Origin: Rhabdothermincola salaria
GTDB taxonomy: Bacteria; Actinomycetota; Acidimicrobiia; Acidimicrobiales; Acidimicrobilacustridaceae
Assembly: GCF_021246445.1 (NCBI RefSeq)
Contig: NZ_JAJQXW010000003.1
Location: 310,001-374,000, forward strand
Direction of reading: 5' to 3'
DNA length: 64,000 nucleotides
How positions within the stretch are numbered: position 1 is the first letter of the stretch; the number at the start of each line of letters is the position of its first letter. Both the position numbers and the translations under genes were made by a program. The notes below the pieces were generated by a model. The model had not been told where the DNA came from. It made no database searches and saw nothing but the letters and a program-made list of their open reading frames with translations. Below, piece by piece: positions 1-64,000 of this stretch.

Positions 1-126
1 TCTTGCCGGCACCGTTGGGGCCCAACAGGGCGTGGACCTGGCCGACCTCCAGGGAGAGGTTCACTCCGTGGAGCACGTCGATGGTCCCGTAGCCGCCGCG
101 CAGGTTGCGCAGCTCGAGGATCCCGG

Positions 127-130
<4 letters not shown>
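1..130 (-). CDS. livF: Branched-chain amino acid-type ABC transporter ATPase LivF, N-terminal part
   Basis: This is the start of a LivF-type ATPase that energises uptake through the LivH/LivM channel from the inner membrane face. The window edge cuts the gene, so only 43 residues are visible. They end in a complete Walker A motif, GPNGAGK, preceded by the usual beta-strand region (GVNLSLEVGQVHALLGPNG). The ATG at 128-130 overlaps the stop of livG (ATGA), so the two ATPases are translationally coupled. Walker B and the signature motif lie outside the window. Pairing with LivG and a LivHM permease makes the family call firm; the substrate is not shown by the sequence. Confidence 0.9.
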
Positions 131-866
<736 letters not shown>

Positions 867-870
<4 letters not shown>

Positions 871-3125
871 ACCGGCACCTCCTCTCCGGGCACGCCCGGT
901 CTGGTCGAGCCGTTGCCTCCGTGCCCCGCACCGGCGGCGGCGGGGACGAGGGGCTGCTCGTCGAGCTCGTCGGCGACGTGCAGGACCCGATCGAGCTGGG
1001 CCACCTTCTCGCTGGTGAACTCCCGGGTCAGGCCCAGGTCGCCGATCTCGGCGAGACGGATGTTCTGCTCGCGGGCGATCGACCGGGCGAGCTCCTTTTC
1101 CTCACGGGCGTCTCGCCGCCAGGGCAGGAGGCCGGCGAGGTCGCGTCCGGCGTAGAACACCGCCCCCTCGGGCCGGAAGGCCATGGAGATGGCGGCCAGG
1201 CCCGGACCGATGAGCTCGACCGCAGTCAGCCAGCTCGGCTCGCCCAGCACCTCGTAGAGGGCGGGGAACGAGGCGAGACCGATGACGGCCATGAAGGCGG
1301 CGATCGGGTAGCGCACGCCTTGCACCGCGAGCAACAGCACCAGCGGCAGACCGGCGAACAGCGGGAACGAGTCGACCCGCAGCGCGCCCGAGGACAGGCC
1401 CAGCATGGTGCCGGCGAAGCCCGCGATCGCCCCCGACAGCGCCCAGACCAGCATCTTCTGGGTGGTGATGTTCACCCCGATGGTGGCCGATGCCGCCGGC
1501 GAGTCGGACATGGCGATCCACCGACGAGCGAAGCGGGTGCGGCGCATGAGCATGAGCCCCAACATGAACAACGCGAAGACCGCAGCCAGGAAGATCACGA
1601 AGGCCTTGCGGTCGCCGGCGTCGGTGCTGATGGTGAAACCGAACAGCTGCAAGGGTTCGAACAACGTGCCGGTGGCCGACGGGTCGAGCATGTTGGGGTG
1701 GCGCACGATCACCTTGTCGGTGAACTCGGCGAAGGCCAAGGTGGCCAAGGCCAGGTACAACCCTTTCAACCGCAGTGCCGGCAGGGCGATGAGCAGGCCC
1801 AGCGGGGCGCAGACCAACATGACCAGCAAGATGCCGATCGGGTCGCCGTTCTGACCCCCCAGGTGGCTGTAGAGCACGGCACCGATGCCGGCGATGGCGA
1901 AGTTGGCGAAGCTCACCTGGCCGGCCCAACCGATGAGCGGCACAAGTGACAGCGTGATCACGCCGAGCACCATGAAGAAGGCGCCACGCCCCAGCCACAC
2001 CGAGGACCGCTCGCCGAAGTTGGGCGTGAGGAACGGGATCCACCCGTTGGCCCAGATGGCGACCAACGAGAAGACGACGGTGGCCCCTACCACCGCCTCC
2101 CAGGGCTTGGTGAGCCGCTCGGTGCGCTTGGTGAGCTTGACCTTGCCCGTCTCGAGGCGGGCCTGGGGCAGGAAGAGCAGGGCGATGAACAGGATCACCG
2201 CGGGGATGGCCTCGGGGGCATAGCTCCAGTTCTGGTCGAACGTGAGGAACACCCCGGCGAAGGCCTTGCTCAACCCGATGATGAGGCCGCCGGCGATGGC
2301 CCAGGGAAGGCTCTTGAGCTGGGCGATGGCCGCCGCGGCGGCGGCGACCACGATGAGCAGCGCCAGGTTCTCCATCACCATGCCCGTCTCGGGGGCGATG
2401 AGGATGCCGGCCAGGCCGGCGGTCATGCAGCCGAGCGCCCAGGAGGCGCCGCTGACCTTGGACGGTCGGGCGCCGACGAGGCCGGCCAACGGGCGGCTGT
2501 CGACCACGGCGCGCATCGAGATGCCGATGCGGGTGCGGTAGAGCAGCCAACGCAGGCCGACGGCGATGCCGATGGCGACGATGACGGTGATGATGCGGTG
2601 CCAGGTGGCGGTGACGTCGCCGATCTGCACGCCGCTGGTGTCGCGGAAGAACTGCGGCAGGGTGCGCCCGGTGTTGGGCTTCCAGATGGTCAGGGTGATG
2701 CCCATGAAGGCGAGCATCAGGCCCACGGTCACCATGAGCTGCACGACCAGGCTGGCGTCGCGCAGGCGCTTCATGATGAGCCGGTCGAGGCCCAGGCCGA
2801 TCAGCGGGGCGACGATGCCCAACACGATGACCAGCGACAGGAGCGTGTTGACCCCGCGGTTGACCGAGAGCTCCCAGTAGAGGAAGGCGAGGAAGCCACC
2901 GATGGCGGCGTGGGCGAAGTTGAAGATGCCCGTGGTGGCGTAGGTGACCACCAGGCCGCCGGCGAGGATGGCGTAGATCCCGCCGAGCGAGATGCCCACC
3001 ACCAGCCACGTGGTGATGTTGCCGACGTCGAAGGACGCGCCGCCCCAGTTGGAGGCGATGATGAAGACGGTGAGAGCGGCCACGGCGATGGCCGCGAACG
3101 CCTTGGGTGAGACCTTGAGCCGCAT
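867..3125 (-). CDS. Fused LivH-LivM permease of a branched-chain-type ABC transporter
   Basis: This 752-residue polytopic membrane protein combines both permease halves of a HAAT importer. Residues about 1-330 resemble LivH (TYATTGIFNFAHAAIGGF, the typical NFAHG-like region). Residues about 340-660 resemble LivM (GWAGQVSFANFAIAGIGA and LRLKGLYLALATLAFAE). The hydrophilic tail of about 90 residues looks cytoplasmic. In most bacteria the halves are separate proteins of about 300 residues, so this is a fusion. The ATG start follows an upstream hairpin at 3164-3200 that separates it from the receptor gene. It overlaps livG by four bases, so permease and ATPases are coupled while the receptors are not. 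Confidence 0.9.
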
Positions 3126-3163
3126 GTTCCCCCTGGGACTGCTCGTGATCGTTGACGTGGCAC

Positions 3164-3200
3164 CGTCGAGGTGCCGGCCACGAGGGCCGGCACCTCGACG
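3164..3200 (-). terminator. Strong GC hairpin between receptor gene and permease gene
   Basis: A perfect 15-bp stem (3164-3178 with 3186-3200) with a 7-base loop lies 14 bases after the receptor stop codon and 38 bases before the permease start. No U-run follows. It could be a partial terminator or an mRNA 3'-end stabiliser that lets the receptor be made in excess over the membrane subunits, which is common for binding-protein operons. The function is inferred. Confidence 0.6.
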
Positions 3201-3213
3201 GGCCGGGACGGGA

Positions 3214-4608
3214 CTACTGGATCTTCTCGGCCTCGACGGCGGGGTCGAGGGTCACCTCGACCACACCGGCGGGGTCGCACTCGAGGGTGCCCGGCTCCTC
3301 CGGGAACACCCGCTCGAAGCCGTCGGCGCCCATCTGCATGATGACCATGCAGTCGGAGAAGCCGCCCTTGGGGTCCTTGGCACCCATCCAGCCGCCGGCA
3401 TCGAAGGAGTCGATGCCGTTGAGGGCCTCGATGAGCGACGCCCGGGTGATGGCGTTGGGGCCGTCGGACTCGACGATGCCGTTGACCGCCTCCTGGAACA
3501 GCAGCGCCGCCATCCATGCCTGGGCACCGAAGGAGTCCGGCGTCTCGACGCTGGCGAGGTAGTTGTCGAGCGCCTCGTTGCTGCCCTCCTCCTCGAACGG
3601 CAGGAACTGCATCCACACGTAGGTGCCCTCGACGTCGGCACCCGCCTCGGCGAACTTCTCGGTGTAGCAGGCCAGCGAGCACGCCCAGATGTCGACGCTG
3701 TCGAGGCCCTGGGCCGCCGCCTCACGACGCATGAGGGTCATGGCCACGTCGTTGGAGCCGTTGTAGACGTAGTTGACGTCGCCGCTGCGGGCCTGCTGCA
3801 CCAGCGGGGTGTAGGCCGACTGCTCGGCGCGACCCGACACCTTGAAGGCACCCGCCCAGTCGACACCGGCCTCTTCCTGGGCCACCAACTGGTAGGTGGC
3901 CGACTGCACGGTGGTGGGCAGGTCGCCCGGCACCATGTAGAGGCCGGTCAGTTCGGGCTCGATGCTCTGGTAGTACTCGATGTTGCCGATGAAGGCGGTG
4001 AGCGTGCGCTCGCCGCTGATCGGGGTGCCGTCGGCGTTGCAGGGCTCGGCGGTGCCCTGGATGATGAACGAGTTCAGCGAGCACTGCTCGTTGACGTCGT
4101 TGGCCAGCGCCGAGACGTTGGCCAGGCCCGTCGGGTTGCCCTCGGCGTCGGGGCACGTGTTCATCGTCGACACGTCCGGGTTGAACAGCGAGTTGCCGCC
4201 CACCAACGCCAGCGCGTTGGCGCAGGCGTTGATCTGACCGTTCTTGGTCTCCTCCGGCGTGAGCTTGGAGTCCCACGCCTCCACCACGAGCTCACGACAG
4301 GCGATGCCGCCGTTGTCGTTGATGAACGTCTCGAAGGCCTCGAGGCCATCGACGTTGCCCTGGAACAGGCCCGGAGCCAACGGCGAACCGGTGTCGGCCA
4401 TGACCTGGATGGTGATGGTGTCGGCGGTCACACCGGTGTCGGTGGCCTCCAGCTCGACGCCCTCACAGGCCTCGTCGCCGGCCGCTTCCGTCGTGTCCGG
4501 CGATCCCGGCTCGGTGGTTGCCGCAGTGGTGCCGCCCTCGTCGCGGCCGCAGGCGGCGGCCACCAGGCCGAGCGCCATGAGCACTGCGATGACTTTGTAG
4601 CGCTTCAT
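3214..4608 (-). CDS. Branched-chain-type ABC substrate-binding lipoprotein (copy 1)
   Basis: This 464-residue extracytoplasmic receptor (Peripla_BP_6/LivJ-like) is presumed to feed the adjacent LivHM permease. It begins with a lipoprotein signal, MKRYKVIAVLMALGLVAAAC, with the lipidated Cys at residue 20, then an acidic Thr-rich linker. The mature part has the fold-I repeat pattern (DTITIQVMADTGSPLAPG, ETFINDNGGIACRELVV). The ATG at 4606-4608 is chosen over a longer reading frame because it is preceded by an AGGGGG Shine-Dalgarno site and begins the signal peptide. The protein is nearly identical to the next gene; differences concentrate in residues about 150-280. The ligand is unknown. Confidence 0.92.
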   Translation of the reverse strand: MKRYKVIAVLMALGLVAAACGRDEGGTTAATTEPGSPDTTEAAGDEACEGVELEATDTGVTADTITIQVMADTGSPLAPGLFQGNVDGLEAFETFINDNGGIACRELVVEAWDSKLTPEETKNGQINACANALALVGGNSLFNPDVSTMNTCPDAEGNPTGLANVSALANDVNEQCSLNSFIIQGTAEPCNADGTPISGERTLTAFIGNIEYYQSIEPELTGLYMVPGDLPTTVQSATYQLVAQEEAGVDWAGAFKVSGRAEQSAYTPLVQQARSGDVNYVYNGSNDVAMTLMRREAAAQGLDSVDIWACSLACYTEKFAEAGADVEGTYVWMQFLPFEEEGSNEALDNYLASVETPDSFGAQAWMAALLFQEAVNGIVESDGPNAITRASLIEALNGIDSFDAGGWMGAKDPKGGFSDCMVIMQMGADGFERVFPEEPGTLECDPAGVVEVTLDPAVEAEKIQ

Positions 4609-4654
4609 CGATCCCCCTATCTGCGATCCACCCCCCGGCAGATCCAGGAGCGGC

Positions 4655-4699
4655 ACCATAGCCCAAACACCCGCTCGTGTTGTGGCGTGCGTCACAACA
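4655..4699 (-). promoter_or_regulatory. Probable promoter with CRP/FNR-like operator for receptor copy 1
   Basis: Reading on the minus strand, a -10-like TATGGT lies at 4655-4660. A quasi-palindrome, TGTTGTG-N8-CACAACA, lies at 4678-4699 and contains TGTGG-N6-TCACA, close to the CRP consensus TGTGA-N6-TCACA. Its centre is about 40 bases before the expected transcription start, and the -35 region is poor. That geometry suits an activator of the CRP/FNR family. The same arrangement precedes receptor copy 2. The regulator identity is inferred. Confidence 0.45.
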
Positions 4700-4771
4700 T
4701 CGGCCTCGTCCCCCGAGCGGTGAGAGAGGGGCCGACCCGACGCGGGGCCGACCCCTCAGCTCACCGCGGTC

Positions 4772-6163
4772 CTACTGGATGCTCTCGGCGGCCACGGCCG
4801 GGTCGAGGGTCACCTCGACCACAGCGGCGGGGTCGCACTCGAGGGTGCCCGGCTCCTCCGGGAACGCCCGCTCGAAGCCGTCGGCGCCCATCTGCATGAT
4901 GACCATGCAGTCGGAGAAGCCGCCCTTGGGGTCCTTGGGACCCATCCAGCCGCCGGCATCGAAGGAGTCGATGCCGTTGAGGGCCTCGATGAGCGAGGCC
5001 CGGGTGATGGCGTTGGGGCCGTCGGACTCGACGATGCCGTTGACCGCCTCCTGGAACAGCAGCGCCGCCATCCAGGCCTGGGCGCCGAAGGAGTCCGGCG
5101 TCTCGACGCTGGCGAGGTAGTTGTCGAGCGCCTCGTTGCTGCCCTCGTCCTCGAACGGCAGGAACTGCATCCACACGTAGGTGCCCTCGACGTCGCCGCC
5201 GGCTTCCTGGAACTTCTCGGTGTAGCAGGCCAGCGAGCACGCCCAGACCTCGACGCTGTCGAGGCCCTGGGCGGCTGCTTCACGGCGCATGAGGGTCATG
5301 GCCACGTCGTTGGAGCCGTTGTAGACGTAGTTGGCGTTGCTGCTACGGGCCTGCTGCACCAGCGGGGTGTAGGCCGACTGCTCGGCGCGACCCGACACCT
5401 TGAAGGCACCGACGATGTCGACGCCGGCGTCTCGCTGGGCCTCGATCTGGTAGGTGGCCGACTGCACGGTGGTGGGCAGGTCGCCCGGCACCATGAACAG
5501 CCCCGTGAGGTCGGGCTCGATGGTCTGGTAGTACTCGATGTTGCCGATGAAGGCGAGGAGATCGCGCTCGCCGCTGATCGGGGTGCCGTCGTCGTTGCAG
5601 GGCTCGGCGGTACCGGTGATGATGAACGTGTTGTTCGAGCACTGCTCGTTGACGTCGTTGGCCAGCGCCGCCACGTTGGGCATGCCGGTGGGGTTCCCCT
5701 CGGCGTCGGGGCAGGTGTTCATCGTCGACACGTCCGGGTTGAACAGCGAGTTGCCGCCCACCAACGCCACGGCGTTGGCGCAGGCGTTGATCTGACCGTT
5801 CTTGGTCTCCTCCGGCGTGAGCTTGGAGTCCCACGCCTCCACCACGAGCTCACGACAGGCGATGCCGCCGTTGTCGTTGATGAACGTCTCGAAGCCCTCG
5901 AGGGCATCGACGTTGCCCTGGAACAGGCCCGGAGCCAACGGCGAACCGGTGTCGGCCATGACCTGGATGGTGATGGTGTCGGCGGTCACACCGGTGTCGG
6001 TGGCCTCCAGCTCGACGCCCTCGCAGGCCTCGTCGCCGGCCGCTTCCGTCGTGTCCGGCGATCCCGGCTCCGTCGGCGTCGCGGTGGTGCCTCCATCGCG
6101 CCCGCAGGCGGCGGCCACCAGGCCGAGCGCCAGGAGCACGGCGAGGACTCGGTAATGCTTCAT
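4772..6163 (-). CDS. Branched-chain-type ABC substrate-binding lipoprotein (copy 2)
   Basis: This 463-residue receptor is the tandem paralogue of the gene at 3214-4608, with a lipobox near MKHYRVLAVLLALGLVAAAC. By eye the two are well over 80% identical, and long stretches are identical at nucleotide level, notably the C-terminal third and the region after the lipobox linker. The divergent block (residues about 150-280, for example IVGAFKVSG against WAGAFKVSG) may hold ligand-contacting residues. The ATG follows a GGGGGAT ribosome-binding site. The inter-receptor gap of 163 bases carries its own promoter-like elements, so the copies can be expressed independently. Confidence 0.92.
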   Translation of the reverse strand: MKHYRVLAVLLALGLVAAACGRDGGTTATPTEPGSPDTTEAAGDEACEGVELEATDTGVTADTITIQVMADTGSPLAPGLFQGNVDALEGFETFINDNGGIACRELVVEAWDSKLTPEETKNGQINACANAVALVGGNSLFNPDVSTMNTCPDAEGNPTGMPNVAALANDVNEQCSNNTFIITGTAEPCNDDGTPISGERDLLAFIGNIEYYQTIEPDLTGLFMVPGDLPTTVQSATYQIEAQRDAGVDIVGAFKVSGRAEQSAYTPLVQQARSSNANYVYNGSNDVAMTLMRREAAAQGLDSVEVWACSLACYTEKFQEAGGDVEGTYVWMQFLPFEDEGSNEALDNYLASVETPDSFGAQAWMAALLFQEAVNGIVESDGPNAITRASLIEALNGIDSFDAGGWMGPKDPKGGFSDCMVIMQMGADGFERAFPEEPGTLECDPAAVVEVTLDPAVAAESIQ

Positions 6164-6214
6164 GTATCCCCCATGGTCGTGGTCCGCCTTCCCCAGGCGG
6201 ATCCAGGAAGAGCC

Positions 6215-6258
6215 ACCCTAGCCAAACGCGCGCTAGGCCCGTGACAGACGCCACAACA
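6215..6258 (-). promoter_or_regulatory. Probable promoter with CRP/FNR-like operator for receptor copy 2
   Basis: On the minus strand a -10-like TAGGGT lies at 6215-6220. On the plus strand CGTGA-N6-CCACA occupies 6240-6255. The 18 bases at 6241-6258 match 16 of 18 positions of the element before receptor copy 1, at almost the same distance from the start codon (77-92 against 73-88 bases) and from the -10. This spacing supports a shared activator. Confidence 0.42.
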
Positions 6259-6303
6259 GACAATTTGCCGACGAAGCATCCCGCGCTGGCACCCTCGGGT
6301 TTC

Positions 6304-6320
6304 GAGCCTCTCGGAGGCTC
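6304..6320 (-). terminator. Short hairpin after the hydrolase gene
   Basis: GAGCCTC-tcg-GAGGCTC forms a 7-bp stem three bases beyond the stop codon of the minus-strand hydrolase. It is a plausible but weak intrinsic terminator without a U-run. Confidence 0.4.
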
Positions 6321-6323
6321 CGC

Positions 6324-7247
6324 TCAGGACGCGCCGGTGGGCCGACGGTGGGGCTCGGAGTGGTCCCAGTCGGCGAGCAGGGTGCGGATGGCCGTGAGCA
6401 GGACCAGGGGGACGTCGAGCATCGGGTGGTGCCCCGCCTCGGGGAGCTCGATCACCGGCGCCACCCGACCCAACACCTCGTACATGGCCGCCCCGATGTC
6501 GGGGGTGACCAGCCCGTGCTCGGCCCGCAGGAGCGCGAAACGGCAGGTGACCTGGGCCAGGTAGGGCATGCCGAGGGCACGGATCCGCTCGTCGAACTGC
6601 TCGAAGACACGCCGGTCGAACTTCCACTGGAAGCCGCCGTCGACCGGCTTCAAGGAGCGCCGCCCGACGTGGTCCATCACGTAGTCGAGGTAGTGGGCCT
6701 GTTCGGGGATGGTGCGGAAGCGGCCCAGGCCGTCGTCGAGCTCGCGGTACGTCCGCGGCGCCCCGAAGGCCTCCTTCAGACGGGCGGACTCGACCTCCGG
6801 GTCCGGTTCTCGGACCGGGGAGTCCACCACGATCACGCCACTCAGGCGGTCGCAGTGCCGGGCTGCGGTGGCGATGGTCACGAAGCCGCCCATGCTGTGG
6901 CCGACGATGACCGGCCGCCCCTCGATGCCTGCATGGCCCGCCGCCGCCATGACCTCGTCGGTCCACGTCTCGATGTCGTAGCGCGCCCGGTGGGCGCTGT
7001 CGCCGTGGCCGGAGAGATCGACCGCGACCACCCGGAAGTCCTCGGCGAAGGTGGCGGCCACGTGGGTCCACCAGTGGGCGTGCGCTCCACCGCCGTGCAC
7101 GAAGACCAGGCCGCGCCGCCCCCGCTCCCCCCACGCCAGGTAGTGGATGGGGGCGTCATCGACCTCGACGACCTCGTCGTCGAAGGGCACGTCGAGAGCC
7201 GTCTGGAACCAGGCCGGTGCGGTCGGCAGCAGGGGAACGGAGGCCAT
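6324..7247 (-). CDS. Alpha/beta-fold hydrolase
   Basis: This 307-residue soluble enzyme has the alpha/beta hydrolase fold. The oxyanion strand HGGGAHAHWW is near residue 50, the nucleophile elbow GHSMGG (Ser) near 117, a candidate acid in the DSPVREPD region near 142, and the catalytic His in EAGHHPML near the C terminus. The family covers esterases, lactonases, epoxide hydrolases and dehalogenases, so the substrate is not predictable. The ATG at 7247 has a TAGCGT hexamer only six bases upstream, suggesting a leaderless transcript. The SRPBCC gene upstream on the same strand ends 89 bases before it, so its own promoter is likely. Confidence 0.85.
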   Translation of the reverse strand: MASVPLLPTAPAWFQTALDVPFDDEVVEVDDAPIHYLAWGERGRRGLVFVHGGGAHAHWWTHVAATFAEDFRVVAVDLSGHGDSAHRARYDIETWTDEVMAAAGHAGIEGRPVIVGHSMGGFVTIATAARHCDRLSGVIVVDSPVREPDPEVESARLKEAFGAPRTYRELDDGLGRFRTIPEQAHYLDYVMDHVGRRSLKPVDGGFQWKFDRRVFEQFDERIRALGMPYLAQVTCRFALLRAEHGLVTPDIGAAMYEVLGRVAPVIELPEAGHHPMLDVPLVLLTAIRTLLADWDHSEPHRRPTGAS

Positions 7248-7253
7248 GGCCCG

Positions 7254-7259
7254 ACGCTA
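7254..7259 (-). promoter_or_regulatory. -10 hexamer of a probable leaderless promoter
   Basis: TAGCGT on the minus strand lies six bases before the hydrolase ATG, with no Shine-Dalgarno site. Transcription would start at or next to the start codon. Confidence 0.45.
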
Positions 7260-7336
7260 CCGGGGCCGCGCCGGTGGGGTCTCAGCCCGGGCGGGCCACG
7301 ACCGGGCCGCCATCGTGGCCGCCGCGGCCCGCCTCC

Positions 7337-7780
7337 TCACCGACCAGAGCAGGCTCGGCTCCGGAACTGGTGGGCACCGGTGTCGAGCACCCAGTCGTGA
7401 CCGAACCGGGCGATGGGCGGGGCCGCCCGCAGCACGCCCCGCAGCAGGATCGTGGCCGGCTCCAACTCCGAGACCAGGTGCAGGTCGGTGCCGTGGGGCG
7501 CAGGTGCCACGGTGAGGCGGGCTCGGCCCCGGATGTCGCCGTCGACCTCCGCCTCGACCCGCTCACCCGCCACGACCGTGTGCAGGGAGAGCCGGAAGCG
7601 CACCACGTAGGGCAGAGGTGGCTGCACGGCACAGGACCAACGCTCCCCCTCGGCGAGGGCCGTCCCGTCGAACTCCTTCAACCAGGGCCACACGACGCGG
7701 TACCGCTCGGGACGGCACAACGTCGACCACACCTCACCGGGTTCGGCCTCGACGGGAAAGGTCCGATCGGACTCGAGCAC
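7337..7780 (-). CDS. SRPBCC-family (polyketide cyclase/dehydrase-like) protein
   Basis: This 147-residue protein looks like a START/Bet v1-like ligand-binding domain. It has the N-terminal strand with FPVEAEPGEVWSTL, the conserved W-P-x-L segment (YRVVWPWLKEFDG) and alternating beta strands through HGTDLHLVSEL. Such domains hold hydrophobic ligands or act as small cyclases; no catalytic function can be assigned. The start is a GTG at 7778-7780 without a clear ribosome-binding site. The gene begins only 24 bases from the 9-bp tandem repeat block, which therefore sits in its upstream region. Confidence 0.72.
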   Translation of the reverse strand: MLESDRTFPVEAEPGEVWSTLCRPERYRVVWPWLKEFDGTALAEGERWSCAVQPPLPYVVRFRLSLHTVVAGERVEAEVDGDIRGRARLTVAPAPHGTDLHLVSELEPATILLRGVLRAAPPIARFGHDWVLDTGAHQFRSRACSGR

Positions 7781-7803
7781 GTGGTCAGGCTGGCAGGACT
7801 CCG

Positions 7804-7950
7804 CTCGTCGTGCTCATCGTGCTCATCGTGCTCGTCGTGCTCGTCGTGCTCGTCGTGCTCGTCGTGCTCATCGTGCTCATCGTGCTCATCGTGCTCGTCG
7901 TGCTCGTCGTGCTCGTCGTGCTCATCGTGCTCATCGTGCTCATCGTGCTC
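7804..7950. repeat. Nested tandem repeat, 16 copies of a 9-bp unit
   Basis: Sixteen uninterrupted copies of CTCRTCGTG plus a three-base remainder lie between two divergent genes. The fourth position alternates in runs: G,A,A,G,G,G,G,A,A,A,G,G,G,A,A,A. This gives a higher-order period of about six units (54 bp). All three plus-strand frames stay open through the repeat, which merges it into artefactual long reading frames. No coding role is supported. The nested order points to slipped-strand expansion of blocks. Confidence 0.95.
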
Positions 7951-8033
7951 GCCCCGGCGCGAGGTCGCGCCGCTGCGACCGATGCCACAGGCGCGATCGG
8001 GTGATTCTGTCCGGGGGGCACCCTCGCCACCGC

Positions 8034-8039
8034 TAGCGT
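8034..8039 (+). promoter_or_regulatory. -10 hexamer of a probable leaderless promoter for the phosphatase
   Basis: TAGCGT ends eight bases before the GTG at 8048. It lies 83 bases after the tandem repeat, and no Shine-Dalgarno site is present. Confidence 0.45.
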
Positions 8040-8047
8040 CGGGCCTC

Positions 8048-8518
8048 GTGCCGATCTACCTCGTCCGCCACGGTCACGCCGGGTCCCGCTCCGCGTGGGA
8101 GGGCGACGACCGCAGGCGACCGCTCTCGGACAAGGGCCGCCGTCAGGCGGCCTGGCTGGCCGAGCAGCTCGGCGACGAGAAGGTCCGTCGCATCGTCTCG
8201 AGCCCCTTCCTGCGTTGCACCGAGACCGTCGAACCGCTCGCCGCCCACCTCGGGTGCGACGTCGTCGCCGATGATCGGCTGGCCGAGGGCGCCCACACCC
8301 AGGCCGCGGCCGAGTTGTTGGTGTCGCTGAGCCCCAAGACGGTGGTGGCCTGCTCACACGGGGACCTCATCCCCAAGGTGCTGCGCTATCTCGTGGCCGG
8401 CGGCATGGAGCTGGACGGGGCGCTGCTCGACGCCAAGGGCTCCATGTGGGTCCTCGACGGCGACGACGCCGACGGCCGCCCCACCCGCAGCCGCTACGTG
8501 CCACCCCCCAAGCTCTGA
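8048..8518 (+). CDS. SixA-like phosphohistidine phosphatase (histidine phosphatase superfamily)
   Basis: This 156-residue protein has the phosphoglycerate mutase-like RHG signature (VPIYLVRHGHAG), the second-Arg region (RRIVSSPFLRCTETVEPLA), the acidic residue in LAEGAH and the C-terminal catalytic His in VVACSHGDLIP. SixA proteins remove phosphate from histidine on HPt domains or phosphocarriers; related small family members act on other phosphoesters. The GTG at 8048 is chosen because the first conserved strand begins at once and a -10-like hexamer lies just upstream. The much longer frame upstream is the translated tandem repeat. A palindromic repeat follows the stop. Confidence 0.85.
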   Translation: MPIYLVRHGHAGSRSAWEGDDRRRPLSDKGRRQAAWLAEQLGDEKVRRIVSSPFLRCTETVEPLAAHLGCDVVADDRLAEGAHTQAAAELLVSLSPKTVVACSHGDLIPKVLRYLVAGGMELDGALLDAKGSMWVLDGDDADGRPTRSRYVPPPKL

Positions 8519-8538
8519 TCCACCCACCACGCCCGTAG

Positions 8539-8580
8539 TTGCATGAGATCGGCGTGCTCCAGTGCGCCGATTCCATGCAA
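8539..8580. repeat. Imperfect palindromic repeat, copy 1 of a dispersed element
   Basis: TTGCATGAGATCGGCG at 8539-8554 pairs imperfectly with CGCCGATTCCATGCAA at 8565-8580. It sits between the convergent phosphatase and CcmI-like genes, 21 bases after the former. The outer arm TTGCATGAGATCG and the tail CATGCAAGAAGC recur in the perfect palindrome at 38885-38934. It may act as a bidirectional terminator, but sequence conservation in the arms suggests a REP-like repeat family. Confidence 0.7.
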
Positions 8581-8617
8581 GAAGCGTCTGAGGGCCCGGG
8601 CCGAGCGGTCCGGGGGG

Positions 8618-9628
8618 TCAGGGCGCAGGCGACGCGGAGGTGGCCGAGGCGTGGTCGAGGGACTGCTGCAGGCCGGACACCATCTGGTCCATGAACGGGG
8701 GCACCGCCCCCTCGGGGATGGCGGCCAGGTCGGCCCGGGCGGCCTCGACGTCGCCGGCGTTGCGCAAGAGGATGGCCCGGAAGACCCGGGCGTCGGCGTA
8801 GCCGGGGTCGATGGCCAGCGCCTCGTCGAGACGGGCCCGGGCCTCCCCCTCGAGCTCTGCCGCCGCCTCGCTGTCGGAGTTGAGGGCCAGGGTGTGCAGC
8901 ACCCACCCCTGGTAGGTGAGGGCCTCGGTGTTGGCCGGCTGGATGGCCAGGACCTCTTCGTACGTCTCGATGGCCAGCCGGTAGGAATCCAGGGCGGCAT
9001 CCCCGTCGCCGTCCTGGAGGTGCTGGGTGGCCTCACCGGTGTGCTGCTGGGCGGCGAGGAGCAGGTCGCGGGTGGACAGGCGGATGTCGCCGCTGGCGGT
9101 GCCGCCCGGCGTGCGGTCGCCTGACGCCTGGGCCAGGAGGACCCCGCCGACGACGGCGAGCACGACCACGGCCGCCACGCCCCCGAGGATCCGGCCCCAC
9201 GATCGAGGCGGGCGGACCTGCTCCGCCAGGGCCTGGCGGTCGTCGATGGCACGCAGCACTGCGGCCGTGCGCGCCGTGTAGTCGTCCTTGAGCTCCGCGT
9301 AGTCGGTGTCGTCGACGTCGCCGGCTTCGTGCTCGCGTTCGAGGTCGGCCAGGGACGCGAGGAGGAAGTCGCGCTCCTCCTCGAGGGCGGCCAGGGCGTC
9401 GGGGTCGAGCTGACGGCGGACCTGGGTGCCGGCCCGCCGCGCGGCGCGAGCCGAACCCGACCCGGTCCGCGAGCTGGCGGTACCGGGTCGTGACGCCGGG
9501 CCTGCACTGGCGGCTCGCGCCGCCCGCCGGGCGGCGGTGCCCGCCGCCGGGGTCGTTCCCGCGAGCGGTGACGGGTCGGCCGGAGGGGAGGGGTCGACCG
9601 GGCCCTCGGTGGGCTCGCCGTCGGTCAC
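8618..9628 (-). CDS. CcmI-like cytochrome c biogenesis protein with TPR region
   Basis: This 336-residue last gene of the ccm operon is probably the CcmI/CycH-like chaperone that presents apocytochrome c to the CcmF-H ligation complex. After a low-complexity Ala/Arg/Ser-rich N terminus there is a charged helical segment (ALEEERDFLLASLADLERE, typical of CcmI-type proteins), one transmembrane helix (GGVAAVVVLAVVGGVLLAQA, about residue 165), and an extracytoplasmic part with TPR-like helices (AALDSYRLAIETYEEVLAIQP, DEALAIDPGYADARVF). The GTG start at 9628 overlaps the ccmH stop. Another TPR membrane protein is possible, but operon position and domain order favour CcmI. Confidence 0.78.
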   Translation of the reverse strand: MTDGEPTEGPVDPSPPADPSPLAGTTPAAGTAARRAARAASAGPASRPGTASSRTGSGSARAARRAGTQVRRQLDPDALAALEEERDFLLASLADLEREHEAGDVDDTDYAELKDDYTARTAAVLRAIDDRQALAEQVRPPRSWGRILGGVAAVVVLAVVGGVLLAQASGDRTPGGTASGDIRLSTRDLLLAAQQHTGEATQHLQDGDGDAALDSYRLAIETYEEVLAIQPANTEALTYQGWVLHTLALNSDSEAAAELEGEARARLDEALAIDPGYADARVFRAILLRNAGDVEAARADLAAIPEGAVPPFMDQMVSGLQQSLDHASATSASPAP

Positions 9629-10167
9629 CGACTCGAGCCCTCGCCGTGCACGTCGTCGGGGTGGCGGTGGCGGAGGGCGTCGGCCACCAGGGCCCGGTCG
9701 GCGTCGGTGGCGGCCCGGGCGGTGGGGTCGTGCTGCCAGCGCCGGAAGACGATGACCAGCGCGGTCAGCGCGATCACGACGGCGACCACCGGGATCACCC
9801 ACACCAGGGCGCCGACACCACTGCTCGGCGGGGTGAGCAGCGTCTCCTCACCGAAGCGGGAGACCAGGTAGGCCCGGATCTCGTCGTCGCTCTGACCCTG
9901 TTCGATGCGCAGCGCCATGTCGCGCCGGATCTCCTGCGATGACGGGTGGTTCGAGTCGGCGACGGACTCCCCTCCACAGGACGGGCAGGCCACGGTGCGA
10001 GCCAGGTCGGTGACCCGGTCCTGGGCCGTCATCTCGCCGGTGGTGCCCTGCGAGCCGAAGGCGAGCAGGCTCACCACCACCACGAACAGCACCGCCCACG
10101 GCAACCAGCGCCGCACCGGGGACCCCGGAGCGAAGGGCGACGGCGGCGGTTGTGTCACGGAGCTCAC
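9625..10167 (-). CDS. ccmH: Cytochrome c maturation protein CcmH
   Basis: This 180-residue membrane-anchored thiol-redox protein of the System I ligation module keeps apocytochrome CXXCH motifs reduced. It has a transmembrane helix near residue 20 (WLPWAVLFVVVVSLLAFG), the redox motif in RTVACPSCGGESVADSN and the conserved helical block (EIRRDMALRIEQGQSDDEI, then YLVSRFGEETLLTPP). A second transmembrane helix follows. The classical LRCxxCQ motif is here ACPSCGG, so the Arg before the first Cys is replaced by Ala. The GTG start overlaps the stop of the thioredoxin gene. Length and order match short CcmH/CcmL proteins. Confidence 0.9.
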   Translation of the reverse strand: MSSVTQPPPSPFAPGSPVRRWLPWAVLFVVVVSLLAFGSQGTTGEMTAQDRVTDLARTVACPSCGGESVADSNHPSSQEIRRDMALRIEQGQSDDEIRAYLVSRFGEETLLTPPSSGVGALVWVIPVVAVVIALTALVIVFRRWQHDPTARAATDADRALVADALRHRHPDDVHGEGSSR

Positions 10168-10784
10168 GGGTCCTCCCCCTGGTCGTCGTCCCCCGCCGCT
10201 TCGTACCTGTCGATCTCGGCGTCGAGGCCGGCGGCGGTGACGCCGCTGACGTACTTGGCCACGACCTGGCCGTTGGGCGCCACCAGGTAGGACTCGGGGA
10301 CGGCGGTCACTCCGAAGTCGAGGGCGATGCGCCCCGTGCCCTCGCCGACCAGGACGGGCCAGTCGCCGCCCCGCTGCTCGAAGAACTCCCGGATGGTGCG
10401 CTCCTCCTCGCCCCCGAACTGCACGGCCACGATGGAGACGCCATCGCCCGCCGCGGCGTGCTCCTCGGAGAAGCGGACCAGTTCGGGGTGCTCGACGATG
10501 CACGGGGTGCACCAGGTGGCGAAGAAGTTGACGACGACCCAGTCGCCCCGGAAACGGTCGATGTCGTAGGTCTCGCCGTCGAGCGTGGTGCCCACCACCG
10601 GCGGCACGGCCCGCCCCACAGCGGTGGTGTTGACGGCATCGTCGCCCGTGGGCCGGGTGGCCAGCACCACGATGAAGACGACGAGCACGAGGCCCACGGC
10701 GATGGCGGCGTTGCGGGCCAGGTGGCTGCCCCCGCGGGAGACGACCTCACCGGACGGCGGCCGGGTGGACGGCGGGGTGGTCAT
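10164..10784 (-). CDS. TlpA/CcmG-like membrane-anchored thiol-disulfide oxidoreductase
   Basis: This 206-residue protein has one N-terminal transmembrane anchor (NAAIAVGLVLVVFIVVLAT, about residues 25-43) and an extracytoplasmic thioredoxin fold. The active site is FFATWCTPCIVEHPE (WCTPC), and the cis-proline lies in AVPESYLVAPNG. In System I this component (CcmG/DsbE) passes electrons to CcmH and apocytochrome c. The ATG at 10784 overlaps the ccmF stop and its own stop overlaps ccmH. This position between ccmF and ccmH is classical for ccmG and makes that role more likely than a general ResA/TlpA. Confidence 0.9.
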   Translation of the reverse strand: MTTPPSTRPPSGEVVSRGGSHLARNAAIAVGLVLVVFIVVLATRPTGDDAVNTTAVGRAVPPVVGTTLDGETYDIDRFRGDWVVVNFFATWCTPCIVEHPELVRFSEEHAAAGDGVSIVAVQFGGEEERTIREFFEQRGGDWPVLVGEGTGRIALDFGVTAVPESYLVAPNGQVVAKYVSGVTAAGLDAEIDRYEAAGDDDQGEDP

Positions 10785-12862
10785 CGGCTTCCGTCCGCGG
10801 ACTCGGCGGGATGTACCCGCGCCGGGCCCGCCGCCCCGACCGGCTCGGCCCGAGGGGTCGCCTCGGACGGCGCCTCGTCGATCGGTTCGGCGTCGTCGTG
10901 TCCCCCACCGGAGCCCTGCCGCGCTCCGCCGATGGGGGCCGACACGGGATCGATGGGGTTGCGGCGCCGACCGGGGAACACCGCCAGCAGGGTGCCGAGC
11001 GCCATGACACCCCCGCCGATCCACAGCCACACGACCAGGGGCTGGATGGTGACCCGGATGGTGACCGTGTCGTTCTCGGCGTCGGGGAGGCCCAGCAGGG
11101 TGAGGGCCACGTCGTGGGTGAGGGTGGTGCGCACCGAGGGGGTCCCGATGGTCTGCCCACCGAAGCTGAACTGGTTGATGGCCGGCGCCCAGGGGCCGGT
11201 GCCGTCGACGAGGATCTGCGCCGCCACCACGGTCTTCTCCGGCAGCTCGTCGATGGTCTGCTCGACGTAGGTGAGCTCGTGGCCGGCGAAGGAGGCGGTC
11301 TCGCCCGGGGCCAGCGTGAACTCGGCCTGGCGGACGTAGCTGCCACTGGCAGCCACGGCGACGGCGACCATGATCACGCCGAGGTGGACCACCATGCCGC
11401 CGTTGGCCCGTCCGACGAAGCCCCGCCACCCCTGGCGGCGGCCGGCGAGGACGAGCTGGCGTACGGCCGAACCGGCCGCGAACCCGCCGAGGCCGAAGGC
11501 CAGCAGCGGCGCCAGGCCCCGGGCCCCGGCGACGACGGCGACGGCGAGGGCGGCGGCGCCGGCCCAGGCCGGCCAGATGAGTCGGTGGCGCAACAGCTCA
11601 CCGCTGGCCTTGCGCCACGGCAGCACCGGAGCCACGGCCATGAGGAACAACAAGGTGAGCCCGATGGGGGTGGTCATGCGGTTGAAGTAGGGCACGCCCA
11701 CGGAGATGCGGTCGTCGTTGAACGCCTCGATCAGCAGCGGGAACACGGTGCCCAACAGCACCACGAAGGCGAACGCGGCGAACAGCACGTTGTTGGCGAG
11801 GAAGGCGCCCTCCCGCGACAGCGGCGAGTCGATGCGCCCCGGCGCCCGGAGGCGATCGCCGCGCCAGCCGATGAGGCCCACGCTCACGATCACGATGAGG
11901 GCGAAGAACGCCAGGATCGCGGGGCCGATGGCGGACTCGGTGAAGGCGTGGACGCTGTCGAGCACACCCGACCGGGTGATGAAGGTCCCCAGGATGGTCA
12001 GTGCGAAGGTGGCACACAGCAACGACAGGTTCCAGACCCGCAGCATCCCCCGGCGCTCCTGCACCATGACCGAGTGCAGGTAGGCGGTGCCGGTGAGCCA
12101 GGGCAGCAGGGACGCGTTCTCGACCGGGTCCCACGCCCAGTAGCCACCCCAGCCCAGCACCTCGTAGCTCCACCAGGCGCCGAGAACGATGCCGAGGGTG
12201 AGGAAGCCCCAGGCGATGAGGGTCCAGCGGCGGGTGGCCAACAGCCACCCCTCCCCCACCCGACCGGTGGCGAGGGCGGCGACGGCGAAGGCGAAGGGCA
12301 CGGTGAACCCGACGTAGCCCAGGTAGAGCATCGGCGGGTGGAACGCCATGAGCGGGTGGTTCTGCAGCAACGGGTTGGGACCGGGACCGTCGAAGCCCGG
12401 AGGGGGGTCGAACGCCAGGAACGGGTTGGCCGGGCCCCGCATGAGCAGGAAGAAGAAGGCGCAGACCACGAACATGGTGACCAGCGCCCAACCCACCAGT
12501 GGGTCGTCGAGGCGCTTGCGGAACTTGACGACCACCGCCGTGAGGTAGCCGCCGAGGATGGTGGCCCACAAGATGATGGACCCCTCGAGCGCGCCCCAGA
12601 GGGTGGCGAAGTTGTACAGCGCCGGGGTGCGCGACGAGCCGTTGTCGGCCACGAACTTCACGGTGAAGTCGCGGGTGATGAGGGCCCGTTCCATGGCGAC
12701 GGTCGCCAGGAGGCCTCCGAGGAACACGAGCACCCCGTAGACGAGCGCCTGACGCCGCAGAGCAGGCTTGTCGCGCACCAGGCCGTAGGCGACGGTGAGG
12801 CCGCCGACGATGGACGCCGCCAACCCGAGCGCTACGCCGGCCGTGCCGAGGGCCAGGTTCAT
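10781..12862 (-). CDS. ccmF: Cytochrome c haem lyase subunit CcmF
   Basis: This 693-residue polytopic membrane protein joins haem from holo-CcmE to apocytochrome c. The WWD haem-handling signature is complete (WGGYWAWDPVENASLLPWLT, about residues 223-242). Many transmembrane segments flank it, with further conserved blocks (NNPLMAFHP-like LLQNHPLMAFHPPMLYLGYV, TRSGVLDSVHAF). The C terminus holds a large extracytoplasmic segment followed by a final helix and an acidic, low-complexity tail of about 60 residues that is longer than usual. It overlaps ccmE upstream and the thioredoxin gene downstream by four bases each. Confidence 0.95.
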   Translation of the reverse strand: MNLALGTAGVALGLAASIVGGLTVAYGLVRDKPALRRQALVYGVLVFLGGLLATVAMERALITRDFTVKFVADNGSSRTPALYNFATLWGALEGSIILWATILGGYLTAVVVKFRKRLDDPLVGWALVTMFVVCAFFFLLMRGPANPFLAFDPPPGFDGPGPNPLLQNHPLMAFHPPMLYLGYVGFTVPFAFAVAALATGRVGEGWLLATRRWTLIAWGFLTLGIVLGAWWSYEVLGWGGYWAWDPVENASLLPWLTGTAYLHSVMVQERRGMLRVWNLSLLCATFALTILGTFITRSGVLDSVHAFTESAIGPAILAFFALIVIVSVGLIGWRGDRLRAPGRIDSPLSREGAFLANNVLFAAFAFVVLLGTVFPLLIEAFNDDRISVGVPYFNRMTTPIGLTLLFLMAVAPVLPWRKASGELLRHRLIWPAWAGAAALAVAVVAGARGLAPLLAFGLGGFAAGSAVRQLVLAGRRQGWRGFVGRANGGMVVHLGVIMVAVAVAASGSYVRQAEFTLAPGETASFAGHELTYVEQTIDELPEKTVVAAQILVDGTGPWAPAINQFSFGGQTIGTPSVRTTLTHDVALTLLGLPDAENDTVTIRVTIQPLVVWLWIGGGVMALGTLLAVFPGRRRNPIDPVSAPIGGARQGSGGGHDDAEPIDEAPSEATPRAEPVGAAGPARVHPAESADGSR

Positions 12863-13476
12863 GAGGTGCCTGCCTGCCCCGTCTCCCCCTCGGCCACGGT
12901 CGGCTCGCCGGACCCGGAGGACACGTCGCCGCCCTCCTCGGCGTCCTCGAGACGGTCGCCCTCTTTGGCCTTGTAGTTCTCGTCGTGCTTGACGAGCATC
13001 CGATCGGAGAGGAACAACGGCGCGCCGTCGGCGTTGGCCGGCCCGGACAGCTCGCCGTCGGGACCCTCGGCGAAGCGGCCCTCGAGGACCACCGGGATGT
13101 CGGGCTGGAACAGCTCGGGCGGGTCGCCGAAGTGCTGCACGGGCACCTCGACGCCGTTGAAGGTGACGTCGAAGCTGACTCCGTCGTCGGTGCGCACCAC
13201 CGACGGGCCGATGACCGTGCCCTGCAGGCGGAACCGGTCGGTGCCCAGCTCCTCCTGGCGCTCGACCGCCTCGTCGGCGTTGTAGAAGAACAGCGTGGCG
13301 TTGCCGAGGGCGTTGACGAGGACGAACGCGCCCACTGCGACGATGGCGACGATCACGGCGATGACGGGCAGCTTGGCCCGGGTGCTGCCCGGGCGACGGG
13401 GGGCCTCGGGGGCCAGGCCCGGTCCGGCGGTCTCGCCGGGGGCGGCGCTCGGGCCCGTGCGGGGGGTCAGCTCCAC
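12859..13476 (-). CDS. ccmE: Haem chaperone CcmE
   Basis: This 205-residue, single-pass membrane protein binds haem covalently outside the cytoplasmic membrane and hands it to CcmF. The anchor is KLPVIAVIVAIVAVGAFVLV (about residues 35-54), and the OB-fold strands include FRLQGTVIGPSV and VSFDVTFNG. The haem-attachment motif LVKHDENY is present with the required His. The tail after it is acidic and Ser/Glu-rich, about 45 residues longer than in proteobacterial CcmE. A GTG at 13474-13476 is the likely start; it lies inside the end of ccmD, a 10-base overlap. The upstream extension of this frame is ccmD read in the wrong frame. Confidence 0.93.
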   Translation of the reverse strand: MELTPRTGPSAAPGETAGPGLAPEAPRRPGSTRAKLPVIAVIVAIVAVGAFVLVNALGNATLFFYNADEAVERQEELGTDRFRLQGTVIGPSVVRTDDGVSFDVTFNGVEVPVQHFGDPPELFQPDIPVVLEGRFAEGPDGELSGPANADGAPLFLSDRMLVKHDENYKAKEGDRLEDAEEGGDVSSGSGEPTVAEGETGQAGTS

Positions 13477-13604
13477 CGACGGTCCTCCGGCGGCACCTGG
13501 CGGCTGAGGCGGCGGCCCTTGGCCACCGTGGTGACGGCGTAGACCGCCAACGTGGCGAGCACCGCCACCCAGGCCACGATCACATACCACCACATGGACG
13601 TCAC
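13467..13604 (-). CDS. ccmD: Small membrane protein CcmD
   Basis: This 45-residue protein has a single transmembrane helix (WWYVIVAWVAVLATLAVYAV) and a short basic tail (KGRRLSRQ). In System I, CcmD holds the CcmABC complex to CcmE so that holo-CcmE is released. The GTG start overlaps the ccmC stop (GTGA), and the 3' end overlaps ccmE by 10 bases. The aromatic start followed by one helix and a basic cytoplasmic end is the usual CcmD pattern. Its identification rests on size, topology and position more than on residue conservation. Confidence 0.82.
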   Translation of the reverse strand: MTSMWWYVIVAWVAVLATLAVYAVTTVAKGRRLSRQVPPEDRRWS

Positions 13605-14455
13605 GGGGTCACCTCGTCGTTGGGTCGAGCGGGGCCGCCGGCGGGCTCGGGCGCCGATGGCGCGGACACCGTGCCGGTGGCTTCGGCACGCCGCTCGGCG
13701 ATGGCCGCCGACAAGCCCTGTCCGGCCACCTGCTCCTCGAGCCAGGCCACCCGGAAGCGGTGGATCAGCAGCCAGGCGAAGATCAGCCCGAAGGTGACGA
13801 ACCCGAAGAACAGGGCGAAGAGCATGAGCCCCTCGATGGTGGCGCCGGGACCGTCGGCGAAGAGGCTGGCCTCCTGGTGCAGCGTGCGCCACCAGTCCAC
13901 CGACTGGCGCACGATGATCACGTTGGGCACCAACAACAGCCCGACGATGGCGGCGCGCTTGGCCCGCACCGTGTAGTCGGCGGGCAGCCGCCGCACGGCG
14001 AGGTAGCCGAGCAGCAACAAGAACAGCATCGCCGAGGACGTGAGCCGGGCGTCCCAGACCCAGAACACGCCCCAGGTGGGACGACCCCACAGCGACCCGG
14101 TGACGAGGGTGAGGGCGGTGAACACCGCGGCGATCTCGGCCGAGGCGTAGGCCACCAGCTCCCACCACTGCGACTTCTTCCAGAGGTACATGACGCTGCC
14201 GATGGTGGTGAGGAAGCAGCCCACGTAGGCAAGGGTGGCCGAGGGGACGTGGATGTAGAGGATGCGCACCGACTCGTCCTGGACGAAGTCGGGCGGGGTC
14301 CACCACAGACCGAGCAGCGCGAGGAACACCGTGGCCACGATGGCGAGCAGGCCGATCACCCGGGTGACCCCCGACCCGGTGGAGGTCGGAGCCGGCACCG
14401 TCGGGTCCGTTGCGGGGGCCGCCGACCCGGGGGTGGCCTTCGACTCGATCGTCAC
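13601..14455 (-). CDS. ccmC: Haem exporter/handling protein CcmC
   Basis: This 284-residue protein with six predicted transmembrane segments loads haem onto CcmE. The WWD motif is intact (WGVFWVWDARLTSSAMLFLL), and the flanking haem-ligand regions with His are present (ILYIHVPSATLAYVG and DWWRTLHQEASLF). N- and C-terminal cytoplasmic tails are Pro/Ala-rich and longer than in proteobacteria. The GTG at 14453-14455 overlaps the ccmB stop; the longer frame before it is shadow sequence inside ccmB. It acts with CcmA, CcmB and CcmD, all encoded next to it. Confidence 0.94.
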   Translation of the reverse strand: MTIESKATPGSAAPATDPTVPAPTSTGSGVTRVIGLLAIVATVFLALLGLWWTPPDFVQDESVRILYIHVPSATLAYVGCFLTTIGSVMYLWKKSQWWELVAYASAEIAAVFTALTLVTGSLWGRPTWGVFWVWDARLTSSAMLFLLLLGYLAVRRLPADYTVRAKRAAIVGLLLVPNVIIVRQSVDWWRTLHQEASLFADGPGATIEGLMLFALFFGFVTFGLIFAWLLIHRFRVAWLEEQVAGQGLSAAIAERRAEATGTVSAPSAPEPAGGPARPNDEVTP

Positions 14456-15120
14456 GATTCCTCCAGCAGGGGCCCGAAGCCGAGCACCCCAGCCACGATG
14501 TAGAGCACAGCGAACACGGCCATCAGCCCGACCCAGGGCCAACCGTCGGCCGGGGCTCCGGCCAGTGCGGCCTCGAACGCCCGGGTCGAACCGATCAGCA
14601 CCGGCGCGAGCACCGGCAACAGTAGGAGCGGCAGCAGGGTTTCACGAACTCGGAGCCCGGCTGCCAGGACGCCGTAGAGGGTACCGGCCGCCGCGATCCC
14701 CGCGGTCGCGACCCCCACCGTGGCCAGCAGCAGCGGCCACCCCGTGAACGTGGTCGTGTAGAGCACCGCCACGCCCACCCCGAGCAGCACCTCGAGCACC
14801 AGGAGCTGCACGGCGACGGCCATGGCCTTGCCCAGGTAGATGCCCGACGGGTCGAGCCCGGAGAGCCGCAGAGCATCGCGGTTGCCGTCCGCGGCCTCCA
14901 CGGTGAAGGCCCGCTGGAGGGCCAACAGCCCGCTGAACAGCACGGCGACCCAGTAGAGACCCGGCGTCGCCCGCTCGAGCAGGCCGCGATCGGGATCGAG
15001 GGCGAAGGCGAACAGGACGAGCACCAGCAGGGCGAAGGGCACCACCTGGTTGAGCGCCACGCGCGACCGCAGCTCGAGGCGCAGGTCCTTGCCGGCCACC
15101 AGCCAGGCGTCATGCCACAT
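14452..15120 (-). CDS. ccmB: Haem exporter permease CcmB
   Basis: This 222-residue integral membrane subunit of the CcmAB ATPase drives release of haem-loaded CcmE. It starts with the usual amphipathic block (AWLVAGKDLRLELRSRVALN) followed by about six hydrophobic helices. A loop carrying GNRDALRLSGLDPSGIYLGK corresponds to the conserved CcmB cytoplasmic motif. The ATG start overlaps the 3' end of ccmA by 11 bases, and the stop overlaps ccmC. Confidence 0.92.
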   Translation of the reverse strand: MWHDAWLVAGKDLRLELRSRVALNQVVPFALLVLVLFAFALDPDRGLLERATPGLYWVAVLFSGLLALQRAFTVEAADGNRDALRLSGLDPSGIYLGKAMAVAVQLLVLEVLLGVGVAVLYTTTFTGWPLLLATVGVATAGIAAAGTLYGVLAAGLRVRETLLPLLLLPVLAPVLIGSTRAFEAALAGAPADGWPWVGLMAVFAVLYIVAGVLGFGPLLEES

Positions 15121-15889
15121 CGCTGCGACCGTCCTGGTGGGCGTCGTCCGGCGTGACCGATGACCGCGCCACCACGTCGCTCGGACGGCCCACCTCGGCG
15201 TAGGTGGCCCCGCCGGCGACGGTGACCACCCGGTCGGCCAGGGCCACGGCCCGATCGAGCTCGTGAGAGCTCATCACGACGGTGGCACCGGCGTCGGCCG
15301 CGTCGCGGACGAGCTGGTCGACGAGGTCGCGCCCCTCCTGGTCGAGCCCGGCATGGGGCTCGTCGAGCAGCCAGAGCTCGGGACGGCGGGCGATGAGCAC
15401 GGCGAGCGAGGTGCGCCGCCGCTGACCGGCCGACAAGCGTCCGACGGCGACGTGGCGCAAGCGGCCGTCGAGCCCCAGACGAGCCATGGCCGCGTCGGCG
15501 TCCTCGGTGCGGGCCCGGGCGGCGCGCGCCCAGAAGCGAACGTTGTCGGCCACCGTGAGCTCGTCGTACAACCCGGTGGCATGGCCCAGCAGGCCGACCC
15601 GGGGACGCACGGCCTTGCGGTCGGCCACCAGGTCCACCCCCAGCACCGTGGCCGTGCCCTCGGTCACGGGCACCAGCCCGGCCAGCGTCCTCAGCAGGGT
15701 CGTCTTGCCCGCCCCGTTGGGGCCGCGCAGCAGCACGATCTCGCGTCGGCGCACATCGAGGTCGGCGCCGGCGAGGGCCGGGAAGGCGCCCAGGAGCGCG
15801 ACCGCTCCCCGGAGGTGGACCACGGGTTCCGACGGCGACTCGGCACCGGGCGGCGGCCCCGGCTCGGCGCGGTGGGGGGTGGGCTCCAT
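15110..15889 (-). CDS. ccmA: Haem exporter ATPase CcmA
   Basis: This ABC ATPase of 259 residues is the first gene of the ccm operon. It has Walker A (LLRGPNGAGKTTLLRTLAGL), a signature (VGRLSAGQRRRTSLAVLIARR), Walker B (LWLLDEPHAGLD) and an H-loop (VVMSSHELDRAV). ATP hydrolysis powers transfer of haem through CcmB/CcmC/CcmE. The start is uncertain: ATG at 15889 is used, but ATG 15937 (inside a dispersed repeat) or GTG 15823 (just before the conserved strand VVHLRGAVAL) are possible. No good ribosome-binding site precedes any of them. Confidence 0.9.
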   Translation of the reverse strand: MEPTPHRAEPGPPPGAESPSEPVVHLRGAVALLGAFPALAGADLDVRRREIVLLRGPNGAGKTTLLRTLAGLVPVTEGTATVLGVDLVADRKAVRPRVGLLGHATGLYDELTVADNVRFWARAARARTEDADAAMARLGLDGRLRHVAVGRLSAGQRRRTSLAVLIARRPELWLLDEPHAGLDQEGRDLVDQLVRDAADAGATVVMSSHELDRAVALADRVVTVAGGATYAEVGRPSDVVARSSVTPDDAHQDGRSDVA

Positions 15890-15923
15890 GGGCGAAGCGC
15901 AGGGTACCTCGCCGCGACACTCA

Positions 15924-16007
15924 GCTCCGGTCGGCAAGCCTCCCTCCGCCGCCTTCGGCGAAACGCGTGACCTGACTGAGCCTCCGTCGCTGCGCTCCTC
16001 CGGCTGT
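15924..16007. repeat. Dispersed repeat B, copy 1
   Basis: About 84 bp beginning GCTCCGGTCGGCAAGCCTCC and ending near CTCCTCCGGCTGT. It is similar along its length to 16105-16189 with scattered substitutions and small indels. It lies between ccmA and repeat A copy 1. Confidence 0.85.
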
Positions 16008-16029
16008 CACCAGCACCCGCGCACCGTCT

Positions 16030-16099
16030 GGTGGGCGACGGGAGCGCCAGCGACCCGCCCACACCGCGTCCCGACGAGCTCGCGAGGAGGGCGCCATGG
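16030..16099. repeat. Dispersed repeat A, copy 1 (70 bp, identical to copy 2)
   Basis: Seventy bases starting GGTGGGCGACGGGAGCGCC and ending GGAGGGCGCCATGG are identical to 16427-16496. The element contains an inverted repeat (GTGGGCG at 16031-16037 with CGCCCAC at 16056-16062) and ends with AGGAGG spaced from an ATG like a translation start. From this ATG a 35-codon frame runs through repeat B copy 2. Confidence 0.93.
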
Positions 16100-16104
16100 C
16101 ATCT

Positions 16105-16189
16105 GCTCCGGTCGGCAAGCCTCCCTCCGCCGGCTTCACCGAAACGCGTACGCGTGCTGAGGCTCCGTCGCTGGCGCTCCTCCGCCTGT
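16105..16189. repeat. Dispersed repeat B, copy 2
   Basis: About 85 bp similar to 15924-16007, starting five bases after repeat A copy 1. The two B copies differ at the central segment (CGTGACCTGACTGA against CGTACGCGTGCTGA). Confidence 0.85.
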
Positions 16190-16426
16190 TGCGAGTTGGC
16201 TGACGGCCTGCGCCAGCAACTCGGGGCCGAGTGGGTTCCGGGGGGTGGCCCGTACCACCGGTTCTGACGCGCGCACGGGAGCGAGTGCGGCTCGGCGACC
16301 GCCGCCGGTGACCGACGAAGGGTTCGTCGACCCACGCCCGAGCTCGACGAAGCCGCCGCTCTGAGCGACCGAGCACGTCAGGTTCTGGTGCGGGACAGGA
16401 CCCGCCGGGACCCCGAGGACCCGACA

Positions 16427-16496
16427 GGTGGGCGACGGGAGCGCCAGCGACCCGCCCACACCGCGTCCCGACGAGCTCGCGAGGAGGGCGCCATGG
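16427..16496. repeat. Dispersed repeat A, copy 2
   Basis: Identical 70-bp copy of 16030-16099, ending 22 bases before the sortase start. Its terminal AGGAGG-N5-ATG would initiate an 18-codon frame that overlaps the sortase start in another frame. Confidence 0.93.
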
Positions 16497-16506
16497 TCAC
16501 AGTCGG

Positions 16507-16512
16507 TAGGGT
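16507..16512 (+). promoter_or_regulatory. -10 hexamer of a probable leaderless sortase promoter
   Basis: TAGGGT lies six bases before the GTG start at 16519, immediately after repeat A copy 2. No matching Shine-Dalgarno site serves the GTG. Confidence 0.45.
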
Positions 16513-16518
16513 CGCTGC

Positions 16519-17514
16519 GTGCAGGTGTGGCGCGTCGTGGGCGCGATAGGGCGAGCGATGATGCGCGGCGGCGTGCTGGTGCTGCTGTTCGTGGTGTTCC
16601 AGCTGTGGGGCACCGCCATCATCACCGACCGGGCCCAGGACCGCCTCGGCGGCGACTTCGACGAGCTGCTGGCCGAGACGTCGGCCACGACCACCCCGCC
16701 CTCCACCACCCCGCCGACGACGACCGACACCCCGACGACGACCACCGGTCCGGCCACCCTGCCCGCCGACCTCCCCGTCCCGGCCCCGGGCGACCCCATC
16801 GGGCGGATCGTGATCCCCGACATCGGGGTCGACTTCGTCTACGTGCAGGGCGTCGACCTGCGCTACCTCCGCGACGGCCCGGGCCACTTCCCCCAGACCC
16901 CCATGCCGGGCCAACCCGGCAACGCCGCCCTGGCCGGCCACCGCACCACCTACGCGGCGCCGTTCCACCGCCTCGACGAGCTGGCCCCGGGGGCCCGCAT
17001 CGAGATCCAGACCCTGCAGGGCTCGTTCACCTACGAGGTCGACGCCCACGAGGCCGACGGTGGCGGCGAGGTCGGGCATTTCATCGTGCCGCCCTCCGCG
17101 GTGTGGATCCTCGACCAGGAGGAGGGCCTCAACCGGCTCACCCTCATGGCCTGCCACCCCAAGTACAGCGCCGCCCAACGCATCGTCGTCACCGCCTCGC
17201 TCGTCGGCGACACCGCGCCGCCGACCCCCCTGCCCGAACCCGAGGAGCTCGAAGCGGCCGGGGTGACCGTCGACGCCACCACCGACCCGCTCGCCGGCGG
17301 AGACTCCTCGGCCTGGCCGGCGGCCATCGCCTGGTCGATCGCGGCCATCGGCGTCTGGTTCGCCACCTGGCTGGTCAGCAAGTGGTTGCGCCGCCGTCAG
17401 GGCGGTGCCTGGACCTGGCAGCTGCCCCCCTACGTCGTCGGCGTGCCGGTGTTCGCCGTGGTCTGCTTCATGGCCTTCCAGGACGTCGCCCGCCTCCTCC
17501 CGGCCGCCTACTGA
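16519..17514 (+). CDS. Class E-like sortase
   Basis: This 331-residue cysteine transpeptidase probably links sorting-signal proteins to peptidoglycan. It has an N-terminal anchor (GGVLVLLFVVFQLWGTAI), a Thr/Pro-rich linker, and a sortase barrel with the catalytic His in ALAGHRTTYAAPFH, the catalytic Cys in LTLMACHPKYS and the active-site Arg in AAQRIVV. Two further hydrophobic segments at the C terminus are typical of actinobacterial class E enzymes. The GTG at 16519 keeps the conserved VVGAIGR segment before the anchor; ATG 16558 is an alternative. No clear LPxTG-type substrate is encoded in the window. Confidence 0.9.
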   Translation: MQVWRVVGAIGRAMMRGGVLVLLFVVFQLWGTAIITDRAQDRLGGDFDELLAETSATTTPPSTTPPTTTDTPTTTTGPATLPADLPVPAPGDPIGRIVIPDIGVDFVYVQGVDLRYLRDGPGHFPQTPMPGQPGNAALAGHRTTYAAPFHRLDELAPGARIEIQTLQGSFTYEVDAHEADGGGEVGHFIVPPSAVWILDQEEGLNRLTLMACHPKYSAAQRIVVTASLVGDTAPPTPLPEPEELEAAGVTVDATTDPLAGGDSSAWPAAIAWSIAAIGVWFATWLVSKWLRRRQGGAWTWQLPPYVVGVPVFAVVCFMAFQDVARLLPAAY

Positions 17515-17539
17515 GACCCCGGATCCGCGGAGCCCTGCC

Positions 17540-18196
17540 GTGCCCCATCGACCCCTCACCCCATCGCACCGATCGCGCTGCTCGCCGATCGGGCGCGCCG
17601 AGCGTCGGCACCGTCCAGCCCGTCCAGCCAATCGGGCCCTGATGGCGGTGGCGCTGGTCACCACCATCGTGCTGGGGGCCTGCACCAGCGGTTCGGGCTC
17701 GGTGGCCACCACCACCACGGCTCCCATCACCACGACGGTGCCCGCGACCACCACCACCACCGAGGTGCCCATGGAGGTGGGGCGCCAGCTGTTCGTCTAC
17801 ACCCCCGAGGCGGGCCACTGCCTCGACCTGCGCTCGGTGGAGACCGGCGCCCGCAACCGGATCGACGCCAACGCCACCCGGCGCAACGACGACCAGGTCG
17901 TGTTGCTCCTCGACTGCACCCAGCCGCACCAGTACGAGGTGGCGGGGGTGGCCGAGGTGCCCTTCCCGCCGGCCGAGTGGCCGGGGCAGGCCGCGCTCGA
18001 GGACCAGGCCAAGCGGCTCTGCCCGCCGGTGTTCGACCAGTGGGTCGGCACCGCCTACGAGCGGTCCGAGCTCGACATCGGTTGGATCCTCCCCACCGTC
18101 GAGGAGTGGGGCCCGGGCCGCCAGAGCGTGGCCTGCCTGGTGTACGACTCCGCCGCGGGCCTGCTGACCGGCACCACCCAGGGCGCCGCTCGCTGA
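17540..18196 (+). CDS. Septum_form-domain lipoprotein
   Basis: This protein of about 218 residues has a basic N-region, a hydrophobic stretch and a lipobox (ALVTTIVLGAC), then a Thr-rich linker and a domain resembling the actinobacterial Septum_form family. That domain has paired Cys (GHCLDL, LLDCTQPHQYEVAGV, RLCPPVFDQWV, VACLVYD), probably in disulfides. Family members are exported and were linked to cell division, but the mechanism is not known. The GTG at 17540 is chosen because it supplies Arg/His residues before the signal core; ATG 17642 would leave no positive N-region. It follows the sortase by 25 bases and is probably co-transcribed. Confidence 0.7.
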   Translation: MPHRPLTPSHRSRCSPIGRAERRHRPARPANRALMAVALVTTIVLGACTSGSGSVATTTTAPITTTVPATTTTTEVPMEVGRQLFVYTPEAGHCLDLRSVETGARNRIDANATRRNDDQVVLLLDCTQPHQYEVAGVAEVPFPPAEWPGQAALEDQAKRLCPPVFDQWVGTAYERSELDIGWILPTVEEWGPGRQSVACLVYDSAAGLLTGTTQGAAR

Positions 18197-18233
18197 GCGG
18201 GTCTCGCCGGACCCCGACGCCCGGCGCGACGGG

Positions 18234-18962
18234 TCAGCGGCCCTCGAAGGTGGGCGTCCGCTTGTCGCCGAAGGCGGCCAGGCCCTCGGCGAAGTCGGCG
18301 CTGGTCCACGCCCGCTCGAACGCCTCTCGGTAGGCCGGTGTGGTGTGGTCGGCGTCGGCCGCCTCGTCGAGCCCGACCTTGAAGCCCTGCAACGTGAGCG
18401 GGGCCAGGCGAGCGATGCGCTCGGCCCAGGTGAGGGCGTCGTCCAGCGACCCGAGGCGGTGGACCAGGCCGACCGCCCAGGCCCGCTCGCCCGTCATCAC
18501 GTCGGCGCTCAACAACATCTCCCGGGCGACCGACTGGCCGACCAGGTCCACCAGTGTGCGGACCGTCCACTGATCGACCATCAGGCCCAGCTTGGCCGCC
18601 GGGACCCCGAAGCCGGCTGTGGCCGAGGCGACGCGCAGGTCGCAGGCGGCCGCCAGCTGGGTGCCGGCCCCGAGGGCGAAGCCCTCGACCGCAGCCATGG
18701 TGGGGAACGGCGCCCGACGCAACGACAGGAGCAGCTCGTGGAGCGACGCGACGAACCCCTCGTCCTCGACGTCGCTCAGGTCGGCGCCGGCGCAGAAGTG
18801 CCCGTCGGCGCCGGTGAGCACCATCACCCGGGTGCCGGCGTCGACGGCTTCGTCGACGGCAGCCCGCAGGGCGGTGAGCGCCTCGTGGTTGACGGCGTTG
18901 CGCCGCTCGGGGCGGTCGAGGGTGACGAGGGCGACGGCCCCTCGGTGCTCGGTTCGGATCAT
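18234..18962 (-). CDS. Enoyl-CoA hydratase/isomerase family protein
   Basis: This 242-residue crotonase-fold protein has the first oxyanion-hole block (GADGHFCAGADLSDV, about residue 55) and the second (AVEGFALGAGTQLAAACDLR, about 93). The usual catalytic Glu of true hydratases in the loop after residue 120 is not obvious (MVDQWTVRTLVDLVG), so the reaction may be isomerisation, hydrolysis or another crotonase chemistry. The ATG has a TAGGGT hexamer six bases upstream and no ribosome-binding site. It converges with the Septum_form gene, leaving 37 bases between stops. Confidence 0.85.
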   Translation of the reverse strand: MIRTEHRGAVALVTLDRPERRNAVNHEALTALRAAVDEAVDAGTRVMVLTGADGHFCAGADLSDVEDEGFVASLHELLLSLRRAPFPTMAAVEGFALGAGTQLAAACDLRVASATAGFGVPAAKLGLMVDQWTVRTLVDLVGQSVAREMLLSADVMTGERAWAVGLVHRLGSLDDALTWAERIARLAPLTLQGFKVGLDEAADADHTTPAYREAFERAWTSADFAEGLAAFGDKRTPTFEGR

Positions 18963-18968
18963 GCCCGC

Positions 18969-18974
18969 ACCCTA
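18969..18974 (-). promoter_or_regulatory. -10 hexamer of a probable leaderless promoter for the crotonase gene
   Basis: TAGGGT on the minus strand lies six bases before the ATG at 18962. Confidence 0.45.
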
Positions 18975-19047
18975 CCGACGGCTCGGCGACGCGCCGGGGG
19001 CCCGGCGACTGGCCGCGAGGGTCCACCACCGGGCCCACTCGCAGCCG

Positions 19048-19053
19048 TACCGT
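19048..19053 (+). promoter_or_regulatory. -10 hexamer for the small membrane protein gene
   Basis: TACCGT lies eight bases before the ATG at 19062, back to back with the crotonase promoter. Confidence 0.38.
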
Positions 19054-19061
19054 CGTCGGCC

Positions 19062-19370
19062 ATGTCCATCACCGTCGTTCTCGCTGCGCTCTCCGTCGTG
19101 GTGGCGGTCGGCGCCGTCGCCTGGTGGGTGGCCAACGCCCGACGGGACCACGACGCTCGTTCGGCCCGGCTCCCGGCCGGCGCCGACGCGGCCCTCTGGT
19201 CGATCGTCGAAGCGGTGCCCGACCCCCGCAACCACCTGGCGCTCACCCGCGACCTCACCGGCGAGGTGCGCATCACCGGCACACCGTTGCAGCCCTTCCG
19301 CCCCGAGGACGCGCCCGCCGTCGCCGCGCTCGAGCCGTTCCGGACCGACGACTACCGCAAGGCGTCCTGA
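19062..19370 (+). CDS. Small membrane-anchored protein of unknown function
   Basis: This 102-residue protein has one N-terminal hydrophobic helix (SITVVLAALSVVVAVGAVAWWVA) followed by a basic stop-transfer segment (NARRDHDARSARL) and a soluble part of about 70 residues. I do not recognise the soluble part. It contains alternating short strands (HLALTRDLTGEVRITGTPL). The topology is probably N-out/C-in because the positive charges follow the helix. It stands alone between divergent and convergent neighbours. Confidence 0.6.
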   Translation: MSITVVLAALSVVVAVGAVAWWVANARRDHDARSARLPAGADAALWSIVEAVPDPRNHLALTRDLTGEVRITGTPLQPFRPEDAPAVAALEPFRTDDYRKAS

Positions 19371-19430
19371 GCCGATCAGCGGCCGGGCCGCCGGGTCGGT
19401 GCGCTGGTGGCCGACACCTGCTGCCCGACC

Positions 19431-20615
19431 TCAGGACGGCGCCGCCAGCACGGCGAGGGTGGCCCACGACTGGGGCACCGCGCCCAGGCCGGTGCCGTCG
19501 TCGGCGTCCCAGTACTCGGCCAGACCCGATCGGGTCGCACCCGCCACGAGCATCGACGCCAGCGCGGTGGCGTCGGCCTCTCGCCCGTGTCGTCGTGCCG
19601 CCGCCCAGCACAGGTAGGTGAGCTGGGGCCAGGCCGGCCCCCGCCAGTAGGTGCGCGGCCGGTAGCTGGGCTCGTCGCGGTGCACCTGGGTCGGGCCGCA
19701 CGGCCCCCCGTGGGCGCCGGGGTCGAGCATCTGGGCGAACGCCGCGTCGCGAGCGTCGGCTCGTCGGCTGACCAGCACGCAGAGCAGCGCTTCCAGGGTG
19801 CGCACCCGGCCGCTGCTCGTCGCCGACTCGCCGGCGTCGACCCAGGTGCCGAGGGCGGGCTCCCAGCGCCGGTCGAGGGCGTCCGCCAGCGCCTCGGCCT
19901 GGGCTCCCAGCTGGTCGTCCCCCGTGACCTCGGCCAGCTCGAGGGCGTTGAACGCGATCAGGGCGTTGAAGCCAGCCGGCGCCACATCGAAGCCCGGGTT
20001 GGACAGCGGCGAGCCGTCGGGGGCCGACTCGACGGAGGCGACCAGCTCCCCCTTGACGTCGTACCAGCGGCGGGGGTCCCACCCGCCGGGGCACCAGTGG
20101 TCCCACCGTGGCGAGTCGTCGCCACCGCTCTCCCAGGGGTGGCACATGGCCACCAGGCCGTCGATCCGCCGGCGGTGGTCGAGGAGGAAGCCCAGGCCCC
20201 GGCGGGCCGGGGCCACGAGCGCACCGACATCGACACCGCCGCGCCACAACTCGGCCACGGCATGACCGAACATCGGCGGCTGGGTGATCGACGAGTGGCC
20301 CTCTCGCCCCCAGAACGAGGCGTGGTGGCCGGGCTCCCACTCGTAGTCGACGTGGGGCACGAACCCCAGGGGCGACTGGGTGCGGAACAGATGGGCCAGC
20401 TCCGAGACGGCGCGACCGGGCTCGCCCAGCGCGTTCCACACCAGGGCGTGGAAGCACGAGTCCCAGAGCCACTGGAAGGGGTAGACCCGGCCGTTGGGCA
20501 CCGTGTAGCCGTCGCGCCAGTGCTGCTCGAGCACCCGGCGGGCCGCAGCCGCGAGGTCGGTGCCGGGTAGCGTGCCCTCGCCCCCGCTGCCGTCGTGGCC
20601 GGCGGGCACCGTCAT
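19431..20615 (-). CDS. GH63-like (MGH1-type) glycoside hydrolase
   Basis: This 394-residue soluble (alpha/alpha)6-barrel enzyme is related to mannosylglycerate/glucosylglycerate hydrolases and GH63 glucosidases. The conserved N-terminal block is YPFQWLWDSCFHALVWNALG, where the Trp and Asp correspond to the sugar-binding and general-acid region. HVDYEWEPGHHASFWGREG and TYWRGPAWPQLTYLCW are typical late barrel motifs, and Glu in AEYWDADDGTGLG may be the base. ATG 20615 is chosen; an earlier in-frame start lies inside the divergent gene. It faces away from a GT4 glycosyltransferase across 33 bases, which suggests turnover and synthesis of one small glycoside. Confidence 0.78.
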   Translation of the reverse strand: MTVPAGHDGSGGEGTLPGTDLAAAARRVLEQHWRDGYTVPNGRVYPFQWLWDSCFHALVWNALGEPGRAVSELAHLFRTQSPLGFVPHVDYEWEPGHHASFWGREGHSSITQPPMFGHAVAELWRGGVDVGALVAPARRGLGFLLDHRRRIDGLVAMCHPWESGGDDSPRWDHWCPGGWDPRRWYDVKGELVASVESAPDGSPLSNPGFDVAPAGFNALIAFNALELAEVTGDDQLGAQAEALADALDRRWEPALGTWVDAGESATSSGRVRTLEALLCVLVSRRADARDAAFAQMLDPGAHGGPCGPTQVHRDEPSYRPRTYWRGPAWPQLTYLCWAAARRHGREADATALASMLVAGATRSGLAEYWDADDGTGLGAVPQSWATLAVLAAPS

Positions 20616-20648
20616 CGCCGATCGTCCCCGGAGCCGTCTCCCACCGCC

Positions 20649-21737
20649 ATGGCTGTCTGCGCCTTCGTCTCGTTCCGCCTCGGCGGGCACGACGGCGTGT
20701 CGGTGGTGGCCGCCACCTGGATCGACGCCGTGCGCCGCCTCGGCTTCGATGTCCGCACGGTGGCCGGCGACGGTCCGGTGGACACGCTGATCCCGGGCTT
20801 GGCGATCGGGGCCTTCCCCGATGGGCGGGCCGGAATCGAGGGGCCCGGGGCGGCCGACGAGCCCGCGATCGACGCGCTGGCCGCCCGGGTCCGCGACGCC
20901 CTGGCCGGCGTCGACGTGGTGGTGGTGGAGAACCTGGGCACGATCCCGATGAACCTACCGGCCGCCCGGGCCGTGGCCCGCGCCCTCGCCGGGCGTCCCG
21001 CGGTGTTCCACCACCACGACCCGGCCTGGCAGCGCGACCGCTACGCCGACGTCGACGAGCTGCCCCGCGACGACCCGGCGTGGCGCCACGTGACCATCAA
21101 CGACCTCACCCGCCACCAGCTGGCCGACCGGGGCATCGAGGCCGTGACCATCCGCAACGGCTTCGACGTGCACGCGCCCACCGCCGACCGCGACGCGGCC
21201 CGCCGGGCCCTCGACATGTCCTCCACCGAAAGGGTCCTCGTGCATCCGGTACGGGCCATCGAGCGCAAGGACGTGCCCACCGCCCTGCAGCTGGCCCAGG
21301 CCATCGAGGCCACCTACTGGCTCACCGGGCCGGCCGAGGAGGGCTACGGCCCCACCCTCGAGCGCCTGGTGGCCGACGCCCGGGCGCAGGGACTGACGGT
21401 GCGTCACCACCCCGCGCCGGACCCGGCCACCTTGTACGGCGCCGCCGATGCGGTGGCCTTCCCGTCGCGGTGGGAGGGGTTCGGCAACCCGCCGGTGGAG
21501 GCGGCGATCCATCGACGGCCGGCCGCCGTCTCGCCCTATCCGGTGGCCGAGGAGCTCCGCACGCTCGGCTTCGAGTGGTTCGATCCCGCCGATCCGGCCC
21601 CCCTGGCGGCGTGGCTCGCGAGGCCCGACGCCGCCCTCCTGGATCACAACGAGACGGTGGCGCGGACCCACCTCTCCCTCGAGGCCATGACCGAGCGCCT
21701 GCGGGACCTGTTCGATGAGGCAGGCTGGTTGCCGTGA
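20649..21737 (+). CDS. GT4-like glycosyltransferase
   Basis: This 362-residue cytosolic GT-B enzyme has an N-terminal acceptor domain (VSFRLGGHDGVSVVAATW, with a Gly-rich loop) and a C-terminal nucleotide-sugar domain. It includes VLVHPVRAIERKDVPTALQL and the EX7E-like region EGFGNPPVEAAIHRRPAAVS. The donor and acceptor are unknown. The ATG at 20649 begins the first beta strand; upstream in-frame codons overlap the divergent hydrolase. The stop overlaps the next small gene by four bases. Pairing with the divergent hydrolase suggests a compatible-solute or storage glycoside. Confidence 0.82.
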   Translation: MAVCAFVSFRLGGHDGVSVVAATWIDAVRRLGFDVRTVAGDGPVDTLIPGLAIGAFPDGRAGIEGPGAADEPAIDALAARVRDALAGVDVVVVENLGTIPMNLPAARAVARALAGRPAVFHHHDPAWQRDRYADVDELPRDDPAWRHVTINDLTRHQLADRGIEAVTIRNGFDVHAPTADRDAARRALDMSSTERVLVHPVRAIERKDVPTALQLAQAIEATYWLTGPAEEGYGPTLERLVADARAQGLTVRHHPAPDPATLYGAADAVAFPSRWEGFGNPPVEAAIHRRPAAVSPYPVAEELRTLGFEWFDPADPAPLAAWLARPDAALLDHNETVARTHLSLEAMTERLRDLFDEAGWLP

Positions 21738-22036
21738 GCGACGCCCCCGACGATCCCGAGCCCGACCCCCGCCCCCGGGACACGTCGGCCGATCCCGTCC
21801 GGGTGCGGCGAGCCAAGATCCAACGCCTGGCCTCCCTGGGCCAACGCCTCGGGTACCTGCTCTACGCGGTGGCCATGGCCGCGTTCTTCTACGGGTTCTT
21901 CGTCGACTTCAACGGCACGGTCGTCACCGTGATCGTGAGCACCATGGCGGTGGGATCGGCCGCCCTGGCCCCGGCGATCGTGCTGGGCTACGCGGTGAAG
22001 GCCGCCGAGCGCGACGACCTCGAGCACGGCCGCTGA
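21734..22036 (+). CDS. Two-helix membrane protein of unknown function
   Basis: This 100-residue protein has an acidic Pro/Asp-rich N terminus, a basic segment (RVRRAKIQRLASLGQRLGY) and two hydrophobic helices (LLYAVAMAAFFYGFFVDF and VVTVIVSTMAVGSAALAPAIVLGYAV) ending in a charged tail. Its GTG start overlaps the glycosyltransferase stop (GTGA), so the two are translated together. I do not recognise the family. Confidence 0.65.
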   Translation: MSDAPDDPEPDPRPRDTSADPVRVRRAKIQRLASLGQRLGYLLYAVAMAAFFYGFFVDFNGTVVTVIVSTMAVGSAALAPAIVLGYAVKAAERDDLEHGR

Positions 22037-22073
22037 CACCGCCAACGGCGCGGCGGCGGTCCGCCGACCTGGT

Positions 22074-22661
22074 TCACTCGGGACGCAGGCCCCGCAGCCC
22101 CGCCCAGGCCAGCTCGGCGACCTGGGCCGCGAGGTGGTCGGCGTCGAGCTGGATCTCCTTGGCCAACCAACGCCGGCAGGTGCTCTCGCCCAGACCCACG
22201 ATGCCGTAGGCGAGCAGGCGTCGACGCTCCTCGGACAGCCCGTCGACGGCGATGAGGTCGGCGATGAGGTCGGCGATCTGGCGTTGGACCTTGCTGGCCT
22301 CGGCCAGGAACTCGGCGTCGCGCCGCACCTCGCCATCGAAGAGCACGGCGAAGCCGTCGCGCTGCTCGTCGACCCAGCGGAACCAGGCCTCGAACCCCCG
22401 CAGGACCTGCTGGTGCGGGCTCGGCGCCCCGATGGTGGCCTCCCGCACCCGCTGGCGGAGCTCGCCGCCGACCTCGCGCAGAACCTCGAGGAAGAGCTCG
22501 CGCTTGGAGCCGAAGTGCTGGTAGAGCACCGGCTTGGTGACCCCTGCGGCATCGGCGATGTCGTTCATGGACGCCTGGTGGTACCCGCGCTCGGCGAAGG
22601 TGGCGAGCGCCGTAGCCAGGAGCTGGTGGCGACGTTCGGCGGCGGGGAGTCGGGCGTTCAT
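22074..22661 (-). CDS. TetR/AcrR-family transcriptional regulator
   Basis: This 195-residue repressor-type protein has the TetR helix-turn-helix at residues about 12-55 (ALATFAERGYHQASMNDIAD, then AAGVTKPVLYQHFGSKRELF) and an all-helical ligand-binding C-terminal domain. The ATG at 22661 begins the usual first helix; the longer frame upstream is shadow sequence of the GGDEF/EAL gene. An inverted repeat, TACC-N4-GGTA, 50 bases upstream could be its own operator. A similar repeat lies upstream of the acyl-CoA dehydrogenase at 33394. The ligand is unknown; many actinobacterial TetR proteins of this size bind acyl-CoA. Confidence 0.9.
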   Translation of the reverse strand: MNARLPAAERRHQLLATALATFAERGYHQASMNDIADAAGVTKPVLYQHFGSKRELFLEVLREVGGELRQRVREATIGAPSPHQQVLRGFEAWFRWVDEQRDGFAVLFDGEVRRDAEFLAEASKVQRQIADLIADLIAVDGLSEERRRLLAYGIVGLGESTCRRWLAKEIQLDADHLAAQVAELAWAGLRGLRPE

Positions 22662-22710
22662 CGAGATGACCTCATCGTGGCGACGAGCGTAACGACCCCG
22701 ACGACCCCGT

Positions 22711-22726
22711 CCTACCACCCGGTAAC
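22711..22726. promoter_or_regulatory. Candidate TetR operator
   Basis: CCTACC-ACCC-GGTAAC contains the inverted repeat TACC-N4-GGTA, 50-65 bases before the tetR start. The half-site and spacing match the longer GTTACC-N4-GGTAAC at 34674-34689. Confidence 0.4.
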
Positions 22727-22791
22727 AACGCGGTGGCCGCCCGCCCGCCGGACGGCGGCACCGCGCCGTCTCGTGGTCGACGAGACCCTGA

Positions 22792-24564
22792 TCAGGGACG
22801 CGACGCCTGCGCTGCTGGCCTCGGGCTGGCCACGATCGGTCGATCGGTGGGCTCGACCGCAGGGGCCGTGCCGAGCACCCGGTCGGCGACGGCGTCGGCC
22901 GGGCCGGGGGCCGCGAAGTGGAACCCCTGGGCGCGGTCGCAGCCGAGCTCGGCGAGCACGTCCGCCTGCTCGCGGGTCTCGACGCCTTCGGCGACGACGC
23001 CCATGCCGAGGGCGTGGGAGAGCTCGATGATCGAGGCGACGATGGCTCTCTCGGTCGCCCCCGCGGCGAGGCCGTGGACGAAGGACCGGTCGATCTTGAC
23101 GAAGTCGAGGGGGAACATGCGCAGGTACGACAGCGACGAGTAGCCGGTGCCGAAGTCGTCGAGGCCGACCTTGACGCCGGCGGCACGCAGGAACGTCAGA
23201 CCCGTGAGGGCGGAGTTCGACGCCTCCATCAGTATCCGCTCGGTGACCTCGACCTGCAGGACGCCGGGCGGAAGGTGGTGGTCGGCGAGCTGGTCGATCA
23301 CCGACTGGGCGAAGCCGGCGTTGGCCAGGTCTCGGGCCGTGACGTTGAGGGCCACGTCGACGAAGGCCGTGCCGGCGAAGGGCACGCGCCACGCCGCGGC
23401 CTGCTCGACGACCTGCCCGAGCATCCACTCGTCGATGGTGGCCAGGACGCCGGTCTCCTCGGCGACCTCGATGAACGCCTCGGCCGCGATGAGCTCTCCC
23501 GCGTCGTCGTCCCAGACCCGCACGAGCGCTTCGACGGCCACGGTCTCGCCGCTCGCCAGCTCGATGATCGGCTGGTAGGCGACACGGAGGCGGTCCTCGG
23601 CGAGGGCCCGGCGCAGCATGCGCTCGGTGCCGAGGCGGCCGACGGCGCGGGTGCGAAGGTCTTCGTCGAACACGTCGGCTCGGTCGCGGCCGCGGTCCTT
23701 GGCTCGATAGAGGGCGAGGTCGGCCTCCTGGAGGAGCCCTTCGGCGCTGTGGCCCGCGTCGGAGGTCACGGCGACGCCGGCGCTGGCGGTGCAGATGAAC
23801 TGCTCGTCGCCCACCACGAAGGGGGCGCGACCGGCCTCCACGATGCGGGCCCCGAGCGCGACGGCCTCATCGGGGTCGACCACGTCCTCGATGACGACGG
23901 CGAACTCGTCGCCCCCCAGCCGGGCCAGGGTGTCCTGCGGCCGCAGGACCTGCAGCAGCCGTTCGGCCATCTGCGACAGGACGGCGTCACCGATGTGGTG
24001 GCCCAGCGAATCGTTGATCAGCTTGAAGCGGTCGAGGTCGAGGTAGAGGACGGCGACGAGGCTGTCCCCGCGGTCCAGCCGGAGCAGGGCGTGGCGGAGC
24101 CGATCGAGGAAGACGGTGCGGTTGGCCAGACCGGTCAGCGGGTCCGATGCCGCCTGGCGGCGCAGGTCGAGCTCGGACTGCCGGCGCTCGGCGACGTCTC
24201 GCACCGCCGACACCACCAGGCGTTCGCCGCCCGCCTCGATCGACCGAGAGCGGGATTCGATCCATCGATAGGAGCCGTCGGCGCACCGGAACCGGTAGGT
24301 GGTGGTGATGGTCTCGCCGTCGCGCCAGGCCTCGCCGTGGGCCTCTTCGATGAGCCGGCAGTCGTCCGGGTGGGTGAAGGAGATGAGGGGGCGGCCCAAC
24401 AGCTCGGGGGCCGTCCACCCGAACGGCTCGAGCCCCGCCGAGGACACCAACCGGTACACGCCGTCGACGCCGGTGACGGTCTGCAGATCGGGCGAGCCGT
24501 CGACGACCACGCCGGGCAACGCAGCATCGACGGTGGTACCACCGGCAGTCGTCGTCGCAGCCAT
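22792..24564 (-). CDS. PAS-GGDEF-EAL cyclic di-GMP turnover protein
   Basis: This 590-residue cytoplasmic protein starts with a PAS domain (VYRLVSSAGLEPFGWTAPEL, about residues 25-125), then a diguanylate cyclase domain with an intact GGDEF motif (LARLGGDEFAVVIED, about 225) and an EAL phosphodiesterase domain with VEALVRV, ALNVTARDL, LQVEVTERILM, GLDDFGTGYSSL and FVKIDRSF. Both domains look catalytically competent, so the net activity may depend on the PAS signal. The ATG at 24564 is chosen for the GGGGAG ribosome-binding site; the longer frame is unsupported. It is divergent from the STAS/GAF-ANTAR genes across 258 bases. Confidence 0.93.
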   Translation of the reverse strand: MAATTTAGGTTVDAALPGVVVDGSPDLQTVTGVDGVYRLVSSAGLEPFGWTAPELLGRPLISFTHPDDCRLIEEAHGEAWRDGETITTTYRFRCADGSYRWIESRSRSIEAGGERLVVSAVRDVAERRQSELDLRRQAASDPLTGLANRTVFLDRLRHALLRLDRGDSLVAVLYLDLDRFKLINDSLGHHIGDAVLSQMAERLLQVLRPQDTLARLGGDEFAVVIEDVVDPDEAVALGARIVEAGRAPFVVGDEQFICTASAGVAVTSDAGHSAEGLLQEADLALYRAKDRGRDRADVFDEDLRTRAVGRLGTERMLRRALAEDRLRVAYQPIIELASGETVAVEALVRVWDDDAGELIAAEAFIEVAEETGVLATIDEWMLGQVVEQAAAWRVPFAGTAFVDVALNVTARDLANAGFAQSVIDQLADHHLPPGVLQVEVTERILMEASNSALTGLTFLRAAGVKVGLDDFGTGYSSLSYLRMFPLDFVKIDRSFVHGLAAGATERAIVASIIELSHALGMGVVAEGVETREQADVLAELGCDRAQGFHFAAPGPADAVADRVLGTAPAVEPTDRPIVASPRPAAQASRP

Positions 24565-24822
24565 GTCGCTCCCCGTGAGGCTGAGCGCTACCGAGGTCCG
24601 GAGCAACGCGGCTGTCGTGTCGTCCGCATCGGCGAGGCGAGCGGCTCGTGTGGTGATCCTACCGTGCCGCCCGGCCCGGCGGAAGGGGCCGGGCAGGGTG
24701 TACGGTGACAACGGCACGACAACACAGCCCAGACGTGCCGGACCAGCACCACGCTGGTTCGGGAGCGGTGCTCCGGACCCTGGTAGCGCACGTTGCTCGC
24801 AACGACCGGAACCAGGACACCC

Positions 24823-25353
24823 ATGCGTACCCACGAAGAGCCCTCAGCGTCGGTGTGCCGACGCGGGTCCCCCGATCCAGGTAGCGATCCCCTCCGCACC
24901 GTGGTCTGGCTCCGCGGCGACCACCACCTCGGCACCCGAACGCGTCTGTCGGCGGCCATCGCCGAAGCCGCCCGGGCCGACGACGCCGACCTCGTCGTCG
25001 ACCTCAGCGGCGTGACCTTCATGGACGCGTCGACCATCGGCGCCCTCGTCGTCGCCCGACACCACCTCCGAGCTCGCTCCCGATCGCTGTGCGTCCGGGC
25101 CCCGTCACCGCTCGCCCGGCGACTCCTCGACGCGTGCGGGCTGGTCGCCCTGATCGACGACGACGCCGAGCCTGCGCACCCGCCCGCGGCCCCCGCCCTG
25201 GGCTCGTGGGTCGACGTGCCCGCATCGGAGCGCTCCGGCGATCCTGCGCCGTCGGCCAGCCGCGGGGCCCCGTCCCCGCGGCCTGCGCTCGTCGAGGTGG
25301 AGCACGGCGCCGACCTGGCCGGGTCGGTCCCGCCCCACCGAGGGCCGCCGTGA
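24823..25353 (+). CDS. STAS-domain protein (anti-sigma factor antagonist-like)
   Basis: This 176-residue protein contains a STAS domain at residues about 20-105 (TVVWLRGDHHLGTRTRL, DLVVDLSGVTFMDASTIGAL). The Ser/Thr in MDASTIGAL is at the site that partner kinases phosphorylate in SpoIIAA-like proteins. The C-terminal 70 residues are Pro/Ala/Ser-rich and probably disordered. The ATG has an AGGA site upstream. Its stop overlaps the next GAF-ANTAR gene (GTGA). No anti-sigma kinase is encoded nearby, so it may report to a partner elsewhere. Confidence 0.82.
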   Translation: MRTHEEPSASVCRRGSPDPGSDPLRTVVWLRGDHHLGTRTRLSAAIAEAARADDADLVVDLSGVTFMDASTIGALVVARHHLRARSRSLCVRAPSPLARRLLDACGLVALIDDDAEPAHPPAAPALGSWVDVPASERSGDPAPSASRGAPSPRPALVEVEHGADLAGSVPPHRGPP

Positions 25354-26081
25354 CCGAGGACGGCCGCCAGCGCCGGCTGGCCATCCTCGAACGCCTGCTG
25401 CACCCCGGCCCGGGGTTCACGACCGAGCGGCTCTGCCAGGTGTGCGCGGGCGTCACCGGTGTGACCGGGGCCGGGATCATGCTCATGGCGGGCGACATCC
25501 CCCGCGGATCGGTGTGCACCACCGACTCCGTCAGCGGCGTCATCGAACAGCTGCAGTACGACCTCGGCGAAGGTCCCTGCGTCGACGCCTACCACCAGGA
25601 CCGTCCCGTGTACGAGCCCGACCTCGCCCAACCCGACACGCTGCGCTGGCTGGCCTTCACCGGACCGGCCGTCGAGGCCGGCGCCAGGGCCATCTTCGGC
25701 TTCCCCCTCCAGGTCGGCGCCGTCCGTCTCGGTGCGCTCAACCTCTACAACGACCGTTCCGGGTCGCTCACCGACGACCAGCGCCGCGACGCGTTGGTCA
25801 TGGCCGACGTGGCCGCCCAGGCCGTCCTGCTCCTCCAGGCCGAGGCACCCCCCGACACCCTCGCCGCCGAGCTGGAGACCAACGCCAACTTCCAGTACGT
25901 GGTCCACCAGGCGACAGGCATGGTCGCGGCCCAGCTCGAGGTCACGGTCAGCCAAGCCCTGATCCGCCTGCGCGCCTACGCCTTCGGCAACGACCGACCC
26001 CTCACCGATGTCGCCCGCGACGTCGTCGACCGACAGCTGCGCTTCGACGCCGACAGCGGCGAGAAGGACCTCATGCCATGA
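25350..26081 (+). CDS. GAF-ANTAR RNA-binding regulator (1)
   Basis: This 243-residue protein pairs a GAF sensor domain (about residues 20-165; GITGTGAGIMLMAG-like VTGVTGAGIMLMAGD, LGEGPCVDAYHQDRPVYEPD) with a C-terminal ANTAR domain (ATGMVAAQLEVTVSQALIRL, then RAYAFGNDRPLTDVARDVVD). ANTAR domains bind paired hexaloop RNA hairpins and act as antiterminators. The GTG start overlaps the STAS gene stop, so sensor and STAS protein are co-translated. A second GAF-ANTAR gene follows after 118 bases. Confidence 0.88.
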   Translation: MTEDGRQRRLAILERLLHPGPGFTTERLCQVCAGVTGVTGAGIMLMAGDIPRGSVCTTDSVSGVIEQLQYDLGEGPCVDAYHQDRPVYEPDLAQPDTLRWLAFTGPAVEAGARAIFGFPLQVGAVRLGALNLYNDRSGSLTDDQRRDALVMADVAAQAVLLLQAEAPPDTLAAELETNANFQYVVHQATGMVAAQLEVTVSQALIRLRAYAFGNDRPLTDVARDVVDRQLRFDADSGEKDLMP

Positions 26082-26133
26082 CCACCCACCATCTCGTGCC
26101 CGCGCCCCCGCCGCCCGGGGACCCTACGATCGA

Positions 26134-26153
26134 GGACCTCGGGCCCGAGGTCC
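26134..26153. repeat. Perfect 20-bp palindrome between two GAF-ANTAR genes
   Basis: GGACCTCGGG and CCCGAGGTCC are directly adjacent in the 118-base gap. In RNA it folds as GGACCTC around a six-base GGGCCC. The position next to ANTAR genes invites comparison with ANTAR targets, but the conserved A1 and G4 of those hexaloops are absent. It could also be an operator. Confidence 0.6.
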
Positions 26154-26199
26154 GAACCGACAGGCCACATCGCCGGTGGTCACCCGACGGGAGCCCCCG

Positions 26200-26937
26200 A
26201 TGACCAGAGAATCCGTGCTCGCCCAAACCTTCGTCGAGCTGGCCGACACCCTGGTCGACGACTTCGATGTCGTCGACCTCCTCACCCTGCTCGCCGACCG
26301 CTGCGTCGAGGTGCTCGACGTGCAGGCCGCCGGGATCATGTTGGCGGCGCCGGACGGACAGCTTCGCGTCATGGCCTCGTCCAGCGAGGCCATGCGCGTC
26401 CTGGAGCTGTTCGAGATCCAGGCCCAGGAGGGCCCCTGCTACGAGTGCCACCGCACCGGACAAGCCGTCGTGAACCAGGACCTCGACGCCTCGGATGGCC
26501 CGTGGCCGCAGTTCGCCACCGAAGCGCTCGGCGCCGGGTTCCGCTCGGCCCATGCCCTCCCCTTGCGCCTTCGCGGCTCGGTGATCGGCGCGCTGAACCT
26601 CTTCCGGTCCGGCTCCGGGGCGATGGGCCCCGCCGACGTCGACCTCGCCCAGGCGTTCGCCGACGTCGCCACCATCGCCATTCTCCAGCACCGGGCCGCG
26701 CTCGAGGCGCAGGTCCTCGCCCAGCAGCTGACGCACGCCCTGAACAGCCGGGTCATGCTCGAGCAGGCCAAGGGCATGGTCGCCGAGCGGCTCGACCTCG
26801 ACATGGAGCGATCCTTCTTCACCCTTCGCAGCTACGCCCGCAACCACAACCTCCGACTCAGCGACGTCGCCCAGTCCGTCATCGACAGCTCACTCCCACC
26901 GTCGGAGCTGCAGTCACCCCCGGCGACCCGGTCGTGA
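26200..26937 (+). CDS. GAF-ANTAR RNA-binding regulator (2)
   Basis: This 245-residue paralogue of the preceding gene has a GAF domain at residues about 20-165 (VLDVQAAGIMLAAPDGQLRV, QEGPCYECHRTGQAVVNQDL) and an ANTAR domain at about 180-235 (SRVMLEQAKGMVAERLDLDM, then FTLRSYARNHNLRLSDVAQS). The AKGM motif and the three-helix pattern are closer to the ANTAR consensus than in paralogue 1. Both GAF domains share the GPC motif, suggesting related signals. The ATG follows a GGGAG-like site. It converges with the WxL-associated membrane protein gene. Confidence 0.9.
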   Translation: MTRESVLAQTFVELADTLVDDFDVVDLLTLLADRCVEVLDVQAAGIMLAAPDGQLRVMASSSEAMRVLELFEIQAQEGPCYECHRTGQAVVNQDLDASDGPWPQFATEALGAGFRSAHALPLRLRGSVIGALNLFRSGSGAMGPADVDLAQAFADVATIAILQHRAALEAQVLAQQLTHALNSRVMLEQAKGMVAERLDLDMERSFFTLRSYARNHNLRLSDVAQSVIDSSLPPSELQSPPATRS

Positions 26938-26938
26938 G

Positions 26939-26955
26939 TGCCTGACCCTCAGGCA
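26939..26955. terminator. Bidirectional hairpin between convergent genes
   Basis: TGCCTGA-ccc-TCAGGCA forms a 7-bp stem that spans the space between the GAF-ANTAR stop and the stop of the minus-strand gene, even covering the latter's stop codon. It could end both transcripts. Confidence 0.45.
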
Positions 26956-27995
26956 GCCGGACGGGTGGCCCGACGACGGCGCTGCCGCCGGATCGACCAC
27001 GTGGCCCCCACGAGCAGGGCCAGCACGGCGCCGGCGCCCAAGAGGACCGCCCACGGCATCGCGTCGTCTGCTTCGGTCACGGGGACCGGGTCCCCGGCGG
27101 CCGAGAAGGTGATCGTCGCCTCTCCGGTCCTCTGAGTCAGCCCGCTCTCGAGGGTGATGACGGCGTCCCAGGGCCCGTCGGGGAGACGCTCGTCGAGCGC
27201 CACCCGCACCGGCTCGCTGCCGTCGATGGCCAGCGTGCGCCCGAGCTCGGCGGGGAACGGCCCGGCAGTGAGGCCGCCCGGACCGTTCGACAGTTGCAGC
27301 GTCCCCGTCATGTCGAGAGCCCGACCGCCGGTGTTGCGCACGATGGCCGCGACCACGGGGGCGCCATCCGCCGAGCGTTCCGCCGTGAGCGCCTCGATCT
27401 CGAAGTCGGCCGCAGGTGGCCCTCCCGGACCCACCGACACGTAGAGGCGGATGCCGACACGGCTCACTTGGACGACGCCGGTGGCGTCGGCCTCGTCGGA
27501 TCGGGCCTCGGCCCAGACGACGCCGTACTGCTCGCCGGGGGCGGCGTCGTCGGGAACGACGATGCGAACCACGGCGATCTCGGTCCCGCCGGCAGGGACG
27601 GTGGCGGCGTCGGCGGTGACCGACGTCCACGAGGCGAGGTCGTTGAGCTCCCTGCCGGGGGCGCCGACGAACGTGCCGTCGTCGATGGTCGCAGCCGCGG
27701 GATAGAGCACGAGCTCCTGGGCGGTGTCCGTCGTGTTGGCCACCTCGACGCGTCGCTCGATGACGGCGCCGGGCGCGAGGTGGTCGACGACGTAGATCCT
27801 GGCCCGAGGGTCGTCCTTGGCCGAGACCGGGGCATCGAGCAGACGCAGGCCGATGCCTCCGGGGTTCTGCTCGTCGGCGGTCGCCGCCGACACCGGTGCG
27901 CCGCCGGCGAGGAGGAGCAACCCCACGGTGAGCGAGACCAGCGCCAGACGGAGGGCGCGGGGTGGGCGAACGTCGTCGGTCGTGGGCGTCCGCAC
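26949..27995 (-). CDS. WxL-system membrane protein, DUF916/DUF3324-like
   Basis: This 348-residue exported protein has a signal peptide (LALVSLTVGLLLLAGGAPVSA), an Ig-like extracellular region and a C-terminal transmembrane helix with a basic tail (PWAVLLGAGAVLALLVGATW, then RRQRRRR). The first half resembles the peptidoglycan-binding DUF916 domain (ERRVEVANTTDTAQELVLYP, GEQYGVVWAEA); the second resembles the partner-binding DUF3324 region. In Firmicutes these proteins anchor WxL-domain proteins at the cell surface. The GTG start overlaps by one base the stop of the WxL-like gene upstream, so the two are one operon. Confidence 0.78.
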   Translation of the reverse strand: MRTPTTDDVRPPRALRLALVSLTVGLLLLAGGAPVSAATADEQNPGGIGLRLLDAPVSAKDDPRARIYVVDHLAPGAVIERRVEVANTTDTAQELVLYPAAATIDDGTFVGAPGRELNDLASWTSVTADAATVPAGGTEIAVVRIVVPDDAAPGEQYGVVWAEARSDEADATGVVQVSRVGIRLYVSVGPGGPPAADFEIEALTAERSADGAPVVAAIVRNTGGRALDMTGTLQLSNGPGGLTAGPFPAELGRTLAIDGSEPVRVALDERLPDGPWDAVITLESGLTQRTGEATITFSAAGDPVPVTEADDAMPWAVLLGAGAVLALLVGATWSIRRQRRRRATRPAA

Positions 27996-28534
27996 TAGAG
28001 CACCGAATGGGTGATGGTGGCGGAATACACGTTGGCGGCCATGCCGCCGGGGACGGCGACGGTGATCGTCGGGTTCCAGGTCGCCGAGTTGTCACCGGTG
28101 ATCCCCGACGCGGTGACCGCCGCACCCACGCCGGTGAGGTCGACCGGGTCGTTGGCCGTGTAGGTGGCGGTGCCGACCTTCGTGATCACTCCTGCGCCGT
28201 AGCTCACCGCCGAGGCCGCGATGGCCGGCCCACTCGGCGGGGTGAACGCCGTCGAGATGACGCTGGCCACCCAGCCCGAGCCGGCGGCGGCACTGCGGGC
28301 ATCGTCGACCTGGACCTGGCCGAGGGGGCCGCTGATGGTGCCGCCCTCGACGGTGTTGGCCCGGGTGCCGAGAGCACCGGCATCAGCAGGGACGGTGATG
28401 ATGAGTGCGCCCCCGGTGACGGTGATGGTCGCGGTGGTGGGCTCCTGGCCAGCGACGGGGCCGACGCCGGTCCCGAGGACGATGACCGCCGTGGCGGCAG
28501 TGGCGGTGGCGGCGAGCAGGCGGGCTCTGGTCAT
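27995..28534 (-). CDS. Secreted WxL-like surface protein (1)
   Basis: This 179-residue protein has a Sec signal peptide (ARLLAATATAATAVIVLGTG, then GPVAGQ) and a single beta-rich domain. Its C terminus (SATWNPTITVAVPGGMAANV, then YSATITHSVL) matches the end of WxL domains, where Trp-x-x-x and a final strand before Ser-Val/Leu are conserved. Cys is absent. It probably attaches to peptidoglycan non-covalently together with the DUF916-like protein encoded immediately downstream. It is paralogous to the divergent gene at 28748. Confidence 0.72.
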   Translation of the reverse strand: MTRARLLAATATAATAVIVLGTGVGPVAGQEPTTATITVTGGALIITVPADAGALGTRANTVEGGTISGPLGQVQVDDARSAAAGSGWVASVISTAFTPPSGPAIAASAVSYGAGVITKVGTATYTANDPVDLTGVGAAVTASGITGDNSATWNPTITVAVPGGMAANVYSATITHSVL

Positions 28535-28747
28535 GGTGGGTCGTCCCAGCGTTGGCGATCGGAGAGTTCCGGATCAGCACCTTCCTCCAGGTGATCGGCA
28601 GTTGCGGCCGGCCTCTGGTCACAACGTCCGATCAACATCTCGGCGAACCCACTACAGGAGCCCAACAACGGTTCAGCCCGGTTCCGAGGGGTCCGACACA
28701 GTGCGGACGAGAGTGCCGTCCGGCGCTCCCGAGACAAGGGACACCCC

Positions 28748-29260
28748 ATGAAAACAGCCAAGACCCTGCTGCTCGCCGCCGGCGCCACCGCGCTCGTGCT
28801 GGGCGTCGCGGTGCCGGCCTCCGCCGACGACACCACCACCACGTTCAGCCTCACCGGCGGCAGCCTCACCCTCAGCGTGGCCGCCAGCGCGGCACTCACC
28901 AACCAGGCCTCGGGCGTCGCCGCCAACACCATCACCGGCACCCTCGGTGAGGTCCTGGTCACCGACGCTCGCGGCGGCACCGCCGGCTGGGTCACCTCCG
29001 CAGCGTCGACGACGTTCACCGGCACGGGCCTGTCCGTCTCCACCGGGGTCGCCTACACCAACGCCACCGTCACCACGACCGGCACCAGCACCGTGGCACC
29101 CGCGGACGGGCAGTCGATCACCGCCGTGGCGCCCGTGGCCACCGCCACCGCCGTGTCCGGCAACAACACGGCGGCCTGGAACCCGACGCTCGACGTCAGC
29201 ATGCCCGCCGGCGCACTCGCCGGCGACTACTCGGGCACCGTCACCACCTCGCTCGTCTAG
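28748..29260 (+). CDS. Secreted WxL-like surface protein (2)
   Basis: This 170-residue exported protein has a classical signal peptide (MKTAKTLLLAAGATALVLGV, cleavage likely after ASA), followed by a Thr/Ser/Ala-rich beta domain. The C terminus (NNTAAWNPTLDVSMPAGALA, then GDYSGTVTTSLV) aligns with that of the divergent paralogue and with WxL domains. The shared motifs GGSLTLSV/GGALIITV, NTITGTLGEVLVTDAR/GGTISGPLGQVQVDDAR and GW place both in one family. The ATG follows an AAGGGA site. The 213-base gap before it also carries a hairpin around CGGACG...CGTCCG in the 5' leader. Confidence 0.74.
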   Translation: MKTAKTLLLAAGATALVLGVAVPASADDTTTTFSLTGGSLTLSVAASAALTNQASGVAANTITGTLGEVLVTDARGGTAGWVTSAASTTFTGTGLSVSTGVAYTNATVTTTGTSTVAPADGQSITAVAPVATATAVSGNNTAAWNPTLDVSMPAGALAGDYSGTVTTSLV

Positions 29261-29293
29261 GCAAAAGCGAACCACCGGTAGCTCGAACGACGG

Positions 29294-29315
29294 GCCCGCT
29301 GCTTGCGCAGCGGGC
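29294..29315 (+). terminator. Intrinsic-type terminator after WxL-like gene 2
   Basis: GCCCGCTGC-ttgc-GCAGCGGGC forms a 9-bp stem 33 bases after the stop, followed by TCTGCC. It may also serve the convergent B12-sensor gene, which ends 20 bases further on. Confidence 0.6.
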
Positions 29316-29334
29316 TCTGCCGCGTCGAGGGCGA

Positions 29335-30345
29335 TCAGCGCGGCGTGCCGGCGGCCCGCTGCGTGGCGCAGAGCCTCGCCGCCTCCGTCATCCCGGCCTC
29401 CGCCACCACGTCACCGATGATGTCCAGCGACCGGTCCAGCACGACGGGGGGCACGCCACGCGTCGCCAGGACATGGGCCAGCCACTCGACGAAGGCGGTG
29501 AAGATGCCGTCGTCGCCCAGGTCGATCGACGTCACCAGGTAGCTGAGGATGTAGCCGACGTCGGTGCGCGTGCTGGCGAGCTGGGCCGGGGAGTAGGTGG
29601 CCATCGCCGGCAGACGCTCAGCCATGGCGGACAGGCACGATCGCTGCAGCTCCTCGGTGGCCAGCTCCAGGGCGAACGCCTCGGGAGGTGAGGGGGCCGG
29701 GGATCGCTCGCGAGCGGGCGGCGCAGCCAGGGCGGCACCGAGGTCGGCGGTCGGACCGATCCACCCGCTGGCGCCGAGCCGTCGTGCTCGGACGTCGTCG
29801 GACCCGAATGCAGCCCCGGCCGCCAGGGCGGGAAGTCCGAGCTCGGCGACGGCGGCGAAGCACCGGCGGGCACCGCCCAGGAACAGCGGGACGGTGCAGC
29901 TGATCACCACGACATCGGGCTCGGTGACCGCGGCGTACCGCTGGAGGTCGTCGGCCGGGAGGCTGCCGCCGAGGAAGGTCACGTCCCACCCCTCACTGCG
30001 GAGCAGCTGGGCACCCATGCGGGCCGGCGTCGTGTGGTGCTCGCCTTCGGCGCAGGCCACCAGGGCCGTCCCCCGCCACGCATCCGGGGCCCGTTCCTGC
30101 AAGGCCAGAGCTCCGAGCACACCGTCGACCACCGCGGTGGACGCGTGCTCATCGGCGGTGCTCCACAGGTTCGCCGCCCACCGATCCCCCACCTCGACCT
30201 GCACCGGGGCCAGGACGTCCGTGATGATCGCGTCGGTCTCGAGGCCACGGGAACGGAGCGCGAGGACGAGCTCGATCGCCGGTCGCGGCTGCCCTCGGCG
30301 GGCCACGCCCAGCAGTTCGGCCGCCTCCGGCCCGAGTGGTGTCAC
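29335..30345 (-). CDS. CarH-like cobalamin-binding sensor without DNA-binding domain
   Basis: This 336-residue cytoplasmic protein begins with a four-helix B12-binding module that has the light-sensor motif W-x9-EH (W56, E66-H67, in DRWAANLWSTADEH). A Rossmann-like cobalamin domain follows with the lower-ligand region GEHHTTP (His104) and a GGSLP loop. CarH/LitR photoreceptors share these motifs but carry an N-terminal MerR domain, which is absent. The usual Gly of ExHxxG is Pro107. The last 130 residues form an unrecognised helical domain (LVTSIDLGDDGIFTAFVEWL). GTG 30345 is used; GTG 30360 is possible. It follows the receiver-EAL gene on the same strand and may regulate it. Confidence 0.78.
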   Translation of the reverse strand: MTPLGPEAAELLGVARRGQPRPAIELVLALRSRGLETDAIITDVLAPVQVEVGDRWAANLWSTADEHASTAVVDGVLGALALQERAPDAWRGTALVACAEGEHHTTPARMGAQLLRSEGWDVTFLGGSLPADDLQRYAAVTEPDVVVISCTVPLFLGGARRCFAAVAELGLPALAAGAAFGSDDVRARRLGASGWIGPTADLGAALAAPPARERSPAPSPPEAFALELATEELQRSCLSAMAERLPAMATYSPAQLASTRTDVGYILSYLVTSIDLGDDGIFTAFVEWLAHVLATRGVPPVVLDRSLDIIGDVVAEAGMTEAARLCATQRAAGTPR

Positions 30346-30448
30346 GGCGCTTCGGTGCACGAGCGTCCCGACGCTGTCGGGCCGGGACCATCCGGACCCA
30401 CCACCACGGCCGCCGCGGTGCGGGACCCACGGGCCCGGAGCGGGGACG

Positions 30449-33172
30449 TCACGAGCGGGTCGCGCTCTCGTCGACACCGCGTCGAAGGCGCGACGGTCGG
30501 GCGAGGTCGATGAGCTCTTCCCGGGCGGCGCCCTCTCCGAGCCGTTCCGCTCGACGGAGGAGGTCCACGGCCTGGCGTGCATCCTCGACGAGGCGCGGCA
30601 ACAGCCGCTCGAGCTGCATGCGGGCGACCGTGAACCGATCGACCTCGACGAGCACCGACGGCCCTTCGCCGAGGGACACGTCGACGGGGAGCGCGTGCTC
30701 CCCTGCGTCGGTCGCCAGCACCGGGAGACCGCCCATCCCCCGGATCGTGGTCTGGAGCAGCTCGGCTGCGGCCGGCGCGGAGCGAACCCGCAGCAGACCG
30801 CGCAGCAGGTCGGCGACGACGTCGGACTCGGCGACTTCCACGGCCGCCGTCGGCCGTTCCGGGCCGCGGGCGAGCGGTGGCGGACCGGGTCTGCGGTGAG
30901 GCGATGGGGCACCGGCCCGCCTCGCCGACGGGCGATGGCCATCGTCGGTGGCACCGGAGGCACCCGCCACGCCTGATGCGGGTGCCGTCGGGATCCGGCC
31001 GGCCCCTTCGATCAGCACATCGCGGGCCGGCGCAGGGCGTCCGAACAGGTAGCCCTGACCGAAGGAGCATCCGAGGCGTCGCAACTCCTCGTGTTGCGCC
31101 TTGGTCTCGATGCCCTCGGCCACCACGAACAGGCCCAGCTCTGCGCCGAGCGAGATGATGGAGCGGACGATGGCGGCGTCGTTCGCCGTGTCACCGGCTC
31201 TCGCCACGAAGCTGCGATCGATCTTGAGCGTGTGCACCGGGAAGCTGCGCAGGTAGGTGAGGCTCGCCCAGCCCGTCCCGAAGTCGTCGATCGACACGCC
31301 GACGCCGAGGTCGACCAGGCGGCGCAGCACCAGGCACGCCTTCTCCAGCTCCTCGACCACCGCCGTCTCGGTCACCTCCAACCACAGGCAGGCCGGGTCG
31401 AACCCGGCGTCGCCCATGATCTCGGTGAAGCGCTCGACGACCCCGGGATCGGCCAGCTGCCGGGTCGACACGTTGACGGACAAGTAGATGTCGGCCCCCG
31501 CTCGGCGCCACTCGGCGGCCTGCCGGCAGGCCTTCTCGAGCACCCGTTCTCCGAGCCCCACGATCAGGCCGCTCCGCTCGGCGGTGTCCAGGAACTCGGC
31601 GGGCGGGAGCGTGCCACGCTCCGGGTGCTCCCAGCGCACCAGCGCTTCGAAGGCGATGAGCCGACCATCGACGAGGTCGACGACGGGTTGGTAGTGGACG
31701 TCGAACTCGTCGTCGGCCAGGGCCTGGCCCAGCCGGGCGGTGAAGCTCGCATCCTGTTCGAGCGAGCGGTCTCGCCGAGCGGCGACGGCAGAGCGGTTCA
31801 CCGACACGATGCCCACGGGCTCACCGACGCCGTCGCGGACGAGCGTGGTCGAGCTCAGGATCTCGACGGTCGAGCCGTCCCGCGCCAGCTGCATGCTCTC
31901 GCCGTGCCACCGCCCGGTGTGCTCCAGGTGCTCCCACATGTCCGGGATCTGGTCGTGTTCGTCGACCCACCGGAGGACGTCGAGGACGTGTCGCCCCCGC
32001 ACGTCGACCTCGCTCCAGCCGTAGAGGCGCTCCGCGGCGGCGTTCCAGCTGCGGATGTGGAAGTGCAGGTCGGTGATGATGACCGCATCGGTGAGGTCGC
32101 CGAGCACGCCGATGACCAGCCGGCGCAGCCGGGCCGAGGCATCGCTCACCGGGGTGAGCCGCACGCGCCGCGCCGGACGGGCGTGCCAGGAGACGGGGGC
32201 CGAATCCACCGCCGCGGTGACCTCGCCCGCATCGCCGTGCCGGAAGTCCATGAGCTGGGAGCGTCGAGGCGTCCCCGTGGCCGTCACGAGGAGCCGCTCT
32301 CGCGCCGCGGCCGAGGAGGCGGTGGTCACGAGGTCGACGAGCCGCCTGCCGACGACCGCTCCTGGAGCGGCGGCCCCGACCAGGTCGGCGGCGGCCTGGT
32401 CGCAGAACACGATGAGGCCGTCGACGTGGACGATCTCGCCCGGCTCGAGCAGTGGCGCAGCCTCTTCCACCCCGGCCTCGCCTTCGACGGCGGCGTTCGG
32501 GAGATCCAACCGGTAGCCGGCTCCCCGCACCGTCGCGAGGAGCGTCGGACGCGCCGGATCGACCTCGAGCTTCTGGCGGAGGCGCCGTATGTGCTCGGTG
32601 ACCGTGGCCGCCTGCTGCCACTCCGAGGCCGATCGCCACACGGCGTTCAGGAGCTGCTCGCGATCGAAGACGTGCCCCGGACGCACCGCCAGGTACGCCA
32701 GCAGGTCGAACTCCTTCGCCGTCAACTTGACCCTCTCGCCCGCCGAGGTCACCTCCCGAGCCACCAGATCGATGTCGAATCGACCGATCCGGAGCACGGC
32801 GTCAGCGGCCGGGTCCCGACGTCGTCGGACCGCCAGGACGCGGGCCGTGAGCTCACGGAGGTAGAAGGGCTTCACGACGAGGTCGTCGGCCCCCCGCTCG
32901 AGCGCCCGCACCCGGTCGGCTTCGACCGTCGCTCCACTCAGCACGATGATGTGGGCGGTCGAGCCCGACGCCCGGAGGCCGTCGATGACGTCCAGACCGG
33001 ACCCGTCGGGCAATGCCAGCGCGACGATCACCACACCGAACGAGCGGAGGGCGATCGCCGCCTCGGCGCCGGCGACGGTGTCCGCGACGGTGACGTGGAT
33101 CCCCTGGTCCTGCAGCTGGGCCCGCACGCGCGCCCGGATGCCCGCCTCGTCGTCGACGAGCAGGACGCTCAC
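30449..33172 (-). CDS. Receiver-wHTH-PAS-EAL protein with degenerate receiver and C-terminal sensor-like domain
   Basis: This 907-residue protein has an unusual architecture. Residues 1-118 are a receiver (VLLVDDEAG, S79, K101), but the phosphoacceptor Asp is Ala51 (VIVALALPDGSG). Residues about 122-222 form an OmpR-type winged helix (LTAKEFDLLAYLAVRPGHVF, VRGAGYRL). A PAS-like region spans about 350-465. A complete EAL phosphodiesterase follows (FEALVRWEHP, SVNVSTRQL, EVTETAVV, IDDFGTGWASL, LKIDRSF, AEGIET). The C-terminal 160 residues (LLRVRSAPAAAELLQTTIRG, LPVDVSLGEGPSVLVEV) resemble a domain usually found before GGDEF domains, but no GGDEF follows. It may couple DNA binding to c-di-GMP breakdown without phosphorylation. 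Confidence 0.9.
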   Translation of the reverse strand: MSVLLVDDEAGIRARVRAQLQDQGIHVTVADTVAGAEAAIALRSFGVVIVALALPDGSGLDVIDGLRASGSTAHIIVLSGATVEADRVRALERGADDLVVKPFYLRELTARVLAVRRRRDPAADAVLRIGRFDIDLVAREVTSAGERVKLTAKEFDLLAYLAVRPGHVFDREQLLNAVWRSASEWQQAATVTEHIRRLRQKLEVDPARPTLLATVRGAGYRLDLPNAAVEGEAGVEEAAPLLEPGEIVHVDGLIVFCDQAAADLVGAAAPGAVVGRRLVDLVTTASSAAARERLLVTATGTPRRSQLMDFRHGDAGEVTAAVDSAPVSWHARPARRVRLTPVSDASARLRRLVIGVLGDLTDAVIITDLHFHIRSWNAAAERLYGWSEVDVRGRHVLDVLRWVDEHDQIPDMWEHLEHTGRWHGESMQLARDGSTVEILSSTTLVRDGVGEPVGIVSVNRSAVAARRDRSLEQDASFTARLGQALADDEFDVHYQPVVDLVDGRLIAFEALVRWEHPERGTLPPAEFLDTAERSGLIVGLGERVLEKACRQAAEWRRAGADIYLSVNVSTRQLADPGVVERFTEIMGDAGFDPACLWLEVTETAVVEELEKACLVLRRLVDLGVGVSIDDFGTGWASLTYLRSFPVHTLKIDRSFVARAGDTANDAAIVRSIISLGAELGLFVVAEGIETKAQHEELRRLGCSFGQGYLFGRPAPARDVLIEGAGRIPTAPASGVAGASGATDDGHRPSARRAGAPSPHRRPGPPPLARGPERPTAAVEVAESDVVADLLRGLLRVRSAPAAAELLQTTIRGMGGLPVLATDAGEHALPVDVSLGEGPSVLVEVDRFTVARMQLERLLPRLVEDARQAVDLLRRAERLGEGAAREELIDLARPSRLRRGVDESATRS

Positions 33173-33393
33173 CTCGGGCTCGCGCCAGGGTCTGGCGAGG
33201 ACGAGGCGACGCTCTCGACACAGCCGTCGCGGCCGTGTCGGCTGCCCAGCTCACGTCCTCGATCCATGTCACCGCTTCCCAGCCGCCCGGCGCGATCGGC
33301 GCCCGCGTAGCTGTCGAAGCCCGACGGTAACGGCGTCGCTCCGATTGTCCTCGGCGCTCGCGGGAGATCGACGATTCCGGTGGGCCCTGGTCG

Positions 33394-34611
33394 CTACTCG
33401 ATGCGCAGGCCGGAGATGGCCCGGCTGATCACGAGGCGCTGGATCTCGCTGGTGCCCTCGAAGATGGTGAAGATCTTGGCGTCGCGGTGCCAGCGCTCGA
33501 CCGGGTACTCGCGGGTGTAGCCGTACCCACCGAGGATCTGGATGGCCTGCTCGGTCGCCCAGACCGCCACCTCGCCCGCCTTCAGCTTGGACATCGAGCC
33601 CTCGCCGGCCACGAACTCCTTGCCGGTCGCCGCCATCCACGCGGCGCGATGCACGAGCAAGCGGGCCGCGTCGATCTCCATCTTCATGTCGGCCAGCTTG
33701 AAGGCGATGGCTTGGTTCATGATGATCGGCCGGCCGAACGCCTCGCGCTCCTTGGCGTAGTCGAGGGCGTACTCGTAGGCGGCCCGGGCCACGCCGAGGG
33801 CCTGGGCCCCCACCGCCGGCCGAGTGGCCTCGAAGGTGGCCATCGCCGGCTGCTTGGCGCCGGTCCGGCCCTTGTCGCGGCCGCGAGCCAGGCGATCGTC
33901 GAGCTTCTCCTTGCCGCCGAGGAGGCACCGCCCGGGCACCCGCACGTCGTCGAGGACCACCTCGGAGGTGTGCGACGCCTTGATGCCGTGCTTCTTGTAC
34001 TTCTGGCCCATGGAGAGGCCCTTGGTGCCGGGCGGCACGACGAAGCTGGCCTGGCCCCGCCCCTTGAGCTCGGGGTCGACGGCGGCGACCACGACGTGCA
34101 CGTCGGCGATGCCGCCGTTGGTGATCCAGGCCTTGGTGCCGTTGAGCACCCACTCGTCGGTGGCCTCGTCGTAGACGGCTCGGGTGCGCAGCGACGAGAC
34201 GTCGGACCCCGCGTCGGGCTCGCTCACGCAGAAGGCACCGAGCTTCACGTCGTCGGCGGTGCCGTAGCACTGGGGCACCCATTCCATGACCTGGTCCTGG
34301 GTGCCGTTGCCGGTGATGCCGGCGGCGGCGAGACCCGAGCCGAAGATCGACAGGCCGATGCCCGCGTCACCCCAGAACAGCTCCTCGATGGCGACCGGCA
34401 GGGTGAGCCCCTGGGGGTCGGCCATGGCGTTGGCCATGAACTCCCAGCCGTAGAGGCCGACGTTGGCGGCTTCCTGCACGATCGGCCAGGGGAACTCTTC
34501 CTTCTCGTCCCACTCCTCGGCGGCGGGGCGCACCACCGAGGCGGCGAAGTCGTGGACCCACTCCTTGATGGTGAGCTGGTCCTCGTTGAGCTCGAGGCTG
34601 AAATCGGCCAT
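33394..34611 (-). CDS. Acyl-CoA dehydrogenase
   Basis: This 405-residue FAD flavoprotein oxidises acyl-CoA thioesters to enoyl-CoA. It has the N-terminal helical domain, the middle beta domain (AFCVSEPDAGSDVSSLRTRA, then WVLNGTKAWITNGGIAD), and a C-terminal helical domain with the FAD/dimer motif (QILGGYGYTREYPVERWHRD). The catalytic base lies in IFEGTSEIQRLVISR (Glu). The chain-length preference cannot be read. The ATG has a GAGG site. An inverted repeat, GTTACC-N4-GGTAAC, 63-78 bases upstream suggests control by a TetR-type regulator. Confidence 0.92.
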   Translation of the reverse strand: MADFSLELNEDQLTIKEWVHDFAASVVRPAAEEWDEKEEFPWPIVQEAANVGLYGWEFMANAMADPQGLTLPVAIEELFWGDAGIGLSIFGSGLAAAGITGNGTQDQVMEWVPQCYGTADDVKLGAFCVSEPDAGSDVSSLRTRAVYDEATDEWVLNGTKAWITNGGIADVHVVVAAVDPELKGRGQASFVVPPGTKGLSMGQKYKKHGIKASHTSEVVLDDVRVPGRCLLGGKEKLDDRLARGRDKGRTGAKQPAMATFEATRPAVGAQALGVARAAYEYALDYAKEREAFGRPIIMNQAIAFKLADMKMEIDAARLLVHRAAWMAATGKEFVAGEGSMSKLKAGEVAVWATEQAIQILGGYGYTREYPVERWHRDAKIFTIFEGTSEIQRLVISRAISGLRIE

Positions 34612-34673
34612 GGGGCACCTCGCTGGTGTGAGTCGTCGTGGGGTCCGAGGGGGTCGAACCCGCCTCCCTCCAA

Positions 34674-34689
34674 GTTACCCGCCGGTAAC
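34674..34689. promoter_or_regulatory. Perfect inverted repeat, candidate operator of the acyl-CoA dehydrogenase
   Basis: GTTACC-CGCC-GGTAAC, two perfect 6-bp arms with a 4-base spacer, lies between cysS and the acyl-CoA dehydrogenase start. It resembles TetR-family operators of fatty-acid genes and matches the element before tetR at 22711. Confidence 0.5.
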
Positions 34690-34743
34690 CGCGGTGACCA
34701 CCATCAGGCTCTCGGGCCGGGGTGGAAGCACCGTCGGCGGGGC

Positions 34744-36114
34744 TCAGGCCCGACGGACCTGGGTGCCCTCGGCGGTGTCCTCCACCAGCCACCCGGCGCC
34801 CGACAGCTCGGCCCGCAGGGCGTCGGCGGTGGCGAAGTCCTTCGCCGCCCGGGCCTCGTCGCGGCGGCGGGCCAGGTCGCGGATCTCGTCGGGCACGTCG
34901 TGAGCCTCGGCCGCCAGCACCAGGCCGACCGCCTCGGTGATCGCTCCGATGGCTCGCACCAAAGGGGCGGCGGTCCATCGGTCGCCGGCATCGAGCGCGG
35001 TGTTGACCCGGGTGACCAGGCCGAACAGCAGTGCCACCGCCGCCGGGGTGTCGAGGTCGTCGTCCATGGACCGGCGGAACTCGGCGAGGGCGTCGGCGTC
35101 GGGCTCCACCTCGGAGCTGTCGAGCGCCAGCCCGACCCCCTTGGCCCGGCGGGCCACCGCGTCGAGGCGTTCGAGCGCAGCCGAGGCATCGGCGGTGGTG
35201 GACGGGGTGACCTCGAGCGGGCTGCGGTAGTGGGCCCGCAGCACCAACAACCGGTAGGCGCGGGGGTCGGTGCGCTCGACGAGGTCGAGCAGGGTGGTGA
35301 AGTTGCCCAGGCTCTTGGACATCTTCTCGCCGCCCACCTCGACGAAGCCGTTGTGCACCCAGTGCCGGGCGAACGTCCGCCCCGTGGCGACCGCCTGGGC
35401 GCGCTCGTTCTCGTGGTGGGGGAACGCCAGGTCCTGGCCGCCACCGTGGATGTCGAAGCCGTCGCCCAACAGGTCGAGCGACATCACCACGCACTCGGTG
35501 TGCCAGCCGGGCCGGCCCTCGCCCCACGGCGACGGCCACGACGGCTCGCCGGGCCCGGAGAACTTCCAGAGGGCGAAGTCGACCGGCGAGCGCTTGTGCT
35601 CGGCCACCTCGACCCGGGCGCCGGCCTGCAACGACTCGAGCGACTGGCGCGCCAGCAGCCCGTAGTCGTCGACGACGGCCGGGCTGAAGTAGACGCCGTC
35701 GTCGGAGACGTAGGCGTCGCCCCGCCCGACCAGGTCGACGATGAGCTCGACCATGCGCTCGACGTAGGCGGTGGCGTGGGGGTCGTGGTCCGGGCGGGCG
35801 ACACCGATGGCCTCCATGGCCTGCCACCAGATGGCCTCGTTCTCGGCCGCCACCTCGTCGGTGCTGCGGCCGCTCTCGACGGCGCGCGCCATGATCTTGT
35901 CGTCGATGTCGGTGATGTTCGACACGTACGTGACGTCGAGGCCCGACCAGGTGAGGTAGCGGCGCAGCACGTCGAACACCAGCGAGAAGCGACCGTGACC
36001 GAGGTGCGGCGGCCCGTACACGGTCGGTCCGCACACGTACATCGACACCTTGCCGGGCTCACGGGGCTCGAACGGGACGACCCGTCCCTGGGCGGTGTCG
36101 AAGAGGTGCAGCAC
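34744..36114 (-). CDS. cysS: Cysteinyl-tRNA synthetase
   Basis: This 456-residue class I synthetase charges tRNA-Cys. It has the zinc/ATP site CGPTVYGPPHLGH (a HIGH variant, with Cys28), TDIDDKI, the zinc ligands in GWHTECVV and PHHENERAQ, the KMSKS loop (GEKMSKSLGNF), and a C-terminal DALR-type helical domain (AKDFATADALRAEL). The related mycothiol enzyme MshC lacks most of the C-terminal region and is shorter, so CysS is favoured. The GTG at 36114 has TAGCGT six bases upstream and no ribosome-binding site. It diverges from valS across 83 bases. Confidence 0.93.
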   Translation of the reverse strand: MLHLFDTAQGRVVPFEPREPGKVSMYVCGPTVYGPPHLGHGRFSLVFDVLRRYLTWSGLDVTYVSNITDIDDKIMARAVESGRSTDEVAAENEAIWWQAMEAIGVARPDHDPHATAYVERMVELIVDLVGRGDAYVSDDGVYFSPAVVDDYGLLARQSLESLQAGARVEVAEHKRSPVDFALWKFSGPGEPSWPSPWGEGRPGWHTECVVMSLDLLGDGFDIHGGGQDLAFPHHENERAQAVATGRTFARHWVHNGFVEVGGEKMSKSLGNFTTLLDLVERTDPRAYRLLVLRAHYRSPLEVTPSTTADASAALERLDAVARRAKGVGLALDSSEVEPDADALAEFRRSMDDDLDTPAAVALLFGLVTRVNTALDAGDRWTAAPLVRAIGAITEAVGLVLAAEAHDVPDEIRDLARRRDEARAAKDFATADALRAELSGAGWLVEDTAEGTQVRRA

Positions 36115-36120
36115 GTCGAC

Positions 36121-36126
36121 ACGCTA
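36121..36126 (-). promoter_or_regulatory. -10 hexamer of a probable leaderless cysS promoter
   Basis: TAGCGT on the minus strand, six bases before the GTG start. The divergent valS gene has TAGCCT at 36181-36186, eleven bases before its ATG. Confidence 0.45.
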
Positions 36127-36180
36127 CCGGCGCCCTCGCGCCCCGCCCGAACGGCTTCGGGGACCGGCGAGGGTCGGCGG

Positions 36181-36186
36181 TAGCCT
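36181..36186 (+). promoter_or_regulatory. -10 hexamer before valS
   Basis: TAGCCT lies eleven bases before the valS ATG; the mRNA leader would be absent or very short. Confidence 0.38.
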
Positions 36187-36197
36187 CGGCGCCACCT

Positions 36198-38825
36198 ATG
36201 AGCCCGGCAGCCCCCACCCCCCGCGACACCTGGACCGTTCCCGAGAAGCCCACCCTCGACGACCTCGAGGACCGCTGGGGCGAGGTCTGGGAGCAGCAGG
36301 GCACCTACCGCTTCGATCGCACCGCAGAGCGCCCCGACGTGTACTCCATCGACACGCCGCCGCCCACGGTGAGCGGGTCGCTGCACGTGGGCCACGTGTT
36401 CAGCTACACCCACACCGACACCATCGCCCGCTACCAGCGCATGCGGGGCAAGGCCGTCTTCTACCCCATGGGCTGGGACGACAACGGCCTGCCCACCGAA
36501 CGTCGGGTGCAGAACTACTACGACGTCCTCTGCGACCCGTCGTTGCCCTACGACCCCCACTTCGAGATCCCCACCCCGGTCGAGACACGCACCAAGGCCG
36601 AGCGCAAGGCCCCCAAGGTCCACATCAGCCGGCGCAACTTCATCGACCTGTGCAACCACCTCACCGCCGAGGACGAGAAGGTCTTCGAGGACCTCTGGCG
36701 CCACCTCGGGCTCTCCGTCGACTGGTCGATGACCTACGCCACCATCGACGAGCGCTGCCAGCGCGTCGCCCAGCGTGCCTTCCTGCGCAACCTCCAGCGA
36801 GGCGAGGCCTACCAGGCCGAGGCCCCGGTGCTGTGGGACGTCGACTTCATGTGCGCCGTCGCCCAGGCCGAGCTCGAGGACCGCGAGCAGGCCGGTGCCT
36901 ACCACCGCCTGCCCTTCCACGGCCCCGACGGCGACGTGTTCATCGAGACCACCCGACCCGAGCTGCTGCCCGCCTGCGTGGCCCTCGTCGCCCACCCCGA
37001 CGACGAGCGCTACCAGCCCTTGTTCGGCACGACGGTGCGCACCCCCCTGTTCGGGGTGGAGGTCGAGGTCGTGGCCCACGAGCTGGCCGATCCCGAGAAG
37101 GGGTCCGGCATCGCCATGATCTGCACCTTCGGCGACCTCACCGACGTGATCTGGTGGCGCGAGCTGCAGCTGGCCACCCGATCCGTGGTGGGCGAGAACG
37201 GTCGGCTGCTGGCCGAGGCCCCCGAGTGGATCGCGGCCGCCGGGGCACCGGCCGAGGCGGCCTACGGCGAGCTGGCCGGCAAGAACGTCAAGCAGGCCCA
37301 GGCCCGCATCGTGGAGCTGCTCACCGAGAGCGGTGAGCTGGTCGGGGAGCCCAAGCCCATCACCCACCCGGTGAAGTTCTTCGAGAAGGGCGACCGCCCC
37401 CTCGAGATCGTCACCAGCCGCCAGTGGTACCTGCGCAACGGCGGCCGCGACCTCGACCTGCGCGACGCGCTGCTGCAGCGGGGCCACGAGCTGCACTGGC
37501 ACCCGCCCCACATGCGGGTGCGCTACGAGAACTGGGTCAACGGCCTCAACGGCGACTGGCTGGTGAGCCGCCAACGGTTCTTCGGGGTGCCGTTCCCGCT
37601 GTGGTACCCGGTCCTCGACGACGGCACCGTCGACCACAGCCGCCCCGTCCTCCCGCCCGAGGACGCCCTGCCCGTCGACCCGTCGACCGACGTCCCTCCC
37701 GGCTACGACGAGGCCCAGCGGGGCCAGCCGGGCGGCTTCGTGGGCGACCCCGACGTCATGGACACCTGGGCCACGTCGTCGCTCACCCCCCAGATCGCCA
37801 CCGGCTGGGGCGAGGACGACGACCTGTTCGCCCGCACCTTCCCCATGGACCTGCGCCCCCAGGCCCACGAGATCATCCGCACCTGGCTGTTCTCCACGAC
37901 CGTGCGCGCCCACCTCGAGCACGACTCGCTGCCGTGGCGCAACGCGGGCATCTCCGGATGGGTCCTCGACCCCGACCGCAAGAAGATGTCCAAGTCCAAG
38001 GGCAACGTGGTCACCCCCATGGGCCTGCTCGAGCAGTACGGCTCCGACGCCGTGCGCTACTGGGCAGCCAGCGGCCGGCCCGGCACCGACACCGCCTTCG
38101 ACGAGGGCCAGATGAAGGTCGGGCGCCGCCTGGCCATCAAGTTGCTCAACGCCAGCCGTTTCGCCCTCGGCCTCGGTGGCGGCGACGGTGCCGCCCGGGC
38201 CACCGACACCACCGTGGTCACCGAACCGCTCGACCGGGCCGAGCTGGCCCGTCTCGCCGAGCTGGTCGACGACGCCACCGCCGCCTTCGACGCCTACGAC
38301 TACGCCCGAGCCCTCGAGCGCACCGAGTCGTTCTTCTGGTCCTTCTGCGACCACTACCTCGAGCTGGTGAAGGGACGGGCCTACGGCGCCCGCGGCGACG
38401 AGGCCGCCTGGTCGGCGCAGGCCACGCTGCAGCTCTCGCTGTCCACGCTGCTGCGCCTCTTCGCCCCCTTCCTCCCCTTCGTCACCGAAGAGGTGTGGTC
38501 GTGGTGGCAGGACGGCTCGGTCCACACCGCGCCGTGGCCCGATGCCTCCACGCTGCGCGACATCGCCGACGACGGCGATCCCCTGGTGTTCGAGCTGGCC
38601 GCCGCCGTGCTGGGCGACGTGCGCAAGGCCAAGACCGAGGCCAAGCGCAACCTCAAGTGGCCGGTCGACCGAGTCGTCGTCACCGACCACGAGCCCCGGG
38701 CGCGGGCCCTGCGCGCCGCGGTCGACGACGTGCGCGAGGCCGCCAACGCCGCCGAGGTCGTGGTCGAGGTCACCGCCGAGCCCTCGATCGAGGTCACCCT
38801 GGCGTCGGAGCCCGACGACACCTGA
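36198..38825 (+). CDS. valS: Valyl-tRNA synthetase
   Basis: This 875-residue class I synthetase charges tRNA-Val. It contains the HIGH region (TVSGSLHVGHVFSYTHTDTI), the editing (CP1) domain (IETTRPELLPACVALVAHPD), the KMSKS loop (DRKKMSKSKGNVVTPMGLL) and the anticodon-binding domain. The motif DDNGLPTERRVQNYY is typical of the archaeal/eukaryotic-like ValS group found in several actinobacteria. The usual C-terminal coiled-coil tRNA arm is short. The ATG at 36198 is the first start after the divergent cysS promoter. A 50-bp perfect palindrome follows 59 bases after the stop. Confidence 0.93.
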   Translation: MSPAAPTPRDTWTVPEKPTLDDLEDRWGEVWEQQGTYRFDRTAERPDVYSIDTPPPTVSGSLHVGHVFSYTHTDTIARYQRMRGKAVFYPMGWDDNGLPTERRVQNYYDVLCDPSLPYDPHFEIPTPVETRTKAERKAPKVHISRRNFIDLCNHLTAEDEKVFEDLWRHLGLSVDWSMTYATIDERCQRVAQRAFLRNLQRGEAYQAEAPVLWDVDFMCAVAQAELEDREQAGAYHRLPFHGPDGDVFIETTRPELLPACVALVAHPDDERYQPLFGTTVRTPLFGVEVEVVAHELADPEKGSGIAMICTFGDLTDVIWWRELQLATRSVVGENGRLLAEAPEWIAAAGAPAEAAYGELAGKNVKQAQARIVELLTESGELVGEPKPITHPVKFFEKGDRPLEIVTSRQWYLRNGGRDLDLRDALLQRGHELHWHPPHMRVRYENWVNGLNGDWLVSRQRFFGVPFPLWYPVLDDGTVDHSRPVLPPEDALPVDPSTDVPPGYDEAQRGQPGGFVGDPDVMDTWATSSLTPQIATGWGEDDDLFARTFPMDLRPQAHEIIRTWLFSTTVRAHLEHDSLPWRNAGISGWVLDPDRKKMSKSKGNVVTPMGLLEQYGSDAVRYWAASGRPGTDTAFDEGQMKVGRRLAIKLLNASRFALGLGGGDGAARATDTTVVTEPLDRAELARLAELVDDATAAFDAYDYARALERTESFFWSFCDHYLELVKGRAYGARGDEAAWSAQATLQLSLSTLLRLFAPFLPFVTEEVWSWWQDGSVHTAPWPDASTLRDIADDGDPLVFELAAAVLGDVRKAKTEAKRNLKWPVDRVVVTDHEPRARALRAAVDDVREAANAAEVVVEVTAEPSIEVTLASEPDDT

Positions 38826-38884
38826 GCCGCGCCCCGTTCCGTCACCCCGGCCCGGCGCGCCCGGGCGCCCCGCCCGAACGCGCC

Positions 38885-38934
38885 CTTCTTGCATGAGATC
38901 GTCGCTGCCGGCAGCGACGATCTCATGCAAGAAG
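38885..38934. repeat. Perfect 50-bp palindrome, copy 2 of a dispersed element
   Basis: CTTCTTGCATGAGATCGTCG plus CTGCC (38885-38909) is followed with no spacer by its exact reverse complement (38910-38934). It is AT-richer than its surroundings and could extrude as a cruciform. It lies between valS and an APC permease on the same strand. The outer 13 bases recur at 8539. It may work as a terminator, but the perfect 25-bp arms go far beyond what a terminator needs. Confidence 0.95.
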
Positions 38935-38989
38935 CAGATGGGGTGTGGCACGGTCGTGAGGTGAGCCGCCCCTCCCGACCTCCTCGTCC

Positions 38990-40687
38990 GTGAGCGACCA
39001 GGGCCCGCCGGCATCCGGAACGGAGGCCGGAACGGAGGCCGGCACGGGCGCCGCCGGCACCGACCCCGCCCCGAGGCGGGCCGTCGGTCCGGTGGGGCTC
39101 ACGTTCGTGGCCGTCGGCGGCGTGATCGGCTCGGGATGGCTCTTCGGTCCGCTGTTCGCCGCCCAGTTCGCCGGGCCGTCGTCGATCCTGGCCTGGGTGT
39201 TCGGCGGCCTCATGGTGATGATCGCGGCGCTCACCTTCGCCGAGATCGCCGCCATGTTGCCGGTCATGGGTGGCCTCGGCCGACTCCCCCAGTTCAGCCA
39301 CGGCCGCACCGTGGGCACCATGATCGGCTGGACCGCGTGGGTGGGCTACGTCACCGCCGCACCCATCGAGACCCAGGCCCTCCTCGAGTACGTGAGCAAC
39401 GAGGACGCGTTCGGCTGGCTGTTCACCGGCGACGGCTCCGACGGGCAGAACCCGCTCAGCACAGGGGGGTTGGCGGTGGCGGCGGGCCTCCTCGCCGCCT
39501 TCACGGTCGTCAACGCCTACGGGGTGCGCCTCTTCGCCCGGGTCAACACCCCGCTGACCTGGTTCAAGATCGCCGTGCCGCTGGTGGCGGCCGTCGCCCT
39601 GCTCACGCGCTTCGACGCCGACAACCTCACGAGCCAGGGCTTCGCCCCCGAAGGCGTCCGGGGCGTCATGGCCGCCATCTCCTCGGGCGGGGTGATCTTC
39701 GCCTTCCTCGGCTTCCGCCACGCCCTCGACATGGCCGGCGAGGCTCGGAGGCCGCAACGGACGGTGCCCATCGCCCTCACCGCGTCGTTGGCCATCTGCA
39801 TCGTCATCTTCGTCCTCGTCCAGCTCGGCTTCGTCGGCGCGTTGTCCGCCTCGGACCTCACCGGCGGGTGGGGCGACCTCGACATCGAAGGGGCCAACGG
39901 TCCGGTGGCCGGCGTGCTGGCGGGTCTGGGGATGGCGGTGGTGGCGAACCTGGTGCTGGCCGACGCCGTCGCCGGGCCGCTCGGCGCCGGCCTGGTGGCC
40001 TCCGCCTCCACCGCCCGGCTCAGCGTCGCCGTCAGTCGCAACGGGCTCTTCCCGCGCGCCATCCGATCGATGTCGCGCCACGGCGTGCCGCTGCGGGCCC
40101 TGGTGCTCAACACCATGGTCGGCTTCGTGATCCTGGTGGCCTTCCGGGACGGCTGGCGGGAGATCCTGACCTTCAACGCCGGCGCCATCGTGCTGTCCTT
40201 CGCGGCCGGACCGGTCACCTTGCTGGCCCTGCGCCGGCAGATCCCCGACCGGCCACGTCCGTTCCGCCTCCCGGCGGTGAACCTGGTGGCGTCGGTGGCC
40301 TTCGTGGTGGTGGGCCTCATCGTGTACTGGACCGGCTGGGACACGCTCTGGAAGCTCATGGTGCCCCTCGCCGTGGGCGCCGTGCTCTACGCCTGGCAGG
40401 TGGTGCGCCGCCCCGACGAACGGTCGCAGCTCGACCTGGCCCAGGCCTGGTGGCTCGCGCCGTACTACGGCGGCCTGCTGGCCATCTCCTACGCCGGCAA
40501 CTTCGACGGCGGCCGGGCGCTCGTGCCCTTCGGATGGGACGTGGTGCTGGTGGCCGCCTTCTCCCTGGCCGTGCTGCCCCTCGCGGTGCGGGCCCGGCTG
40601 CCCGACGACGAGGCCCGGCGCTACATCGCCGAGGACGATGACGAGCAGCCGCCCGACGATCCCCCATCGACGGCCACGGCGCGGTGA
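38990..40687 (+). CDS. APC-superfamily amino acid permease
   Basis: This 565-residue membrane transporter has about twelve to fourteen hydrophobic helices. The first conserved APC block is intact (VGLTFVAVGGVIGSGWLFGP, a GxGxIxGSGWLFG pattern), and helix 6 carries a GVIFAFLGF segment. The sequence resembles the aspartate:proton symporter (YveA-like) branch of the family, but the substrate is not certain. The N terminus is hydrophilic with a small repeat (GTEAGTEAGTG), and the C terminus is acidic. The GTG start lies 55 bases after the palindrome. It converges with the next gene with only 10 bases between stops. Confidence 0.85.
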   Translation: MSDQGPPASGTEAGTEAGTGAAGTDPAPRRAVGPVGLTFVAVGGVIGSGWLFGPLFAAQFAGPSSILAWVFGGLMVMIAALTFAEIAAMLPVMGGLGRLPQFSHGRTVGTMIGWTAWVGYVTAAPIETQALLEYVSNEDAFGWLFTGDGSDGQNPLSTGGLAVAAGLLAAFTVVNAYGVRLFARVNTPLTWFKIAVPLVAAVALLTRFDADNLTSQGFAPEGVRGVMAAISSGGVIFAFLGFRHALDMAGEARRPQRTVPIALTASLAICIVIFVLVQLGFVGALSASDLTGGWGDLDIEGANGPVAGVLAGLGMAVVANLVLADAVAGPLGAGLVASASTARLSVAVSRNGLFPRAIRSMSRHGVPLRALVLNTMVGFVILVAFRDGWREILTFNAGAIVLSFAAGPVTLLALRRQIPDRPRPFRLPAVNLVASVAFVVVGLIVYWTGWDTLWKLMVPLAVGAVLYAWQVVRRPDERSQLDLAQAWWLAPYYGGLLAISYAGNFDGGRALVPFGWDVVLVAAFSLAVLPLAVRARLPDDEARRYIAEDDDEQPPDDPPSTATAR

Positions 40688-40697
40688 TCCCGAGGGC

Positions 40698-42179
40698 TCA
40701 ACCGGCGGTGCCGGTGGCCGACGAGGCCAGCCACTGGTCGATGGGCGCGTAGTCGTCGGTGAGCACCGGGGCGTCGTCGACGAAGGCCTCGAGGTCGGCC
40801 CCGGTGAGCACGACATCGTCGAGGCCCCGCGCCGCCACCGCGGCCTCGAGGGCCGCCACCGGGATCTCGTCGTCGCTGGCCAGCACCACCACGTTGGAGC
40901 CGCTGCGGCCCTCGATGGTGGCCGCCGGGGCGATCACGGCCACGTGGGCGAACACCTCGGCGAAGGTGGCGGCCTCGGACCGGGTGAAGCGCAACGGTGG
41001 GCGGTCGATGAGGTTGGCCACGTAGATCCCCCCGGGACGCAGCACCCGGTGGACCTCCGTCACGAACTCCTCGGTGGTGAGGTGCCAGGGTGCCGCCAGG
41101 CCGCCGAACGCGTCGCCGTACACGATGTCCTGGCTGGCGTCGGGCACCTCGAGCACCAGGCGACGCCCGTCGCCGAGGCGGACCTCGAGGTCGACGTCGG
41201 TGGGCGGCGGGAGCTGCTCGTCGACGAGGTCCACCAGGCCGTCGTCGATCTCGAGCACCACCGAGCTCGTGTCGGGGCGAGTGGCCTGCAACCAGCGGGG
41301 CATGGTGAAGGCGCCGCCGCCCACGTGCAGGGCGTCGAGGGCGGAGTCGGTGGGGAAGAAGGCGTCGGTGGCCGCCGCGAAGAGCTGCGTGTAGGCGAAC
41401 TCCAGGTGGGCGGGATCGGCTTCGTCCACGTAGCTGTGGCGCAGCGTGTCGAGCCAGAGCACCTGCCCGGTCGGGCGGTCGGGGTCGGGCGCCACCCGGG
41501 CGCAGTGGTAGGTGGTCTCCACCTCGCAGGGGTCATCGACGACGGCGCCGAGCCCGAACCCGGCCAGCACGGCCACGGCCACCGCGCCCGCCGACCCCCA
41601 GCGCAGGCGGTCGAGCAGGACCCAGGCCACCAGCCCGCCGACGATGAGCAAGCTCCCGATGACCACGATGGTCACCGAGGTGGGGGCGGCGCCGATGAGC
41701 ACGAAGCCGGCGAGGAAGGTGCCGATGATGGCGCCGGCGGTGCCCAGCGCCGAGATCCGCCCCACGATCTGGCCGGTCACGGCGAGGTCGTGCAGCTCGA
41801 GCTTGACCACCACGGGCGACACTGCGCTCAGCACGGCGGCGGTGGGGAAGAACCCGAGTCCGGAGAGCAGCAGCACCATCTCCACCTGACCGCCCCCGAC
41901 CTGGCCCACCGTGCGCACCACCGGGACCGCGACGATGGCGAGCACCCCGCCGGCCACGAGCAGCGGGCCGATGAGGCGGCGGGGATCGATCCGGTCGGCC
42001 AGGCGCCCGCCGGCCCAGGTCCCCAGGGCGATGCCGGCCAGCACCGTGCCGATGACCCCGCTGTAGGTCTCGAGCGTGTCGCCCACGTAGGGAGCGAGGA
42101 GGCGGCCGGCCAGGATCTCGAGGATCAAGATGGCGGCCGACGTGGTGAAGACCAGGAACCCGGCCACGAAAGGAGGCAT
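40698..42179 (-). CDS. Membrane-fused spermidine synthase-like protein
   Basis: This 493-residue fusion joins seven to eight transmembrane helices (PFVAGFLVFTTSAAILILEI, LEYS-like LETYSGVIGTVLAGIALG) to a Rossmann aminopropyltransferase/methyltransferase-like domain. The latter has LDALHVGGGAFTMPRWLQ, SVVLEIDDGLVDLV and DIVYGDAFGGLAAPWHLTT. Such fused MFS/spermidine synthase proteins are widespread in actinobacteria, but polyamine synthesis has rarely been shown for them. The ATG at 42179 is preferred to an in-frame TTG 15 bases earlier. It stands alone between convergent and tandem neighbours. Confidence 0.82.
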   Translation of the reverse strand: MPPFVAGFLVFTTSAAILILEILAGRLLAPYVGDTLETYSGVIGTVLAGIALGTWAGGRLADRIDPRRLIGPLLVAGGVLAIVAVPVVRTVGQVGGGQVEMVLLLSGLGFFPTAAVLSAVSPVVVKLELHDLAVTGQIVGRISALGTAGAIIGTFLAGFVLIGAAPTSVTIVVIGSLLIVGGLVAWVLLDRLRWGSAGAVAVAVLAGFGLGAVVDDPCEVETTYHCARVAPDPDRPTGQVLWLDTLRHSYVDEADPAHLEFAYTQLFAAATDAFFPTDSALDALHVGGGAFTMPRWLQATRPDTSSVVLEIDDGLVDLVDEQLPPPTDVDLEVRLGDGRRLVLEVPDASQDIVYGDAFGGLAAPWHLTTEEFVTEVHRVLRPGGIYVANLIDRPPLRFTRSEAATFAEVFAHVAVIAPAATIEGRSGSNVVVLASDDEIPVAALEAAVAARGLDDVVLTGADLEAFVDDAPVLTDDYAPIDQWLASSATGTAG

Positions 42180-42270
42180 CCCACCAGGATGCAACCACCG
42201 GCCCCGGACCGCGCCATCAGGACGGCCGGCCGGTCGGGTTCCGGCCGCCTACCGCCGCGACGGGCCGGGC

Positions 42271-43590
42271 TCAGTCGCCCTCGGCGTCGCCCGGTGGATC
42301 CGGCCGCCGGGTGTCGGTTCCGGTGCCCTCTGGCTCTCGGTCGGGGCCGTGCCGGCCGTGCCCGCGACGGACCTGCTCGTCCTGCCGCTCGAGGTCGGCG
42401 GCGACCTCCATCGAGTCACGGGCCACCGCCGTCTCCCCGGAGGTGGACGGGTCGGGGCGGGGGCGCTCGTCGTCCTCGATGGGGTGCGAGGCGCCGGCGT
42501 CCGCACCCGGGGGGCGGTCGGCGACCGGGCTTCCGACGGTGACGGGCGCCGGCTGTCCGGCCAGGGAGCTGGTGAGGCCCTCGCGATGGAACGCGTTCTT
42601 GACCCGACGCTTGAGCTCGCGCTGGACGCGCCACTGGGCACCGGGCGCCGTCTTGAGCAGGAGCCGCACGGTGGCGCCCTCACGGGTCAACACGTTGACC
42701 CCCCACAGGTCCGGGGTGCCGGTGATGTCGGGCCGCCACGACTCGTCGGCCGCCAGGCGCTCGGCGATCTCGGTGATCATGCGCTCGACGGCCGTCACGT
42801 CGACGTCGAGGGACACCTGGACGTCGAGCACGGCGTAGGCGAAGTCCTGGGTGTAGTTGCCGACCCGGCGCACCTCACCGTTGGGCACGTGCCACACCGT
42901 GCCGTCGACCCCCCGCACGCGGGTGGCCCGCAGGGTGACCCGTTCGACGACCCCTTGGGCCTCGGGTCCGAGGTCCACCCAGTCCCCCACCCCGTACTGG
43001 TCCTCGATCACCAGGAAGAACCCGCTGAGGTAGTCCTGCACCATCTGCTGGGCGCCGAAGCCGAGCGCCACACCCACGATGCCCGCCCCGGCCAGCAACG
43101 GGCCCAGGTTGATCTCGATCACGTCGAGGATGGCCACGAGCGCGACGAACCACACGAACCCGGTGGTGAGCGAACGGGCCACCGCCGCCAGGGTGTTGGC
43201 CCGCGCCTGGGCTCGCAGGTTCTGCTCGTCGTCGCTCACCAGCCCGGCCGGGGCCCGGGCGCGCAGGCGGGCCAGCCGTTGGGAGTGGGCGGGTGCGCCC
43301 ATCTTGGTCACGATGCGACCGACGACGGTTCGCAACAGCCGTCCGGCGATCCAGGCCAGGGCCAGGATGATGACGATGGCGATGGGCTTGGCCAGGATCC
43401 AGTCGGCCACCCCGGCCCAGGCATCGGAACCGGTCCAGTCGTAGATCCACCGGCAGGCCCACGACGGGTCCTCGCCGCAGGCCTGGCTCGGATCGCGCAG
43501 CGACTCGAGAGCCCCTGCGGCCGGGTTCTCGGCCTCGGTGGTGGTGGTCGCCTGGGCCAGCCAGGCAGGTGGCGACGAGGTGAGGGTCAT
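42271..43590 (-). CDS. Mechanosensitive channel of the MscS family
   Basis: This 439-residue protein of the small-conductance mechanosensitive channel family releases solutes on osmotic downshock. There are three hydrophobic segments, the last being the pore helix with the Gly/Ala pattern (GPLLAGAGIVGVALGFGAQQ), then the MscS beta domain (DQYGVGDWVDLG, VERVTLRATRVRGVDGTVWH, VPNGEVRRVGNYTQ). The cytoplasmic tail of about 100 residues is highly charged and probably disordered. The extracellular N terminus has two Cys (QACGEDPSWACRW) that could form a disulfide. It may relate functionally to the compatible-solute importer at 52009-55437, though it is not adjacent. Confidence 0.9.
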   Translation of the reverse strand: MTLTSSPPAWLAQATTTTEAENPAAGALESLRDPSQACGEDPSWACRWIYDWTGSDAWAGVADWILAKPIAIVIILALAWIAGRLLRTVVGRIVTKMGAPAHSQRLARLRARAPAGLVSDDEQNLRAQARANTLAAVARSLTTGFVWFVALVAILDVIEINLGPLLAGAGIVGVALGFGAQQMVQDYLSGFFLVIEDQYGVGDWVDLGPEAQGVVERVTLRATRVRGVDGTVWHVPNGEVRRVGNYTQDFAYAVLDVQVSLDVDVTAVERMITEIAERLAADESWRPDITGTPDLWGVNVLTREGATVRLLLKTAPGAQWRVQRELKRRVKNAFHREGLTSSLAGQPAPVTVGSPVADRPPGADAGASHPIEDDERPRPDPSTSGETAVARDSMEVAADLERQDEQVRRGHGRHGPDREPEGTGTDTRRPDPPGDAEGD

Positions 43591-43632
43591 CTCGAAGGGG
43601 CGATCTGGTGGACGGGCAGGGGCGGACGCGAC

Positions 43633-43658
43633 TGGGGCCCCCGTCGCCGGGGGCCCCA
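43633..43658 (-). terminator. Terminator of the superoxide dismutase gene
   Basis: TGGGGCCCCC-gtcgcc-GGGGGCCCCA, a perfect 10-bp stem with a six-base loop, lies 17 bases after the sod stop codon on the minus strand. A U-run is lacking, as usual in this GC-rich sequence. Confidence 0.75.
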
Positions 43659-43675
43659 GGAACGATCAGGGAGGG

Positions 43676-44257
43676 TCAGGACCCGAGGTTGGTGTTGACG
43701 AAGTCCCAGTTGATCAGGTTGTCGAGGACGGTCTCGATGAACTTCGGCCGCGCGTTGCGGTAGTCGATGTAGTAGGCGTGCTCCCAGACGTCGATGGTCC
43801 AGAGGGCCTTGGCGCCGTGCTTCATGGGCAGGTCCGCGTTGGCGGTCTTCATGATGGCGAGCTTGCCGCCGTCCTCGACCAGCCACGCCCAGCCGGAACC
43901 GAACTGGGTGAGCCCGGCCTGGGTGATGTCCTCACGGAACTTGTCGTAGCCCCCGAGGTCGCTGTCGATGCGGTCGGCCACCGCGCCGGTGGGCTGGCCA
44001 CCGCCGTTGGGCGAGAGGCTGTTCCAGAAGAAGGTGTGGTTCCAGGTCTGCGCGGCGTTGTTGAACAGCCCACCGTCGGCCTTCATGATGATGTCCTCGA
44101 GCGAGGCGTCGGCATCAGCGGTGCCGTCGACAGCCTTGTTGAGGTTGTCGACGTAGGTCTTGTGGTGCTTGCCGTAGTGGTACTCGAGCGTCTCGGCGCT
44201 GATGTGGGGCGCCAGTGCGTCCTGGGCGTAGGGCAGGGGGGGCAGCTCGAAGGCCAT
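43676..44257 (-). CDS. Superoxide dismutase, Fe/Mn family
   Basis: This 193-residue enzyme converts superoxide to oxygen and peroxide. The metal ligands are present: His in LEYHYGKHHKTYV, His in NHTFFWNSL, and Asp and His in DVWEHAYYIDYRN. Gln in the GLTQFGSGWAWL block rather than the Mn-type position, together with NNAAQTWNH, leaves iron, manganese or cambialistic use open. The ATG at 44257 follows a GAGGAAGGGA purine tract. A -10-like TAGGGT at 44304-44309 gives a leader of about 40 bases. No export signal is seen, so it is cytosolic. Confidence 0.95.
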   Translation of the reverse strand: MAFELPPLPYAQDALAPHISAETLEYHYGKHHKTYVDNLNKAVDGTADADASLEDIIMKADGGLFNNAAQTWNHTFFWNSLSPNGGGQPTGAVADRIDSDLGGYDKFREDITQAGLTQFGSGWAWLVEDGGKLAIMKTANADLPMKHGAKALWTIDVWEHAYYIDYRNARPKFIETVLDNLINWDFVNTNLGS

Positions 44258-44303
44258 GGAGAGGGTCCCTTCCTCGTGTTCGTTGACGGGCGGTGCAGGG
44301 GGG

Positions 44304-44309
44304 ACCCTA
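44304..44309 (-). promoter_or_regulatory. -10-like hexamer before the superoxide dismutase gene
   Basis: TAGGGT on the minus strand, 46 bases before the ATG. No convincing -35 is visible. Confidence 0.35.
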
Positions 44310-44355
44310 CCCGCCTGTGTGACCACGTACCCCGGCCAGCGACGGGCCGGACGCG

Positions 44356-44387
44356 ACGAGGGACGAGCGCTGGCGCTCGTCCCTCGT
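44356..44387 (-). terminator. Terminator of the Rpf-like gene
   Basis: A perfect 15-bp stem (ACGAGGGACGAGCGC with its complement) and a two-base loop lie 41 bases after the stop codon of the minus-strand gene, upstream of the superoxide dismutase promoter. Confidence 0.78.
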
Positions 44388-44427
44388 GGTGGTCAGGCAG
44401 GGGGGAGACCCCCCGTGGGCGACTGGG

Positions 44428-45162
44428 TCAGCGCAACCCGGCGCGCGCCGAGCACGCCGGCCAGGCACCCCAGCCCTGGCGGGCGAGGAGGCGCTCGGCC
44501 GCGGCGATCTGCTGCGCACGGCTGGCCTGGTGGGGCATGGCGGCGTACTGGGTGCCGCCGACGTACTGCCAGCTCTGCTGGGTGAACTGCAGGCCACCGT
44601 AGAAGCCGTTGCCCGAGTTCATGGACCAGTTGCCCGAGCTCTCGCACTGGGCGATGGTGTCCCAGACGCTGCCGCCGCTCACGGACGGAGCGCCGGCCGA
44701 CGACTGGCGTGCCGCCTGCTGACGGGCCTGCTCGGCCTGGCGGGCCTCCTCGGCGCGGCGGGCGGCCTCGGCCGCGGCCCGCTGCTCGGCGGCCTCGGCC
44801 TCGGCGAGGTAGGTGCCGGTGACGTAGCGCTGCAGGTCGTCCATGGCGTACCAGGACAGGTCGAACTGCTGCTCGGGGGTCATGGCGGCGATGGCGGTGA
44901 GGCTGGCCTCGAGCTCAGCGGCTTCGGCCGCCGCTGCGGCCTCGGCGGCGACGTAGACGTAGACGTCGACGGCGACGTCGCGCTGGGCCACGACGGTGTC
45001 GGTCACGAGGTCGGCGACGACGGTGTCGGCGGGAGCGGTCGCGGCCGCGTCGACGGTGTCGTCGGTCCGCTCGAGGGCGAAGGCCGGCAAGGCGACGGCG
45101 GCGGTGAGGGCGACGGCGCCCACGGCGGCCAGCCTGCGGGGACGGCGGAGGGTGGAAGTCAT
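44428..45162 (-). CDS. Resuscitation-promoting factor-like transglycosylase
   Basis: This 244-residue secreted protein has a signal peptide (RLAAVGAVALTAAVALPAFA), an Ala/Glu/Arg-rich coiled coil (residues about 110-150) and a C-terminal transglycosylase-like domain. The domain has the motif VWDTIAQCESSGNWSMNSGN with the catalytic Glu, YGGLQFTQQSW, and a closing Cys in AWPACSAR that can pair with the first. Rpf enzymes cleave peptidoglycan glycan strands and promote growth resumption. The ATG has an AAAGGAG site 13 bases upstream. The 5' region has a GCGCCGAC-c-GTCGGCGC hairpin and direct repeats. Confidence 0.9.
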   Translation of the reverse strand: MTSTLRRPRRLAAVGAVALTAAVALPAFALERTDDTVDAAATAPADTVVADLVTDTVVAQRDVAVDVYVYVAAEAAAAAEAAELEASLTAIAAMTPEQQFDLSWYAMDDLQRYVTGTYLAEAEAAEQRAAAEAARRAEEARQAEQARQQAARQSSAGAPSVSGGSVWDTIAQCESSGNWSMNSGNGFYGGLQFTQQSWQYVGGTQYAAMPHQASRAQQIAAAERLLARQGWGAWPACSARAGLR

Positions 45163-45182
45163 GTGCGGGGGGAACTCCTTTG

Positions 45183-45266
45183 AGCGCCGACGGTCGGCGC
45201 AATGCAACAAACAGCTGCGTACTCTGCTGGCTTTGTCACCGAAATGCAACATTCACCGCAACATTC
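45183..45266 (-). promoter_or_regulatory. Rpf-like gene upstream region with hairpin and GCAACA direct repeats
   Basis: Near the ribosome-binding site an 8-bp-stem hairpin (GCGCCGAC-c-GTCGGCGC) lies at about 45184-45200. Further upstream GCAACATTC occurs twice with a 12-bp period (45246-45254, 45258-45266), and ATGCAACA recurs at 45202 and 45244. Direct repeats near one helical turn apart suit OmpR-type regulators; MtrA controls rpf genes in other actinobacteria, but this link is a guess. Confidence 0.4.
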
Positions 45267-45452
45267 GTGACATGACGTCCGGCACGTGCCCACAGCCGCG
45301 CCCGACGCCCCCGCGGACCCATCCCCCGGGCCGACGTCCGCCCCGACGAGCTGACCCCACGCTCCGCGGTCGACCTGAGGAGCTCTCACCGGGAGGTTCG
45401 CGCGCTCGGTGAGCACTACGGCGTCGGCTCCGGCAACCCGCCGAACCCCGCC

Positions 45453-46481
45453 TCAGTCCCCCAGGAGGACTCCCGCGGCGACCCACCCGGAGCGGGCCGC
45501 GCCCCCCACCAGAGGACCGTCGAAGATGTCGCCGGCGAGCACCGCCGGCGGCAGATCGCGCAGGACCCGGAACGGTTCGGGGACCACGGCGACGGGCCGG
45601 GCGTAGCGCCACCGCTGGACCTGCACCGCCTCGGGCCGGGGCTCGGCGATCAGTCGGGGCAGGGCGCCGAGGAGGGTGGACACCACCACGTCGTCGGGAG
45701 CGTCCCACAGCTCCGCGCTGGCGTGGGGTCCGGCGTGGACCGTCAGGGCGGGGACCCTGGAGATGCCCTTCAGCTGGTTGTCGGTGACGACCTCGATGGG
45801 CTCGCCCGCCGGACGCAGGATGCCCGGCGCGGGGAGGCCCGAAGGCCCGTCGAGCACCGCCAACAGCGCCAGGCAGGGGTGGTAGGCCGCCTCTCCCAGG
45901 ACGTCCGCATCAGCGGCATGCAGGACCACCCCGCCGGCCTGGAGCACGGCCAGCGTCTGAGGGACCGGCGGCGTGAGCACCACCTGTCGGGCCCGAGCGG
46001 CGAGACCGTCCTCGGTCTCGACCGACCACGCCTGGATGCCGTTCGCCTCGATCACGCGCAGCGCCGTGACCCGGGCGGAGGTGCGCACCGCGACCGGGTC
46101 GAGGAGGTGCTTGGCCACCGAGGTCATGCCGTCGCGACCTCGCCAGCGAGGGTGTCCGTCGGCGGCTCGTCCGCCCGTCGGGAGGAGCCGGCCCTCGAAC
46201 CAGGGCACGACGACGCCGGCGCGCTGCCAGTCGTCGACCATGGCCGTGAGGAGCTCGCCCGGCGCGGTGAAGAACTGCGCGCCGTGGTCGAGGGTGGCCT
46301 CACCCAGGCGACGGGTCGCCATGCGACCACCCACGCCGCGCGCCTTGTCGAGGACGAGCACCCGGGCGCCGGCGTCGTGGAGCCGGCGGGCGGCCACCGC
46401 GCCGGCGATGCCCGCACCGACCACGATGACGTCGGCCGGCGCCTCTCCCGCCGCGTGGGCCGAGGACGCCTCCGGGGTCAC
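45453..46481 (-). CDS. Renalase-like FAD-dependent oxidoreductase
   Basis: This 342-residue flavoprotein has an N-terminal dinucleotide-binding motif ([20 protein letters not shown]), then the FAD segment [12 protein letters not shown] and [10 protein letters not shown], and a C-terminal FAD-contact block ([20 protein letters not shown]). This pattern matches renalase-type amine/NAD(P)H-isomer oxidases. Bacterial renalases repair isomeric dihydronicotinamides; the true substrate here is unproven. The GTG start overlaps the msrA stop (GTGA), so the pair is one operon that may respond to oxidative damage. Confidence 0.83.
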
Positions 46482-47131
46482 TCGGCGGAGGCCACGCCCA
46501 CCGGGCACGACAGACCCGTGCCGCCGAGCCCGCAGTACCCGTTGGGCACCTTGTGCAGGTACTGCTGGTGGTAGTCCTCGGCATAGTAGAAGGGCCCCGC
46601 CGCGGCGATCTCGGTGGTGATGCCGTCGAAGTGGGCGGCGTCGAGCACGGCGCCGAAGCGCTCACGGCTGGCGAGGGCGGCCGTCATCTGGTCGTCGCCG
46701 GTGGTGTAGACGGCTGAGCGGTACTGGGTGCCCACGTCGTTGCCCTGACGGAACCCCTGGGTGGGGTCGTGGCCCTCCCAGAACACCTTGAGCAGCGTGT
46801 CGAAGCTCACCACGGCCGGGTCGAACACGACGAGCACGGCCTCGGTGTGGCCGGTGCCGCCCGAGCACACCTCTTCGTAGGTGGGGTTGGGCGTGAAGCC
46901 ACCGGCGTAGCCGACGGCGGTGGTGTACACCCCGTCGAGCTCCCAGAAGAGCCGTTCGGCCCCCCAGAAGCACCCCAACCCGAACTGCACCTGCTCGAGG
47001 CCATCGGGGAACGGCGGTGCGAGCGGTGTCCCCAGCACGGCATGGCGCTCCGGGACCGCCATCGGCGTGTCCCGTCCTGGCAGAGCCGTCTCGGCGGTCG
47101 GCATCTCTGGACGCTTCAACCCGAAGAACAT
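46478..47131 (-). CDS. msrA: Peptide methionine sulfoxide reductase MsrA
   Basis: This 217-residue enzyme reduces methionine-S-sulfoxide in proteins. The active site is [15 protein letters not shown] (catalytic Cys), with the conserved [35 protein letters not shown] and AEDYHQQYL blocks. A Cys pair near the C terminus ([13 protein letters not shown]) could resolve the disulfide. An N-terminal extension of about 45 residues precedes the domain. The ATG at 47131 has TAGCGT seven bases upstream. The downstream oxidoreductase overlaps its stop. Confidence 0.95.
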
Positions 47132-47138
47132 GGGAACA

Positions 47139-47144
47139 ACGCTA
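47139..47144 (-). promoter_or_regulatory. -10 hexamer of a probable leaderless msrA promoter
   Basis: TAGCGT on the minus strand, seven bases before the ATG at 47131. Confidence 0.43.
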
Positions 47145-47206
47145 CCGGGACGACCCGTCGAGCAACGGGCCGGGCCGCGGGTCGGTGCCCGGAGGACCGT
47201 CGTGCC

Positions 47207-47212
47207 TACGCT
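47207..47212 (+). promoter_or_regulatory. -10 hexamer before the OSBS-like gene
   Basis: TACGCT lies seven bases before the GTG at 47220 and supports that start over the in-frame GTG at 47202. Confidence 0.4.
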
Positions 47213-47219
47213 GCGGTGC

Positions 47220-48392
47220 GTGCGCATCGACACGGTGGAACTGCGGGTGGTGGCCCTGCCGATGCCCAGCCCCTTCGAGAGCGCCCACGGCACCGTCGGC
47301 GAGCGGTCGCTCGTGCTCGTGAGGGTGGTGGGCCCGGAAGGGGAGGGCTGGGGCGAGTGCGGGGCTCTCCCGAGGCCCACCTACACCGACGAGTTCGTCG
47401 ACCAGGCGGTGCTTGTCCTGCGTGACCACCTCGCCCCACGCCTGCTCGACGCCGCTCGCTCCGGGGGAGTCGCCGGCAGCGACGTCGACGCCATCCTGTC
47501 CGACGTGGTCGGGCACCCCATGGCCAAGGCGGCGCTGGAGCTCGCCGTGCTCGACGCCGAGGGGCGCCGCGACGGCCGGGCCCTGGTCGACCGCCTCGTG
47601 GCCGACCGCACCCTCGCTCGCCCGGAGGTCAGCGGTGGTGTCGCCGTGGGGCTTCACGACACCACCGCGGCGCTGGTCGACGAGGTCGTCGCCCACGTCG
47701 GGGCGGGCTACGGCCGCGTGAAGCTGAAGATCGCCCCGGGGCGCGACGAGGAGCGGGTGCGGGCCGTCCGCGACGCGGTGAACGATGCCCTGGAGCTCGT
47801 CGTCGACGCCAACGGTGCGTACCGCCTCGACGGGGCACCCGGCGACGTCGACGACGCCCGGGGCCTCACCTGGCTGGCCGACTACGGCGTCGGGCACGTG
47901 GAGCAACCCCTGGCCGCCGACGATCTGCTCGGCCACGCCGCCCTGGCCCAGCAGCTGGACACCCCGATCTGCCTGGACGAGTCGCTCACCACGGAGCGGG
48001 CCACCCGCGACGCGCTCGAGCTCGGGGCCTGCTCGGTCGTGTGCGTGAAGGCCCCCCGCTACGGGAGCTGGTTGGCCGCGGCCCGGGTCCTGGACCGGTG
48101 CGAGGCGGCCGGGGTGCCCGCCTGGGTGGGCGGCATGCTCGACGGTGGCCTCGGCCGGGCCGCCAACCTGGCGCTGGCCGCCCACCCCGCCGCCACGGTG
48201 ACGGGCGACATCTCGGGCACGGCCCGCTTCTTCACCGACGACGTGACCCCCTTCCTCGAGCCCCTCGCCCGGACTCGGGGTGGTCACCTGCGCTTCTCGG
48301 TGCCGTCCGCACCGGGGATCGGCGCGTCGGTCGATCCGGCGGCGTTGGCGCGCCTCACCCGCCACCACGAGATCGTGGCGTCCTTCGCCTGA
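47220..48392 (+). CDS. menC: o-Succinylbenzoate synthase-like enolase superfamily enzyme
   Basis: This 390-residue protein has the enolase-superfamily capping domain and barrel. Catalytic residues are visible: KLK in [14 protein letters not shown], Asp in [11 protein letters not shown], Glu in VEQPLA, Asp/Glu in CLDESLTT and Lys in [11 protein letters not shown]. These match the OSBS/N-succinylamino acid racemase group. OSBS makes o-succinylbenzoate for menaquinone; no other men gene is nearby, so the racemase or a promiscuous role remains possible. The GTG at 47220 is supported by the hexamer upstream. Confidence 0.82.
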
Positions 48393-48487
48393 GCGGCTCC
48401 CCTGCTCCGGTGGTCGGTGAGGCCCGAGCGCCGGGTCCGCCCCGTCAGGGATCGCGCCTCCGGCGCGGCGTGGACCGCCGGACGCGG

Positions 48488-48516
48488 GTGGGCCCCGGCG
48501 TCGCGCCGGGGCCCAC
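48488..48516. terminator. Terminator between convergent enolase and receptor genes
   Basis: GTGGGCCCCGGCG-tcg-CGCCGGGGCCCAC, a perfect 13-bp stem, lies 36 bases after the stop of the minus-strand receptor gene and 95 after the menC-like stop. It may serve both. Confidence 0.72.
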
Positions 48517-48552
48517 GTTCGTTCTCGGGTCCGGACCCGGAAGGTCAGGCGC

Positions 48553-49968
48553 TCACTGGGTGTAGGCGGTGGAGATGCGGTCCTCGCCCAGCTGGGCTTC
48601 GACGACCGTGGGCACGTCCGGGCTCACCGCGGCCACGTAGGACTCGTCGCAGGCGAACTCGCCGAGCTCCTCGGGCATGGCCTGGACGTACTCGGTGCCC
48701 TGCATGCGCATCACGATGACGCACTCGGGCGGTTGGTTGCCCGCCGGGTTGGTCTCGGCGTGCAGGCCGCCACCGGTCCAGCTGGTGATCTGACCGAGCT
48801 GGTCGATCATGCAGTCACGGGTGAGCTCGGCCCCGCAGGCGTCCGCGGCGGTCGCCCACAGCAGGAAGGCCGAGGTGGATTGCGCGCCCAGCAATGCGGG
48901 CTCCCCGCCGGACTCCTCGACCACGTCGAGGTACTGCTGGGTGGCCGCGTTCTGGTCGGCAGCCTCGAACGGCACGAAGGCCAACCGCACGAACACGTTG
49001 TCGGCGTAGCCGTTGGCGTTGGCCGCCACGAAGCTGTCGTCGTAGAAGTTGGCGTCGGTGATCCACAGGGGGTTGTAGTCCTGCTGGTCGCCGGCCTGCA
49101 GGAAGTTCTGGAAGTTGGGCAGGGGCGAGCCGGCGAAGTACACGAACTGCGCTCCGCAGTCCTTCAGCGACTGGACGATCGGCTGCCACTGGACGTTGCC
49201 GGCGATCGGGTAGGTCTGCTGGCAGTCGGCCAGGAACTCCCAGCCCGCCTCGGGGTACGTGTCGAGCACCTTCTCGGTGGACTCGCGGGTGGCGGCGTAG
49301 TCGCCGAACACGGCGGCGGCGCTCGTCACCTCTTCCGGGTACTCCTCGGCCAGGAGGTAGGCCTGGCCCACCGGGGTCAGGTCGACCGGGTTGGGCACGG
49401 CGTTGAAGGTCCAGGGGCCATGGGCGACGGTGGAGCTCACCGTGTAGCCGGGCACCTGGGGCAGCTCGCAGCCGACGCGGGTCTGCTCAGCGGCACCGTC
49501 GAGGGACCAGCCCTGACCGACCAGCATGAACACCTGGTCGCAGGCCTCGAGCATGACGTTGGTGGAGTCCAGGATCTTGGCGTCGTAGTAGTTGCCCACG
49601 ACGGTGCGCCCGTTGATGCCACCCTGTTCGTTGCACCAGTCGATCATGGCGACGACGGCGTCGGACATCTGCGAGTTGAGGCCGGGCGCAGCCTGGTAGC
49701 CGGCGTCGTCGCCGTAGCCGATGGTGATCGAGTCGGCGGTCACGAACTCACCCTGGTCGGTGAGCTCGACCCCGTCCTCGGCCGGACCGCACGGCGAGGC
49801 CAGGTCGCCGAAGCCGTCGGCCGGACCGCCCTCGCCGGCGTCGGCGGAGGTGGTCGGGCTGTCGTCGCCGTTCGAGGCGTCGTCGCTGCGATCCGCGCCC
49901 CCACAAGCGGCGGCCACCAGACCGAGTGCCATCAAGACGGCCAGCAAGCGCCAGCGTGTAGTCCGCAT
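48553..49968 (-). CDS. ABC substrate-binding lipoprotein, LivJ-like (orphan copy 3)
   Basis: This 471-residue receptor has a lipoprotein signal (WRLLAVLMALGLVAAAC), an Asp/Ser/Gly-rich linker and a Peripla_BP_6-type domain (ADSITIGYGDDAGYQAAPGL, then MIDWCNEQGGINGRTVVGNY). Several Cys pairs (CGPAEDG, CEL, ADCQQTY, DACGAELTRDC) probably form disulfides outside the cell. It is related to, but clearly distinct from, the receptors at 3214-6163, and closest to its tandem neighbour at 50223. No permease or ATPase lies nearby, so it may share a LivHM complex or act as a sensor. Confidence 0.88.
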   Translation of the reverse strand: MRTTRWRLLAVLMALGLVAAACGGADRSDDASNGDDSPTTSADAGEGGPADGFGDLASPCGPAEDGVELTDQGEFVTADSITIGYGDDAGYQAAPGLNSQMSDAVVAMIDWCNEQGGINGRTVVGNYYDAKILDSTNVMLEACDQVFMLVGQGWSLDGAAEQTRVGCELPQVPGYTVSSTVAHGPWTFNAVPNPVDLTPVGQAYLLAEEYPEEVTSAAAVFGDYAATRESTEKVLDTYPEAGWEFLADCQQTYPIAGNVQWQPIVQSLKDCGAQFVYFAGSPLPNFQNFLQAGDQQDYNPLWITDANFYDDSFVAANANGYADNVFVRLAFVPFEAADQNAATQQYLDVVEESGGEPALLGAQSTSAFLLWATAADACGAELTRDCMIDQLGQITSWTGGGLHAETNPAGNQPPECVIVMRMQGTEYVQAMPEELGEFACDESYVAAVSPDVPTVVEAQLGEDRISTAYTQ

Positions 49969-50157
49969 GTCGTGGGTTACCCCCAAGTTCCGGTGCTCAC
50001 TCCCGAGCAGCGTTGGACCATCCCGGAGACCTCCGAGATGATGACATCGGTCAATGACGAAGGTCACTAAACCGGTGGCGGAGCGTAGGTGGACCCGCCC
50101 ATCCGAGTCAATGGCGGCCATGAAAACGAGTTGCGATGCTCCCGGCCCGAACGCGAC

Positions 50158-50184
50158 GGTGCCCCGCCGCGAAGGCGGGGCACC
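50158..50184 (-). terminator. Terminator of receptor gene 4
   Basis: GGTGCCCCGCC-gcgaa-GGCGGGGCACC, an 11-bp perfect stem, lies 38 bases after the stop of the minus-strand receptor gene at 50223 and upstream of receptor gene 3. Confidence 0.75.
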
Positions 50185-50222
50185 ATCGTGTCCATGGCGA
50201 GGCCGGCGCAGCGGCCCCGGGA

Positions 50223-51635
50223 TCAGCCGGTGTACTTGCGGGACTTGCGGTCCGGGCCCACCTCGGCCTCGGCGGCCGCGGGGATCTCGACGGTGCTGAG
50301 GTAGTCGGGGGAGCAGTCGAAGGTGGTCTCCTCCTCCGGGCTCCACTGCACGAACTCCGTGCCCTGCAACAGCAGCGTCATCCCGCATTCGGCCGGGAGG
50401 TTGCCACCGGGGTTCGTCTCGGCGTGCAGACCGCCGCCGGTCCAGGCCGTGGTCTCCTCCAGCGCGCCGACCACGCACGCGCGGCTCACGTCGTCACCAC
50501 AGGACTGCACGGCCGTGGCCCAGAGCAGGAAGGCCGACGCGGCCTGGGCCCCGAGGACGCTGATGTCGCCCCCACTGGCCTCGATCAGGTCCACGTACTG
50601 GGCGGTGGCCGGGTTGTTGTCGGCCTGCTCGAAGGGGATCACCGAGGTGGCCAGGTAGACGTTGTCGGCGTTGCCGTTCTGGTTCCAGGCCGAGAAGGAC
50701 TCCTCGTAGAGGTTGCCCAGCACCACCCAGATGGGCTCGTAGTCGGCCTGGGCGGCCGCATCGAGGAGGTTCTTCAGGTTCGGATCGGCCGCACCGGTGA
50801 AGTACACGGCCTCGGCCTCACAGGACTTGAGGCGCTGCACGAGGGCGGCCCAACCGCTCTCGCCGGAGATGGCGTACTGCTGGGGGCACTCGAGGAACTC
50901 CCACCCCTGCTGCTCGGCCGCGGCGACGAAGCGGTCCTTCGACTCGATGGTGGCCGGGAAGTCGGCGAAGACCGACGAGGCCCTCACGACCTTGTCCGGG
51001 TAGGCGTCGGCCAGGGCGGCCATGGTGGCCGAGTTCATCTTGTCGACCGGCTGGGGCAACGGCGCGAAGGCGGCCGGACCCATCGAGACGGTGGGCGAGG
51101 TGATGTAGGACGCGACCAACGGCAGATCGCACCCGACACGGGTCTGCTCCCCACCGCCGTCGAGCGCCCAACCGGTGCCCACCAGCATGAAGACCTGCTC
51201 GCAGGCCTCGGTCATGGCGTTGCCGACCTCGAGGATCTTGGCGTCGTAGTAGTTGCCTTCGATGGTGCGCCCGTTGATGCCACCCTGCTCGTTGCACCAG
51301 TCGATCATGGCGACGACGGCGTCGGACATCTGCTGGTTCAGGCCCGGCGAGCCCTGGAAGCCGGCGTCGTCGCCGTAGCCGATCAGGATGCTCTCGTCGG
51401 CGACGCCCTGCTCGCCGGCGGGGACGGCACCGGGAGTGCCGTCGGGAGCCTCGCCGCACGGCGAGGGAAGGTCACCGAACTCGGTGGGCCCGTCGGCGGG
51501 CGACGCCGTCGTCGGGGTGGAGTCACCCTCGTCGGCAGGCGTGGCGGCCTCGTCTCGTGCGCCACCACAGGCCGAAGCCACCAGGAGCAGGGCCAGGAGC
51601 CCGCCCAGCCATCGCAGGCGCGATGCACGTACCAC
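50223..51635 (-). CDS. ABC substrate-binding lipoprotein, LivJ-like (orphan copy 4)
   Basis: This 470-residue paralogue of receptor 3 has a lipobox in LRWLGGLLALLLVASAC. The block QMSDAVVAMIDWCNEQGGIN is identical in both proteins, while the remainder is moderately diverged, in contrast to the near-identical pair at 3214-6163. The GTG at 51633-51635 is chosen because GGGGGAT precedes it, as in the other receptor genes. Each of the pair has its own terminator and upstream region, so they are separate transcription units. The ligand is unknown. Confidence 0.88.
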   Translation of the reverse strand: MVRASRLRWLGGLLALLLVASACGGARDEAATPADEGDSTPTTASPADGPTEFGDLPSPCGEAPDGTPGAVPAGEQGVADESILIGYGDDAGFQGSPGLNQQMSDAVVAMIDWCNEQGGINGRTIEGNYYDAKILEVGNAMTEACEQVFMLVGTGWALDGGGEQTRVGCDLPLVASYITSPTVSMGPAAFAPLPQPVDKMNSATMAALADAYPDKVVRASSVFADFPATIESKDRFVAAAEQQGWEFLECPQQYAISGESGWAALVQRLKSCEAEAVYFTGAADPNLKNLLDAAAQADYEPIWVVLGNLYEESFSAWNQNGNADNVYLATSVIPFEQADNNPATAQYVDLIEASGGDISVLGAQAASAFLLWATAVQSCGDDVSRACVVGALEETTAWTGGGLHAETNPGGNLPAECGMTLLLQGTEFVQWSPEEETTFDCSPDYLSTVEIPAAAEAEVGPDRKSRKYTG

Positions 51636-51714
51636 AGTGATCCCCCGTCGTCGGAGTTCTCCGACCTCGGCGACGCCGACGTCGTGGGTGGGCCGGGTGC
51701 CCACCGGACGACGG

Positions 51715-51770
51715 AACCTAACGGGCGTTCACTTGAGCGAACAAACTGACTCCGTCAGATGACTCGGTCA
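51715..51770 (-). promoter_or_regulatory. Receptor 4 promoter with tandem TGAC-N3-GTCA palindromes
   Basis: On the minus strand TTGTTC (51739-51744) and TAGGTT (51715-51720) are separated by 18 bases, a good -35/-10 pair 80 bases before the GTG. Just upstream of the -35 lie TGACTCCGTCA (51747-51757) and TGACTCGGTCA (51760-51770), two near-identical palindromes with a 13-bp period. They look like a dimer-pair operator. Confidence 0.5.
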
Positions 51771-51804
51771 AGGAGTTGCCCGTACGCCCGGCTCCCGACA
51801 CGAG

Positions 51805-51836
51805 CACGGGCCCCGGCCTGGTGGCCGGGGCCCGTG
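51805..51836 (-). terminator. Strong terminator hairpin downstream of the OpuC-type operon
   Basis: CACGGGCCCCGGCC-tggt-GGCCGGGGCCCGTG, a perfect 14-bp stem, would block read-through from the operon at 52009 into receptor gene 4. Confidence 0.75.
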
Positions 51837-51992
51837 TCCCTGGGGGTCTTGCGCCGGGGCACGGAGTCGTGGACCCGGTGCCCTCGGTCGATGGGTGGTG
51901 CCGCCCGCGCCTGGCGCCGCCGCGGATCGGACGGTTGGCCGTGACTTCTGTCACAGACCGTAGGCCTTGCTGACGAGGGCGTCAACCACCTC

Positions 51993-52008
51993 GGCGCCGA
52001 TCGGCGCC
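51993..52008 (-). terminator. Hairpin directly after the OpuC-type receptor stop
   Basis: GGCGCCGATCGGCGCC is a 16-base perfect palindrome abutting the stop codon at 52009. It could be an mRNA 3'-end stabiliser or a first terminator. Confidence 0.5.
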
Positions 52009-52956
52009 TCAGGTCAGGCCGTTGTCGCTCAGGAAGGCGGCGACGATGGCCGAGGCGTCCTCGCGGTCGACCACGTAGGCCCGGTTCATCTCGGTGACGT
52101 TCTCGGTGGTCAGCGCCGCCGAGATCTCGTCGATCCGATCCACCAGGTCCTGGCCGTAGGCGTCGACGAGGGCCTGGGCCATCACCGGGACGATGTTCTC
52201 GGCCGGCAGCATGCCCTGATCGTCCTCCAGCACGACGAGGTCGTCGTCGATCAAGGGGGGATCGGTGGAGAAGGCCACCGCCACGTCGAACTCGCCACCT
52301 CGGAGGGCATCGATGCGACCGTCGTCGAGCGCCACCAGGTTCCCCGACATGTCGAGGCCGTAGGTCTCCTCCAGACCGGGGATGCAGAACGGGTTCGTCT
52401 CGCAGTCCGACGGTGCCCCGAGCCGGAGGTCCGCCCCGTTCTCGGCCAGGTCCGAGAGGGTCTCGATGCCCAGGTCCTCAGCCGTCTCCCGCAGCATCAC
52501 GAAGGCGTTGGTGTTGACCGCCTCGCTCGGCTCGGCCACCACGATGCCCTGCTCCTCGAGCAGGCTCGCCGCCTGGTCGGCGTTCTCGCCGACGTCGTTG
52601 CCCGCCGGGGCATCGGGATCGGCCAGGAAGTTCAGCATCGACCCGGCGTACTCGAGCGCGAAGTTCACGTCGCCGTTCTCGAAGGCCCCGTAGAGCAGGT
52701 CCCGGTAGCCGCCCAGGTCCTGGACCGAGGTCTGGTAGCCGGACTCGGCGAGGCCCTGGGCGTAGAGCTCGGAGAGCACGACGCTCTCGGGGAAGTCCTG
52801 GGCCCCGATGACGATGGCGGGACCGTCGGGGACGTCGGCGGCGTCGTCACCACCGGAGTCGTCACTGCCGCAGGCGGCCGCCGTGAGGCCCATCACCGCC
52901 AGGAGGGCGAAGAGGGCGAGCAGCGGACGGCGCCGCTGCGAACGGGTGCTGGTCAT
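52009..52956 (-). CDS. OpuC/OsmF-type quaternary amine ABC receptor lipoprotein
   Basis: This 315-residue extracytoplasmic protein belongs to the glycine betaine/choline/carnitine-binding OpuAC group. It has a lipobox (LLAVMGLTAAAC) and the family blocks IVIGAQDFPESVVLSELYAQ, YQTSVQDLGGYRDLLYGAFE, FALEYAGSMLNFL and LVVLEDDQGMLPAENIVPVM. The ATG follows an AAAGGA site. It is last in a four-gene operon with two permeases and an ATPase and follows the second permease gene by 50 bases. The receptor probably binds a compatible solute such as glycine betaine or choline. Confidence 0.9.
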   Translation of the reverse strand: MTSTRSQRRRPLLALFALLAVMGLTAAACGSDDSGGDDAADVPDGPAIVIGAQDFPESVVLSELYAQGLAESGYQTSVQDLGGYRDLLYGAFENGDVNFALEYAGSMLNFLADPDAPAGNDVGENADQAASLLEEQGIVVAEPSEAVNTNAFVMLRETAEDLGIETLSDLAENGADLRLGAPSDCETNPFCIPGLEETYGLDMSGNLVALDDGRIDALRGGEFDVAVAFSTDPPLIDDDLVVLEDDQGMLPAENIVPVMAQALVDAYGQDLVDRIDEISAALTTENVTEMNRAYVVDREDASAIVAAFLSDNGLT

Positions 52957-53006
52957 GGTGGGTTTCCTTTCGTGGGGAACGGTATGAGATCGGGTGGAGG
53001 TGGGCT

Positions 53007-53762
53007 TCAGCGCACCGGGAGCGCGCCGGCGACTGCGGCGCCGGGGTCGGCGGGGTCGACGGTTCGGCGTCGGCGCCAGCGGCCGCCGGAACCACCAGCC
53101 GTCCGCGTCCACGGTGTGAGCGCCCACTGGAGGGCACCGAGGACGATCTCGGCGAGCAGCCAGAGCGCCCCCACCGCCAGGGTGCCGACGACCAGCTTGG
53201 CGTCGTCGCGCTGGGCCAGACCCTCGGTGAGGTAGGACCCGAGGGCCTGGTAGCCGAAGATCGAGGCGAGCGTGGCGGTCGACATGACCTGCACCGTGGC
53301 GGTGCGGATGCCGGCCAGCACCAGCGGGAGAGCGACGGGGAGCTGGACCGAGAAGAGGACCTGGCGCCCGGACATGCCCATGCCGCGAGCCGCCTCGACC
53401 AGGGTGGCGTCGACCCCGCGGATGCCGGTCAGGGTGTTGGTGAACAGCGGCGGCACGGCCAACAGCACCAGCGCGACCACCGAGGGCCAGAAGCCGAGCC
53501 CCAGGCCCCACAGGATGGCGATGGGGAACAACAAGGCGATCACCGCGTAGGTGGGGACCGCCCGACCGGCGGTGACCGCGGCGTTGGCCACCGGTCCCCC
53601 TCGGCCGGTGTGGCCCACGACCACGGCCAGCGGTATGGCCACGACCATGGCGACGGCCATGGCCAGCAGGGACAGCTGGAGGTGGGCGACGGTGCGCTCG
53701 GGGAGCCCGCGGGGCCCGCTCCACTCGATGGTCTCCCACAACGACAGCACCACGGATGTCAC
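53007..53762 (-). CDS. OpuC-type ABC permease (1)
   Basis: This 251-residue membrane subunit has five to six helices (LSLLAMAVAMVVAIPLAVVV, YAVIALLFPIAILWGLGLGF) and the conserved BPD_transp_1 EAA loop (LVEAARGMGMSGRQVLFSVQ). The hydrophilic C terminus is Arg-rich (GGRWRRRRTVD). The GTG start overlaps the stop of permease 2. Two dissimilar permeases per operon are typical of OpuB/OpuC importers. Confidence 0.9.
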   Translation of the reverse strand: MTSVVLSLWETIEWSGPRGLPERTVAHLQLSLLAMAVAMVVAIPLAVVVGHTGRGGPVANAAVTAGRAVPTYAVIALLFPIAILWGLGLGFWPSVVALVLLAVPPLFTNTLTGIRGVDATLVEAARGMGMSGRQVLFSVQLPVALPLVLAGIRTATVQVMSTATLASIFGYQALGSYLTEGLAQRDDAKLVVGTLAVGALWLLAEIVLGALQWALTPWTRTAGGSGGRWRRRRTVDPADPGAAVAGALPVR

Positions 53763-54454
53763 GTCCCCACCGCCGCAGCTCGGCTCCACGGGGTCAGCTG
53801 CCGCTGCACGCCCCACAGGGCCAGATCGAGCAGCAGGGCCATCACGATCGACAGGCCCGCCCCGATCACGATCGGCGTGGGGAAGTTGTCACGGGAGAGC
53901 CCCATGTTGATGAGCGCCCCGTAGCCGCCCTCGCCGACCAGCGCCGAGATCGTCACCAGCCCGACCGTGCCCACGGTGGCGATGCGGATGCCGGCCATGA
54001 TGGTGGGCAGGGCCAGCGGCAGCTCCACGCTCCAGAAGCGCCGCCAGGGGCGAAGGCCCATGCCCGTCGCCGCCTCGCGCACCGTGGCCGGCACGCCCTC
54101 CATGCCGGCGATCATGTTCCGCACCAGCACGACCAGCGTGTAGAGCACCAACGCCACCAGAGCCGTGCTCGTGCCCAACCCGAGGCGAGGCACCAGGAAG
54201 CCGAAGAGGGCGATGCTCGGGATCGTGTAGAGCAGGCCGGTGCCCCACAAGATGGGCGTGGCCGTGACCCGCAGCTTCACCGCCACCGCCGAGAGCAGCG
54301 CCGAGATCACGATGCCGATGAGCATCGTGAGCGCGGTGAGCTCGAGGTGCTGGATCGTGCGCTCCCAGATGTCGTCGCTGTTGCGCGCCACCCAGTCCCA
54401 CCAGATCAGCGAGTTGGCGTCGTTGGCGAGGACCTGGGGGATGCCACCGCTCAC
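53759..54454 (-). CDS. OpuC-type ABC permease (2)
   Basis: This 231-residue membrane subunit pairs with permease 1. It begins with an amphipathic segment (DWVARNSDDIWERTIQHLEL) typical of the family, has five hydrophobic helices and an EAA loop (TVREAATGMGLRPWRRFWSV), and ends in RQLTPWSRA like its partner. The GTG start overlaps the ATPase stop and the stop overlaps permease 1, so the three genes are translationally coupled. Confidence 0.9.
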   Translation of the reverse strand: MSGGIPQVLANDANSLIWWDWVARNSDDIWERTIQHLELTALTMLIGIVISALLSAVAVKLRVTATPILWGTGLLYTIPSIALFGFLVPRLGLGTSTALVALVLYTLVVLVRNMIAGMEGVPATVREAATGMGLRPWRRFWSVELPLALPTIMAGIRIATVGTVGLVTISALVGEGGYGALINMGLSRDNFPTPIVIGAGLSIVMALLLDLALWGVQRQLTPWSRAAAVGT

Positions 54455-55437
54455 GTGAGGCTCCCGCTGATGGCCTCGACCGTGACGACGCCCACATGGT
54501 CGCCGTCGTGACCGAGCACCGCAGCCCGGTGGCCGGGAGCCCCGAGGAGGGTGTCGAGCGCGTCCTTGAGGGTGGTGGCCGGCTCGATGACCACGCCGTT
54601 GCCGTTGGCCGACATCGGGAGCAACGCGCCGGGGTCGATGTCGGCGACGGTGAGCAACGACAGCCGCTTGAGGGCGCGGTCGTTACCGAGGAAGCTCTCG
54701 ACGAACGGTGTGGCCGGGGCCCGCAGCAGCGCGTCAGGGGTGCCGTACTGCTCGATCACCCCGCCGACGTTCAGCAGCACCACCCGATCGGCGAGCTTGA
54801 TGGCCTCGTCGATGTCGTGGGTGACCAACAGGATCGTCTTGTGCAGGTTGCGTTGCAGCTCGAGGAGATCGTCCTGGAGACGGCCCCTGACCACCGGGTC
54901 GACGGCGGAGTAGGGCTCGTCCATCAACAGCACCGGCGGGTCGGCGGCCAGGGCCCGGGCGACGCCGACGCGCTGCTGCTGGCCACCGGAGAGCGCGCCG
55001 GGATAGCGGCCGAGGACCTCGGGATCGAGCCCCACCAGCCCGGTGAGCTCGGCCACCCGGGACTGGGTGCGCGCCTTGTCCCAGCCGAGCAGGGTGGGCA
55101 CGGTGGCGATGTTGGCCCCGACCGTGCGGTGGGGGAAGAGCCCGACCTGCTGGATGACGTAGCCGATGCCCCGGCGCAGCTCGTGGACCGGCATGGCGGT
55201 GGCATCACGGCCGTGCAGGAGGATCCGACCGCTGGTCGGCTCGATGAGCCGGTTGACCATCTTGAGGATGGTGGTCTTGCCGCAGCCCGAAGGTCCCACG
55301 AGGGCCACCAGCTCACCGGTGGGGACGTCGAGGTCGAGGGCGGCCACGGCCGGCGCCGCGGAGCCCTCGTAGTGCTTGGTGACCTGCTCCAGCCGGATGG
55401 CGGGCACGGGTACGGCTCCGCCCTCGACTCGGCTCAC
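54451..55437 (-). CDS. OpuC/ProV-type ABC transporter ATPase
   Basis: This 328-residue ATPase leads the operon. It has Walker A (LVGPSGCGKTTILKMVNRLI), the QQVGLFPHRTV Q-loop region typical of OpuCA, signature YPGALSGGQQQRVGVARAL, Walker B (PVLLMDEPYSAVDP) and an H-loop (LLVTHDIDEAIKLADRV). The C-terminal 80 residues resemble a single CBS-like module (LGHDGDHVGVVTVEAI), shorter than the paired CBS domains that sense ionic strength in OpuA. The GTG at 55437 follows GGGGAGGA. Confidence 0.92.
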   Translation of the reverse strand: MSRVEGGAVPVPAIRLEQVTKHYEGSAAPAVAALDLDVPTGELVALVGPSGCGKTTILKMVNRLIEPTSGRILLHGRDATAMPVHELRRGIGYVIQQVGLFPHRTVGANIATVPTLLGWDKARTQSRVAELTGLVGLDPEVLGRYPGALSGGQQQRVGVARALAADPPVLLMDEPYSAVDPVVRGRLQDDLLELQRNLHKTILLVTHDIDEAIKLADRVVLLNVGGVIEQYGTPDALLRAPATPFVESFLGNDRALKRLSLLTVADIDPGALLPMSANGNGVVIEPATTLKDALDTLLGAPGHRAAVLGHDGDHVGVVTVEAISGSLT

Positions 55438-55636
55438 GTGTCCTCCCCGCGTGTGCGGCCCCGGATCCGTCGTGACGGGAGATGGCGTTCGCCATCCCTG
55501 TGGGTCTTCGCCGGACACGTTACCGCCGCCGACGCGCCGAACCCCGGTCCGGCGAGAACGTGCTCGCGGGCGCCACCACGGCCCCCGAGATCGACGGAGG
55601 CACTCGCCCTGCCCTGGAGATCCGGGTTCCCGACCT

Positions 55637-55664
55637 CCGACCGGCCCGCCGGCGGGCCGGTCGG
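55637..55664 (-). terminator. Terminator of the amidohydrolase gene
   Basis: A 28-base perfect palindrome (CCGACCGGCCCGCC plus its complement) ends one base beyond the amidohydrolase stop codon on the minus strand. It also separates that gene from the OpuC-type operon. Confidence 0.7.
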
Positions 55665-55665
55665 C

Positions 55666-57384
55666 TCAGACGGCGACGGTCTCGGTGTCGCGGCCCGATC
55701 GCAGGGTGGTGCCGGGGGTGTCGCCGGTGACTCGGCCGTCGCGCACGATCTCGACCCCGTTGACGATGGTGCAGTCGATCCCCGTGGCCTCGCTGAAGAG
55801 ACGCCAACCGCCGCCCGGGAGGTCCTGGCGGGGCGCCACCGTGCCGGGTCCCACGGTGGCCGGGTCGAAGACGACGAGGTCGGCACACCACCCCTCGGCC
55901 ACCCGACCCCGGCCGGTGAGGCCGTAGAGGCGGGCCGGCGCCTCGGTGAAGAGCTGCACCGCCCGCTCGAGCGACATCAGCCCCCGGGCCCGCACGGCCT
56001 CGGCCAGGAAGCTCGTGTGGCAGGCGAAGGTCTTCATCATGTCGAGGTGGGCGCCGGCGTCGGACCCCCCGGCGATCACCCGGGGGTCGGTGTCGAGCAG
56101 ACGGACGCGCTCGGCCCACGAGCCGTCGTCGGTGCCGATGCTGACCGGCTCGAGGCCCGTCATGAGGTCGTCGGCGACCACGATGTCGAGGAGGGCGTCG
56201 ATGGGCTCGACCCCCCGCTCGACGGCGATGTCGGCCACGGTGCGGCCCACGACGTCGTGCAGGTCGGGTGAGACGGCGTCGACGATCGTGTAGGCGGCGT
56301 AGTCGGCGATGCTGTGGTTCGGCCCGGCCGTGGCTGCCGACTCGGCCAGGCGACGGCGCGTCTCCGGGTCGCCGAGCGCGGCCCGGCGCTGGTCGTGGGG
56401 CAGGTGCAACACCTCGGCCCAGCCGGGCACGATGTCGAGGACGAAGCCGGTGGCGAAGGACAGCCGCATGCGCATCGCCTCGGGCAGGCACAGCCCGACC
56501 ACGCGGCCGCCGCGAGCGGCGGCGTGGTCCGAGGCGGCCAGCTTGGCCTCACGCGAGGCCTTGGACTCCTCGCCGGCCGACACGACCATGACGTTCCAGT
56601 TGAGCGGCCGGCCGGCCGCGACCGACATGGCGGTCATGCGCTCGATCTCGGCGTCGGTGAAGCGGGCCCCGGCGCCGGGGATGAACTCCAGGGTGGTGCC
56701 CTCGTGGTCGCCGACCGCGCCGGCCAGGGCGACGAACTCGTCGTCGGTGGCGAAGCGCGACGGGACCGGACGGCCCTCGTGGTCGCTGTGGGTGGGCGAG
56801 GAGGTGCTCGAGAAGCCGAGGCCACCGGCGGCCAGGCTCTCGTGGAGCAGCGCCACCATGGCCTCGAGCTGGGCCGGGGAGGCCTCGTGGCCGACGGCAT
56901 CGGCACCCATGACCACCCGCCGCAGCGCGCTGTGGCCGACGAGGAACCCGGCGTTGACGGCCAGGCGACCGTCGAGGCGCTCGAGCCACGACCCGAAGCC
57001 GTCCCACTCCAGGTCGAGCCCGGCCTCGAGCGTCTCGACCGGCATGCCCTCGACGCGAGCGAGCATGGGCACCAGGTACTCGGCCGCCTCCGGCGTGGAC
57101 GGGGCGATGGAGAACCCGCAGTTGCCGCCGATGACGGTGGTGATCCCGTGCAGCGAGGACGGTGTGGCGGCCGGGTCCCACATGACCTGCGGGTCGTAGT
57201 GGGTGTGGAGGTCGATGAACCCCGGCGCCACCACGCGACCGGTGGCGTCGACCTCGCGGGCCGCGTCCTCGGTGACCTCCCCCACCACGACGATGCGGCC
57301 GTCGCGGACGCCGACGTCGGCGCGCACCGCCGGTGCGCCGGTGCCGTCGACGACGGTGCCACCACGGATGATCAGATCGAGCAT
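55666..57384 (-). CDS. N-acyl-D-amino-acid deacylase-like amidohydrolase
   Basis: This 572-residue metal-dependent hydrolase has the amidohydrolase barrel. The metal motif is GFIDLHTHYDPQV (HxH), with IGGNCGFSIAPS typical of D-aminoacylases, a VGHSALRR segment, and the barrel-closing Asp in IAGGSDAGAHLDM. The C-terminal beta sandwich carries the usual GRVAEGWCADLVVFDP. The family includes D-aminoacylases, dihydroorotase-like enzymes and others, so the substrate is only approximate. The ATG has a GGGGGT site. It is divergent from the hotdog pair across 99 bases. Confidence 0.85.
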   Translation of the reverse strand: MLDLIIRGGTVVDGTGAPAVRADVGVRDGRIVVVGEVTEDAAREVDATGRVVAPGFIDLHTHYDPQVMWDPAATPSSLHGITTVIGGNCGFSIAPSTPEAAEYLVPMLARVEGMPVETLEAGLDLEWDGFGSWLERLDGRLAVNAGFLVGHSALRRVVMGADAVGHEASPAQLEAMVALLHESLAAGGLGFSSTSSPTHSDHEGRPVPSRFATDDEFVALAGAVGDHEGTTLEFIPGAGARFTDAEIERMTAMSVAAGRPLNWNVMVVSAGEESKASREAKLAASDHAAARGGRVVGLCLPEAMRMRLSFATGFVLDIVPGWAEVLHLPHDQRRAALGDPETRRRLAESAATAGPNHSIADYAAYTIVDAVSPDLHDVVGRTVADIAVERGVEPIDALLDIVVADDLMTGLEPVSIGTDDGSWAERVRLLDTDPRVIAGGSDAGAHLDMMKTFACHTSFLAEAVRARGLMSLERAVQLFTEAPARLYGLTGRGRVAEGWCADLVVFDPATVGPGTVAPRQDLPGGGWRLFSEATGIDCTIVNGVEIVRDGRVTGDTPGTTLRSGRDTETVAV

Positions 57385-57469
57385 GACGTGTACCCCCGGG
57401 ACGTCTCGACCCCTCGCGGGTCCCGGCCATCCTGGCACCACCCCGGTGGGCGCTCCACCACGCGAACCG

Positions 57470-57475
57470 TAGGAT
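57470..57475 (+). promoter_or_regulatory. -10 hexamer of a probable leaderless promoter for the hotdog operon
   Basis: TAGGAT lies eight bases before the GTG at 57484, with no ribosome-binding site. Confidence 0.45.
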
Positions 57476-57483
57476 CGCCGTCC

Positions 57484-58314
57484 GTGAGCCGCCCCGTCCT
57501 CGACCGCCCGCCGTCCGACCACGTCCTGCGGGAGCTGGGCCTGGAGGTCGACCAGCGTGACGACGGCACCCTCATCGGCCACCTCCCGGTCACCGACGCG
57601 GTGCGGGCACCGTCGGGCGAACCGCTCCTCGGGGTGGTGGCCACGATGGTCGACATGATGGGGGGCATGGCGTCGATCCGGGCCTGCACCCCGGATCGGG
57701 TGGCCACCGCCGACATGAGCCTGCACCTGCTCCCCACGGGGGGCACCGACCGGCTCGACGGCACCATGCACATCCGGCGGCGAGGCCGGCGCACCCTGGT
57801 GGTGGAGGTCGAACTGTTCGGGGACCGCCGCCAGCCCGCCGGGTTGGCCACGCTCACCTTCGCCGTGCTCCCCCAACCACCCGGCGCCCCGGTGCTGCCG
57901 GCCATCGACCTCGGACGGCGTCCGGCCGTCGAGCCCTCCGGCGTCGGGGGCCGCCCCTTCCACCGGGCCCTCGGCCTGCGGTCCGCCACCCCCGGCGTCG
58001 TGGAGATCGACGTGGTGCCCGCCGTGCAGAACAGCCTCGGGGCCCTGAACGGCGGCTTCCTCACCTCCACCATCGACGCCGCCGTGGCCGGGGCCGCCAC
58101 CGAGATCATGGGCCGGCCGGCCGAGACGGTCGACCTGCAGGTGGCCTTCCTGGAGCTCGGACGGGTGGGGCCGGTCCGGTCCGTCGCCGAGCTCGTCGGC
58201 GACCGCGCCACCGCGGGGCACGACCGCCGGGCGGCCTTCGAGATCACGGTCCTCGACGGTGGCGCCGACGACGAGGTCCTCACCCGCGCCACCGCCGTGG
58301 CGGTGGCGCCGTGA
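57484..58314 (+). CDS. Double-hotdog thioesterase-like protein (1)
   Basis: This 276-residue protein contains two hotdog domains in tandem (about residues 1-135 and 150-276). The first has PLLGVVATMVDMMGGMASIR and the second LGALNGGFLTSTIDAAVAGA, the PaaI-like active-site helix regions in which an Asp or Gly activates water on an acyl-CoA thioester. Substrate length is unknown. The GTG start has a leaderless-type promoter. The stop overlaps the start of a second double-hotdog gene (GTGA). Confidence 0.78.
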   Translation: MSRPVLDRPPSDHVLRELGLEVDQRDDGTLIGHLPVTDAVRAPSGEPLLGVVATMVDMMGGMASIRACTPDRVATADMSLHLLPTGGTDRLDGTMHIRRRGRRTLVVEVELFGDRRQPAGLATLTFAVLPQPPGAPVLPAIDLGRRPAVEPSGVGGRPFHRALGLRSATPGVVEIDVVPAVQNSLGALNGGFLTSTIDAAVAGAATEIMGRPAETVDLQVAFLELGRVGPVRSVAELVGDRATAGHDRRAAFEITVLDGGADDEVLTRATAVAVAP

Positions 58315-59207
58315 GCTTCGCGACGGGGTGGTCCACGCTGGGCGACGGACCGCCGACGACCGCCCAGCTCGAGGCCATGGGGGCGGCGATGTCGATCTAC
58401 CTGCCCACCCCGATGAGCGAGACCCCGGATCCGGACGCGCCCGACGGCCCGCCCGTCGTCACCGCCGAGTGCGCGCTGCCCGACCACCTCCTCGAGGGCG
58501 GGCACCTGAGCTCAGGGGTCCTCGCCACCCTCGTCGACAACGTCGGGGGCATGGTCAGCGGGCTGGCCGCCCTGCCCGACTGGGTGGTCACCACCAACCT
58601 CTCGCTGCGCCGGGCCCCGGCGTCCGGGGCGACCCGCGGCCCCCTGGCGGTGACGGCCCGCCTGATGCGTCGGGGCCGCACGTCGGTCGTGGCCCGCATC
58701 CACGTCGACGACCGCGAGGGACGGTCGGTGGCCACGGCCTGGATGACCAGCAGCATCCTCGTGCCCGACGGGGGCCCGCCGCCGGTGCCTCGACCCCTGC
58801 GCCCCCATCGCCCGCCCACCGTCGACCACCCCTTGTACCGCAGCGCCCCGAGCGCGTTCTTCGCGCTCGAAGGGGGCGAGCACCCCGGGGAGGTGCGCAT
58901 CGACGCCCCTCCCCGACTGCGCAACCCGTGGGGCATCGTCCACGGCGGGGCCCTGGCCGTGGCGGTCGACGCCGCCGCCCGGGCGGCCGTGGCCCATCCC
59001 ACCGGCACCGACACCTCACCCGAACGGCTCGTGGTGTCAGACCTGGTCGTGCACTACCTCAGCCCGGGGCGGGTCGGCCCGATCGTGGCGGGCGGGGAGC
59101 TCGTCGGCTCGCGCCGCGGCGACCACCTCGTGCGGGTGACCGTGGCCGACCGGGGGGCCGACGACCGCCCGTTGGTCCTGGCCGTGGCCACCGTGGGCAC
59201 CCGCTGA
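58311..59207 (+). CDS. Double-hotdog thioesterase-like protein (2)
   Basis: This 298-residue neighbour of the preceding gene has the same two-hotdog layout (HLSSGVLATLVDNVGGMVSG in the first, NPWGIVHGGALAVAVDAAAR in the second). The second domain carries the HGG motif of PaaI thioesterases, whereas the first has a V-DNVGG variant, so probably only one half is catalytic. Coupled translation with protein 1 suggests a hetero-oligomer. The acyl-CoA ligase gene follows after 59 bases. Confidence 0.78.
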   Translation: MSFATGWSTLGDGPPTTAQLEAMGAAMSIYLPTPMSETPDPDAPDGPPVVTAECALPDHLLEGGHLSSGVLATLVDNVGGMVSGLAALPDWVVTTNLSLRRAPASGATRGPLAVTARLMRRGRTSVVARIHVDDREGRSVATAWMTSSILVPDGGPPPVPRPLRPHRPPTVDHPLYRSAPSAFFALEGGEHPGEVRIDAPPRLRNPWGIVHGGALAVAVDAAARAAVAHPTGTDTSPERLVVSDLVVHYLSPGRVGPIVAGGELVGSRRGDHLVRVTVADRGADDRPLVLAVATVGTR

Positions 59208-59266
59208 CGCCCCCGTCACCGGTGCGTCGCTAACCTCCCGGGAAGCCACCACAGGGGGAGACAGCC

Positions 59267-60940
59267 GTGGCCATGACCTTCGAGGAAGCGGTCGCCTACG
59301 TGACCGGTCCCGGTGGACCGCTGGAGATCGTCGACGCCGACGTGGCCGGCACACCCCAGAAGGTGTTCGCCGCCACCCCACCGACCCTGCGGGCCCTGTG
59401 GGACACCCTGCGCGCCCGCGGCGACGCCCCGTACCTGGTGTACGAGGACGAGCAGTGGTCCTTCGCCGACGTGGTCGCCCAGATCGACGCCCTCGGCGCG
59501 CTGCTCGTCGATCGCTACGGGGTGACCAAGGGCGACCGGGTCGCCATCGCCATGCGCAACTACCCGGAGTGGATCACCGCCTTCGCCGCCATCACCTCGA
59601 TCGGGGCGGTCGCGGTGTCGCTCAACGCCTGGTGGACCGGACCCGAGCTCGAGTACGGCCTGACCGACTCGGGGGCCAAGGTGGTGGTCGGCGATCTCCC
59701 GCGCATCGGCCGGGTCGCCGATCGTCTCGCCGATCTCGGGGTCGCCGGGCTGGCGGTGCGGGCCGAGGGCGAGGTGCCGGCCGGCGTCGACCGCCTCGAG
59801 GACGTGCTCGTCACCGGCGCCCCGCTCCCCCAGGTCGACATCGGTCCCGACGACGACGCCACCATCCTCTACACGTCGGGCACGACCGGGCGGCCCAAGG
59901 GCGCGGTGTCCACCAACCGAGCGGTGCTGACCGGCCTCATGGGGTTCGCCTGTCGCAGCGTGGTCGAGATGCTGCGCACCGACCGCGACGAGCCGCACCC
60001 CTTCCCCACCACCTTCGTCCTGGTGGTGCCCCTCTTCCACGTGACGGGCTGCGTGCCGGTCATGCTGGGCTCGGCGCTCGCCGGCCACAAGCTGGTGATG
60101 ATGCACAAGTGGGACCCGGCTCGCGCCCTCGAGCTCATCGAACGCGAACGGGTCACCAACTTCATCGGCGTGCCCACCATGGCCGCCGACCTGCTGGCCT
60201 GCCCCGACTTCGCCACCCGCGACACCTCGTCGCTCTCCAACGTCGGGGGCGGCGGCGCACCCATGGCCCCAGGGCTGGTGAAGCGCATCGAGGACTCCTT
60301 CGGTACGGCACGACCCCAGCTGGGCTACGGGATGACCGAGACCAACGCCTACGGGCCGAGCAACACGGGCGACGACTACGTGCGCAAGCCGGCCAGCACC
60401 GGGCGACTGGTGCCGATCATGGACGTGAAGGTGGTCGGTACCGCGGGCGAGGACCTCCCGGTCGGGGAGGTCGGTGAGGTCTGCTTCCGGGGGGCCAACC
60501 TCATCCGCGGCTACTGGAACCGACCCGAGGCGACGGCCGAGTCCATCACCGACGGGTGGCTGCACACCGGCGACCTCGGGTACCTCGACGACGAGGGGTT
60601 CGTGTTCCTCGTCGACAGGGCCAAGGACATGGTCCTGCGAGCAGGGGAGAACGTGTACTGCGCCGAGGTGGAGGCGGCGATCTACGAGCATCCCGCGGTG
60701 CACGAGGCCGCCGTGTTCGGCCTGCCCCACGAGCGCCTCGGCGAAGAGGTGGCCTGCGCCCTGCAGCCCAAGGTCGGGATGGCGATCGACACCGACGAGC
60801 TGAGCGACTTCCTCGCCGAGCGCATCGCCCGGTTCATGGTGCCCACGCAGTGGTTCGTCAGCGACGAGCCGCTCCCCCGGGGCGCGACCGGCAAGATCCT
60901 CAAGCGGGAGATCAAGGACAACGTCCTGGCCGCGGGATGA
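59267..60940 (+). CDS. AMP-forming acyl-CoA synthetase (1)
   Basis: This 557-residue ANL-superfamily ligase activates a carboxylic acid to an acyl-AMP and then the CoA ester. Motifs are complete: TILYTSGTTGRPKGAV (P-loop), YGMTETNAYGPS, WLHTGDLGYLDDEGFVFLVD, RAKDMVLRAGENVY and the catalytic Lys in GATGKILKREIKD. The GTG at 59267 has a GGGGGAG site six bases upstream. Order after the hotdog genes suggests one acyl-CoA unit, though the acid substrate is unknown. Confidence 0.9.
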   Translation: MAMTFEEAVAYVTGPGGPLEIVDADVAGTPQKVFAATPPTLRALWDTLRARGDAPYLVYEDEQWSFADVVAQIDALGALLVDRYGVTKGDRVAIAMRNYPEWITAFAAITSIGAVAVSLNAWWTGPELEYGLTDSGAKVVVGDLPRIGRVADRLADLGVAGLAVRAEGEVPAGVDRLEDVLVTGAPLPQVDIGPDDDATILYTSGTTGRPKGAVSTNRAVLTGLMGFACRSVVEMLRTDRDEPHPFPTTFVLVVPLFHVTGCVPVMLGSALAGHKLVMMHKWDPARALELIERERVTNFIGVPTMAADLLACPDFATRDTSSLSNVGGGGAPMAPGLVKRIEDSFGTARPQLGYGMTETNAYGPSNTGDDYVRKPASTGRLVPIMDVKVVGTAGEDLPVGEVGEVCFRGANLIRGYWNRPEATAESITDGWLHTGDLGYLDDEGFVFLVDRAKDMVLRAGENVYCAEVEAAIYEHPAVHEAAVFGLPHERLGEEVACALQPKVGMAIDTDELSDFLAERIARFMVPTQWFVSDEPLPRGATGKILKREIKDNVLAAG

Positions 60941-60953
60941 GGCGACCCCCCCC

Positions 60954-62597
60954 TCAGGAGAGGTCTGACGCCAGCTGCTTGAGGGCTTTGTAGTCGGCCT
61001 TGCCGTTGGCGGCGCGGGCCAACGACCCGAGGGGGTGCACCCGCTTGGGGGCCTTGTAGGAGGCCAGCTGCTGCTTCACGGTGGCGATGACCGCCCCCTC
61101 GTCGAGCTCGGCCCCGGGCCGCAGCTCGACCAGCGCCACCACGGCCTCGCCGAAGCGCTCGTCGGGCACACCCACGCAGACGGCGTCGACGACGTCGGGA
61201 TGGCCCTTGACCGCCTCCTCGACCTCCTCGGGGTACACCTTCTCACCGCCGGTGTTGATGCAGACCGATCCCCGACCCAGCAGCTTGAGGCTGCCGTCGG
61301 CCTCGACGGTGGCGTAGTCGCCGGGGATCGACCAGCGCGACCCCTGGATCTCGCGGAAGGTCGCCTTCGACTTCTCCGGGTCCTTGTAGTAGCCGAGAGG
61401 GACGCGCCCGCGGATGGCCACCATGCCCACGTCGCCGCTACCGGGCAGCACCTCGCGCCCGTCGTCGGTGATGACCTTGGTGTTCTCACCGAGGGAGAAC
61501 GAGGCGGTCCCGCCGGAGGAGCCACCCCCGCGCTCGCCCTCGGCCGAGGTGACCGAGAGGGCCATGCCGACCGCCTCGGACGAGCCGAGCGTGTCGACGC
61601 ACAGCAGCTTGGGGGCGTGGCGCAGCAGGCCCTGCTTAACCGGCGCCGACCACATGACGCCGGACGAGGTCATGACCCGCAGCGAGGAGATGTCCCAACG
61701 CCCCGGTTCGGCGTCGAGGGCGGCGAGGAGCGGCTTGGCGAAGGCGTCGCCGACGATGGCCACGCTCTTGACCTGCTCGCGCTCGATGGTGTCGAGCACC
61801 TCGACGACGTCGAAGCGCCGCCCCACGAGGGTGACCACGCACCCGCCGCTCGACAGGGCCATGAAGGAGCTGAAGGCCCCCGTGCCGTGCATGAGCGGCG
61901 CCGCGGTGAGGTGGGTGGGCCCGGGCTTCATCAGCGACGCGGCCACCCCCTCGAGCCCCCCGTCGGCCGGGTGGCGCACCGCGGCGGCCTGGTTGAGCAC
62001 GGCGAACAGGTCGTCCTGGCGCCACATGACGCCCTTGGGCAGGCCGGTGGTGCCCCCGGTGTAGACGAGGTAGAGCTGGTCCGGGCTCCGACCCCAGGGG
62101 GGCCGTGTGGGGGTCGGTGGCGGGGCGTCCGGCTCGACGGCCACCGCACCCACGATGTCGGCGTGGTCGGTGGCCCATTCGGGACAGGGGCCGTGGCCGT
62201 CGTCCACCCAGATCCAACGCCGCACGCCGGGCACCCGGTCGAGCATCGAGGCGATGGTGTCGGTGAACTCGCCGTGGAAGACCACCGTGCCCACGTCGGC
62301 GTTGTCCCACAGGTAGGCCAGCTCGGCCGGCCCGTAGCGGTAGTTGGTGTTGATCGGGGGCAGGCCCAACTTGAAGGCGGCGAACACCGCTTCGAGGTAG
62401 GGCGGCGCCGAGTAGAGGTACTGGGCGAAGGTCTCGCCCTCCTCCACGCCCTCGGCGAGGAGCCAGGCGGCCAGCGCGTCGGCCCGCCGCTCGAATTCGG
62501 CCCACGTGGAGCGCTCGTCGCCGTGGATCTGGGCGGGGGCGTCGGGGAGGGTGGCGGCCACCGTCTCCCACACGTCGGCGAAGTTCCAGGAGGTCAT
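60954..62597 (-). CDS. AMP-forming acyl-CoA synthetase (2)
   Basis: This 547-residue ANL ligase has the P-loop variant YLVYTGGTTGLPKGVMWRQ, DTLGSSEAVGM, WSIPGDYATVEADGSLKLLG, RGSVCINTGGEKVYPEEVE and Lys in ANGKADYKALKQ. The sequence features (TGGTTG and the ICINTGGEKV-like segment) fit the FadD3/steroid- or long-chain-type branch of actinobacteria, though this is not certain. The ATG at 62597 has TACGAT eight bases upstream and no ribosome-binding site. It converges with ligase 1, leaving 13 bases between stops. Confidence 0.88.
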   Translation of the reverse strand: MTSWNFADVWETVAATLPDAPAQIHGDERSTWAEFERRADALAAWLLAEGVEEGETFAQYLYSAPPYLEAVFAAFKLGLPPINTNYRYGPAELAYLWDNADVGTVVFHGEFTDTIASMLDRVPGVRRWIWVDDGHGPCPEWATDHADIVGAVAVEPDAPPPTPTRPPWGRSPDQLYLVYTGGTTGLPKGVMWRQDDLFAVLNQAAAVRHPADGGLEGVAASLMKPGPTHLTAAPLMHGTGAFSSFMALSSGGCVVTLVGRRFDVVEVLDTIEREQVKSVAIVGDAFAKPLLAALDAEPGRWDISSLRVMTSSGVMWSAPVKQGLLRHAPKLLCVDTLGSSEAVGMALSVTSAEGERGGGSSGGTASFSLGENTKVITDDGREVLPGSGDVGMVAIRGRVPLGYYKDPEKSKATFREIQGSRWSIPGDYATVEADGSLKLLGRGSVCINTGGEKVYPEEVEEAVKGHPDVVDAVCVGVPDERFGEAVVALVELRPGAELDEGAVIATVKQQLASYKAPKRVHPLGSLARAANGKADYKALKQLASDLS

Positions 62598-62605
62598 CGG
62601 CGACG

Positions 62606-62611
62606 ATCGTA
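62606..62611 (-). promoter_or_regulatory. -10 hexamer of a probable leaderless promoter for acyl-CoA synthetase 2
   Basis: TACGAT on the minus strand, eight bases before the ATG, next to a short AT-rich stretch. Confidence 0.42.
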
Positions 62612-62718
62612 GACAATATCCAAGATCGACGGGACCGGACGGCCACCGGGAGCCGAGCCCCACCGCGAACGGCGCCGAACGATCGCACCCGGTTCTCCGC
62701 CGGGCCGACAACGGGAAC

Positions 62719-63021
62719 ATGCCCACCATGCGTCGCGCCATCACTGCCACAGCCTTCTCCTTCGCGCTGGTGTTGGGGGTGGCCGCCTGCGGGGACGACG
62801 ACGGCAGCGGCGGCACCGACACCACCTGCCCCCCGTTCGTCGAGGACGCCGGCAACGAACCGCTGGTCGACGGCGACAACCCGGGCATCCCCGGGGCCGA
62901 GGGCGGTCCGGCCGAGGACCCCGACGACATCTCCGCCGCCGGCGGGGCACCCGAGGTCACCGTCACCACGGTCGACGGCGACGGCATCGGGGCGGCCGGG
63001 GCGATCGACCCCGGCTGCTGA
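62719..63021 (+). CDS. Small acidic lipoprotein of unknown function
   Basis: This 100-residue protein begins MPTMRRAITATAFSFALVLG with the lipobox GVAAC, then an Asp/Gly/Pro-rich, strongly acidic and probably disordered chain with one Cys in TTCPPFVED and a terminal Cys. The composition suggests a surface lipoprotein or a metal-binding tail. The ATG at 62719 has GGGA six bases upstream; ATG 62728 is possible. I do not recognise a family. Confidence 0.6.
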   Translation: MPTMRRAITATAFSFALVLGVAACGDDDGSGGTDTTCPPFVEDAGNEPLVDGDNPGIPGAEGGPAEDPDDISAAGGAPEVTVTTVDGDGIGAAGAIDPGC

Positions 63022-63121
63022 GCCTCCCGTCGAGGCCGGTCGGGTGCGGCCGCGCACCGAGCCGCCCCCTCGCCGAGAGCACGGACCCACCCGGAGATGG
63101 AACGTGCGTTCGGTCTGCCGG

Positions 63122-63127
63122 TACCCT
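63122..63127 (+). promoter_or_regulatory. -10 hexamer of a probable leaderless promoter for the AlkB-like gene
   Basis: TACCCT lies six bases before the GTG at 63134. Confidence 0.42.
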
Positions 63128-63133
63128 GAGGCC

Positions 63134-63826
63134 GTGGTGCAGTGGCAGTCCTCGCTCTTCGCCGTCGGGCCGGTCGAGCTCGACCCCGCGGCCGCCACCG
63201 AGCGGATCGCGCTCGACGACCACTCGTGGATCGACGTCACCCGCGGGTACCTGCACGGTGCCGACGACCTCTGCGCCGAGCTGGTCGCCACCGTGGGCTG
63301 GAAACAGGGACGGCGCCGCATGTACGACCGCGAGGTCGACGATCCTCGGCTGTCGCACTGGTACCCGGCCGGGGACGCCGTGCCCGACGTGCTCGACGAG
63401 GTCGGCCAGGCGCTCGGTGTCCGCTACGGCCGATCCCTCGGACGCCCGGGACTCAACTTCTACCGCGACGGGCGCGACAGCGTCGCCTTCCACCGCGACC
63501 GCGAGCTGCGCCGGGTCGACGACGCCTTGGTGGCGGTGCTCACGCTCGGCGCTCGACGCTCCTTCCTCGTACGTCCTCGAGGCGGGGGGCGCTCCCTCGA
63601 CCTGGCCCCCTCGTCGGGCGACCTGCTCGTGATGGGCGGCCGGTGCCAGCTCGACTGGGAGCACGGCGTGCCCAAGGTGGCCCGGGCCGGCGCCCGCATC
63701 TCGGCCTCGTGGCGTTGGTCCGGACCGTCCCCGGCCCCACCGGCCACCCCTCGCCGACGCGGCTCCTCCCGCCCCGGCTCAGGAGCGGGTCACGAGGCCA
63801 CCGCCTCCTGGGACAGCACCACGTAG
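63134..63826 (+). CDS. AlkB-like 2-oxoglutarate/Fe(II) dioxygenase
   Basis: This 230-residue protein resembles AlkB demethylases, which remove alkyl groups from nucleic-acid bases. Iron ligands are visible as HRD in VAFHRDRELRR and His in LDWEHGVPK. The 2-oxoglutarate-binding Arg pair fits ARISASWRWSG, and GLNFYRDGRDSV is the conserved strand before the HxD motif. The C-terminal 35 residues are Pro/Ser/Arg-rich and read through the 3' end of the convergent gene (37-base overlap). The start is GTG 63134 or 63137. Confidence 0.85.
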   Translation: MVQWQSSLFAVGPVELDPAAATERIALDDHSWIDVTRGYLHGADDLCAELVATVGWKQGRRRMYDREVDDPRLSHWYPAGDAVPDVLDEVGQALGVRYGRSLGRPGLNFYRDGRDSVAFHRDRELRRVDDALVAVLTLGARRSFLVRPRGGGRSLDLAPSSGDLLVMGGRCQLDWEHGVPKVARAGARISASWRWSGPSPAPPATPRRRGSSRPGSGAGHEATASWDSTT

Positions 63827-64000
63827 TAGGCGTCGGCCGCCGCCGTCCACCGGGACTGGAGCTCCTGGAAGCGGGCCTGGGCCCGGGCCCCCGCCCAGTC
63901 GGGCGGCAGCAGCTCCGGCGGCAGGGCCGGATCGATGCTGAGCAGGTGGCGCCACTCGTGGGCGAGGCGGGTCCGCAGGGCGAACGCCTCGCGCTCGTCG
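63790..64000 (-). CDS. PaaX-family regulator, C-terminal part
   Basis: Only the last 69 codons are inside the window. They read EAFALRTRLAHEWRHLLSID, PALPPELLPPDWAGARAQAR and FQELQSRWTAAADAYYVVLS. The EWR...DP.LPPELLP.DW.G.RA pattern is the C-terminal signature of PaaX-type transcriptional repressors, which control phenylacetate and other aromatic/acyl-CoA catabolism. The stop is at 63790-63792. The N-terminal winged helix is outside the window. Convergent overlap with the AlkB-like gene is 37 bases. Confidence 0.75.
   Translation of the reverse strand, partial: DEREAFALRTRLAHEWRHLLSIDPALPPELLPPDWAGARAQARFQELQSRWTAAADAYYVVLSQEAVAS

Follow-up and report, generated by a model that had tools for sequence, protein, structure and literature searches.

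Photocobilins are photoreceptors that use both B12 and biliverdin, and main-text passages of Zhang et al. 2024 (PMC10979010) describe two of them, SasPcob and AbPcob. The first, from Saccharothrix syringae (8J2W, 8J2X), is a stand-alone protein, which the authors' network ties to STAS/SpoIIE genes (PMC10979010, same passages). The second belongs to AbDPcob (8J2Y), a single polypeptide with a cyclase as the output, in which, according to the same passages (PMC10979010), light raises kcat more than 10-fold, and AdoCbl alone lowers the activity in the dark. The mixing of a photocobilin with a cyclase can alter the latter, and the two proteins interact (PMC10979010, main-text passages). The part of PMC11796333 that describes AbDPcob (HAS09818) gives a DGC followed by two chromophore domains. 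The B12 light-sensing core of these proteins, i.e., the W-x9-EH motif and the axial His, is common to CarH/LitR regulators.

The window considered here, which is the whole stretch of 64,000 nucleotides analysed, carries a stand-alone gene of this type (referred to as the sensor) in tandem with a gene for a predicted EAL phosphodiesterase. The probability that these two genes together form a split counterpart of the light-gated c-di-GMP enzymes, whose characterised fusion is AbDPcob, is estimated at about 0.65. Both systems have the same sensor fold and motifs, a c-di-GMP enzyme as the output and, as discussed below, a small unnamed domain, X. They differ in that AbDPcob is one polypeptide with a cyclase, whereas the window holds two genes and its enzyme is an EAL phosphodiesterase that also bears a winged helix, and in the bilin Asp position, which is His in AbDPcob and Asp in the sensor. 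The receptor family is known; the split variant with an EAL phosphodiesterase partner is new. All features of the window are on the minus strand unless stated otherwise.

The Sensor Protein

The sensor gene (29335..30345) is an uninterrupted reading frame of 336 aa from GTG 30345 to the stop; its start position is uncertain, with further in-frame GTG codons at 30360 and 30477. The original prediction named W56, E66-H67 and H104 as kept and a DNA-binding MerR domain as missing, and both statements hold. The W56-x9-E66-H67 motif and H104 lie at the expected positions of the 336-aa frame, and Pfam detects only B12-binding_2 (E 1.6e-9, residues 16-80) and B12-binding (E 3.2e-11, residues 93-179), with no HTH/MerR and no third family of any kind up to E 1. 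The four-helix B12-cap region (residues ~5-85; 30091..30333; PF02607) contains W56 and E66-H67, which align with W61 and E71-H72 of SasPcob. The Rossmann cobalamin-binding domain (residues ~92-212; 29710..30072; PF02310) contains the axial H104, corresponding to His108 of SasPcob. The C-terminal bilin-binding globin (photoglobin) domain (residues ~219-332; 29350..29691) is assigned from the alignment with SasPcob and from the fold.

Among all PDB sequences searched with phmmer, the best match of the sensor is SasPcob (8j2x/8j2w, E ~3e-53, residues 9-316), and AbPcob (8j2y) is matched at E 8.6e-42, compared with E 1e-8 for CtMerR and E 3e-6 to 3e-5 for CarH among the MerR-type B12 sensors. The AlphaFold model of the sensor, built on an alignment of 50 sequences, is confident (pLDDT 95.2, pTM 0.91), and its top five Foldseek matches are photocobilin chains (E 2.4e-23, TM 0.87), with 8j2w/8j2y aligned over 327 columns. 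The observation is thus beyond chance, given that residues 9-316 are homologous to the crystallised chains of two photocobilins and that the model is confident, and the sensor is almost certainly a photocobilin. The earlier label of a CarH-like protein fits the B12 core motifs, but photocobilin is the better name on these E-values. Similarly, the C-terminal part had been described as a different helical domain; it is helical and it does differ, but its identity was missed. As photocobilin chains lead the Foldseek matches, and as judged from alignment and model, it is a five-helix bilin-binding globin joined to the B12 domain.

The residues at the bilin-contact positions support the same assignment. 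The phmmer alignment, with the numbering shifted by 6 as set by W61/E71-H72/H108, places Asp270 and Trp296 of SasPcob at D262 (codon 29560-29562) and W288 (codon 29482-29484). Of the 50 aligned sequences, with that of the window counted in, 43 retain the Asp and 49 the Trp; the scan patterns partly imposed the conservation of EH and H104, but not that of Asp262 and Trp288. Part of PMC10979010 reports His at the bilin Asp position of AbPcob. The CXRD/CXQD motif is named as a bilin motif in part of PMC10151467; by our reading of it, D262 would take the Asp position, with Thr at the Cys position. The bilin-contact His137 of SasPcob, which comes from the other monomer, is Asp133 in the sensor. This position is not counted as photocobilin-defining, since it is other than His in 37/50 aligned sequences and also in AbPcob.

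All four elements of the light-response signature listed in part of PMC11796333 (GxxW, EH, GxxH, GxxxP) are found in the sensor. The bis-His position of CarH (H132) is A57, so that a CarH-type bis-His light state is unexpected; the same His is replaced in known photocobilins as well (PMC11796333, in part). In comparison with CarH/LitR, the sensor therefore has no MerR domain, an additional bilin globin and no bis-His His. In comparison with SasPcob, it is likewise stand-alone and has W, EH, the axial His and the bilin Asp and Trp in common, but it carries Ala after W56 instead of Gln, and its neighbour is an EAL-X gene instead of the STAS/SpoIIE link.

The Partner Gene

The partner gene (30449..33172, 907 aa) encodes a protein with the order REC-wHTH-PAS-EAL-X and ends 103 bp before the sensor start on the same strand. 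Pfam assigns a receiver domain (32837..33166, PF00072), an OmpR-type winged-helix DNA-binding domain (32507..32740, PF00486, E 8e-24), a PAS domain (31802..32098, PF00989) and an EAL phosphodiesterase domain (31034..31735, PF00563, E 5.2e-76) with intact catalytic motifs, each residue of which is presumed to have its usual role. The domain X (30512..30823) closes the protein. The placement of the sensor in tandem behind a receiver-wHTH-PAS-EAL gene, as originally predicted, agrees with the Pfam order, the common strand and the 103-bp spacing; the C-terminal X had been overlooked. The gap between the genes (30346..30448, 103 bp) contains no promoter-like or terminator-like site in a consensus scan. 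A weak terminator-like hairpin lies just past the photocobilin stop (29268..29285), with one such site in the region against 0.6 expected.

PvrR, VieA and PdeL join an EAL phosphodiesterase to a receiver and/or HTH, as does the partner. Set against them, the partner alone has an OmpR wHTH and a PAS between REC and EAL, a C-terminal X and a photocobilin neighbour, and its receiver is without the phospho-acceptor. A PvrR model matched the EAL part of the partner, under the cut-off of that model. At receiver position 51, which we take to be that of the phospho-acceptor Asp, the partner has Ala (window 33025 region), whereas the one homologue aligned, from genome G149, has Asp. Such a receiver, together with the intact EAL motifs, would fit an enzyme taking its input from elsewhere, without proving it.

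The homologue from G149 is 41.7% identical to the partner, has a GGDEF after X and ends at a contig edge; no photocobilin was found in this genome, in which the only match is without the globin part. Since the window protein stops right where the GGDEF of the homologue would start, the partner gene may derive from a bifunctional ancestor that lost its cyclase. The exact pair of REC-wHTH-PAS-EAL-X and photocobilin was seen only in the window.

The Domain X and Its Linkage with Photocobilins

The domain X comprises ~105 aa C-terminal to the EAL domain. The 128-aa piece from the C-terminal end of the partner matched no Pfam family, and X itself has no convincing match in Pfam, NCBIfam or PDB sequences. 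A homologous stretch (37% over 108 aa) is found in a second gene of the same genome, between PAS and GGDEF. The first X profile was built from these two domains, both of which lie beside photocobilins, and gave 7 matches in 6/395 class genomes; the second, built from those seven, gave 16 matches in 11/396 phylum genomes. Pooled, with 4 matches in common, they yield 19 matches in 14 genomes.

A photocobilin lies within 2 kb in 11/19 of the X matches, or 9/17 once the two seed matches are removed. These cases are the two seeds, two in G563, one of four in G731 and one each in G348, G176, G790, G482, G443 and G504; in G482 the two genes are convergent. A tenth non-seed case is provided by G763, where X closes one contig, a photocobilin lies close to the beginning of a second, and the two contigs overlap exactly over 121 bp. 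X is away from a photocobilin in G243, which has one elsewhere in the genome, and in three of the four matches of G731; genomes G050, G607 and G149 (in the last, X is at the contig edge) carry X with no photocobilin detected. By chance, 9/17 would be expected with a probability of 2e-14 even at p = 0.01 per match, with matches treated as independent, which related genomes are not. X is therefore linked with photocobilins, and the only two X matches of the window's own genome adjoin its only two photocobilins.

The reverse view, from photocobilins to X, relies on two sets of loci. X is found within 2 kb in 4/37 places of the class set and in 35/50 of the named set (34 on the same strand), the latter number being biased because X-linked photocobilins made up most of its query, A5. 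The named set consists of the best 50 of 80 loci, with Bacillota and other weak matches left out, and at least 5 of the 50 are the same contigs as in other sets. GGDEF lies within 2 kb in 31 of the 35 X-linked named loci.

The strongest single fact for the link is provided by AbPcob. Its sequence (8j2y) matches locus L149 (Acidimicrobiaceae bacterium UBA9382) with 100% identity across 303 aa, and at this locus a single open frame encodes X-GGDEF-photocobilin. As far as the identity of the sensor part shows, AbDPcob, the light-gated cyclase, thus contains X. The domain is not named in the part of PMC11796333 that describes AbDPcob, nor in the main-text passages of PMC10979010.

Other partners of X vary. 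The EAL-X-GGDEF form is found in G149, L161, L182 and L186, and PAS-HisKA-HATPase precedes X in G482. At L176 and L190, X and photocobilin form one frame with no GGDEF between, which argues that the association of X is with the sensor, beyond that with GGDEF. At L167 (~7200-8930) a MerR-X gene (MerR_1 E 5.9e-16) lies directly before the photocobilin, and on domain content this arrangement looks like a CarH split into two proteins.

The model of X, from 44 sequences, consists of two helices, two short strands and a 43-residue helix (pLDDT 93.2, pTM 0.80). Its best Foldseek match is a GAF at a weak E of 0.077, and with VIA the GAFs dominate among the matches listed, with Z ≤ 8.2 and none strong. 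GAF models do not match X, which by itself does not prove a different fold, and there is no GAF profile among the 7 families matching any of the 44 X members up to E 1. That X is a reduced GAF is a guess from the model.

Distribution and the Second Pair

Among the 37 genomes of the family searched, only the window's own genome (G000) has a match past residue 246 of the query, and the module is therefore accessory. Conservation of the sensor in close relatives was rejected: the other family genomes are without such a match, and their partial matches resemble CarH-type cores. A contig scan with query P0001 alone confirmed no relatives. A conserved EAL/GGDEF neighbourhood, which the original prediction had proposed to look for, gives a mixed picture. 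The sensor is absent from close kin (1/37), and GGDEF or EAL lies within 2 kb of a photocobilin in 4/37 class-set places (3 GGDEF, 1 EAL, the own two included), whereas the biased query of the named set gives 32/50 for GGDEF and 6/50 for EAL.

The tree was built from 85/99 photocobilin places; the other 14, which were partial or duplicate, had been removed manually. In it the sensor clusters with seven sequences, of which five are X-linked and which come mostly from Nitriliruptoraceae where named (97/77, under the starred level), and the paralogue from the same genome groups with AbDPcob and two others (100/99). The SpoIIE-linked rows and a set of 24 rows lacking these partners stand apart from the sensor. 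On this tree, X linkage requires 11 changes, compared with 28.5 in shuffles. The 24-row group (L079, L081, L082, L084-L102, L104, L109; class set) has no X, GGDEF, EAL, SpoIIE or ABM within 2 kb.

The second photocobilin of the genome (C1:1158235-1159236) is 35% identical to the sensor. At this locus (L035, 8218-10700) it overlaps the end of the PAS-X-GGDEF gene (PAS E 2.6e-9, GGDEF E 2.8e-31), in that the stop of the cyclase gene overlaps the photocobilin start; the GGEEF motif is present. From its domains, this pair is the predicted cyclase counterpart to the phosphodiesterase module of the window, and one module with each enzyme suggests opposing light control of c-di-GMP.

Chromophore Supply and a Monooxygenase beside Photocobilins

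The genome contains one match to haem oxygenase (C3:279235-279837, E 5.6e-58), a family found in 3/14 control genomes, and one to cob(I)alamin adenosyltransferase (E 1e-49), found in 9/14. Judged from these genes, both chromophores could be made in the cell, provided that cobalamin is made or taken up.

A gene or domain of the ABM family lies within 2 kb of the photocobilin at 20/50 named and 3/37 class-set loci. In 16 of the 20 (L145, L147, L148, L150-L152, L156, L158, L160, L162, L163, L165, L166, L168, L172 and L173) the ABM match ends 27-42 bp before the start of the photocobilin match. The profile of eleven members matches the haem-degrading monooxygenases HmoB, MhuD, IsdI and IsdG, with an uncharacterised Thermus protein as the top match, and such an HmoB/IsdG/MhuD-like gene is a possible local bilin source, as far as homology can suggest. 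No ABM gene is found around the sensor (region 22001-37000); the genome has two ABM matches elsewhere. A literature search found no report of a link between the monooxygenase and photocobilins, and main-text passages of the photocobilin literature do not name X, which has no name to search by. Both X and the haem-degrading-type monooxygenase beside many photocobilins look new.

Proposed Mechanism and Alternatives

In the proposed mechanism, AdoCbl, with H104 below and the W56/E66-H67 pocket above, would hold the sensor as a dimer in the dark. Green light would cleave the Co-C bond, and sensitivity to red light would come from biliverdin held by the globin domain. The dark, AdoCbl-loaded dimers and the light-exposed, adenosyl-free sensor would then differ in their engagement of X. 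In such a scheme, the C-terminal X of the EAL protein would read the changed sensor, which would alter the phosphodiesterase activity and thus the breakdown of c-di-GMP. The DNA binding of the winged helix might be altered too, as a second, light-dependent output. By analogy to AbDPcob, light would switch the output on, although the direction is not predictable. That the sensor acts on its EAL neighbour is judged likely, and that it does so through X somewhat less so, if still favoured. The earlier claim that light changes protein contacts and in this way controls c-di-GMP was right as to the likely output, given the architecture and the AbDPcob homologue; for the window pair itself the link is a prediction, well supported by architecture. 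The two-gene light-gated enzyme is weakened as an explanation because the sensor, if GTG 30345 is its start, begins 103 bp downstream with no overlap, and because His137 of SasPcob is Asp and W103 is His in the sensor.

The alternative that survives best, and is still improbable, is that the photocobilin only happens to lie beside the EAL gene and acts on other partners, as a trans-acting general stress/metabolism sensor of the kind proposed for SasPcob, with the EAL enzyme driven by its own PAS. SpoIIE phosphatases are found within 2 kb of photocobilins at 6/37 class-set and 3/50 named places, and the genome has ~19 EAL genes (21 match pieces), so that an EAL neighbour alone means little. With X near only 4/37 class-set places and SpoIIE near 6/37, photocobilins evidently use other partners as well. 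However, one of the only two X domains in the genome ends precisely this EAL protein. Specificity is thus given by X, not by EAL, which is why a chance EAL neighbour stays a rival.

A distinctly less probable alternative is a sensor of B12 (or bilin) supply, in which AdoCbl binding sets the state and light is incidental. The dark effect of AdoCbl on AbDPcob, given in passages of PMC10979010, speaks for it. Against it, 50/50 aligned sequences retain the adenosyl pocket (W, EH) on which the light response depends (a count partly forced by the search patterns of the scan), and the bilin site is kept although it would have no role in pure B12 sensing. Finally, the sensor could be a CarH-like protein that has simply shed MerR and has neither a bilin nor a dedicated partner. 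The common B12 motifs speak for this reading, but it is very improbable, as the sensor is far closer to photocobilins than to CarH, has a bilin globin with the conserved Asp and Trp, and coexists with a separate HTH-B12 protein (L038). For the same reason, CarH minus its HTH was rejected as an identity of the sensor: in the phmmer search of the PDB, the best MerR-type B12 sensor falls ~45 orders of magnitude behind the photocobilins.

Beyond the preferred reading of a two-gene light-gated enzyme, a broader and more tentative one, to which we give slightly less than even odds, is that X is a general photocobilin plug. It would be a small, GAF-like domain that receives the light signal and has become combined, in cis or in trans, with cyclases, phosphodiesterases, a histidine kinase or a MerR DNA-binding domain, with the local monooxygenase supplying the bilin. 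The enzyme encoded in the window would then be under light control and perhaps able to bind DNA as well, so that two proteins together would provide the CarH function. If X is the contact, signalling from sensor to enzyme becomes testable with small constructs, the segment before GGDEF in AbDPcob is accounted for, partners can be predicted by sequence, and X could serve as a plug-in part for green/red optogenetics.

Further Observations

Residue 103 of the sensor, beside the axial His104 (GEHH), is His, whereas at least 90% of the 50 aligned sequences have Trp; a role of His103 as a second or alternative ligand is conceivable. Between 22792 and 26937 the window contains a GGDEF-EAL protein on the minus strand and, by eye only, a STAS-like protein and two GAF-ANTAR-like proteins on the plus strand. 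The CarH-like regulator L038 (C1 of the same genome, locus positions 5705-6610) combines HTH_17, its best HTH match instead of MerR, with B12-binding. Among the Bacillota, L203, L206 and L208 have a weak globin-like match (E ~1e-4), a B12 domain and an ABM match within ~1 kb. At these three, at L214 and at other Bacillota loci, a weak globin-like and/or ABM match is found close to the gene of a B12-binding domain. Where the two parts are found on the same strand, the globin part comes before the B12 part.
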